Below, piece after piece: positions 1-37,064 of a DNA stretch of 37,064 nucleotides (the stretch's first letter is position 1; every line of letters starts with the position of its first letter). Source of the DNA: Oscillospiraceae bacterium (GTDB taxonomy: Bacteria > Bacillota > Clostridia > Oscillospirales > Ruminococcaceae). The translations under genes were made by a program, and so were the position numbers. The notes under the pieces are model-generated. The model made no database searches. It saw nothing but the letters and a program-made list of their open reading frames with translations, and was not told the DNA's origin. The DNA lies in NCBI GenBank assembly GCA_024699425.1, contig JAILPP010000142.1, forward strand, positions 1 to 37,064, in the 5' to 3' direction.

Positions 1-21
1 TCAATCATTGGAGGTGGTCGA

Positions 22-1218
22 ATGAAGAGCTTTTCCTACACGGGTACAACACCTGCCGGCAAGCAGGTCAAGGGTACCATCAATGCGGAGGATGAGAGAG
101 ATTTTATGTCGCAGATCAGCAGCAAAAATCTGACAAATCTCAAGTATCAGGAAAAGGACATCACAAGTTCGAAAACTATCAAAAAGTTCAGCACCAAAGA
201 CCTGTCTTTCTGTTGCCGTCAGCTGGCAGCGATGCTGACATCGGGTCTTACGCTGGTCAAGGCGCTGGACATCCTCAGCAAGGAACAGCCGACCGAGCAG
301 GCAAAGGAAGTATGGCAGAGCGTGTACGAGAACGTGCAGAAGGGTGAATCCTTCTCCTCGTCGCTGGAAATGTACAACGGTGTCTTTCCTGAATTCCTGA
401 TCTCCATGGTCAACGCAGGTGAAACGTCAGGTCAGCTTGATGTCATCATGCAGCGTATGTCGGACCACTACCAGAAGGAAGTAAAGATGAACAACACGAT
501 CAAGGGAGCAATGACCTACCCGCTGATCCTCGGTTTCCTTTGTATTGTAGTTGTCATCGGTATGTTCACGTTCATCATGCCGACCTTTGCGGGTCTGTAC
601 GAAGATCCCGAAGCGATGCCGGCATTCACGAAGGTCATGATGGGCTTTTCGGATTCGCTTGTCCACTTCTGGTACATTTACATTCTCGTTATTGTAGGAA
701 TTGTGTTTGGTGTCACCTACGTCATGAAGATACCGAGTACCCGTCTCAAGTGGGATAAGTTCATATTGAAAGCACCCACAGTCGGTCCTCTGGTTGTCAA
801 GATTTATACAGCACGATTTGCAAGAACGCTGTCCTCGCTGTATTCTTCCGGTATTCCGATGGTAGAGTGTCTGCATCGTTCCTCTGCGATCCTCGGCAAC
901 CGTTACATTGACGAGTGCTTTGAGAACGTCATTGACGAGGTAAAGCAGGGTGAAACGCTTTCCGCTTCTATTCAGAGAACCGAGATTTTTGATTCGATGT
1001 TCTGCTCGATCATCTTTGTAGGTGAGGAAGCAGGCGCACTTGATACGATCCTTACCAAGAGCGCAGAGTACTATGACGAAGAAGCAGACTCCGCAGTCGG
1101 CAGACTGGTATCCCTTCTGGAGCCTGTCATGATTATCGTCATGGGTGTTGCAGTATGTATGCTGCTGCTTGCAGTATTCCCGGCACTGTACGGCTCCTTC
1201 GACTCCATTGCAGCGTAA
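22..1218 (+). CDS. pilC: Type IV pilus inner-membrane platform protein PilC (T2SS F family)
   Basis: This is the polytopic membrane platform protein that couples the pilus motor ATPases (PilB/PilT) to the growing fibre. The 398 residues are the normal family length and contain two copies of the T2SSF helical domain: residues about 60-190, with the typical FCCRQLAAMLTSGLTLVKALDIL, and about 265-390, with FARTLSSLYSSGIPMVECL. Membrane helices lie near residues 163-190 (LILGFLCIVVVIGMFTFIMP), 213-236 and 365-390. The start is set by a GGAGGTGG Shine-Dalgarno sequence a few bases upstream. It is the first gene of a co-directional set followed 33 bases later by pilM/N. No promoter is visible in the 21 bases before it, so the operon probably begins outside the window. 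The family call is secure from motifs and context; the extra upstream genes are unknown. Confidence 0.95.
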   Translation: MKSFSYTGTTPAGKQVKGTINAEDERDFMSQISSKNLTNLKYQEKDITSSKTIKKFSTKDLSFCCRQLAAMLTSGLTLVKALDILSKEQPTEQAKEVWQSVYENVQKGESFSSSLEMYNGVFPEFLISMVNAGETSGQLDVIMQRMSDHYQKEVKMNNTIKGAMTYPLILGFLCIVVVIGMFTFIMPTFAGLYEDPEAMPAFTKVMMGFSDSLVHFWYIYILVIVGIVFGVTYVMKIPSTRLKWDKFILKAPTVGPLVVKIYTARFARTLSSLYSSGIPMVECLHRSSAILGNRYIDECFENVIDEVKQGETLSASIQRTEIFDSMFCSIIFVGEEAGALDTILTKSAEYYDEEADSAVGRLVSLLEPVMIIVMGVAVCMLLLAVFPALYGSFDSIAA

Positions 1219-1251
1219 ATCAAAAACAAACACAGAGAGGTGGAACAATAA

Positions 1252-3030
1252 ATGCTTTCATTTGACGTTACTGATAGAAAAATCCGTATTATTAAAGGTA
1301 CGGAGAGCAGCGGCAAGATCAAGATCTCAGCCGCTGCCGAGATCGCACTGGAAGAGGCAGTCATCGTCAACGGTCATGTCAACGACATCAACCGTGTTGC
1401 GGTACTGATCAACCAGGTACTCAAGCGCAACAATATGCCTGACAAGGAGGCAATCGTAGCGCTGTCCTCCAACCAGACCGTATTCAAGGAACTGCTCATC
1501 ACACCGAACGCAAAAGAGTCCGAGTTCATGAAGGAGATCCGTTACCAGCTTCAGGTACAGATCAATGTGGATGAGTCCTATTCTGTTGCTTACGTTATCG
1601 TAGGCGAACCGGAAGATGATGAGAACGGTGAGAAGAAGCAGCGTGTTCTTGTAACTGCCTGCCCTTACGATGTTATCGAGTGCTACAAGCGCATCTTCCA
1701 TATGCTGGGCATCAACCTCAGAACTGTTATGATCGGATGCAACGCCATCACCAAGGTTCTGCTTGCAGATGCCAAAGTCAAGGCAAAGATGCCGCTGCTT
1801 GCGGTACAGATCGACAGCGACTTCATCTCGCTCAACCTGTACGAGAACAACCAGCTTTCGTTCTCCCGTTTCGCATCCATTGATCCGGAGGACTATGACA
1901 ACCCCGACGATTATGTATTCGAGGCAGTCAACGAGAACATTTTCCGTATGCTCCAGTTTGCAAGAAGCCGCGGTTCCGAGAATATTGAGAACGTGGTATT
2001 CTATGGTGATCTGAGTGTTTCCGACAATCTGTACAACCGACTGATCGACGAGCTGGCACCGAACGATCTGACCGTAAGCCAGATCAACGTACCGCCGCAG
2101 ATCCACGGTTATCAGAATCTTGAATTCTCCGTATACGCCAATGCGATCGGTGCGATGTTCAAGCGTAACAAGCTGACAGAGCACATCAATCTGCTTGAAG
2201 TTGAGAGTCAGGGTTCGGCAGCGGGCAGAGTAAAGTCTGACAAGTCCTTCCCGGTATTTGCAGCAGTCGGTGTTGGTGTATCGCTGGTGTGCGTACTTGG
2301 TGCATGGGCAGTACTGGGCATTCTGGACGGCACGGTCAGATCGGACACAGCGAAGCTCCGTGCAGACATAGATTCTCCGCAGACCGCAGCCAGGCTCCAG
2401 CAGTACGATGATCTTCAGGTAATGCGTGACAATGTAAACACCTATGCAGAGCAGGTCAAGGATTCCAGCCGTGCATATCTGTCGCTTCCTGTAGTGACCA
2501 GACAGTATTTTGACGCAATTGATGAAGCAATCACCGTCGTTGCGGAAGAGGACGAAGCAGTCAACGAAGCAGCGATCATCGAATCCATGAATTACGCAGA
2601 CGGCAAGTTCGATTTCCCTGTTCTGGTATCGACGAATGATGAGTACTCTCAGAAGTTCCCGGCAGCACTGGTTCAGTATCTGTATGACAAGCACAGTGAC
2701 AAGTTTGTGAACATCACATACAGCGGCTATGCAGTTACAGAGAACGATAACACCGAAGGCGGCGGCGCACCGACGCCGGCAGCACAGCCTGCCGAAACAG
2801 AACCTGCCTCCGAGGCAGCATCGGCAGAGAACGAGACACAGTCTGCATCGGAGGCAGCACCGGCAGAAGCAGCGCACGCCAAGAAGGATGAGCTGACAGG
2901 AAACAAGCTGGTAGCCTTCATGCTGACACTTGAAGTCAACAACGAAAAGCAGCTTCCTGACTTTGCAGCAGAGAACGCAGCAAGTGAGGCAGCGGAGTCT
3001 GACGTAGCTGATTCCGAAACGGCAGAATAA
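1252..3030 (+). CDS. PilM-PilN fusion, type IV pilus assembly protein
   Basis: The N-terminal ~310 residues look like PilM, the actin-like cytoplasmic ring protein that links PilN/PilO to the motor (LSFDVTDRKIRIIKG start; LLAVQIDSDFISLNLYENNQLSFSR resembles the second actin-like half). A single membrane helix follows at about residues 333-355 (FPVFAAVGVGVSLVCVLGAWAVLGIL). A PilN-like extracytoplasmic region comes next, with a helical stretch and a small alpha/beta fold. So PilM and PilN, usually separate proteins in Gram-negatives, are joined in one 592-residue chain. Near residues 505-545 there is an Ala/Glu/Pro-rich low-complexity linker (repeated EPASEAASAE-like units), followed by a conserved-looking strand and an acidic tail. 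SD GAGAGGTGG lies 9 bases upstream. PilO follows after 14 bases. The fusion is read directly from one open frame; the domain assignment is from family knowledge. Confidence 0.85.
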   Translation: MLSFDVTDRKIRIIKGTESSGKIKISAAAEIALEEAVIVNGHVNDINRVAVLINQVLKRNNMPDKEAIVALSSNQTVFKELLITPNAKESEFMKEIRYQLQVQINVDESYSVAYVIVGEPEDDENGEKKQRVLVTACPYDVIECYKRIFHMLGINLRTVMIGCNAITKVLLADAKVKAKMPLLAVQIDSDFISLNLYENNQLSFSRFASIDPEDYDNPDDYVFEAVNENIFRMLQFARSRGSENIENVVFYGDLSVSDNLYNRLIDELAPNDLTVSQINVPPQIHGYQNLEFSVYANAIGAMFKRNKLTEHINLLEVESQGSAAGRVKSDKSFPVFAAVGVGVSLVCVLGAWAVLGILDGTVRSDTAKLRADIDSPQTAARLQQYDDLQVMRDNVNTYAEQVKDSSRAYLSLPVVTRQYFDAIDEAITVVAEEDEAVNEAAIIESMNYADGKFDFPVLVSTNDEYSQKFPAALVQYLYDKHSDKFVNITYSGYAVTENDNTEGGGAPTPAAQPAETEPASEAASAENETQSASEAAPAEAAHAKKDELTGNKLVAFMLTLEVNNEKQLPDFAAENAASEAAESDVADSETAE

Positions 3031-3044
3031 GGGGGTAGATGACA

Positions 3045-3848
3045 ATGAAGAATATGAGTTACAGAGATAAAATGATTATTTTGATCATTTCTATCATCGT
3101 TATTCTGGTAGCAGGTTTCTTTGCACTGATCAAGCCGGCGTATGACAAGCTTGTAGCGGATCAGGCGACCTACGAATCCACCAAGACAGAGTGGGACGGA
3201 ATCCAGCAGAAGCTGCAAGCGATTCCCGAACTGAAGAGTCGGATCGAGAATACATATAATGAAGCCAAGAAGGATGCAGCCGTTCTGGAGAACACCGCAT
3301 TCGGCGACATCAACAAGGACTATGACAGAAAGAAAGTCAACTATGGTCTTGACCAGTATCTGCATCAGGCAATTGACGACAACAACCTTGACATCACGGC
3401 ATTTGCGATCGGCGATGCAGGTGAGATCCAGATCAAGTATTCCTACTACAAGCCCAACGTTGTGACTTATGCCCTGCTTGAAAGCGGCGATGTCAACGGC
3501 AACTATGCTGAGGAAGTAGCAAAGCTGATCGAGACAGGCACAGTCGTTGAAGAGAAGGAAATCGCATCGATCATGGCAAACAATGTCAATATGTCTCTGG
3601 TTGGAACAAAGGAAGATCTGATGAACTTCCTGGACACCATTCAGGCAGACAACAATGCGATCAACGTAGACGCAGTAGACATTGCAAACTACACCTTTGA
3701 GGACGAAGAGGAAGAAGGACAGCCTGCAAGACCGGCAAGACCTGCACCGACAGCAGAAGGTGAAGAGCCGGGCGGCACATCTGAGATGACACTCGACCTC
3801 AAGTTCTACAACGCAAAGACCATGGATAAGCCTGATCTGGGTGATTAA
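3045..3848 (+). CDS. PilO-like type IV pilus alignment-complex protein
   Basis: Bitopic protein with a short cytoplasmic N-terminus (MKNMSYRDK), one membrane helix (IILIISIIVILVAGFFALI), a helical segment with Lys/Glu heptads (YESTKTEWDGIQQKLQAIPELKSRIENTYNEAKKD) and a C-terminal alpha/beta part. This is the layout of PilO, which pairs with PilN outside the membrane. The ORF track begins at 3039, but the ATG at 3045 sits 9 bases from the GGGGG Shine-Dalgarno at 3031-3035 while 3039 would leave only 3, so I place the start at 3045 (267 residues). A charged Glu-rich/Pro-rich segment (DEEEEEGQPARPARPAPTAEGEEPG) interrupts the C-terminal domain. Position directly after pilM/N supports the call more strongly than sequence alone. 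Confidence 0.8.
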   Translation: MKNMSYRDKMIILIISIIVILVAGFFALIKPAYDKLVADQATYESTKTEWDGIQQKLQAIPELKSRIENTYNEAKKDAAVLENTAFGDINKDYDRKKVNYGLDQYLHQAIDDNNLDITAFAIGDAGEIQIKYSYYKPNVVTYALLESGDVNGNYAEEVAKLIETGTVVEEKEIASIMANNVNMSLVGTKEDLMNFLDTIQADNNAINVDAVDIANYTFEDEEEEGQPARPARPAPTAEGEEPGGTSEMTLDLKFYNAKTMDKPDLGD

Positions 3849-3899
3849 GAACAGCAAGAAGCAACAAACCCCTGACAGTAATAGAGAAAGGTGGTAAAG

Positions 3900-6431
3900 A
3901 TGATGAAGGAGAAAACAAACCGAAAGTCTGTTGCTCCTCGTAAAGTTAAGGGTACCGTGCTGTTTACCGTTGTCTGCGTCATGATGGTGCTGATCGTATT
4001 CCTGTTAGGAACACTGGCGCTGGCAGCAACAGCCAACAAGCGTGCGAACTACAATTTCCAGAAGGAACAGACGGAAACGATTGCAAGATCGGTTCTGGAC
4101 AGTGTTGTCACGGCGCTGAACGACACCACGATCAACGATCCTTCCAACACCAACAGCATTCGCCATCAGGTCGAGAATATGCCGAATACCGGCATGGATA
4201 TGCAGGTACACATCAAGCAGGTCAATGCCGATGGCACAGACGGCGCAGGCTATGACGATTATACTGTAAACGTTGTACCGGCAAATCAGACGATGTGGCT
4301 TTATGATGATGTAAGTGATTCGTGGTATCAGGGCGATGTATACCAGATGTCCACAACGGTAACGACCGCAGCGGGCAATGCGCCGTCCACATACAGCATT
4401 TATCTGTTCAGAGGCACGACACCCGGCAATCCCGGCAGCGGCGGCGGCGGCGGCGGCGGTGCATTCGTATCGCTCGGCGAAGTCGGCGGTAAGATCGGTA
4501 CATCCGGTAACGTTACCGGTGGTACACAGTTCGGTATCGGCAGTGCAACACTTCAGAATTTTGAGCTGGACAATAATACGGTAACACAGTCCCCGTTCTT
4601 TGTAAATGGTAATTTAAGAGCCGGTTCTGGAGTAACTTCTTATTTCACCGCTTTGGGTAATGCAAATCAGAAGCAGTATGTGGCAGTGACAGGCAGTTTC
4701 ACACCGGGTAATAATTTCAAAATAGGTGCAATGGTCGATCTGGCAAATGACTGGAACTATGAAGTCACTGATCTGAATTCGGGCGTTGTAACGCAGTATA
4801 CGAATAGGGGTAAGAACGATATTCCTACGTTTTTTGTTGGCGACACATTTTACTATGCAACCAATGCGATTTCGTATGGTGATGCCAACACGCCGATCAA
4901 CATCTACGCAGGTGATATGCAGCCGGAGTACAATGGAGGTACTGTTCCTGCCGTAGAAATTACAGGTAATCTGTACCTTTTTGATGACAGTAAAAAGAGC
5001 GTTCTGAACCTGGGCTTAAATGGAAGCACATCGCTTCTTTATGACTGGGGTTCAAGCTTTCTTGATGATCTCAGTGATGTCCGGACTTATGACAAGGAAG
5101 CAAATTCCACGAAGAACTTTGGTAATTTTTATACCGCAGGCAGTGTTGAACTGAACTTTAGCAGCGGTATTAAGAACCCGCTTTGTGCCGGTGATTTTAG
5201 AGTTGCTAAAGATCTGACAATCGGCAATTGCAATAATGTCTCTGAAATCGAAGTGGGCGGTGACTTTGTTGTAGGCGGAACATTCACATGTTCATCCAAC
5301 ATCACCATCAAGTGTAAAAACTTTTACGGTGCAAAACCTGCAAATGTAACCGTAGTAGCAAGCGGCACTGTGGCGGATAGCTGTCCATACACGATTTATC
5401 CGTCGGGCAACTCAAAATCAGATGTTGAAAACAATATTGTAAATCCCCCGACAATGGATGAGTACACTGGTGCAGGATCGGCGGACACCTATCCGACAAC
5501 CGAGGCAGAGCTGAGTACGGATAACTTCAAGAAGTTCATCGGTGTCAATCCGCCGATGGAGACAGTCAACAACAGCAATCTGTCCAGCAAGTCCACAAAC
5601 GGTGTTTACTGTGTCAGCTCGGACACCCGTTTTGAGAATGTAACGCTGGATAAGACACTGTACATTGATGCAACTGCAGGCAAGAAGGTCATCATCTTTG
5701 ATAACTGCAACATTCAGGACGGCAACAGCATCATTATCAACAACCGCAACGCATCAGGTAAGCAAAATGAAGTATATTTCTTCATGAAGAGTACTGGTGA
5801 AAATTATGCGGATATTGTAAAGAATAATACCAATCCGTGGTGGACACCGGATCCGACAAGATCATCTTTGTGTGTATCCGGCGGCAGTATCATGACAATT
5901 GACTGGGCAGAGCATGTAACCGGTCAGACGATTGATCTCAGCAACGCATCCACGATCAACCTGAAGCTTGGCGGCGGCTTCACAATGCCGGCAACAGATC
6001 CGTCAGATTCTACCAAGACAGGCTACAATGAGGTTGACAAGTACGGTGACAACTGGTCTTTCCCGCATGTATACATCTATGGTGAGGAAGACAGTCTGCT
6101 GCTGATGGGCAATAATGGAATGGTGACTGCCAATGTTCGTGCGCCGAAAATGACTTTCAAGCAGACGAATGCAGCAAAATCCAGTGGCGACCTCATCTAT
6201 AAGGAAAAAGACAGCACAACAGGCACGACATATGGTCCTGACCAGAATTTTTCAGGCAAGGAAGTTGGTCTGGTAGGACAGTTGATCTGTGGTATGGCGC
6301 GTGTAAGCAACGAGTGGGGTATGCTTTACGTTTCCAAGGATCCGCCCGGTACAGGCGGCGGCGGAAGCGGCTGGCACGGCAGTTATACCGGCAATCAGGT
6401 TTACACGACCCTGTACTTCAACTATTTCTGA
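3900..6431 (+). CDS. Large N-terminally anchored pilus-associated surface protein (PilX-like N-terminus)
   Basis: About 843 residues. A basic N-terminus (KEKTNRKSVAPRKVKG) is followed by one membrane helix (TVLFTVVCVMMVLIVFLLGTLALAATANKR). This resembles PilX-type minor pilin proteins and differs from the two neighbours in lacking the GFTLIE prepilin cleavage site. The rest is long, polar, rich in Asn/Gly/Thr and probably extracellular beta structure. It contains a glycine run (GSGGGGGGGAF) after ~180 residues, strand-turn repeats (EIEVGGDFVVGGTFTCSSNITIKCKNFYG) and a second Gly-rich stretch near the C-terminus (GTGGGGSGW). The ORF track starts at a GTG (3891) that overlaps the SD AAAGGTGG; ATG at 3900 or 3903 fits better. 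It lies between pilO and the prepilins, so a role at the pilus (assembly, tip or adhesion) is inferred. No enzymatic motif recognised. Confidence 0.75.
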   Translation: MMKEKTNRKSVAPRKVKGTVLFTVVCVMMVLIVFLLGTLALAATANKRANYNFQKEQTETIARSVLDSVVTALNDTTINDPSNTNSIRHQVENMPNTGMDMQVHIKQVNADGTDGAGYDDYTVNVVPANQTMWLYDDVSDSWYQGDVYQMSTTVTTAAGNAPSTYSIYLFRGTTPGNPGSGGGGGGGAFVSLGEVGGKIGTSGNVTGGTQFGIGSATLQNFELDNNTVTQSPFFVNGNLRAGSGVTSYFTALGNANQKQYVAVTGSFTPGNNFKIGAMVDLANDWNYEVTDLNSGVVTQYTNRGKNDIPTFFVGDTFYYATNAISYGDANTPINIYAGDMQPEYNGGTVPAVEITGNLYLFDDSKKSVLNLGLNGSTSLLYDWGSSFLDDLSDVRTYDKEANSTKNFGNFYTAGSVELNFSSGIKNPLCAGDFRVAKDLTIGNCNNVSEIEVGGDFVVGGTFTCSSNITIKCKNFYGAKPANVTVVASGTVADSCPYTIYPSGNSKSDVENNIVNPPTMDEYTGAGSADTYPTTEAELSTDNFKKFIGVNPPMETVNNSNLSSKSTNGVYCVSSDTRFENVTLDKTLYIDATAGKKVIIFDNCNIQDGNSIIINNRNASGKQNEVYFFMKSTGENYADIVKNNTNPWWTPDPTRSSLCVSGGSIMTIDWAEHVTGQTIDLSNASTINLKLGGGFTMPATDPSDSTKTGYNEVDKYGDNWSFPHVYIYGEEDSLLLMGNNGMVTANVRAPKMTFKQTNAAKSSGDLIYKEKDSTTGTTYGPDQNFSGKEVGLVGQLICGMARVSNEWGMLYVSKDPPGTGGGGSGWHGSYTGNQVYTTLYFNYF

Positions 6432-6449
6432 TGAGAGGAGTGCTTTTTG

Positions 6450-6836
6450 ATGAAATTGCAGAAACATAAGAAACGTTCCAAGTCCGTCAAGGGCATGACT
6501 CTGATTGAGATCATCATTGCAATCTTTGTACTTGGCGTTATGGGTGTCATCATGTGCAGAGTGGCGACTGTTTCGGGAAATCTGATGAAAGCGGCGAACC
6601 ACACGGAAAAGAGAACGGCGGTTGAGGCTCCCCTCGCCGCCGCCCGGACACAGGAAGGACACTACGAAGCCGAAAAGAAGAAAGCGGATGTAGAAGTCAA
6701 GATCACAGGCACATTCGACGAAGTAACGCTGAAAGCCGACAAGTATACCACCAAGAAGAAAGGTGACAACGAAGGCGATCCGGCGAAAACGCAGAATAAT
6801 GCAGATCTGGTCTACTACACGAACATTCATAGCTGA
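6450..6836 (+). CDS. Type IV prepilin-like protein (small, PilV/PulG type)
   Basis: A 128-residue prepilin. The basic leader MKLQKHKKRSKSVKG is followed by the class III signal G|MTLIEIIIAIFVLGVMGVIMC, with Glu at +5 of the mature protein and a hydrophobic helix that would be cleaved by the prepilin peptidase encoded at 7843-8718. The remaining ~85 residues are very Lys/Glu/Thr rich and short, so this may be a minor pilin. The ORF track start (TTG 6447) is one codon too early; ATG 6450 lies 9 bases from a GAGAGGAG Shine-Dalgarno. The gene starts 18 bases after the upstream surface protein and is followed 24 bases later by another prepilin gene, consistent with one operon. Confidence 0.88.
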   Translation: MKLQKHKKRSKSVKGMTLIEIIIAIFVLGVMGVIMCRVATVSGNLMKAANHTEKRTAVEAPLAAARTQEGHYEAEKKKADVEVKITGTFDEVTLKADKYTTKKKGDNEGDPAKTQNNADLVYYTNIHS

Positions 6837-6860
6837 TTCAGGCTGCAAGGAGGCTGAAAA

Positions 6861-7787
6861 ATGAGAAAAAGGGTTAAGGGTTTCACCTTGATCGAGCTGA
6901 TCGTAGTATTGGCGATCTTCTCAATAGTAATGGTTGCAGCGACATCCCTGATGCAGCCTGTATCGAAGATCATGGTCACAACGGACGTGAATGATACGGG
7001 CAACAGCAATGTATCCCAGATCTCCAAATATCTGGAGCTGAGTCTGGGACCTGCGGAGTACATCCGGCTGGCGCAGTTCGTACCGGATCAGACACAGCGT
7101 GATGCTATGGTCAAGGATTTCGTAGACACCTGCTATTCGGGAATCCTGTACAAGGGTTCTAATACGACCAATCAGGTTTATGCCAATGCGACCATTCATG
7201 TAATGACGATCGACAATGCACACGGCGGCAAGATTTCTGAGTATATCTACGAGTGCAATCTGGAACCGGGACAGACACCGGTTGAAAAGCCGGCACTCTC
7301 CAGGGAATACGCAGTCAACAAGGCGCTGTATGACAATTACGCATACACGATCTATCCGGGTGTATCGAAGTACGCGCCGGAGGGAACTTATGATGTCAAG
7401 GATTTCATGAGGGACTCACATGATGTGTATCACACCAGTTTCTCGATTGATGCAGAGACGACCCGTTACAGAGGCAGACCCAATCAGATGACAGTGAACT
7501 TTTCCGGTACAGCGACGGTAGTGCTGTCCAACATCAACGCACCCACCGAGTACAGACCGAACGGTGTTCCGGTCAGTGCATACTTTGTTTATGATGCAGC
7601 ATCGGGGGCGATCATGGATAAGTCTCAGGTACAGCCCACCCCGCTTCAGGGCGTGGAGTTTACCGGTCCTGACAATACTGTCAGCTACTGGGGAAGCACC
7701 TGCTCAACAATTCAGGAGATCAAGGACGGCGGCTTATGCTTCGTATACGCCTACGGTCCGGAAATCGTAACAGGTCCGAAGACCTGA
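6861..7787 (+). CDS. Type IV prepilin-like protein (large, minor-pilin type)
   Basis: 308 residues beginning MRKRVKGFTLIELIVVLAIFSIVMVAATSLMQP, a textbook type III prepilin signal: short basic leader, cleavage after Gly, Phe+1, Glu+5, ~20-residue hydrophobic helix. The globular part (~270 residues) is larger than a typical major pilin and contains segments such as YRGRPNQMTVNFSGTATVVLSNI that look like beta strands, so a minor or tip pilin is more likely than the main subunit. SD AAGGAGG is 7-8 bases upstream. It is the last gene of the first pilus operon and is followed by a strong bidirectional terminator at 7800-7838. No obvious major pilin was found in the window, so it may lie upstream. 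Confidence 0.88.
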   Translation: MRKRVKGFTLIELIVVLAIFSIVMVAATSLMQPVSKIMVTTDVNDTGNSNVSQISKYLELSLGPAEYIRLAQFVPDQTQRDAMVKDFVDTCYSGILYKGSNTTNQVYANATIHVMTIDNAHGGKISEYIYECNLEPGQTPVEKPALSREYAVNKALYDNYAYTIYPGVSKYAPEGTYDVKDFMRDSHDVYHTSFSIDAETTRYRGRPNQMTVNFSGTATVVLSNINAPTEYRPNGVPVSAYFVYDAASGAIMDKSQVQPTPLQGVEFTGPDNTVSYWGSTCSTIQEIKDGGLCFVYAYGPEIVTGPKT

Positions 7788-7799
7788 TGCAAAGAAAAT

Positions 7800-7838
7800 C
7801 GGCAGTCGGTAGATTGCACTCCGGCTGCCGAAATTTTT
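7800..7838. terminator. Bidirectional rho-independent terminator between convergent pilin and prepilin peptidase genes
   Basis: Stem CGGCAGTCGG / CCGGCTGCCG (one G-U pair) with an 11-base loop. It is followed by AAATTTTT on the + strand and preceded by AAAGAAAAT, which gives a U-rich tail on the - strand. It separates the convergent ends at 7787 and 7843. Confidence 0.8.
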
Positions 7839-7842
7839 CAGG

Positions 7843-8718
7843 TCAAGCGGCTGTGGGGTCGTAAGTGAGAATTGTTATGTACCAGTCCATAAGGGGCTCA
7901 CCGCAGAGCGCCCCGACAAACAGCCCGACTGCGAGGTAGGGACCGAAAGCGAATTTGGATTCGCCGCTTCGGAACTTATTGATCATTCCGAAGACCGCAG
8001 CGAGCAGAATACCGACGAAGGCAGCCATCAGAGCGCCTTTCCACCCGATCAGAAGACCGCCGGCAGCCATAATCAGGGTATCACCGAGTTCAATGCCGCG
8101 GCGGATCTCATCAGACCCGCTTCTTTTGCGGATGACTGCGCCGCTGATCTCACCGATGAGGAAGAACGGGATGCTGACACAGACCAGACCGATCAGGTGA
8201 TCTACGAGGGAGACATCTTCAAAGCTGAGAAAATCGGGAAGATTTGACGGCTGAACGATAGAGAAGATCAGCAGCGGTACAGCGAGGACAACGATCGCAC
8301 CGAGCAGCCGCAGGTCCATTTCCATAGTATCCCAATCCATGAATCCGAGGCAGATGAGCAGCGAGAAGAACAGGCAGTACAGCACAGATTTCAGATTGAA
8401 GTCCATAATTGCGATGGTCACCACATAAATGATCCCGTTGAGCGCTTCTACAATAGGGTAGCGGGGAGAGATTTTCTCACCGCAGTTCCGGCATTTTCCG
8501 TGCAGGATAAAGACCCAGCTCACGATGGGAATAATATCAATGACACGGATCTTCGCACCGCAGGTAGTGCAGTGGGAAGCCCGTTTTACGAGCGATTCAT
8601 TTCTTGGCAGCCGATAGATCACGACATTCAGAAAGCTGCCGATACAGATCCCATAGAAAAAAACGATGGGGAAGAACATGATGTAAAAACCAATGTCCAA
8701 GTATTCATTGTGTAGCAT
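7843..8718 (-). CDS. pilD: Prepilin peptidase / leader peptidase (A24 family)
   Basis: Membrane aspartyl protease that removes prepilin leaders, and in many homologues N-methylates the new terminus. The N-terminal domain matches the family: SFLNVVIYRLPRNESLVKRASHC followed by two zinc-type Cys pairs (CTTC and CRNC) within about 30 residues. About seven hydrophobic segments follow. The first catalytic Asp is likely in FMDWDTMEMDL and the second in IELGDTLIMAAGGLLIG, where the usual GxGD reads ELGD. The ORF track start (8763) is 15 codons too long: ATG at 8718 has AGGAGGC 7 bases upstream, giving 291 residues. It is on the strand opposite to all other pilus genes and has its own promoter. It should process the two prepilins at 6450 and 6861. 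Confidence 0.92.
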   Translation of the reverse strand: MLHNEYLDIGFYIMFFPIVFFYGICIGSFLNVVIYRLPRNESLVKRASHCTTCGAKIRVIDIIPIVSWVFILHGKCRNCGEKISPRYPIVEALNGIIYVVTIAIMDFNLKSVLYCLFFSLLICLGFMDWDTMEMDLRLLGAIVVLAVPLLIFSIVQPSNLPDFLSFEDVSLVDHLIGLVCVSIPFFLIGEISGAVIRKRSGSDEIRRGIELGDTLIMAAGGLLIGWKGALMAAFVGILLAAVFGMINKFRSGESKFAFGPYLAVGLFVGALCGEPLMDWYITILTYDPTAA

Positions 8719-8749
8719 GATGTATGCCTCCTTAATCGATAATACATAT

Positions 8750-8778
8750 ATTATACCATACAAAGGTATATTTTACAA
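8750..8778 (-). promoter_or_regulatory. Sigma-A-type promoter for the prepilin peptidase gene
   Basis: On the minus strand TTGTAA (8778-8773), 17 bases, TATAAT (8755-8750). The start would be ~30 bases upstream of ATG 8718. The 93-base gap also has to hold the start signals for pilB on the other strand; I see AT-rich sequence but no clear -35 for pilB. Confidence 0.55.
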
Positions 8779-8811
8779 GTAGCAATATTAAAAAAGTATG
8801 GAGGTTATCGT

Positions 8812-10491
8812 ATGAGAAACATTCGTATTGGTGATTACCTTGTGGAGCAAAGGCTCATCACAGCCGAGCAGCTGGATCAGGTTCTGGCGAAGCAGAAGGA
8901 ATCACAGGGGAACAAGCGTTTTGGAGAAATGGTCGTTGAACTCGGATTCATCTCCGAGATCAATCTGGCGAAGGCACTTGCAGCAAAGCTGCGTGTTCCC
9001 TATGTAGATCTGGGCAATCAGGAGATCGACGAGGATGCCGTCCGCAAGATTCCGGAGAGTCTGGCGAAGAAGCATACAGTTATCGCGATTAACATTCAGG
9101 GTCGCCGACTGACAGTTGCAACAGACGACCCGATCAACTTCAATATTCTGGAAGATATCAAGATGCAGACCGGTATGGACACCATCCCGGTACTGGCGAC
9201 GAGATCCGCCATCAACAAGGCAATTGGTCAGCACTACTCCATGGAGAACGTAGACTCCGTACTGGAGAGTGTACAGCAGTTCCGCAACGATGACGATGCC
9301 GATGATGATTCCAAGGAGCGTATTGAGAGTGCGCCTATCGTAAAACTGGCGACCACGATCATCGAGAACTCCTACCGTGCAGACGCAACGGATATTCATA
9401 TCGAGCCGTTCAAGACCTACACAGTCATCCGTGTCCGTGTCAACGGCGACCTGGTAGAACTGATGAAGGTATCCAACGTAGTACACAACGCCCTGACGAC
9501 CCGTCTGAAGCTGATTTCCGGCATGAACATCGCCGAGAAGCGTATCCCGCAGGACGGACGTTTCACGCAGACCGTAGACGGCACGGTACTTGATGTCCGT
9601 GTATCCTCGCTGCCGACGGTCAACGGTGAGAAGATCGTTATCCGTATCCTGTCCACCGGTAACATTGCGCTGCGTAAGATCACCGACCTTGGTATGTCTG
9701 ACTACAACTATCAGCTTTTCGAGTCCATGATCAAGTGCCCGCACGGAGTTATTCTGGTAACAGGACCTACCGGTTCCGGTAAGACCACGACACTGTATGC
9801 AGCGCTGGGCGAACTGGCGAAGCCGCACGTAAATGTTATCACCGTTGAGGATCCTGTCGAGAAGGCGATCGACGGTATCAATCAGGTACAGGTAAATGCG
9901 AAGGCAGGTATGACATTCGCAGCCGCACTGAGATCCATCCTCCGTCAGGACCCGGATATTGTCATGATCGGTGAGATGCGTGACTCTGAGACAGCGGACA
10001 TCGGTATCCGTGCCGCTATCACAGGTCACTTGGTTCTGTCCACCCTGCATACCAACGATGCAGCATCCACAATTGTCCGTCTGGTAGATATGGGCGTAGC
10101 GCCGTACATGGTAGCGACCTCGCTGATCGGCGTTATCGCACAGCGACTTGTCAAGGTACTCTGCCCGAAGTGCAAGCAGCAGAGAATGTCCACCAAGGAA
10201 GAGAACGCGCTGATGAAACTCGCCGATCTCGACACCCCGATCCCGGTATACGAGCATCAGGGCTGCCCGGAGTGCAACAACACGGGATACCGCGGCCGTA
10301 CTGCAATTCACGAGATCATTCACTGTACAGCAGGCATCTCAACAATCGTAGCACGCAACGGCTCCAAGGAAGAGATCGAAGAGAAGGCAAAGGAGAACGG
10401 CACCAAGCTGCTGCGTGACAACGTATCCGAGCTGGTACAGAAGGGTGTCACCTCCATGGACGAGCTGGTTCGTGTAACCTACGCAGTATAA
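8812..10491 (+). CDS. pilB: Type IV pilus extension ATPase PilB (GspE family)
   Basis: Cytoplasmic hexameric ATPase that powers pilus assembly through PilC. The 559 residues comprise: a GspE/PilB N-terminal domain (residues ~1-150; IGDYLVEQRLITAEQLDQVLAKQ), a linker rich in Asp (NDDDADDDSKER), the N2 domain (ATDIHIEPF), Walker A GPTGSGKTTT at ~318-327, an Asp box with TVEDPVE, Walker B DIVMIGEMRD, and a His box with LSTLHTND. A zinc-binding tetracysteine typical of assembly rather than retraction ATPases follows: CPKC at ~451 and CPEC at ~485. The start has GGAGG 7 bases upstream. It is divergent from the peptidase gene and is followed 69 bases later by pilT. Confidence 0.96.
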   Translation: MRNIRIGDYLVEQRLITAEQLDQVLAKQKESQGNKRFGEMVVELGFISEINLAKALAAKLRVPYVDLGNQEIDEDAVRKIPESLAKKHTVIAINIQGRRLTVATDDPINFNILEDIKMQTGMDTIPVLATRSAINKAIGQHYSMENVDSVLESVQQFRNDDDADDDSKERIESAPIVKLATTIIENSYRADATDIHIEPFKTYTVIRVRVNGDLVELMKVSNVVHNALTTRLKLISGMNIAEKRIPQDGRFTQTVDGTVLDVRVSSLPTVNGEKIVIRILSTGNIALRKITDLGMSDYNYQLFESMIKCPHGVILVTGPTGSGKTTTLYAALGELAKPHVNVITVEDPVEKAIDGINQVQVNAKAGMTFAAALRSILRQDPDIVMIGEMRDSETADIGIRAAITGHLVLSTLHTNDAASTIVRLVDMGVAPYMVATSLIGVIAQRLVKVLCPKCKQQRMSTKEENALMKLADLDTPIPVYEHQGCPECNNTGYRGRTAIHEIIHCTAGISTIVARNGSKEEIEEKAKENGTKLLRDNVSELVQKGVTSMDELVRVTYAV

Positions 10492-10560
10492 CAGCAATGA
10501 TCGGCGGTACGCTGCCGGGAGAAAGGCGTACAAACTACATAATGTTTGGAGGATACAACA

Positions 10561-11631
10561 ATGGGAATTGAAATCAACCGCATCCTGAACGAAGCCCGAG
10601 CGATCGGCTGTTCTGACCTGCACTTCACCTATGGCATCAATCCGATCGTCCGTCTGAACGGTGCGCTCCGCAAGATGACGAAATACCCGGAGCTTGACGA
10701 AGAGGAGATCATGGACATTGTCAACCAGATGACAAACGAGCAGCAGATGGCGAGTGTTCGTCAGCACAAGGACACCGACTTCTCCTTCCAGACGAATTCC
10801 GGATATCGTCACCGTGTCAACGTATTTTTCCAGAGAGGCAAGACGGCAATTGCGATCCGTCTGCTTCGCAACGATATTCCGACGCTGGACGATCTGCATC
10901 TGCCGCCTGTTCTGGCAGATTTTGCGATGCGTCCCCGTGGACTGGTGCTGGTAACAGGTCCTACAGGTTCGGGCAAATCGACGACACTTGCGGGCATGAT
11001 CGACTACATCAACGTACACAGAAGTGCGCACGTTATCACGATTGAAGACCCGATCGAGTATGTACACACGCACAAGCTCTGCATGGTAAACCAGCGTGAA
11101 GTCGGAGACGACGTACCTGACTTTGCAATGGCGCTGCGTGCAGCGCTCCGTGAAGATCCGGACGTAATCCTCGTAGGTGAGATGCGTGACTTTGAGACGA
11201 TCGGTGCAGCGGTAACGGCAGCCGAGACAGGACACTTGGTGCTGTCCACCCTGCATACAACGTCCGCAGCGGACACCATCAACCGTATCATCGACGTATA
11301 TCCGGAGCATCAGCAGGGACAGATCAGAACGCAGTTGTCGAACAACCTTGTCGGCGTTATCTCGCAGACACTTCTGCCGAGACTTGACGGCAAGGGACGT
11401 GAAGCGTGCATGGAGATCCTGAACGTAACCGATGCCTGCGCCGCAATGATCCGTGACGACAAGGTACACCTGCTGCTGTCTGCGATCCAGTCCGGTAAGC
11501 AGTACGGCATGATGTGTCTCGATCAGGAGCTGGCACGTTATGTAAAGCGTGGAGTTGTATCCGAGAGTGCGGCACTGGAGAAGTGCCAGTCGAAGTCGGA
11601 GTTCTACCGTTTCCTGAACGGTGCAGCCTGA
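10561..11631 (+). CDS. pilT: Type IV pilus retraction ATPase PilT
   Basis: 356-residue hexameric ATPase that depolymerises pili and drives retraction (twitching, DNA uptake in characterised systems). It lacks the long N-terminal domain and the zinc tetracysteine seen in the neighbouring PilB. It has the PilT hallmarks: CSDLHFTYGINPIVRLNG near the N-terminus, Walker A GPTGSGKST at ~133, ITIEDPIEYVH, Walker B DVILVGEMRD, and LVLSTLHTTSAADTINRIID. The track start (TTG 10546) overlaps the GGAGG Shine-Dalgarno at 10548-10552, so ATG 10561 is the start. A very strong terminator follows directly, ending the locus. The presence of both PilB and PilT predicts retractable pili. Confidence 0.95.
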   Translation: MGIEINRILNEARAIGCSDLHFTYGINPIVRLNGALRKMTKYPELDEEEIMDIVNQMTNEQQMASVRQHKDTDFSFQTNSGYRHRVNVFFQRGKTAIAIRLLRNDIPTLDDLHLPPVLADFAMRPRGLVLVTGPTGSGKSTTLAGMIDYINVHRSAHVITIEDPIEYVHTHKLCMVNQREVGDDVPDFAMALRAALREDPDVILVGEMRDFETIGAAVTAAETGHLVLSTLHTTSAADTINRIIDVYPEHQQGQIRTQLSNNLVGVISQTLLPRLDGKGREACMEILNVTDACAAMIRDDKVHLLLSAIQSGKQYGMMCLDQELARYVKRGVVSESAALEKCQSKSEFYRFLNGAA

Positions 11632-11643
11632 TGATAAGCATTT

Positions 11644-11675
11644 ACGGAGAGAGGTTCTGCCTCTCTCCGTTTTTG
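11644..11675 (+). terminator. Rho-independent terminator after pilT
   Basis: Perfect 11-bp stem ACGGAGAGAGG / CCTCTCTCCGT with a five-base loop (TTCTG), then a T run (TTTTTGTT). It starts 13 bases after the pilT stop. Confidence 0.92.
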
Positions 11676-11709
11676 TTCAGAAAAAATCGGACTTCATGCA
11701 AACTGATGA

Positions 11710-11738
11710 TTGACATTTTTTAGATAGTGTGCTATACT
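11710..11738 (+). promoter_or_regulatory. Near-consensus sigma-A promoter for the C39/cell-wall-binding protein
   Basis: TTGACA (11710-11715), 17-base spacer, TATACT (11733-11738). Predicted start ~11745, so the transcript would have an unusually long (~180 base) leader before ATG 11926. Confidence 0.8.
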
Positions 11739-11772
11739 TAATGTAGAAACAGCACACGAATTGACTTACAAG

Positions 11773-11897
11773 CTATAAATGGGCGCAGACTGTCAAAATG
11801 CACAAAAGCATTGCGGGTGCAGGGCGGGATTGGGGGCGAGTAGCCCCCAATCCCAGCCCGCCGCCTTGTATACTTTGCCAAGAATGTTCATTTATAG
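11773..11897. repeat. MITE-like or structured leader element with terminal inverted repeats
   Basis: A 125-base segment starts with CTATAAATG and ends with its exact reverse complement CATTTATAG. Inside is a perfect 12-bp stem (GGGATTGGGGGC / GCCCCCAATCCC, 11826-11854, loop GAGTA) that extends by GGGC/GCCC across one bulged A, and a small AATGC/GCATT hairpin. TTACA occurs just outside both ends (11766-11770 and 11898-11902), as a target-site duplication would, although two bases separate it from the left repeat. There is no T run, so it is not a terminator. The ORF track reads through it as an N-terminal extension, which is not credible. Either a small non-autonomous mobile element or a folded mRNA leader. 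Confidence 0.5.
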
Positions 11898-11925
11898 TTA
11901 CATGATGAAAGGAAAGGATAAGCCT

Positions 11926-14013
11926 ATGAAGATCACCCGAAATCTGGCAGCAGCATTTCTGACAGCGGTACTTGCACTGAGTGCGGGGGCGCTGCCGGCG
12001 AAAGCAGAGGAACAGACGGAGAGTACCACTGCGGCAGTCACAGATGCGGAAGAGCAGCCGTCAGAAACGGAACCGACAGAAGCTGTAACCGAACCGACCG
12101 AAATGACCGGGCAGGAGACAACAGCCCCCACCGCAGAAGGCGGAAGCTGGCAGATGCAAGGCGGCAAGCGTTACTATTATCTTGCAGACGGTGAGCCGGC
12201 GAGGGGAGAACTTGTGATTGACGGCGTGCCGTATCTGTTCGGATACAGTGGCGCGCAAAAGACGGACTGGCAGACAGTAGGCGGCAAGCGTTACTATTAC
12301 GACCCGAAAACGGGCGAAGCCGCATTCGGCTGGTTCACATATTTTGAGAAGCGGTATTACATTTCCGAAGACCTCGGCAAGCTGACGGGTTTGCAGGAAC
12401 TTGACGGCAAGCGGTATCGTTTTTCGGAAGACGGCGCATTGCAGACGGGATATTTCACCGCAGAGGACGGCAGACGGGGCTATGCGGAAGCAGACGGCAC
12501 GGTGTCTGATGGTATGCACGGGTGTCCGGAAGGAACATTGCTTACGGATGCAGAGGGGATCATACTGAAAGAAGCATCGGACTTCCCGACCGAAACCGTA
12601 ACAGAAACGCAGACAGAATCTCAGACCGAAACACAGCCGGAAGAGACGGAAACAGCGTCTGCGATTTTTGAAAAAGACGGCGAAAAGTACTACATTGCGC
12701 CGAATACAGGAGTAGCAGCGGCAGGCATTTACGCTGTAGATGATACCCTGATTATCACAGATGAAACAGGAAAGCTCCTGACGGGCTGGCAGGAGATCGG
12801 CGATGAAAAATTCTTTGTCGATTCGGAGACATACACCGTCAGATGCGGACTGTTTGAAGAGGAAGGCGCATGGTACTACGGCACAGACGAAGGTCTTGCA
12901 ACGGGAGCGCTGGAGATTGACGGTGACTGGATGCCGTTCGGAGATGACGGCAAGCTGATATTCGGCTGGTTTTACATGGAAGACCGCAAATATTATCTTG
13001 ACCCGTCCACGAAGCGGCTTTGCCGCAACAGTTTCTTCCAGATCGAAGATAAGATCTATTATTTTGATGCAGACGGCGTGTCCGTATCAGGGCTGAAGAC
13101 AATCGGCGGAGCGCTGTACGGATTCGGTAAAGGCGGCGAACGTCTGACGGGATTGCAGTCTCTTGACGGCGGAGCGACCTATTATTATTTTGATCCGGAA
13201 AAGGGTTATGCCTGCACAGGGCTGCGTGAAGTCAGGGGCAATATGATTCGCCTTGGCAAAGACGGCAAGCAGATTTTCGGCTGGCAGGAGATCGACGGAG
13301 AGATGTACTATACCGACCCGTATACGGGTTATGTGGTAACGGGACAAGCCGAGATTGACGGCAGGACGTACCAGTTTGATGCAGAGGGCAGAATGATCCC
13401 GGATGCCCGTCTGTACAATCAGAAAGACCAGCAATGGGAAATGGTGCAGTTCAACGAGCGATCGGATTCGACGATGAAGGCATCAGCGTGCGGCATTTTC
13501 TCTTTCTGCAATGCGATCTATGCGCTGAACGGAAGAAAAGCGGATGCAGTAGAAGTTGCATACTGGGCGATTGATGTCGGCGCATTCCGACCGGGCTATG
13601 ACGGAACGACCCGAAAGATCTTCTATGATAATGTAGAGCAGCAGTACGGAGAAACGCTGAACTTCACGCTTGGCGGGCAGTACTGGGGATCCATTTCAGA
13701 TCCGCTGCTGCAAAGCCATCTGCAATCGGGAGGTGTAGCTGTCATTCATGTCAAGGGACATTTCATGGCAGTGACGGGATATGACCAGCGGACAGGGCTG
13801 TATCATATTCTGGAGAGTTACGAATCGAACACCCGCGGACTTGCGGGAGACAGTTGGGTAGATGCGTACAAGATGTCGGAAGGCAATACCAATGTAGACT
13901 GGTATGTACTGATCTCGAAGCGATACGATGACGGCTCCGAAGCACCGAGCAGCACTGCCCCGCCCCAGAGCGAACCGAAACCCGATCCGGAATTTCCGGA
14001 ACTGTTTGATTAA
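11926..14013 (+). CDS. Secreted cell-wall-binding-repeat protein with C-terminal C39-like peptidase domain
   Basis: 695 residues from ATG 11926 (GGAAAGGA 7 bases upstream). A signal peptide (MKITRNLAAAFLTAVLALSAGALPAKAEE) is followed by a Thr/Glu-rich linker. Two blocks of roughly fifteen choline/glucan-binding-type repeats follow (GGKRYYYDPKTGEAAFGW, DGEMYYTDPYTGYVVTG), separated by a second Thr/Glu linker (ETVTETQTESQTETQPEE). From residue ~497 the chain becomes a C39-family-like papain-fold domain. Cys is at ~522 in KASACGIFSFCNAIY, His at ~612 in VKGHFMAVTGYD, and the usual Asp position falls in HILESYES. Repeats of this kind bind wall polymers or glucans and hold the enzyme at the surface; the substrate is unknown. 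It is monocistronic, with its own promoter and terminator, and has no dockerin, so it is probably wall-bound rather than scaffold-docked. Confidence 0.82.
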   Translation: MKITRNLAAAFLTAVLALSAGALPAKAEEQTESTTAAVTDAEEQPSETEPTEAVTEPTEMTGQETTAPTAEGGSWQMQGGKRYYYLADGEPARGELVIDGVPYLFGYSGAQKTDWQTVGGKRYYYDPKTGEAAFGWFTYFEKRYYISEDLGKLTGLQELDGKRYRFSEDGALQTGYFTAEDGRRGYAEADGTVSDGMHGCPEGTLLTDAEGIILKEASDFPTETVTETQTESQTETQPEETETASAIFEKDGEKYYIAPNTGVAAAGIYAVDDTLIITDETGKLLTGWQEIGDEKFFVDSETYTVRCGLFEEEGAWYYGTDEGLATGALEIDGDWMPFGDDGKLIFGWFYMEDRKYYLDPSTKRLCRNSFFQIEDKIYYFDADGVSVSGLKTIGGALYGFGKGGERLTGLQSLDGGATYYYFDPEKGYACTGLREVRGNMIRLGKDGKQIFGWQEIDGEMYYTDPYTGYVVTGQAEIDGRTYQFDAEGRMIPDARLYNQKDQQWEMVQFNERSDSTMKASACGIFSFCNAIYALNGRKADAVEVAYWAIDVGAFRPGYDGTTRKIFYDNVEQQYGETLNFTLGGQYWGSISDPLLQSHLQSGGVAVIHVKGHFMAVTGYDQRTGLYHILESYESNTRGLAGDSWVDAYKMSEGNTNVDWYVLISKRYDDGSEAPSSTAPPQSEPKPDPEFPELFD

Positions 14014-14019
14014 CCGAAG

Positions 14020-14051
14020 CGGCATGAGACAGTGTGTCTCATGCCGTTTTT
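14020..14051 (+). terminator. Rho-independent terminator after the C39 protein
   Basis: Perfect 12-bp stem CGGCATGAGACA / TGTCTCATGCCG, loop GTG, followed by TTTTT. It starts 6 bases after the stop codon. Confidence 0.93.
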
Positions 14052-14121
14052 AATTTTTGGAAAGAGAATGATAAATTTTCCCATATTTTTAATTTTTAAG
14101 AATTTTTTAAGAAAACTCCTG

Positions 14122-14127
14122 TATAAT
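14122..14127 (+). promoter_or_regulatory. Probable -10 element (TATAAT) for the dockerin/beta-helix protein
   Basis: Perfect TATAAT, in an AT-rich tract, with no good -35 at 17 bases (AGAATT). It would start transcription near 14134 and leave a ~220-base leader. Confidence 0.5.
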
Positions 14128-14133
14128 TAAGAC

Positions 14134-14309
14134 AATCCCAAAGGAAAGCAGGATTCCGAAGCCCAACGGAACAGCTTACCGAATTCTTATGAGGGATATT
14201 GGGAACGCCGGAAACCGCCGGGCATAGGCAAAAAAGGCAGGAGGGATTCGCCGCACGGGTCACGAGAGCCGAGGGAGCCGATGCCGGCGCAAACCGGAGC
14301 AGCCGAGGG
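14134..14309 (+). promoter_or_regulatory. Long GC-rich structured 5' leader, candidate riboswitch of unassigned class
   Basis: Between an AT-rich promoter region and the start codon at 14355 lies a GC-rich block unlike its surroundings. Visible pairing: CAATCCC (14133-14139) with GGGATATTG (14193-14201, 2-base bulge) enclosing a TTCCG/CGGAA hairpin (14154-14171). Further on are GCCGG/CCGG(C) hairpins, and GCCGAGGG is present twice (14268-14275, 14302-14309). Such a composition and distance are typical of a structured regulatory RNA. I compared it by eye with c-di-GMP-I/II, c-di-AMP (ydaO), cobalamin, SAM, TPP, guanidine and glycine consensus motifs, and none fits in order. No terminator hairpin with a U-run is seen, so control, if any, would be on translation. 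Confidence 0.45.
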
Positions 14310-14319
14310 TAAACGTTTA
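14310..14319 (+). promoter_or_regulatory. TAAACGTTTA palindrome (LacI/CcpA-type operator half-match)
   Basis: A perfect 10-bp palindrome with the central CG typical of LacI-family operators, matching the core of cre sites but lacking the outer TG/CA. It is located between the leader RNA and the Shine-Dalgarno sequence. Weak evidence on its own. Confidence 0.25.
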
Positions 14320-14354
14320 ATAAAACCAATACAAATAGAAAAGGGGAAAAGATT

Positions 14355-16475
14355 ATGAAGAAGAGCAATTTCACCAAGAAGATCGTAACCGCAGCCGCAG
14401 CAGCAGTGATGTGTGCAGCGATTCCGGCGATCACCATTTCCGCAGCGCAGACGCTTGCGGGTGACGTGAATCTGGACGGGACAGTCAGTGTATCCGATCT
14501 TGTCGCATTCACGAAATATCTCCACGGCAAAGCCCCGCTTGAGCAGCAGGCGCTGGAGAATGCCGACATGGATCAGGACGGAAGCAATGATGTCTTTGAT
14601 CTGGGACTCATGAAGAAAACGGTACTCAGCGGTGCAGAGCAGACACCGACGGAAGAGCAGCCGACCGATGCACCGACGGAAGAGCAGCCGACCGATGCAC
14701 CGACAGAAGCAGGCGTAGCCGCAGCGATCACGTTTGAAGGCACGAATGTCACGCTTGCGGATGCAGAGGGCAACGCGCTTGCAAGTGCATCGAATGTAAC
14801 GGTGGACGGCGCATATGTGACGATCACCGCAGCAGGCACTTACACGATCACAGGTAAGAGTGATGAGGGTCAGATCAAAGTCAGCACGGACAATGCAGCA
14901 GATCCGACGGCAGTAGTTGAGCTGAGTCTGGAAGGGCTTACGCTGTCCAATTCCACCGCAGCGCCGATCTACATTGAAAACGTAGGCGATGAAGCAGTGA
15001 TCTCTGTGAAGAAGGGGACAGAGAATGTCATTTCGGACGGCAGCACGCACACAGACAGCTATGTCAACAGTGACGGAGAGACGAAACTCTGTGCAGCAGC
15101 GATCTATGCCCGTGATGATCTGAAGATCAAGGGCAAGGGAACGCTGAAAGTCAACGGCAATGCAGAAGACGGCATTGTATCCACCAACGACCTCAAGATC
15201 TGGAACGGTACAGTAGAAGTTACCGCAGCGGATGACGGTATCCGTGCAGATTCGATCAAGATCGGTGATCCTGACGATGCAGTATCGGCAGGCGGCAAGG
15301 GTTACGAAAATCTGATTGTCACCGTAAACACGAACAACGGCACAACAGGCGGCGATGGCATCAAGGCAAGTTCCGAGACAGAGGGCAAGGGTTTTGTGAC
15401 GATCAACGGCGGTACAGTGACGATCAATTCCTATGCAGACGGCATCCAGGCAGAGCAGCTCTTCACGATGAATGACGGCGATCTGACGATCACGACCTAT
15501 CAGGGCAGCGGCTTCACATCGGGCAGCACATCGACAGGCACCACAAATCCGTGGGGCGGCGGAAGCGGCGGCATGGGCATGGACGGCAATGCCAACAAGA
15601 CCGACATATCCGCAAAGGGCATCAAGGCAGTAGGTCTGTATGATGCAGCAGGTACAACATGGCAGTCCGCAGGTGACATTGTTGTCAACGGCGGAAATAT
15701 CACAGTAGATTCTTCGGATGATTCTCTGCACTGCGGCGGCAGCATGAGCATTCTGGGCGGTGTATTCACAATTGCGTCGGCAGACGACGGATTCCACTCC
15801 GACCACGAGCTGACCATCGGCACCAAGGGCGCAGGGACATATGATGACGTACAGATCAACGTTACCAAGTGCTATGAAGGTGTTGAGGGTGTGACCATCA
15901 ACCAGAATTCGGGTTCTGTCTATATCGTATCGGGTGATGACGGTTACAATGCGGCAGGCGGCAATGACGGCAGCGGCAGCGGCAACACCAACCCGTGGGG
16001 CGGTGGCAGCATGAGCAGTTCTACGGGAACGCTGAACATTAACGGCGGACTGGTCGTCGTAAACTCTGCCAACGGCGACCATGATTCGATCGACTCCAAC
16101 GGTGATCTGAACCTGAACGGCGGTTATGTATATGCCAACGGGCAGGAGCCGTTTGACTGCGGAGACGGTGGTTATTCCATCAACTACAACGGCGGCAGTG
16201 TGATCACGATGACCGCAGGCAACACGAATCTGAATGCACGTTACAGCTTCACCGATGCATCGGGCAATGTAATCGTATCGTTTATCGGTGCATCCGGCAA
16301 TCCGGGTCAGAACTGCACGAACTGCACAGCCCAGTCCGGCGGCACAGTAGCAGGCGGCACGGAGATCTGCGGCGGCAAGGTAACCGTAGGCGGTACACTT
16401 TCGGGAGCGACACAGATCACAGCATCGTCGTCCTCCGGCAGTATGCAGCCCGGCGGTCCCGGCAGCAGATGGTAA
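14355..16475 (+). CDS. Secreted N-terminal dockerin plus carbohydrate-binding-type beta-helix protein (DUF4353-like)
   Basis: 706 residues; SD AAGGGG 8 bases upstream. Signal peptide (KKIVTAAAAAVMCAAIPAITISAAQ). An N-terminal dockerin follows directly at ~residues 35-95: GDVNLDGTVSVSDLVAFTKYLHG and ADMDQDGSNDVFDLGLMKKTVL, two calcium loops with F-helices. A linker with the unit PTEEQPTDA repeated comes next. The remaining ~570 residues are strand-turn repeats rich in Asn/Gly/Asp (GTLKVNGNAEDGIVSTNDLKIWNGTVEVTAADDGIRADSIKIG), as in DUF4353 'carbohydrate-binding domain-containing' proteins, probably a right-handed beta-helix. Two Gly-rich inserts share TNPWGGGS. Two CxxC-like cysteines occur in QNCTNCTAQ near the C-terminus. 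Dockerins are mostly C-terminal, so the N-terminal position is notable. It probably docks to a scaffold as non-catalytic or binding cargo; no catalytic motif identified. Confidence 0.82.
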   Translation: MKKSNFTKKIVTAAAAAVMCAAIPAITISAAQTLAGDVNLDGTVSVSDLVAFTKYLHGKAPLEQQALENADMDQDGSNDVFDLGLMKKTVLSGAEQTPTEEQPTDAPTEEQPTDAPTEAGVAAAITFEGTNVTLADAEGNALASASNVTVDGAYVTITAAGTYTITGKSDEGQIKVSTDNAADPTAVVELSLEGLTLSNSTAAPIYIENVGDEAVISVKKGTENVISDGSTHTDSYVNSDGETKLCAAAIYARDDLKIKGKGTLKVNGNAEDGIVSTNDLKIWNGTVEVTAADDGIRADSIKIGDPDDAVSAGGKGYENLIVTVNTNNGTTGGDGIKASSETEGKGFVTINGGTVTINSYADGIQAEQLFTMNDGDLTITTYQGSGFTSGSTSTGTTNPWGGGSGGMGMDGNANKTDISAKGIKAVGLYDAAGTTWQSAGDIVVNGGNITVDSSDDSLHCGGSMSILGGVFTIASADDGFHSDHELTIGTKGAGTYDDVQINVTKCYEGVEGVTINQNSGSVYIVSGDDGYNAAGGNDGSGSGNTNPWGGGSMSSSTGTLNINGGLVVVNSANGDHDSIDSNGDLNLNGGYVYANGQEPFDCGDGGYSINYNGGSVITMTAGNTNLNARYSFTDASGNVIVSFIGASGNPGQNCTNCTAQSGGTVAGGTEICGGKVTVGGTLSGATQITASSSSGSMQPGGPGSRW

Positions 16476-16515
16476 GCAATCTGAAATTGAAATTTCCATA
16501 CCCCATTCTTCTGGG

Positions 16516-16550
16516 CACCCCGCAGCAATGCGGGGTGTCTTTACTTTTTC
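16516..16550 (+). terminator. Rho-independent terminator after the beta-helix protein
   Basis: Stem CACCCCGC / GCGGGGTG, loop AGCAAT, then TCTTTACTTTTT. The same CCCGC-AGCAAT-GCGGG core recurs in the terminator at 34413. Confidence 0.85.
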
Positions 16551-16568
16551 AGCAATTTGTGGTATAAT
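16540..16568 (+). promoter_or_regulatory. Sigma-A-type promoter for the LRR-dockerin/M20/GH25/HD-GYP operon
   Basis: TTTACT (16540-16545; 4 of 6), 17 bases, TATAAT (16563-16568). The -35 overlaps the tail of the preceding terminator. Start predicted ~16575, 27 bases before ATG 16602. Confidence 0.6.
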
Positions 16569-16601
16569 AGATACATCACTTATGTCGGAGGGAGAATTCT
16601 T

Positions 16602-17579
16602 ATGTTCAAGTCAAATCGGGTAATTATTGAGATAATGCTATGTGTAGGACTACTAACGATAGGAGATCATGTAATCACATCAAATGCAGAAGTAGATTTG
16701 AAAGCTACTGCTGTAGGTATTATTGAATCCTCTGCTTTTGGCAAAAATATGGAGTGGTCTTTAGACGATGAAGGAACATTAACAATTGATGGAACAGGCG
16801 CAATGAAATTTAGTGTTAATGGTACCTTTACCACTACTAATGTTCCATGGTATAATGAACGAGAAAAGATAAAATCGGTTATTATCAAAAATGGGATAAC
16901 AAATATCGGATGTTACGCTTTTGGATATTGTGAAAATTTAGCTACCGTTGATATTCCGGATAGTGTAACCACAATAGAAAGATTAGCTTTTTACAATTGT
17001 ACTAACTTAACCTCTATAACAATTCCAGATACCGTGACAACTATTGAGAAGTATTCATTTATAGGATGTGCAAATTTGAATTCTATTACTATTCCATATA
17101 GTGTAACGGAGGTGGATGAGGCAGCTTTTAGTGATTGTGTAAATTTGAGTACCGTTAAAATTTTAAATCCAGAGTGTGGAATTTATGACAGTCATCGCAC
17201 ATTTTGCAATGAGGCTGATGGGGGTGGAAACGCATATTTTACTGGCACTATTTATGGTTATGCAGGAAGTAGCGCTGAAAGATATGCTCAAAGGTATAAT
17301 CGTAAATTTGAGATTATAGGGAGTCAACCTGTTGTTACTCCTTATTCTATGGGAGATCCTAATGGTGACGGTATTATTAATGCAAGAGATGCCACCATGG
17401 TTTTGATTGTAGCTGCAAAATCTGGTACAGGCACGGGGAACACGCTGACTGATAAGCAGTTCATTGCTGCTGATGTTAACAGAGATAATATTGTTAATTC
17501 TAAAGATGCAACATTAATTTTACGCTATACCGTAGCAGCGGGAGTAGGACAGGATATTACAATCGAAGAAATGGCTTGA
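16602..17579 (+). CDS. Secreted BspA-type leucine-rich-repeat protein with C-terminal dockerin
   Basis: 325 residues from ATG 16602 (GGAGGGA 8 bases upstream; the track's 16557 start is inside the promoter). A signal peptide (MFKSNRVIIEIMLCVGLLTIG...) is followed by an extracellular domain with EWSLDDEGTLTIDGTGAM, typical of BspA proteins. Tandem ~23-residue LRR_5 repeats follow (IPDSVTTIERLAFYNCTNLTSITIPDTVTTIEKYSFIGCANLNSITIP). The C-terminal dockerin is GDPNGDGIINARDATMVLIVAA...AADVNRDNIVNSKDATLILRYTVAAG. The coding sequence is clearly AT-rich (TTA, AAT, GAT, ATT codons) compared with the GC-rich genes on either side, which suggests recent acquisition or low expression. It is the first gene of an operon; the M20 gene starts 16 bases downstream. 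Likely docked adhesion or binding cargo. Confidence 0.85.
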   Translation: MFKSNRVIIEIMLCVGLLTIGDHVITSNAEVDLKATAVGIIESSAFGKNMEWSLDDEGTLTIDGTGAMKFSVNGTFTTTNVPWYNEREKIKSVIIKNGITNIGCYAFGYCENLATVDIPDSVTTIERLAFYNCTNLTSITIPDTVTTIEKYSFIGCANLNSITIPYSVTEVDEAAFSDCVNLSTVKILNPECGIYDSHRTFCNEADGGGNAYFTGTIYGYAGSSAERYAQRYNRKFEIIGSQPVVTPYSMGDPNGDGIINARDATMVLIVAAKSGTGTGNTLTDKQFIAADVNRDNIVNSKDATLILRYTVAAGVGQDITIEEMA

Positions 17580-17595
17580 AGGAGAAAATAAAAAT

Positions 17596-18984
17596 ATGCA
17601 ATACAGATCACAGATACAATCGTGGCTGAAAGACCACGAATCCGAAATGCTCACGGATTTAGGGGAGCTGATCGCTGTTCCGAGTGTGCGGGGCAAAGCG
17701 CAGATGAGCGCTCCCTACGGAGAATATCCGGCGGCAGCGCTCCGCCTGATGCTGGAAAAGTGTGAAAAATACGGTTTTCGGACAGAGAACGTAGATTTCC
17801 GTGCGGGGTGCATCGACCTTGACGGCAAGTCTGCGAAGCTGGGAATTTTAGCGCATCTTGACGTTGTTCCGGCGGGAGAAGGCTGGATTCACAAGCCCTT
17901 TGAGATGACAGAGGAAGACGGCAGACTGATCGGGCGAGGCACGTCCGATGATAAAGGACCGGCGATTGCCGCCCTGTATGCAATGCGTGCAGTAAAGGAA
18001 CTTGGGATTCCCCTGCAATCGGGAGTACAGCTCATTGTCGGCACAGATGAGGAATGCGGTTCTTCCGATCTGGAATATTATATGCAAAAGAAAACGCTGC
18101 CGCCGATGGTATTCACGCCTGACGGAGACTACCCGGTCATCACGCTGGAAAAGGGCATGGCACGCATGGAATTTTCGGCGCAGTTTGAGGAGAGAGGGCA
18201 GATCGTTTCGCTCCGTGCGGGGGAAGTGGTGAATGCCGTACCTGCTTTTGCGGAAGCGGTGCTGGAGGGCATCACGATCGACGAATTTTTAGCATCCCGC
18301 AAGACGGAGTATCCGGGAATGTCGATCGGAAGTTTCGTGGATCAATACGATTGTCTGCACATCACAATAGACGGCAGAAGTGCCCACGCCTCAACGCCGG
18401 AGCAGGGGCGCAATGCCCTGACCTGTCTGCTGGAGCTGCTTTCCTGTGTACTGGGAGAGAATGCGCAGGCGGAGGCGATCCGCACACTTGCGAAATGTTT
18501 CCCGCACGGTGAGACAGACGGCACGCACTGCAATGTCCGTGCATCGGACGAAATCTCAGGCGCACTGACCTTAGTTCTCAGTGTGATGGAGATGGACAGG
18601 AAGTATTTGACGGCGAAATGTGACACACGTTTCCCGACCTGTACGAACGGCAAAGCGGTCACAGAGGGCATTGCAGCGGCAGTCCGTCCGCTGCGGACAG
18701 AAGTGCTGATGTGTGACGAACCGCATCACACGGATGAAAATTCCCCCTTTGTGCAGACGCTCCTGCATATTTACGAAGAAGTGACAGGGAACGAGGGAAA
18801 GTGTCTTGCCATCGGTGGCGGGACGTATGTGCATCATATTGAAGGCGGTGTGGCATTCGGTGCAATGTTCCCCGATGAAGACATTCATATGCACGGTGCA
18901 GAAGAATTTATCCGCAAAGAAGCGATCCTGCTTGATTCCGAAATGATGGCGCTTGCGATCACGGAGCTTTGTGCTGAAAACTGA
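17596..18984 (+). CDS. M20-family dipeptidase (PepV/Sapep-like)
   Basis: 462-residue, apparently cytoplasmic (no signal peptide) zinc dipeptidase of the PepV/Sapep group. Metal and catalytic motifs: H87-x-D89 in LAHLDVVPAGEGW, D118-D119 in GRGTSDDKGP, E152-E153 in GTDEECGSSDLEYY, and a C-terminal His in FPDEDIHMHGAEEF. DGRSAHASTPEQGRNAL marks the lid domain. SD AAGGAG overlaps the upstream TGA, and the GH25 gene follows 16 bases after the stop, so it is translated as part of the operon. Role (known for the family): hydrolysis of dipeptides, here perhaps including peptides released from wall turnover by the next gene's lysozyme (inference). Confidence 0.9.
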   Translation: MQYRSQIQSWLKDHESEMLTDLGELIAVPSVRGKAQMSAPYGEYPAAALRLMLEKCEKYGFRTENVDFRAGCIDLDGKSAKLGILAHLDVVPAGEGWIHKPFEMTEEDGRLIGRGTSDDKGPAIAALYAMRAVKELGIPLQSGVQLIVGTDEECGSSDLEYYMQKKTLPPMVFTPDGDYPVITLEKGMARMEFSAQFEERGQIVSLRAGEVVNAVPAFAEAVLEGITIDEFLASRKTEYPGMSIGSFVDQYDCLHITIDGRSAHASTPEQGRNALTCLLELLSCVLGENAQAEAIRTLAKCFPHGETDGTHCNVRASDEISGALTLVLSVMEMDRKYLTAKCDTRFPTCTNGKAVTEGIAAAVRPLRTEVLMCDEPHHTDENSPFVQTLLHIYEEVTGNEGKCLAIGGGTYVHHIEGGVAFGAMFPDEDIHMHGAEEFIRKEAILLDSEMMALAITELCAEN

Positions 18985-19000
18985 TCTATGAGGTGATATT

Positions 19001-20683
19001 ATGCAAACGGGAAGACGAAAGAAGCGCTGTGCGGCATTGCTGCTGACAGTACTTCTGCTGCTGACGGTAATGCTGCCCGCATTTCCTGTCAACGCCTACT
19101 GGTTCCGTGAAAACGGAGTAGACGTATCGGTTTATCAGGGCAATATTGACTGGGAGACATTTGCCGCAAACAATGATATGCGGTTTGTCATCATGCGAGC
19201 GTGCAAGCTGCCGTCACCGACAGAGGCATTCTTTGTCGATGACAATTTCGACCGCAACTATGAGGGCGCACGTTCTGTCGGATTAAAAGTCGGCTGTTAC
19301 TGTCGTATTGCGGCAAATTCACGGGATCAGCTTCTGCAAACGACACAGCGGTATCTCATGACGATTGCAGGCAAGGAATTTGATATGCCGGTGTATCTTG
19401 ATCTGGAGGACGACTCCCTGAAAAAGATCGGCAGCAAGAGCATTCTGACGAATGCCGTCATTGAATCCATGGACATGATCGCCGCTGCGGGGTATCATCC
19501 GGGCTTGTATGCGAATCTCAACTGGTACAACAACAATCTTGACGGCAGTCTTGTGAAAGCCCGTGGTTATGATCTCTGGCTTGCCCGCTGGACGCACGAT
19601 CCGGACGCACAGGATTTCAGTACAGGGTACAGTGTATGGCAGTATTCGGACAAAGGCAGTTACACGGGCATGACAGGGACAGCCGTTGACCTTGATGTAA
19701 GCTATGTAGACTACCGTTATGCAGGCGACCACGGCAGAACGATCGACCCTGCGAAACCTGCGGGGCAGTATCTTGTTCCTCTGCGCAATTCTGCGGTATA
19801 CTATGCAGACGGGACAACACCGACGGGCATGACCGTCACAACTGCAACTCCCTGCTATGTGCAGGAGACATACACCAACGGCTTATGCCGTGTGCTGTAC
19901 GGAGCTTACACAGGGCAGCGGGTAGGGTATCTGCCGCTTTCGGTATTTGAGGAGACAACACCGGCACCGACCGACCCGCCTGCAACCGACCCGCCGACGG
20001 AACAGCCGACCGATGCGCACCAACCGGAAGAATCCCCGATTGAAATTCCGATTGAGATTCCGACCGACCCCCCGACCGATCCGCCCGCAATTCAAAACGA
20101 ACCGGAGCAGGATCCGCTTTGGAACGGCATTGTTCCCGTGCAGGCGAAAGTACTGGACGATACTTACTGTGACGTATACGAAGCCGACTGTGAAACGTGG
20201 AACGGCGATGTGATCGACCCTGCCGATGAATGCACGATCGAAGCCGCCTTTGTCAACGGCTGGTGCAGAGTTTCCTATCCGTCTGGGGGAGCAGTCAGAA
20301 CGGGCTATCTGCGGCTATCGGATTTCTTCATGAAAGAGAGGAAGAATTTCGGACAGCTCTACACCTCAGCCGCAGTGACCACCTATGAACGGTTTGTGAC
20401 CGCCCCGACAGGCAGCATTCCGGCGAAGAACCTTGTGATCTACACAGGTGAAGATGCCTCTATGATACAGGTGATCTATGCATCATCGGGAAAGTGTTAT
20501 CTTTCGTGGATATCCAAGCGGGAGTGGTACGAGATTCTTCTGCAAATACTGGATGCCCACATTCACGGCAAACAGCCGCTTGTGGAACGGCAGTGCAGTC
20601 TGGTAGACTGTGACCATGACGGAGTGATCGACGTATTCGACTTAGCCCTTATCAAGTGGCGGCTCGATCATGTGATCGACTGA
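19001..20683 (+). CDS. Secreted GH25 lysozyme with SH3-like domains and an atypical C-terminal dockerin
   Basis: 560 residues; SD GAGGTGA. A basic N-terminus and hydrophobic signal/anchor (ALLLTVLLLLTVMLPAFPVNA) precede the GH25 domain, residues ~38-230. It has the expected acidic residues: D41 in GVDVSVYQG and D134/E136 in VYLDLEDD. It would cut N-acetylmuramyl bonds of peptidoglycan. Two or three SH3-like domains follow (AVYYADG...GYLPLSVF; YCDVYEAD...GYLRLSDF; DASMIQVIYASSGKCYLSWIS), separated by a Pro/Thr-rich linker. The C-terminus EWYEILLQILDAHIHGKQPL...VDCDHDGVIDVFDLALIKWRL is a dockerin whose second calcium loop is intact; the first loop is absent and replaced by the last strand of the SH3 domain. 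Overall a wall hydrolase that may be docked on a scaffold. Confidence 0.88.
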   Translation: MQTGRRKKRCAALLLTVLLLLTVMLPAFPVNAYWFRENGVDVSVYQGNIDWETFAANNDMRFVIMRACKLPSPTEAFFVDDNFDRNYEGARSVGLKVGCYCRIAANSRDQLLQTTQRYLMTIAGKEFDMPVYLDLEDDSLKKIGSKSILTNAVIESMDMIAAAGYHPGLYANLNWYNNNLDGSLVKARGYDLWLARWTHDPDAQDFSTGYSVWQYSDKGSYTGMTGTAVDLDVSYVDYRYAGDHGRTIDPAKPAGQYLVPLRNSAVYYADGTTPTGMTVTTATPCYVQETYTNGLCRVLYGAYTGQRVGYLPLSVFEETTPAPTDPPATDPPTEQPTDAHQPEESPIEIPIEIPTDPPTDPPAIQNEPEQDPLWNGIVPVQAKVLDDTYCDVYEADCETWNGDVIDPADECTIEAAFVNGWCRVSYPSGGAVRTGYLRLSDFFMKERKNFGQLYTSAAVTTYERFVTAPTGSIPAKNLVIYTGEDASMIQVIYASSGKCYLSWISKREWYEILLQILDAHIHGKQPLVERQCSLVDCDHDGVIDVFDLALIKWRLDHVID

Positions 20684-20706
20684 TGCCCGATTGCGGGAGG
20701 TAAACC

Positions 20707-23700
20707 ATGAAACAAACGATACAGCATTGTCGGGAACTTTTTCGGCGAATTGTCATCTGTTTTCTTGCGTTGTTGATCTGTCTGACTGTATCCCTGACGG
20801 CATCGGCGGAAGAACCTGCACTGTCAGTTGACCCGACGGGTCAGGAGATCAACGGTGACGGTTATTCTGCTGTTCTGTATGATAACACCAACGGCTTGTC
20901 CACATCGGAGGCGAATGACATCTGCTGCACGCCGGACGGCTGTATCTGGATCGGCAGTTACAGCGGACTGACCCGCTATGACGGCAACATATTTGATCGT
21001 GTAGATTCGACCACAGGCATCGCCAGTGTAGTGAGTCTGTTTGTAGACGGCAGCGGCAGGCTCTGGGTCGGAACGAATGACAGCGGATTGGGCATGATCG
21101 AAAAGGAAAATATCCGCATATACCGCAAATCGGACGGACTTGGTTCATCCTCGGTGCGTTCCATCGTGCAGGACAACAGCGGAGAACTGTACATCGGAAC
21201 GACACAGGGCATCTCCGTCATTGACAGCAACCTGAAAATGCGCAGGCTGAACATACCGGAGCTGAACGAAGCCTATATCCGTATGCTGCAAATCGGCAGT
21301 GACGGCGAAACGATCTATGGAGTGACTATGGAGAGTGCGGTTTTCACGATACGGAACGGCAGCCTTGACCGTTATGTCACGCCGGAGCAGCTCGGCATTA
21401 CGGACGTACATTCGATTCTGCCCGACCCGAAGGATTCCGAAAGCATCTACATCGGCACGAAGGGTTCCATGCTGTATCACGGCAGACTGACGGACAGATT
21501 TGAAGCGGAGCAGACCTATGACATTTCCCCGCTTGGCTACATCAATTCGATCGGGCACAGCAAGGGGATCATCTGGGTCTGCACCGATCAGGGCATCGGA
21601 TTTGTGCAGAATGAGAAATTTACGGTACTGGAGAATGTCCCGCTGAACACGTCGATTGAAAATATGCTGGTAGACTATCAGGGAAATCTCTGGTTTGTAT
21701 CTTCCCAGCAGGGCGTGATGAAGATCGTCCCGAATATGTTTGCAGACATTTTTGAGAAATACGGACTGGAAGACGAAGTTGTCAACACGACCTGTATGTA
21801 TAACAGTCAACTGCTGATCGGCACGAAAACGAACGGACTGCTGTCTTTGAAAGAAGGGAAACAGCTTCATAAGATCGTGCTGACGAGTTCCGCGACGGCA
21901 TCGGGGAAGGCGTGTCCGGAGGACACCGACCTGATGGAAATTCTGAAGGGCAGCAAGATTCGTTCGATTTTCCGTGACAGTAAAAATCGGGTCTGGTTCT
22001 GTACGTTCGGAGAGAATGCGCTGCTGCGGCTGGATAAAGGCGAACTGACCCGCTTCACCACGGAGGACGGTTTGCCATCGGAACGGGTGCGGGCAGTCTG
22101 TGAAAGCAGAGACGGAACGATCTATGTTGCCTGCACAGGCGGCGTTGCCTGCATTGAGGAAAACCGCATCACCCGTGTATACGGTGCAGATGACGGTATC
22201 CGCAACACGGAGATTCTGACGGTAACGGAAATGCAGGACGGCACGATACTTGCGGGAACAGACGGAGACGGCATCTATGTGATTGACGGTGAAAAAGTCA
22301 CACATCTGGGCATGGAAGACGGACTGGGTTCGGACGTAGTCATGCGCATCAAGCCCGATCGGCAGCGGGAACTGTGCTGGATCGTCACCAGCAATTCCAT
22401 TGCGTATATCAATGCAGAAAAGCAGATCACCACAGTGCAGAAATTCCCGTATTCCAACAATTTTGACCTGTATGAAAACAGTCATGGCGATATGTGGATC
22501 CTGAGCAGCAACGGTATTTATGTCGTTCCCTCATCGCAGCTCATTGCCAACGGTGAGATTTCCCCGATCTTCTACGGCAGGGAAAACGGACTGGCAAATA
22601 TCACCACTGCCAATTCCTACAGCGACCTGACCGACACAGGAGAATTGTACATTGCAGGAACGACAGGCGTTTCCCGTGTGAACATCAACAAGCCCTTTGA
22701 GGACATCAGCAAGATCAATATCTGTGTTCCCTATGTAGAGGCAGACGGGGTGAAATATTTTCCGGATTCGTCGGGAAAGATCACAATTCCGTCCACGACA
22801 TCCAAGCTGACAGTGTACGGCAGTATCTATAATTATTCGCTGAATAATCCCTATGTTACCTATTATCTGACGGGAATTGACCGTGAGGGGAGAATGCTCC
22901 GCCGCAGTGATTTCACGCCGGTTGACTACACCAACCTGAAGGGCGGAACCTATCATTTTGTCATGAGTCTGTCCGATGAGGAGGGCAACAAGAGCAATGA
23001 AGTCAGTGTAGAGATCCTGAAACAGCCTGCACTGTATGAACTGCCGTGGTTTACGATCGTCAGCATTCTGGTTGCGGTCATGCTGATCGCCATGATTGTA
23101 ATGTACATCATGCACCGCCGTGAAATGAAGTACAAGAAAAAGCAGGCAGAAGACAAACAGCTTATCAGTGAAATTGTGACCGCCTTTGCGAAAGTCATTG
23201 ATATGAAGGACGAATATACGAGAGGTCATTCCGTGCGGGTGGCGCATTACACCACGATGCTGGCAAGGGAACTCGGCTATGATGAAGAAACCGTCGAAAA
23301 GTACCATAATATCGCCCTTCTGCATGACATCGGAAAAGTCGGTATCCCGCAGGAAGTGCTGAACAAGCCCGGCAAACTGACCGATGAGGAATTTGCAATT
23401 ATCAAATCGCATTCCAAGCTCGGCTTCAATGCGCTCAAGGACATCAGCATCATGCCGGAGCTTGCCGTCGGTGCAGGTGCGCATCATGAGCGCCCCGACG
23501 GAAAGGGCTATCCCAAGGGCTTGAAAGGTGATGAAATTCCCCGTGTGGCGCAGATCATTGCCGTGGCGGATACGTTTGATGCGATGTATTCCGATCGTCC
23601 CTATCGTAAGCGCATGAACTTTGAAAAGACGGTTTCCATCATCCGGGAAGTTGCGGGAACACAGCTTCAGAAAGATGTGGTAGATGCTTTCCTGCGGCTT

Positions 23701-23784
23701 GTCGATCAGGGTGAATTCCGTCTCCCGGGTGATACGGGCGGCGGCACGACCGAAAATATTGACAACATTCGTGCAAAACAGTAA
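20707..23784 (+). CDS. Membrane receptor: extracellular regulator propeller + Y_Y_Y + HD-GYP (c-di-GMP phosphodiesterase)
   Basis: 1025 residues; SD GGGAGGT at 20695. Signal peptide/N-anchor (IVICFLALLICLTVSLTASAEE). About fourteen two-component-regulator propeller blades at ~50-650 (GLSTSEANDICCTPDGCIWIGSYSGLTRYDG; GLPSERVRAVCESRDGTIYVACTGGVACI). A Y_Y_Y-type Ig domain (~665-775; YYLTGIDREGRMLRRSDFTPVDYTNLKGGTYHFVM) and a membrane helix ~779-803. The cytoplasmic HD-GYP domain has HDIGK (~873) and HHERPDGKGYP (~926), all signature residues present. In known relatives such propellers sense extracellular ligands, often polysaccharides, and HD-GYP domains hydrolyse c-di-GMP. Here sensing and output are on one chain without histidine kinase or receiver. 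It is the last gene of the operon with GH25 and M20 genes. Confidence 0.9.
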   Translation: MKQTIQHCRELFRRIVICFLALLICLTVSLTASAEEPALSVDPTGQEINGDGYSAVLYDNTNGLSTSEANDICCTPDGCIWIGSYSGLTRYDGNIFDRVDSTTGIASVVSLFVDGSGRLWVGTNDSGLGMIEKENIRIYRKSDGLGSSSVRSIVQDNSGELYIGTTQGISVIDSNLKMRRLNIPELNEAYIRMLQIGSDGETIYGVTMESAVFTIRNGSLDRYVTPEQLGITDVHSILPDPKDSESIYIGTKGSMLYHGRLTDRFEAEQTYDISPLGYINSIGHSKGIIWVCTDQGIGFVQNEKFTVLENVPLNTSIENMLVDYQGNLWFVSSQQGVMKIVPNMFADIFEKYGLEDEVVNTTCMYNSQLLIGTKTNGLLSLKEGKQLHKIVLTSSATASGKACPEDTDLMEILKGSKIRSIFRDSKNRVWFCTFGENALLRLDKGELTRFTTEDGLPSERVRAVCESRDGTIYVACTGGVACIEENRITRVYGADDGIRNTEILTVTEMQDGTILAGTDGDGIYVIDGEKVTHLGMEDGLGSDVVMRIKPDRQRELCWIVTSNSIAYINAEKQITTVQKFPYSNNFDLYENSHGDMWILSSNGIYVVPSSQLIANGEISPIFYGRENGLANITTANSYSDLTDTGELYIAGTTGVSRVNINKPFEDISKINICVPYVEADGVKYFPDSSGKITIPSTTSKLTVYGSIYNYSLNNPYVTYYLTGIDREGRMLRRSDFTPVDYTNLKGGTYHFVMSLSDEEGNKSNEVSVEILKQPALYELPWFTIVSILVAVMLIAMIVMYIMHRREMKYKKKQAEDKQLISEIVTAFAKVIDMKDEYTRGHSVRVAHYTTMLARELGYDEETVEKYHNIALLHDIGKVGIPQEVLNKPGKLTDEEFAIIKSHSKLGFNALKDISIMPELAVGAGAHHERPDGKGYPKGLKGDEIPRVAQIIAVADTFDAMYSDRPYRKRMNFEKTVSIIREVAGTQLQKDVVDAFLRLVDQGEFRLPGDTGGGTTENIDNIRAKQ

Positions 23785-23878
23785 ATTTCATTTTCAACGT
23801 GGAAAAGTGAGAAATATTCAACTTCTCCACCACGTTTTCAACAGTTTCAACACTGAAACCCTGTGGAAAAAATGTTGA

Positions 23879-23914
23879 TGCCCCTGAGCGTTTCAGAGCG
23901 CTCAGGGGCAGTTT
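23879..23914. terminator. Bidirectional terminator between HD-GYP and purine permease genes
   Basis: Perfect 12-bp stem TGCCCCTGAGCG / CGCTCAGGGGCA, 8-base loop, with GTTTTATG on the + side and TCAACATTTTTTCC on the - side. Serves the convergent genes ending at 23784 and 23923. The stretch 23785-23878 has only weak inverted repeats (for example GTTTCA-ACAC-TGAAAC at 23844-23859). Confidence 0.85.
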
Positions 23915-23922
23915 TATGCATC

Positions 23923-25281
23923 TTACAGAAAGACATATTTCAGAATGAACAGGACGGACAGTACCCAGAGAACAGGATTGACATTCTTGTGTTTTCCTGC
24001 TACGGTACTCAGAATCGTGTAGGAAATGATACCGATTGCAATTCCGTCCGAAATGGAGTAGAACAGCGGCATTGCCAGAGTACAGAGGTAGGCGGGGAGC
24101 GCCTCGTGCAGATGATCGCTGTCAAACGGAACTTCCGTAATGGAGGAGAACATCAGAAAGCCAACGATAATCAGCGTAGGAGCTGTCGCAAACGGCGGGA
24201 TCGCAATGAAAATCGGCGCAAGCAGAATGGAGACAAGAAACAGAACAGCCGTCGTCAGGGAAGTCAGCCCCGTTTTGCCGCCTGCACCGACTCCCGCAGC
24301 AGATTCGGAAAAGGTCGAGGTCGTGGAAGTGCCTAAGATCGCACCGGCAGTTGTGGCAACGGCATCGGCAAGCAGGGCGGGACGAATCGCAGGCAGCTTG
24401 CCGTCCTTGTCGAGCATATTCGCTTTGGAACTGATGCCGATGAGCGTGCCGATTGTGTCAAAAAGATCAACAAACAGAAATGAAAAGACCACAACGATGA
24501 AATTCAGAATGCCGACTTCGTGCATATCAATCTGAAAACACTTTCCGAACGTTTCGCCAATGGCTGAAAAATGGGTCATGTGAAAACTCGGAAAAAGAGA
24601 AGCGTGTGTCTCGTCAGGAATGTAAATGCCGCAGAGCTGACAGATCATGCCAAGAATCCATGTCGCCAGAATGCCGATGAGCATATCACCTTTGACATGA
24701 CGGACGTGAAGTGAGGCGGTAATGAAGATGCCGATTACGGCAAGCAGTGCGCTGATGCCTGTCGTGTGAAATTGTTCACGGAAGCTGACCAGCGAAACAA
24801 GCGTAGAGGCATTGTCCACGGAAAGTTCCGCATTTTGCAGACCGATGAAGGCGATGAACAGTCCGATTCCCGTTGATACTGCCTTTTTCAGGAAAAGCGG
24901 AATGGCATTGAAGATCGCTTCACGGATATTGGTCAGGGAAAGGATAATGAAAATAATTCCTTCGATAAATACCGCAAATAGTGCAACGTGCCACGGATAT
25001 CCCATCACACCGCACACGGTATAGGCAAAGAATGCATTCAGACCCATTGCAGCAGAAATCGCAAAGGGAAGATTTGCCATGAGTGCCATGCACAGCGTTC
25101 CCAAAAACGAGGCAAGACAGGTGGCGATCAGAACGGCGGTACTGTCCATACCCGCAGCAGACAGGATACTCGGATTGACCGCAAGTATGTATGCCATTGT
25201 CATAAATGTTGTGATGCCCGCTGTGATCTCCGTTCGTACTGTTGTGCCGTTCTCTTTCAGTCTGAAGATTTTTTCCAGCAT
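23923..25281 (-). CDS. NCS2-family purine (guanine/hypoxanthine) permease, AzgA/PbuG type
   Basis: 452 residues from ATG 25281, which has GAGGT 7 bases upstream; the track's longer start would overlap hpt. Twelve or more hydrophobic segments and family signatures are present: TEITAGITTFMTMAYILAVNPSIL, ISAAMGLNAFFAYTVC, VDLFDTIGTLIGISSKANMLD, and LGTSTTSTFSESAAGVGAGGKTGLT. It imports guanine, hypoxanthine or adenine by proton symport in characterised relatives. Its Shine-Dalgarno overlaps the hpt stop codon and the two genes are 10 bases apart, so uptake and phosphoribosylation of the base are co-expressed (purine salvage). Confidence 0.93.
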   Translation of the reverse strand: MLEKIFRLKENGTTVRTEITAGITTFMTMAYILAVNPSILSAAGMDSTAVLIATCLASFLGTLCMALMANLPFAISAAMGLNAFFAYTVCGVMGYPWHVALFAVFIEGIIFIILSLTNIREAIFNAIPLFLKKAVSTGIGLFIAFIGLQNAELSVDNASTLVSLVSFREQFHTTGISALLAVIGIFITASLHVRHVKGDMLIGILATWILGMICQLCGIYIPDETHASLFPSFHMTHFSAIGETFGKCFQIDMHEVGILNFIVVVFSFLFVDLFDTIGTLIGISSKANMLDKDGKLPAIRPALLADAVATTAGAILGTSTTSTFSESAAGVGAGGKTGLTSLTTAVLFLVSILLAPIFIAIPPFATAPTLIIVGFLMFSSITEVPFDSDHLHEALPAYLCTLAMPLFYSISDGIAIGIISYTILSTVAGKHKNVNPVLWVLSVLFILKYVFL

Positions 25282-25291
25282 AACAATTACC

Positions 25292-25834
25292 TCATCTTTC
25301 GTCATATTCCGCAATATACGGAAGATTCCGATAGTATTCGGCACAGTCCAGACCGTAGCCGATCACAAAGGTGTCAGGAATGGTGAAAAGCGATTTGTCC
25401 GCTTTCAGATCGACAACACGGTGGCTGGGCTTGTCAAGCAGGGTGAGAATTTTCAGAGAAAGCGGATTGCGCTTTTGCAGTTCGGCGGCAACCAGTTTCA
25501 GCGTCCGTCCCGTGTCGATGATGTCCTCCACGATGATGACATGATAACGGCTGATGTCCTGCGTCAGGTCAAGCGTAATGTTCACTTTTCCCGATGAGGT
25601 CGTGCCTTCAAAATAACTCTTCGCCTGCATGAACCCGATCTCACAGGGAATGGAAACCGCACGGGAAAGATCCGCAAGAAATACGAATGCGCCTTTCAGA
25701 ATGCTGACAAGCAGAAGCGGCTTTCCCTCGTATTCGGCATCAATTTCCGCACCCGCACGCGCGATCGCTTCGTGCAGTTCTTTCTCGGAAATGACTGTCC
25801 GCCTGATGCGGGAACGATATTCCTTGTTGTTCAT
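25292..25834 (-). CDS. hpt: Hypoxanthine phosphoribosyltransferase
   Basis: 180 residues from ATG 25834 (AGGAGGA 7 bases upstream), the normal length. The track start 25897 lies within the promoter. The PRPP-binding motif is VIIVEDIIDTGRTL; other family marks are LVSILKGAFVFLADLSR and the C-terminal FVIGYGLDCAEYYRNLPYI. It makes IMP/GMP from hypoxanthine/guanine and PRPP in the cytoplasm. Leads a two-gene purine salvage operon with the permease; transcribed from a fully consensus promoter. Confidence 0.96.
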   Translation of the reverse strand: MNNKEYRSRIRRTVISEKELHEAIARAGAEIDAEYEGKPLLLVSILKGAFVFLADLSRAVSIPCEIGFMQAKSYFEGTTSSGKVNITLDLTQDISRYHVIIVEDIIDTGRTLKLVAAELQKRNPLSLKILTLLDKPSHRVVDLKADKSLFTIPDTFVIGYGLDCAEYYRNLPYIAEYDER

Positions 25835-25868
25835 GATATTTCCTCCTGACGGATATTTCAGTACTGTT

Positions 25869-25897
25869 ATTATATCACGAAAGCCGGCGCTTGTCAA
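25869..25897 (-). promoter_or_regulatory. Consensus sigma-A promoter for hpt-permease
   Basis: On the minus strand TTGACA (25897-25892), 17 bases, TATAAT (25874-25869): a perfect consensus. Predicted start ~25862, 28 bases upstream of ATG. Confidence 0.88.
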
Positions 25898-25906
25898 TGT
25901 CCATAT

Positions 25907-25924
25907 GTCAAGAATATTCTTGAC
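25907..25924. promoter_or_regulatory. Perfect 18-bp palindrome between hpt and gltX promoters
   Basis: GTCAAGAATATTCTTGAC is its own reverse complement. Its right end is the TTGAC of the gltX -35 and it lies 10 bases upstream of the hpt -35, so a protein bound here would block gltX and could affect hpt. Operator function is inferred. Confidence 0.5.
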
Positions 25925-25948
25925 TTTCCTGCGGTTTCATGCTATAAT
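25920..25948 (+). promoter_or_regulatory. Near-consensus sigma-A promoter for gltX
   Basis: TTGACT (25920-25925), 17 bases, TATAAT (25943-25948). Start ~25955, short leader; there is no room for a T-box. Confidence 0.85.
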
Positions 25949-25985
25949 AGGGAATGAAAATCTATCCCGAAAGGAATCTTCGATT

Positions 25986-27428
25986 ATGATCGTAACTCGT
26001 TTTGCTCCGTCTCCGACGGGCTTTATGCACATCGGCAATCTGCGGACTGCCTTGTATTCCTATCTGCTTGCCAAGTCGCAGGGCGGTAAGTTTATCCTGC
26101 GCATTGAGGACACCGATCAGGTGCGCCTTGTGGAAGGGGCAACTGATGTCATTATCAATACACTCGCACAGACCGGCATTGACTACGATGAGGGTCCGGG
26201 TGTCGGCGGTGAACATGGTCCGTATGTGCAGAGTCAGAGACTTTCAATTTACAAGGAATATGCCGAAAAACTCGTGAAATCCGGTCATGCCTACTACTGC
26301 TTCTGCACACCCGAACGCCTTGAATCTCTCAAGGACGACAAGGGCATCGGCGGCTATGACGGCCACTGCCGCAATCTCTCTCAGGACGAGATCCAACAGA
26401 ACCTCGCAGAGGGAAAACCTTTCGTCATCCGTCAGAGAATGCCCGATGAGGGCAGCACGTCCTATGTGGATGAGGTGTACGGTGAAGTTTCCATTGATAA
26501 TTCCGAACTTCGTGACCAGATCATGATTAAGGCGGACGGCTTCCCGACGTATAATTTCTGCCACGTCGTGGACGATCACCTGATGGGCGTTACTCATGTG
26601 GTGCGTGGGAATGAATACCTGACTTCTACGCCCAAATATTGCCTGCTGTATGATGCGTTCGGCTGGGAACGCCCGCATTATGTTCACCTGCCCCTGCTCA
26701 TGGGAAAAGATGCGGACGGCAATGTTTCCAAACTTTCCAAACGCCACGGCGCTGTCTCGTTTCAGGATCTCGTCAATGACGGCTACCTGCCTGAGGCAAT
26801 CGTCAATTATATCGCTCTCCTCGGCTGGGCTCCCAAGGATACACAGGAATTCTTTACCATGGACGAGCTGAAAGCCAATTTCGGCATGGACGGGCTTTCC
26901 AAATCCCCTGCCGTGTTCGACTATGAGAAGCTCAGATGGTTCAATGCGGAGTATATCAAACGGCTTTCGGAAGAGGAATATAACGCAAAAGCACTCCCCA
27001 TCCTCGATGCTCTTTGTCCGGATTCGGTGAACAAGGTGAAACTCGCCGCTTTGCTTCATACCAGAATTTCAGCGTTCTGCGAGATCAGCGATCAGGTGCA
27101 GTTCGTTGTAAATCGCCTCGGAATGACGGCGGATCTCTATACTAATAAGAAAAATAAAACAACTCCCGAACTTTGCCGCACGATCTTGGAAGAAACCCTC
27201 CCCCTCCTCGAAGCCGTGGAGGACTGGAACAATGACTGCCTGTTTGCCGTCCTCAAACAGTATGCCGCCGATACGGAACGCAAGGCGGGCGCTGTGATGT
27301 GGGCTGTCCGTATCGCTGTCGCAAGACAGGGAATTACCCCCGGCGGCGCAACAGAGCTGATGGAAGTCTTTGGTAAAGAAGAGTCAATCGCCCGCATCCG
27401 TCTCGCAATTTCGGAACTGTCTGCATAA
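25986..27428 (+). CDS. gltX: Glutamyl-tRNA synthetase
   Basis: 480 residues from ATG 25986; the track start 25629 lies in antisense hpt. Class I synthetase: the HIGH-type motif is in RFAPSPTGFMHIGNLRTALY and the KMSKS-type motif is VSKLSKRHGAVSFQDL. ILRIEDTDQVR binds substrate; the C-terminal anticodon-binding helices are normal in length. It charges tRNA-Glu (and tRNA-Gln in organisms using GatCAB). SD AAAGGA about 11 bases upstream. Transcribed divergently from hpt and ended by the terminator at 27432. Confidence 0.97.
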   Translation: MIVTRFAPSPTGFMHIGNLRTALYSYLLAKSQGGKFILRIEDTDQVRLVEGATDVIINTLAQTGIDYDEGPGVGGEHGPYVQSQRLSIYKEYAEKLVKSGHAYYCFCTPERLESLKDDKGIGGYDGHCRNLSQDEIQQNLAEGKPFVIRQRMPDEGSTSYVDEVYGEVSIDNSELRDQIMIKADGFPTYNFCHVVDDHLMGVTHVVRGNEYLTSTPKYCLLYDAFGWERPHYVHLPLLMGKDADGNVSKLSKRHGAVSFQDLVNDGYLPEAIVNYIALLGWAPKDTQEFFTMDELKANFGMDGLSKSPAVFDYEKLRWFNAEYIKRLSEEEYNAKALPILDALCPDSVNKVKLAALLHTRISAFCEISDQVQFVVNRLGMTADLYTNKKNKTTPELCRTILEETLPLLEAVEDWNNDCLFAVLKQYAADTERKAGAVMWAVRIAVARQGITPGGATELMEVFGKEESIARIRLAISELSA

Positions 27429-27431
27429 AAA

Positions 27432-27462
27432 AGATGCCCCGCTTGGGGCATCTCTTTTTTTA
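27432..27462. terminator. Bidirectional terminator between gltX and the papain-like/dockerin gene
   Basis: AGATGCCCC / GGGGCATCT with loop GCTT, A run on the left and TCTTTTTTT on the right, functioning in both directions for converging genes. Confidence 0.92.
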
Positions 27463-30252
27463 TCAGATGAAATCCGCAATTTTTACAGTGCTGTCATTTG
27501 CATAGGCTGCTGCATAACGGAATACTGCGGTTGCATCGGCGGCGTTGGTTTTGCTGTCGCCGTTGACATCGGCTGCCTTCCGCTGTACCTCTGTCAGTCC
27601 GCCTGTCGGATCACCGCTGCCGATGTGTGCGGCTGCAATCAGAATCTGTGTGCCGTCACGGGAGTCTACTTTGCCGTCACCGTTGACATCGCCAAGAATA
27701 TACCCATCACCGGGGGTTTCCTGAGAACCTGTGTCGCTCTCGGTCGGATTCTGGGGGGTTGTCTCTACTACGTCACTGTCGGGCAGTTCTTCCAGATACA
27801 GTGCGCATTCAACCGATTCTTTGCCCTCCTCGGTCACTGTCATCGGAATGGATTCGGTGTAGCCTGCAAGATCAAGTGTGATCGTCTCGCCTGATTTGCA
27901 CGGCTTGCCGCCGATCGTGATGCTGCCTGTGGAGATCGGAGTCAGCGATACCGTCTTGGAACCCTTCGGGAGATAGTATACATAGTTGGGATTGTTCACA
28001 TCTGTTTCGTCCGGATTATGGTCTGCATAGCGGGATACGGCATCCTTGTCCGTCTTGCAGAGTAGGCTCGAAACCGAAGCCGTTTCGGTGGCGTATGCCT
28101 GCGTCATGATGTGCTTGTCATCACTCAGCGAGATGATCGAAAGATCAACATAGGCGGAAAGAATCATCAGGTCTTCCCCTTCCGGCATGGTGATCGGCTT
28201 TTCATCATCGTAAAGCTCCCAGTTCACACCGTCCAGTGTGTAGTAGATCGGTGCCTGATCGTCACAGGAAAGATGAATGCTCTCACCCTTCTTCATGACT
28301 GTGCTGTTGTTGGAAAATACAACAGTTCCGCAGTCACGGGTCACTGCTTTCAGACAGATGTTGCCGCAGCGGGAAATAACGTCAAACTGCGATCCGTCAA
28401 TCGTGCCGACTTCTTCGCTGCTCTCGGCAGGCGCTGCTGCATCGGCAGAGGCAGTTTCAGTCGGGTCTTCGGTCATATCTCCCTCTGCCATTGCATATGC
28501 AGCTTCCTCTACGGAAATGACAGGGGGTTCTGTTGCATCATACCTGGTTTCCATCGGCATCGGAAGATCCGTGTCCGCAGGTGTTGCTTCGGGCAGCGCG
28601 GTGGCTTGTTCTGCGGTCGGCAGCAGCATCGGAACAGTTTCTGTCTCCGTTGCGGAAGGTACTGCTTCACCGGCATCTGTCGGCGGGATAAATGTCGGGA
28701 TCTGTGCGGCTGTGCTGCTGCTCTCTGTCTCCAAAGCGTCGGTCACGTTGACTGTGTCGCCGGACTCCGGATCGTATTCGATCGGATTATCTACGGCGGC
28801 GGACCACTTCTCAGGCTCTACATTGTACATATCTACCCACACAGATCCGTCTGTGCTGTAGAAACTCTGCCCCGTGCGGAGACTGCTCTCCAGCATATCC
28901 ATTGTGAATGTGGAGTCAAATACTTCCTTTGTGCCGTTTGATCCGGTGGAGATGGAACGGGAGGCGTATTCACACGGAATGCGTGCGCCTGCTGCTTCAC
29001 CGCTGACCTTCGCTGTGACGGAGAAAGAATCACCTTTCTTCAGGAATACCGGCTCGTCCAGTTCGATCGTCAGATAACCTGTCTCGTCCAGAACTACTTT
29101 CTTCGCACCTGCCGCTGTGCCCGAAACAGGATTGTCATTGCTGGTCAGCCCTGTGTAAACAGTGGCATCAAATGTGTCGCCGCTGTACATATTGTAGAAC
29201 ATGATGCCCGTGAGCCAGCCGTTTTCTTCGGCGGTGAATACGTTGGCAATCATGATCTCCTTTTCCGGCTCTTCTTCGTTGACAAGATATGCGCCGTTCC
29301 AGCCGTATTCGTCGTGCTGGTACAGACGGTTGTTCAGATTGGCACTCTCGGCACGGTACTCGGTGATGCCGTTGATGGTAGCATCTGCATAGGATACCCA
29401 GATGTATCCGTTGTCACCGTATGCGGTGCCGCTGCTGCACTTGCACAGCCATGCTCCGTCCATGGGAGGATTGCTCTTGAAAGACGCTGCCGGAATGCTG
29501 TCATCCCAGCCGACAATTGTCATATAACGCCAGTCGGGCATGGCTTCTGCATCGGCGGTGTTCCATGTCTCAAAATCATAGCAGTAGGTGTATTTCTCTG
29601 CATCATAGCACGAGGCACTGTACAGGACACGCATCGCCAGCGCATGGTCAGCATAGATACGCTCCTTGACGGCATTGATCTGCTTGCTCAGTGATTCCTG
29701 AAGAAAGTTGTCATCGTAGTCATACGGCTGGTAAGGATAGCTCACTGCATCGGTGACATGAAAGTCTGCTCCGCTTCGCATCTGTGCTGCGGAAATGTTC
29801 CAGTCCATAATGGAAACATCACCGTAACTGTAGGAGGTATAGCTGTTCGTAGAGCCGAGCCAGCTTGCCAGCAATCCTGTGATCTGGTCAAAATCCTGAA
29901 TGTCTTCGTTGAACGGAACGTCCTTGTCGTATTTGTAGCCGAAATTGTTCGAGAACATACAGTATGCCATGTTCCATTCCGAAATATTCGCATTCGGATC
30001 GGTTTTCAGCAGAGAGCTTTCCATACTGTCGGCTGCGGCAAATGCCCACGACGTATTATACTGCATTTCATCACCAACTTCGGTGACAAGTCCCTTGCTG
30101 CGCAGATCATAGCTTGCAGGCAGACCTGCTGTCTCGGAGATCGTTGTCTCATCAGATACGCCAGGATCTGCCTGTACAGCGGATACCGGCACGGACGCTG
30201 CTGCAAGAACTATGCTCAGACACAGGGCGGCTGTTCGTTTGAAACGCTTCAT
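27463..30252 (-). CDS. Secreted papain-like (C1A) protein with inactive-looking active site and C-terminal dockerin
   Basis: 929 residues. Signal peptide (MKRFKRTAALCLSIVLAAASVPVSA); SD AAAGGAGA. Residues ~43-300 align by eye with clostridial C1A papain-like domains (LPASYDLRSKGLVTEV; TIVGWDDSIP; GDNGYIWVSYAD), but the catalytic Cys is Ser68 (YNTSWAFAA), the His is Arg242 (DWRYMTIVGWDD) and the Asn is Cys272 (WLCKCSSGT). A 'lectin-like' C1-associated domain follows (NVFTAEENGWLTGIMFYNMYSGDTFDATVYTG). Then a long Thr/Glu/Pro/Ala-rich linker, a beta-rich module with GTVVFSNNSTVMKKGESIHLSCDDQAPIYYTLDG, and a dockerin (GDVNGDGKVDSRDGTQILIAAA...AADVNGDSKTNAADATAVFRYAAA) at ~850-925. Secreted, scaffold-docked, probably binding rather than cutting peptides. 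Pseudoenzyme status is inferred from sequence. Confidence 0.88.
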   Translation of the reverse strand: MKRFKRTAALCLSIVLAAASVPVSAVQADPGVSDETTISETAGLPASYDLRSKGLVTEVGDEMQYNTSWAFAAADSMESSLLKTDPNANISEWNMAYCMFSNNFGYKYDKDVPFNEDIQDFDQITGLLASWLGSTNSYTSYSYGDVSIMDWNISAAQMRSGADFHVTDAVSYPYQPYDYDDNFLQESLSKQINAVKERIYADHALAMRVLYSASCYDAEKYTYCYDFETWNTADAEAMPDWRYMTIVGWDDSIPAASFKSNPPMDGAWLCKCSSGTAYGDNGYIWVSYADATINGITEYRAESANLNNRLYQHDEYGWNGAYLVNEEEPEKEIMIANVFTAEENGWLTGIMFYNMYSGDTFDATVYTGLTSNDNPVSGTAAGAKKVVLDETGYLTIELDEPVFLKKGDSFSVTAKVSGEAAGARIPCEYASRSISTGSNGTKEVFDSTFTMDMLESSLRTGQSFYSTDGSVWVDMYNVEPEKWSAAVDNPIEYDPESGDTVNVTDALETESSSTAAQIPTFIPPTDAGEAVPSATETETVPMLLPTAEQATALPEATPADTDLPMPMETRYDATEPPVISVEEAAYAMAEGDMTEDPTETASADAAAPAESSEEVGTIDGSQFDVISRCGNICLKAVTRDCGTVVFSNNSTVMKKGESIHLSCDDQAPIYYTLDGVNWELYDDEKPITMPEGEDLMILSAYVDLSIISLSDDKHIMTQAYATETASVSSLLCKTDKDAVSRYADHNPDETDVNNPNYVYYLPKGSKTVSLTPISTGSITIGGKPCKSGETITLDLAGYTESIPMTVTEEGKESVECALYLEELPDSDVVETTPQNPTESDTGSQETPGDGYILGDVNGDGKVDSRDGTQILIAAAHIGSGDPTGGLTEVQRKAADVNGDSKTNAADATAVFRYAAAYANDSTVKIADFI

Positions 30253-30314
30253 AAATTTGTCTTCTCCTTTTTCTTTAATTGGCTCTCCGGATCGCTTTCC
30301 GGAAAGATATAAAC

Positions 30315-30343
30315 ATTATAGCACACATTCACCGATTAGTCAA
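30315..30343 (-). promoter_or_regulatory. Near-consensus sigma-A promoter for the papain-like/dockerin gene
   Basis: On the minus strand TTGACT (30343-30338), 17 bases, TATAAT (30320-30315). A short CCGGA/TCCGG hairpin lies in the leader. Confidence 0.82.
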
Positions 30344-30597
30344 CACTCTTCAATGGATATTTTATGAACAAATAATGGCAGAAACAGGATTACCCGCAGT
30401 CCGGTAAGGAAGTATTTTCAAAAATTATTGTCATTTTGACGAAAAGGGTAAGATTTTTACCAAATGGCGATATATCCGCATTTTATTGCCTCCGTTTTGC
30501 GCAAAATCAGGATACTGCATTCCTGATTGTTCATAAATCGTGCAAAATATGTGAAATTTTCTCTCATTTGCCTACAACGTTTTGTAAATGTCACTAA
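30344..30597. promoter_or_regulatory. AT-rich region between two divergent surface-protein promoters, with inverted repeats
   Basis: No gene is supported here. Visible signals are: GGTAA-GATTT-TTACC (near 30450), the palindrome TTTTGCGCAAAA (30495-30506), and AATCAGGA-TACTGCAT-TCCTGATT (30505-30528). The latter two overlap. These could be regulator-binding sites shared by the two divergent genes; I cannot assign a regulator. Confidence 0.35.
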
Positions 30598-30626
30598 TTG
30601 ACATTCGCACGGCAAAATGATATAAT
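30598..30626 (+). promoter_or_regulatory. Consensus sigma-A promoter for the ten-repeat protein
   Basis: TTGACA (30598-30603), 17 bases, TATAAT (30621-30626): a perfect match. Predicted start ~30633 with a ~75-base leader. Confidence 0.9.
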
Positions 30627-30708
30627 ATAAGATATGAATCACACCCACATCGTGCTTCGCTTTGGATGTCTATTCACTTTCATTTATCAGGAAGAGAGGA
30701 ATTTGGTT

Positions 30709-33700
30709 ATGAAGAGAGGAAACAAAAACCGGATGATTGCCGGCGTTTTTGCCGTCCTTTTCGTGCTGAGTACTGCGGTGACAAGTGTGACCGCTTTTGC
30801 AGAGGAAGAGGTCAAGGTTCCGGCACTCAGTGAGGTCACTGCACAGACCGCAGGCAGCGGCTTCGATACGCTCCTCGGAGATTCGATCGTTCCGATCGGC
30901 GGAAATGTTACTACACTCGATAACAGCTTCCTTGATGCTGTTACGATGCAGAACTCATTCACAATGCCCGAATCTATTGCGGCGGGTCAGACAGTTCAGA
31001 TCTACGGACGCGTTGAGTCCGGTACATCTGCTCTTACTTCCGTGTCGGTGGCGGTTTATCAGGTAAACAACACCGCAGTCGCAGTTCAGGGCAAGGCTGT
31101 TGTTCCCAACAGCAACGCTTTTGACATCAGCTCCCTCAGCAACGAGATCAATTTTGCTGCACTTCCCGCTGACAGCTACTACTTCGTGGTAATGGCTTCC
31201 AACGCTTCTTACCGCAATACCGCCCTGATGGTCAAGAGATTTACCGTCGTTGGCGGTGCTTCTGCTACCGATGGTCTCGGCATCAGTAATCCTGCTCAGG
31301 TGCCCTCTGTCATCAATCAGGGTACTTCCCTCAATGTTACCGGTATCGTCAGCTCCTCGATCAGCCCGCTGACCCGTGTCGTTGCTGCCGTTTATGATAC
31401 AAACGGCAACGCTCAGACCGGCGGTCAGGCAAATAATATCAATGCCACAACTTATGACGTGAGCCGCCTCGCTCCCTATGTACAGTTCAATAAGCTTGGC
31501 GCAGGCTCTTATGTTTATCGCGTATCCGCTTCCAATTCGACGGAAACTGACAAGATCGTACAGGAAGCCCGCTTCACCGTTTCCGGCAGCGGCGGTATCA
31601 CTCCGATCGTTTCCAACGATGCTCTGACCGGCAATATCGCTGCGATTCCGTCTGTGCTTACACAAGGCTCACAGGTGACAATCTCCGGTACCGTAAATTC
31701 CGGGTATTCTGCCCTGACTTATGTCAGCGCTGCTGTTTATGATGCTTACGGCAACCTTAAGTTCGGTCAGGCGGATGCACCCCATACCACTACCTATAAC
31801 ATCGGCACACTCGCTCCGTACCTGAACTTCGCTTCCCTCGGTGCGGGTACTTACAGATATGTTGTCACCGCTACCAACGGCGCTAATTCCAATGTCACAC
31901 TCGCTGACCAGACCTTTACCGTTCAGGCAAATACTCAGGTTCAGACAACCGATACCATCGGCGTTACCGGCGTTACAATCATGCCGTCCAGCATCAGAGT
32001 CGGTCAGCCCGTCAGTGTCCGCGGTACCGTAAGCTCTGCGTATTCCAACCTGACCAAGGTTGCTGTGGAAGTGTATGACTCTTACGGCAATTTCAAGACC
32101 GGTAAGACTGTCAGCGTCAATGCCAGAACTTATAACCTCTATAACCTCGACAGGTATGTGTACTTCGACAGACTGACGGACGGCGCTTATGAGTTCCGTG
32201 TGACCTGCTCTAATGGTTCTCTCACCGATTTCATTGTGAGCAGCCAGAAGTTTGCAGTCGGCACAGGTACGGTTACTCCCAACAATGTCGATTCTGCCAC
32301 CGACAGACTCTATCTGACCAATGTATTCAAGATGCCCGCAAGCATCAGCCGCGGTCAGATCGTCAATGTCACCGGTACGGTCAGCTCGGCTTCTACCAAT
32401 CTGGTCAGCGTTGGCGTGAATGTTTATAATTCCGCTAACAAGATCGTGACAGGTTCTACTGTTAATCCCAGAAGCAAGAGCTTCGATCTGAGAAACCTCG
32501 ATAAGTCGGTTTCCTTCAATACACTGCCCGATGGCGTTTATACTCTCGTAATTCACGGCTCCAACGGCACGAGAACCAATGAGATCCTTCTCCAGCAGCA
32601 GTTCACTGTCGGCACCGGCGGCGGTTCGGTAAGTGCAACGGATAGTATGTATATTTCCGGATTCGTTCCGATCGCTTCCGTTCGTCAGGCGGGTCAGGGC
32701 GTTGATGTTACCGGCGTGGTTACTTCTCCCGTAACAAATCTCTCTATGGTCGATGTCGGTATCTTCAATTCCGCAGGTCAGCGCCTCTACGGTCAGACCG
32801 TTTATCCGAATGCGAGAACCTATGACCTCAAGCTCCAGGACAACAGCCTCCGCTTTGATCTGCTCCCCGCAAATCAGGAGTATACCTTTAAGGTAACAGC
32901 TTCCAATGGTTCTGCTTCCAATGTCGTTCTGGCAACCCAGAGGTTCACCGTTACCACCAGCGCTGTGACTCCCGGTGTCAACTCCGATGCCATCACTGTT
33001 AGCGGTATTACCCAGATTCCTGACAATATTGCCGCAGGTACGCCCATCACGGTCAACGGTACGGTTACTTCCGCACAGTCCAATATCTACAGCCTCTATT
33101 GCGGCGTGTTCAACAGCGCAGGTCAGGCTATTACCGGCAGAACTGTCAACCCGAACAGCAGAACTTATAACCTCCATGCACTCGATCCGTACATTGAGTT
33201 CAATAAGCTCGCTAACGGTCAGACTTATACCTTCGCTGTCATCGCTTCTAATTCTTCCAATACCAACTATACTGTTTACAGCAAGAAGTTTACGGTCGGC
33301 TACGGCGGTACGACAACTCCCACAACTCCCACTACCGATACTATGACTATTTCCGGTGAGACACAGATCCCCGCTTCTATCGCTTATAAGCAGCCTGTCA
33401 GCGTGAAGGGCTACATCACTTCCGCTTATTCCAATATCACCAACGTTTCTGTCGGCGTTTACAATACCGCTAACCTCAACCAGATGGTGGTCGGTTCTGT
33501 CAAGAATGTCAACGCAAGAACGTATAACCTCTCTGCAATGGATTCTGAGGTTCGCTTCGATTTGCTGCCGCAGGGTTCCTATGTCTACGTTGTAAAGGCT
33601 ACCAATGCTTCCGGTACTTATACGCTCCAGAATAAGTCCTTTACAGTCGGCTATGGTACTTCTACCACAACTCCGTCTACACAGACCGGTACCGATCTGT

Positions 33701-34356
33701 ATGTGACCGGTGTTTCTACCGTGCCTTCTTCCCTCTCGGTAGGTGCAGTGTTCAGCGTTCGCGGTACTGTTACTTCGACTTCTTCCAATATCACCACACT
33801 TACCTGCGGTGTTTGGGATGTCAATACGCAGAAGTGGATGACCGGCGCTAACAGCGTGACTGTCAATGCCAAGACCTTCGATCTGAGCAGAGTCGATTCT
33901 CAGGTTCACTTCAACAGCCTGCCTGCCGGCAGCTACGTCTTCGGCGTTTACGCTTCCAATGCGACAAGATCCAATGTTACCCTCGTAAGCCAGCGCTTTA
34001 CAGTTGGCAGCGGCGGTTCTGTGACTCCGTCGGTATCCGGTGACAATATCACCTTCAACAATACCATGAGCCTCGGTTCTTCCATCAGACAGGGTTCTCC
34101 CGTGAGCGTTCGCGGTACGGTTTCTTCCGGCAGCTCTAACCTTACCAACGTTACAGTCGGTATCTACAATGCAAGCGGTGCAGGTCTGTATGTAAGTCCT
34201 GTCAACCCCGGCGCAAGATCTTACAACATCAGCGCAGTGGACAGCGCTATGCGCTTTGACCGCCTGAGCGCAGGTACCTATTATTTCCGTGTGACAGCTT
34301 CCAACGGCAGCACAAGCAATGTTCAGCTCGTCAACAAGAGCTTCACGGTTTATTGA
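30709..34356 (+). CDS. Secreted protein of ten tandem ~110-residue Ig-like repeats
   Basis: 1215 residues from ATG 30709 (GAGAGGA about 10 bases upstream; the track's earlier start precedes the SD). Signal peptide: MKRGNKNRMIAGVFAVLFVLSTAVTSVTAFAEE. From residue ~45 to the end there are ten consecutive repeats of about 105-118 residues. Pattern: D-x-(I/L)-x-(V/I)-x-G...P-x-S-I-x-x-G-x-x-(V/I)-x-(V/I)-x-G-T-V-x-S...V-x-V-(G/A)-V-Y-(N/D)...T-Y-(N/D)-L...F-(D/N)-x-L-x-x-G-x-Y-x-(F/Y)-x-V-x-A-S-N...F-T-V-G. These look like beta-sandwich domains, joined by short Gly/Thr/Pro linkers. I recall similar single repeats at the C-terminus of other clostridial secreted hydrolases, where they are not characterised. 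There is no LPXTG, SLH, dockerin or catalytic domain; the last repeat ends at the C-terminus. Strong promoter and codon choice suggest high expression. Function unknown. Confidence 0.85.
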   Translation: MKRGNKNRMIAGVFAVLFVLSTAVTSVTAFAEEEVKVPALSEVTAQTAGSGFDTLLGDSIVPIGGNVTTLDNSFLDAVTMQNSFTMPESIAAGQTVQIYGRVESGTSALTSVSVAVYQVNNTAVAVQGKAVVPNSNAFDISSLSNEINFAALPADSYYFVVMASNASYRNTALMVKRFTVVGGASATDGLGISNPAQVPSVINQGTSLNVTGIVSSSISPLTRVVAAVYDTNGNAQTGGQANNINATTYDVSRLAPYVQFNKLGAGSYVYRVSASNSTETDKIVQEARFTVSGSGGITPIVSNDALTGNIAAIPSVLTQGSQVTISGTVNSGYSALTYVSAAVYDAYGNLKFGQADAPHTTTYNIGTLAPYLNFASLGAGTYRYVVTATNGANSNVTLADQTFTVQANTQVQTTDTIGVTGVTIMPSSIRVGQPVSVRGTVSSAYSNLTKVAVEVYDSYGNFKTGKTVSVNARTYNLYNLDRYVYFDRLTDGAYEFRVTCSNGSLTDFIVSSQKFAVGTGTVTPNNVDSATDRLYLTNVFKMPASISRGQIVNVTGTVSSASTNLVSVGVNVYNSANKIVTGSTVNPRSKSFDLRNLDKSVSFNTLPDGVYTLVIHGSNGTRTNEILLQQQFTVGTGGGSVSATDSMYISGFVPIASVRQAGQGVDVTGVVTSPVTNLSMVDVGIFNSAGQRLYGQTVYPNARTYDLKLQDNSLRFDLLPANQEYTFKVTASNGSASNVVLATQRFTVTTSAVTPGVNSDAITVSGITQIPDNIAAGTPITVNGTVTSAQSNIYSLYCGVFNSAGQAITGRTVNPNSRTYNLHALDPYIEFNKLANGQTYTFAVIASNSSNTNYTVYSKKFTVGYGGTTTPTTPTTDTMTISGETQIPASIAYKQPVSVKGYITSAYSNITNVSVGVYNTANLNQMVVGSVKNVNARTYNLSAMDSEVRFDLLPQGSYVYVVKATNASGTYTLQNKSFTVGYGTSTTTPSTQTGTDLYVTGVSTVPSSLSVGAVFSVRGTVTSTSSNITTLTCGVWDVNTQKWMTGANSVTVNAKTFDLSRVDSQVHFNSLPAGSYVFGVYASNATRSNVTLVSQRFTVGSGGSVTPSVSGDNITFNNTMSLGSSIRQGSPVSVRGTVSSGSSNLTNVTVGIYNASGAGLYVSPVNPGARSYNISAVDSAMRFDRLSAGTYYFRVTASNGSTSNVQLVNKSFTVY

Positions 34357-34364
34357 TCTTCAAT

Positions 34365-34400
34365 GCAAAAGCTCCTCCGGATTTTCGGAGGAGCTTTTGC
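34365..34400 (+). terminator. Rho-independent terminator after the ten-repeat gene
   Basis: 15-bp perfect stem GCAAAAGCTCCTCCG / CGGAGGAGCTTTTGC with loop GATTTT. The T run is inside the stem's 3' arm. Confidence 0.85.
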
Positions 34401-34412
34401 TGTGAAAATGAG

Positions 34413-34440
34413 AAAAGCCCGCAGCAATGCGGGCTTTTTG
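34413..34440. terminator. Second terminator hairpin, bidirectional
   Basis: AAAAGCCCGC / GCGGGCTTTT with loop AGCAAT, A run before and T run after. Adjacent to the stop codon of the minus-strand ATPase gene (34445), so it can end both converging transcripts. Confidence 0.85.
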
Positions 34441-34444
34441 TTGC

Positions 34445-35032
34445 CTATCCGGACGATACGGTGGAAAAAAAACGCTCTATGATAACTGTTGCTCGCTCAT
34501 CTGTGATACCGATTCGGATCTCATCAGACAGATTCGCAACAATGGACTTTTCCAGTTCATCCCACGCCTGTCTGCCTGCTTCGTCTTTCGCTCCCTGCAA
34601 TCCGCTGCGGTATTGCTGAAGTGACCACACATCGTCAGGCTGTACGGCGTTTTGCGGGTTGGTTTCCGTTCGCTGGACAATCCAGCGGAAAACTTCCCGT
34701 ATCGTGCCGAGTATTCCCTTCGCTTCTTCGTTTTTTCCCGTTGAGGAGATCTCCATCAGCTCTTCTTCCTGCAATTCGCTTACGGATGTTCTGGCGGCTA
34801 CATAGATTCGACAGAGCTTTCCGTCTCGCTTGTTGTCACACTCTATCCAGAAATCCCCTCTGAAATCATCGAGAATACCATGCACCATGCTGATCGTCTC
34901 TTCCGTCAGCAGCCGCAGATGCGTTGCATTTTTTCCCGTCAGTCCGTTGTAAGCGGCAAAACGTTCTGCCTCTTCAAGCGCTTCGCATCTGCCGTGCAGA
35001 TTACTGTCAATCGTGATGACATCGGTTTTCAT
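34445..35032 (-). CDS. HATPase-type ATP-binding protein (anti-sigma-factor-like)
   Basis: 195 residues, no membrane segment or signal. The N-terminal half (LHGRCEALEEAERFAAYNGLTGKNATHLRLLTEETISMVHGILDD) has the helix expected of a GHKL/RsbW-like ATPase, with EE where the N-box Glu lies but Met at the position of the Asn usually found in RsbW. Similar clostridial proteins annotated only as ATP-binding protein carry this EE...M form (recollection). The middle (EISSTGKNEEAKGILGTIREVF) may carry the G-type lid. It starts 10 bases after the STAS gene (SD GAGGA), so it is the likely partner of that protein. No sigma factor gene accompanies the pair in the window; the target is unknown. Confidence 0.65.
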   Translation of the reverse strand: MKTDVITIDSNLHGRCEALEEAERFAAYNGLTGKNATHLRLLTEETISMVHGILDDFRGDFWIECDNKRDGKLCRIYVAARTSVSELQEEELMEISSTGKNEEAKGILGTIREVFRWIVQRTETNPQNAVQPDDVWSLQQYRSGLQGAKDEAGRQAWDELEKSIVANLSDEIRIGITDERATVIIERFFSTVSSG

Positions 35033-35042
35033 CGGGGTTTCC

Positions 35043-35339
35043 TCACTGAATGGTCAGAATGTCAGAGAAGCCCGTAATGTCAAAAATTTCGAGAATTTCA
35101 TCATTGCAGCCTGTGATAACCATGCTGCCCTGCTTGTTCATGATCTTCTGCGCAGCAAGCAGTACACGAAGCCCCGCAGAGGATATGTACTCCAGTGCTT
35201 TCAGATCAAAGGTCAGATCGGTGATGCCGTTGATTTCGTTGCGCACAACAGTTTCCAGTTCCGGTGCTGTGGTCGTGTCCAGTCTTCCCTCAATGGCAAG
35301 CGTAATTGCTGTCTGATTTGTCGTTTTATGGATCTTCAT
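35043..35339 (-). CDS. STAS-domain anti-sigma-factor antagonist
   Basis: 98 residues comprising a single STAS domain (SpoIIAA/RsbV type). Signatures: LAIEGRLDTTTAPELETVV and the phosphorylatable serine in LEYISSAGLRVLLAAQKIM. In known systems the unphosphorylated form binds an RsbW/SpoIIAB-like kinase and frees its sigma factor. Here the adjacent HATPase gene is the obvious candidate kinase. SD AAAGGA with 10-base spacing; the leader contains a TGCGG/CCGCA hairpin and is driven by the promoter at 35389. Confidence 0.92.
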   Translation of the reverse strand: MKIHKTTNQTAITLAIEGRLDTTTAPELETVVRNEINGITDLTFDLKALEYISSAGLRVLLAAQKIMNKQGSMVITGCNDEILEIFDITGFSDILTIQ

Positions 35340-35388
35340 AGTAAATCATTCCTTTCTGCGGTAAGATTGCCGCAACATCGTTATTTCT

Positions 35389-35417
35389 ATTATACCATAA
35401 CCAAATGAAAAAATCAA
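35389..35417 (-). promoter_or_regulatory. Sigma-A-type promoter for the STAS/ATPase pair
   Basis: On the minus strand TTGATT (35417-35412), 17 bases, TATAAT (35394-35389). Start near 35382, 43 bases upstream of ATG 35339. Confidence 0.7.
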
Positions 35418-35469
35418 TAGGCTATTACGATTATATGTGTCTGCTTTTTTTGGGCAAGTTGACAGACGC

Positions 35470-36903
35470 TCAGTCCAGCAGCGAGTTTAACAGCGCAAAA
35501 CCAAGTATGAATGACGCAAGCCAGAACAGATGCTGCCGCTTTTTGCCCGCAAGTAAGCCGATAAATTCCCGTATGAAAGCGTTCGGCCAGAAGTACCACT
35601 TGGTTCGGCTGCCGATGCCGTCCGCTTCCAGTCCCTCGCTTCTCGACAGTATGCCGCTTCGCAGTACATGATAATTCGTGGTCGAAAACAGAATGCGGGG
35701 GTTTTGTTCCTGTGCCTTGATCTTTGCATAGGAAAACCGCATATTTTCCCGTGTGGTCGCGGATTTGTCTTCTACCAGTATGCGGCTCTCCGGGATTCCC
35801 TGCCCGATCAGATAGTTGTGCATGGACTCCGCCTCCGCTATGCATTCATCTGCACCCTTTCCGCCTGACGGCACAAAGATGATGTCCCGCCCTGTCTGCG
35901 CTTTCTGCTCCCGTGCAAACTCCAGCGCTGCATCAATCCGCCCACGCAGCAGCGGCAGCGGCGTGCCGTCTGCTGCGATGCTGCACCCTAATATAATGAC
36001 GTGTGTCTTGTCATAGTCGGGGCGGTGCATCGCTGCTCTGATACCGCAGAGAATGGCACTCATCAGCATCGCTTCACAATAAACAAAACTCGTGGTGTAT
36101 ACACTGAATGCCGTTCGGAACGGCAGCTTGCTGCCTTCCACTGAGTATACTGCGGACAGCCAGAATCCCAGAACATAACCACCCAGTATCAGAACACTCG
36201 TCAGCAGTCCCAGTACTTTCGGGAAGGAAATACCCTCGTGTCGGATCAGGTCAATGTTGCTGACGGCAAGTCCTACCGAAAAAGAAGTCATCAGCGGGAA
36301 ACTCAACAGCATGAAGGCGCTGCCGGATTCGCAGAGCAGCGTGTAGATGTGCAGCATACTCAGATTCTCCGGCTGCTTGTAGATGAAAATGACCGCAATC
36401 AGCAGATTGATCGATACGCTGCACAGAAAAAGCGACGCTCCCCCAAAATATAGCGTTGTATAGGAGAATAACTCGATTTTCTGACGGATCAGATAGGACG
36501 CTCCCAGCAGTATCGTCATGATGAATGTGTAGATCTGCACGATCAGTACAACGGCATGAGAACCGCTGAAATCACCGTCGAATTCGTTGTACAAGATCCC
36601 GCCCGGCAGAATGTGTATCATGTACACCGTGCCGTCAGTACTGACAAGCTCTGCGATGCCCGGCGCTTTTCCACGAATTGTCAGGGTATGATCTGAACGT
36701 TCCGTGATCTCTAATGTTCGGGTGTCTGCGGCAAATGAGGCGGCGGATACGTTCTCCGGAAGCCGCACCGTCAGCGTTCCTCTGTGAATCAGTGCTGCAC
36801 TGAGAATGGCAATGCAGAACAGGACAGTCGCTAACAGTGTGGAATATCCAAGACGTATCAGAGCGACTTTTCCCCGTTCAGGGGTCATGTGCCGCAGTTT
36901 CAT
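35470..36903 (-). CDS. Multi-pass membrane protein with C-terminal YdcF-like (DUF218) domain
   Basis: 477 residues from ATG 36903, which has AAAGGGAG 7 bases upstream; the track's 37002 start adds a non-credible N-terminus overlapping another gene. An N-terminal helix (LGYSTLLATVLFCIAILSAALI) precedes an ~80-residue outside domain (VRLPENVSAASFAADTRTLEITERSDHTLTIRG) and then about six membrane helices (residues ~120-280). The C-terminal half is DUF218/YdcF: VIILGCSIAADGTPLPLLRGRIDAALEFA, VPSGGKGADECIAEAESMHNYLI, VEDKSATTRENMRFS, LFSTTNYHVLRSG. A last helix follows (HLFWLASFILGFALLNSLL). YdcF-like domains are linked to envelope polysaccharide or SAM binding; the exact reaction is not established. 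Confidence 0.85.
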   Translation of the reverse strand: MKLRHMTPERGKVALIRLGYSTLLATVLFCIAILSAALIHRGTLTVRLPENVSAASFAADTRTLEITERSDHTLTIRGKAPGIAELVSTDGTVYMIHILPGGILYNEFDGDFSGSHAVVLIVQIYTFIMTILLGASYLIRQKIELFSYTTLYFGGASLFLCSVSINLLIAVIFIYKQPENLSMLHIYTLLCESGSAFMLLSFPLMTSFSVGLAVSNIDLIRHEGISFPKVLGLLTSVLILGGYVLGFWLSAVYSVEGSKLPFRTAFSVYTTSFVYCEAMLMSAILCGIRAAMHRPDYDKTHVIILGCSIAADGTPLPLLRGRIDAALEFAREQKAQTGRDIIFVPSGGKGADECIAEAESMHNYLIGQGIPESRILVEDKSATTRENMRFSYAKIKAQEQNPRILFSTTNYHVLRSGILSRSEGLEADGIGSRTKWYFWPNAFIREFIGLLAGKKRQHLFWLASFILGFALLNSLLD

Positions 36904-36925
36904 AGGACATCTCCCTTTCAATACA

Positions 36926-37064
36926 TTAGACTTCCTCAGAAACTTCCGAAGCGTCATCTTCCTTGTCTCTTTTGCACCTGACTTTGAGCCTCTCCCTTGC
37001 AATACATACAGTATTCCTGCGGTCGAGTCTCTTCGTCAGGCACAAAATATCCTGCGGAATCTGA
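36926..37064 (-). CDS. 3' end of an unidentified gene (partial, runs off the window)
   Basis: On the minus strand an open frame enters at the edge and ends at TAA (36928-36926). It reads QDILCLTKRLDRRNTVCI followed by a basic stretch and an acidic tail (KRDKEDDASEVSEEV), about 45 codons. The ORF track missed it because it has no start in the window. The stop is 22 bases upstream of ATG 36903, just before that gene's Shine-Dalgarno, a spacing that fits an operon. Product unknown; the frame looks more protein-like than the overlapping extension of the YdcF gene. Confidence 0.5.
   Translation of the reverse strand, partial: QIPQDILCLTKRLDRRNTVCIARERLKVRCKRDKEDDASEVSEEV

Follow-up and report, generated by a model that had tools for sequence, protein, structure and literature searches.

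Ruminococcal cellulosomes hold many dockerin proteins without action on sugars, whose roles are an open question; in Ruminococcus flavefaciens the docked set includes peptidase-like proteins, serpins and many unknowns (PMC2930009, PMC5301203). The window, a 37,064-nucleotide stretch of an Oscillospiraceae genome, encodes a dockerin-bearing, papain-like protein on its reverse strand, in which an earlier note had seen all three catalytic residues replaced. This raises the question of whether the protein is still an enzyme, a decaying copy of one, or a module kept for another task.

Domain layout and fold

The gene, an ORF of 929 codons at 27463-30252, has no internal stop and shows normal codon-position G+C. 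Pfam searches with the 929-aa protein returned Peptidase_C1 (PF00112, 34.3 bits, cut-off 20.7), Lectin_like (PF18560, 88.4 bits) and Dockerin_1 (42.3 bits), all three exceeding the curated cut-offs, and a search of NCBIfam gave no match. From the N-terminus, all on the reverse strand, the protein consists of a signal peptide (approximately residues 1-29; 30166-30252), a papain-like C1A domain placed by Pfam, alignment, structure model and Foldseek (42-308; 29329-30129), the Lectin_like domain placed by Pfam (310-478; 28819-29325), a linker visibly rich in Thr, Glu and Pro (about residues 500-625; 28378-28755) and the dockerin (27514-27696), whose two Ca-binding loops, DVNGDGKVDSRD and DVNGDSKTNAAD, are both intact. 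A hairpin resembling a terminator, common to the convergent gltX gene, lies at 27432-27453.

The Lectin_like domain directly follows the C1A domain, an architecture of the type found in Cwp84 of Clostridioides difficile. AlphaFold2, run on the two-domain part with an alignment of 72 sequences (the window protein and its relatives), gave a model with a pLDDT of 94.4 and a pTM of 0.93. The best PDB match to this model in Foldseek was Cwp84 (4d59, E 4e-22), followed by cathepsins, and the list also includes the Ser-bearing silicatein. Cwp84 was likewise the nearest solved protein in a sequence profile search, so the papain fold is retained despite the losses, as the earlier note had supposed. By fold and descent the protein thus belongs to peptidase family C1A. 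Cwp84 (PDB 4ci7, 4d59) shares the core and fold of the window protein, carries Cys116, His262 and a propeptide, and is an active S-layer protease (PMC4089489); unlike the window protein, it is part of the S-layer and has no dockerin.

The signal peptide and the dockerin support the view that the protein is secreted and docked, and the same genome, 66% complete, has candidate partners for it: 67 dockerin matches stand beside seven cohesin matches, five of which fall in one 1655-aa frame, a cohesin-bearing scaffoldin. Elsewhere in the window, further dockerin matches are found on the forward strand at 14457-14627 (ORF 14355-16475) and 17352-17528 (ORF 16557-17579), and positions 1-11631 hold a cluster resembling type IV pilus and type II secretion systems, with prepilin-like N-termini, as read from the ORF sequences only.

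Active-site residues, relatives and selection

Site positions were assigned by alignment with 85 relatives from the genus, and the active site was compared through this alignment rather than through distances in the model. Ser68 (TCG, 30049-30051) occupies the position of the catalytic Cys, Arg242 (CGT, 29527-29529) that of the His and Cys272 (TGC, 29437-29439) that of the Asn, bearing out the three replacements proposed before, including the reading of the Ser codon. Two more losses accompany them: Glu62 (GAA, 30067-30069) is at the oxyanion Gln position and Ser274 (AGC, 29431-29433) is at the Trp of the NSWG motif. Active enzymes of family C1A have Cys, His, Asn and the oxyanion Gln; the window protein has none of these at the aligned positions, and we infer that it lacks proteolytic activity. 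An assembly artefact is ruled out by the five separate codons involved, the intact ORF with its normal codon-position composition and the occurrence of Ser at this position in seven further genes, which come from five other assemblies. A C1A profile used alone for annotation would label these altered proteins enzymes. In the same alignment Cwp84 (4d59/4ci7) reads KSSWG, with Ser at the canonical Asn position, and the Asn287 given in publications on Cwp84 appears to lie a few residues before this position, in ESNGAWL.

Every one of the 38 genomes examined for the genus has at least one relative, and most of these relatives carry the Cys/His/Asn set. An intact paralogue of the same architecture (L001; ICWSF, NYHS, KNSWG) is present in the genome of the window itself. 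Seven relatives (L012-L016, L041 and L042), 45-46% identical to the window protein over the two-domain part, are of a Ser type, with the motif YETSWAF ... HS ... KD[SC][RY]G; in these the Cys is replaced by Ser, the His is kept, the Asn is replaced by Asp and the Trp is lost. Three others have Gly as the nucleophile residue, as Gly/His/Asp in L019 (G037), which has the KDSRG motif seen in the Ser-type group, and as Gly/His/Asn in L020 (G036) and L021 (G034). Among the relatives read, all others keep Cys and His. At distant loci (other Clostridia, Eggerthellaceae, Bacteroidales and one archaeon) the Cys is kept wherever the Cys motif is readable, and no relative outside the genus was found at E <= 1e-70 among 398 genomes of the family. 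In a contig search the window protein by itself gave no relative, where an alignment of the Ser-type group succeeded as query.

The window protein is therefore not the lone case that it had first seemed. As for the conservation of its Ser/Arg/Cys set, the relatives have both the Cys-to-Ser change and the loss of Asn, but they read Ser/His/Asp, so the set as such is not conserved; His to Arg and Cys at the Asn site occur in the window sequence only. With its catalytic residues replaced, the fold retained and the Ser conserved in relatives, the protein answers the description of a papain-fold pseudoprotease, and on these alignments it stands at the extreme of a small family of altered C1A proteins. 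In a tree from all columns the window protein groups with the seven Ser-type relatives (support 97/95), and these eight group with the intact L017 and L018 (100/98). When the motif columns are left out, the group of window and Ser-type proteins is recovered with support of only 64/77, and a topology with the window outside the Ser type is not rejected (p-AU 0.47). A single origin of the Cys-to-Ser change is likely on this tree, from which alone the order of the residue changes is inferred. Since the Gly types stand apart, the nucleophile was lost at least twice, and probably three times.

The altered domain is kept by selection, as indicated by the low dN/dS of C1A in the closest Ser-type pairs (0.097 for L012/L013 and 0.069 for L041/L042, at dS of about 0.2-0.3), values which cover the Ser-type relatives, the window's own copy having no close relative for comparison. 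In intact pairs the C1A values are 0.05-0.20. The region ahead of the domain is also altered. In the window protein, about 24 residues separate the hydrophobic core of the signal peptide from the C1A domain, too few for a propeptide that plugs the cleft as in Cwp84. This spacer measures 9-27 residues in the eight Ser-type proteins, whereas the 68 intact relatives have a median of 48 (Mann-Whitney p 1e-5, from rows that are not independent), with 49 and 51 in the nearest of them, L017 and L018. A short pro-segment is expected once the domain need not be held inactive as a zymogen, and its loss is a separate sign of the presumed loss of proteolysis.

The adjoining repeat-protein gene

Divergent from the pseudoprotease gene, on the forward strand at 30709-34356, is a gene whose secreted product is built of ten Ig-like repeats, each about 112 aa long; it likely starts at the ATG at 30709 rather than at 30634. 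One repeat was modelled as an Ig-like sandwich (pLDDT 92), and a structure search with it gave generic beta-sandwich matches only. A homologue of this gene adjoins the Ser-type gene at L100, L101, L102, L105 and L106; with the window this makes 6/6 species, which share descent and are not six independent events. It is the only gene common to the neighbourhoods of the window protein and the Ser-type loci, a conserved neighbour that the earlier note had overlooked. Where longer flanks were read, it is absent beside nine intact or Gly-type loci, and the match coordinates of the other relatives in the genus place none of them beside a repeat gene. A second Ser-type copy in G019 and G020 (L103, L104) has no adjacent repeat-protein gene; this copy has its own 12/12 promoter, and its neighbour is a conserved ORF encoding about 336 aa. 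In G023 the repeat gene ends about 220 bases from the contig end, and since the order of a lipoprotein gene and the repeat gene is that of G022, the missing stretch may contain a Ser-type gene.

Proteins with such repeats are more widespread than the pair, occurring in 28/38 genomes of the genus, mostly without a Ser-type neighbour. In the tree of repeat proteins the adjacent members do not form a well-supported clade, so the tree does not show co-descent of the pair. The protein encoded at 30709-34356 and L149-L165 make up a family that extends across the genus; its members are secreted Ig-like proteins with multiple repeats, about 700-1800 aa long, and no dockerin or anchor was seen at their ends.

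In the window, both genes of the pair have predicted promoters. A TTGACT-17-TATAAT site with TG, matching at 11/12 positions, lies upstream of the pseudoprotease gene (30343-30315, reverse strand), in keeping with the strong promoter of its own described earlier, and TTGACA-17-TATAAT, also with TG, lies upstream of the repeat-protein gene (30598-30626, forward strand). Seven promoter-like sites with up to one mismatch are found in the window, compared with 0.30 expected by shuffling. The two near-consensus extended -10 promoters stand back to back in a single 380-base intergenic region, an arrangement which suggests abundant production of both secreted proteins. The genes are divergent in the window and at L105, with pseudoprotease promoter matches of 11/12 and 12/12, respectively; they are in tandem at L100, L101, L102 and L106, where the best match reaches 8-10 of 12. 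Two tandem loci examined have neither a coding-strand terminator between the genes nor a strong promoter of the pseudoprotease gene's own. Through divergent promoters or a tandem arrangement without a terminator, joint expression seems to be kept in either orientation.

Possible roles and known precedents

We consider it probable that the window protein is a papain-fold pseudoprotease that is secreted, is held on the cellulosome through its dockerin and acts by non-catalytic binding. Its ancestor would have been a Cwp84-like peptidase with C1A, lectin-like and dockerin domains, a type present in every genome of the genus examined. In one sub-lineage Cys would have changed to Ser and Asn to Asp, the pro-segment would have shortened, and the gene would have come to adjoin, and probably be co-expressed with, that of the secreted ten-repeat protein; the window copy would afterwards have lost His and Gln too. 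A protein or glycoprotein may be bound in the cleft, by the lectin-like domain or by both, and the dockerin would fix the pseudoprotease to a scaffoldin. For this ligand the neighbouring repeat protein is the foremost candidate, although a tentative one. Equally tentative is the proposal of a dedicated adaptor, in which the dead domain would bind the repeats of the co-expressed protein and the dockerin would lock this partner onto the cellulosome or the surface of the cell. If true, the adaptor would form with its partner a two-gene surface-assembly module derived from a Cwp84-type peptidase. With a dead-protease lineage and its conserved neighbour gene, the docked proteins without action on sugars gain a concrete candidate binding pair, and there may be adaptors among the docked "peptidases".

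Non-catalytic binding by the pseudoprotease has to be weighed against four other accounts. The papain domain could be a mere structural spacer, the lectin-like domain doing the work by binding glycans. The greater identity of the relatives to the window in the lectin-like domain (46-53%, versus 40-45% in C1A) is consistent with this, but purifying selection clearly acts on the C1A domain of the Ser-type pairs as well and sugar binding by the lectin-like domain is unproven even in Cwp84 (PMC4089489), and we regard the spacer as unlikely. Quite doubtful is a decoy function, by which the protein would trap protease inhibitors or compete with intact paralogues for their substrate, thereby protecting or tuning docked peptidases. 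Such a paralogue does exist in L001, and ruminococci are known to have dockerin-borne serpins (PMC2930009, PMC5301203); however, no inhibitor gene was seen adjoining the pseudoprotease gene, and a decoy leaves the conserved repeat-protein neighbour unexplained. Of the earlier proposal of a binding or inhibitor-trapping module, non-enzymatic cargo stands as the best reading, but inhibitor trapping gained no support.

Decay of the window gene, in a lineage no longer needing it, would account for the additional losses of His, Gln and Trp and for the long end branch of the window, which is 1.1 in C1A versus 0.67 in the lectin domain and fits relaxed or changed selection. It is nevertheless improbable for a gene with 929 codons free of stops and of normal codon-position composition, a near-consensus promoter, a terminator, an intact dockerin and a retained neighbour gene. 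Least credible is a Ser-type serine hydrolase on the papain fold (Ser-His-Asp) with the window copy as a later decayed member. The pattern is attractive, as Ser, His and Asp stand at exactly the three positions in 7/7 Ser-type relatives. Against it, the oxyanion Gln has become Lys in L012/L013 and Glu in the window copy, every member has lost the Trp, the window copy is without His and Asp altogether, SERA5 with Ser was shown to be inactive (PMC4671257), and the apparently independent L019 has KDSRG with Gly as nucleophile, so that Asp and Arg there are no signal of catalysis.

The window protein, read as a docked pseudoprotease, is no new kind of system: eukaryotes are known to have papain-fold pseudoproteases in SERA5, silicatein and SMIPP-C, and it is the dockerin-borne bacterial set that appears to be new, no dockerin-borne C1A pseudoprotease having been found in searches of open-access papers. 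Silicatein is a sponge biosilica protein that keeps His and Asn. Like the window protein, it has a papain fold with Ser at the Cys site (PDB 6zq3). By analogy, the closest functional precedent is SERA5 of Plasmodium, which has Ser at the catalytic Cys and no protease activity, fills a required role and can bind peptides (PMC4671257). It differs in coming from a eukaryotic parasite, in having the nucleophile alone changed as far as reported, in its other extra domains and in having no dockerin. The SMIPP-C proteins of scabies mites form a multicopy family in which the cysteine proteases have been catalytically inactivated (PMC5956821); these are eukaryotic mite gut proteins, also without a dockerin. 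In R. flavefaciens, the papain-like NlpC/P60 modules of RflaF_05439 are dockerin-borne and without detectable activity, and one copy, in strain 17, has Cys replaced by Ser (PMC3573020). They differ from the window protein in belonging to the NlpC/P60 superfamily instead of combining C1A with a lectin-like domain, and in carrying an X-dockerin that binds ScaE.
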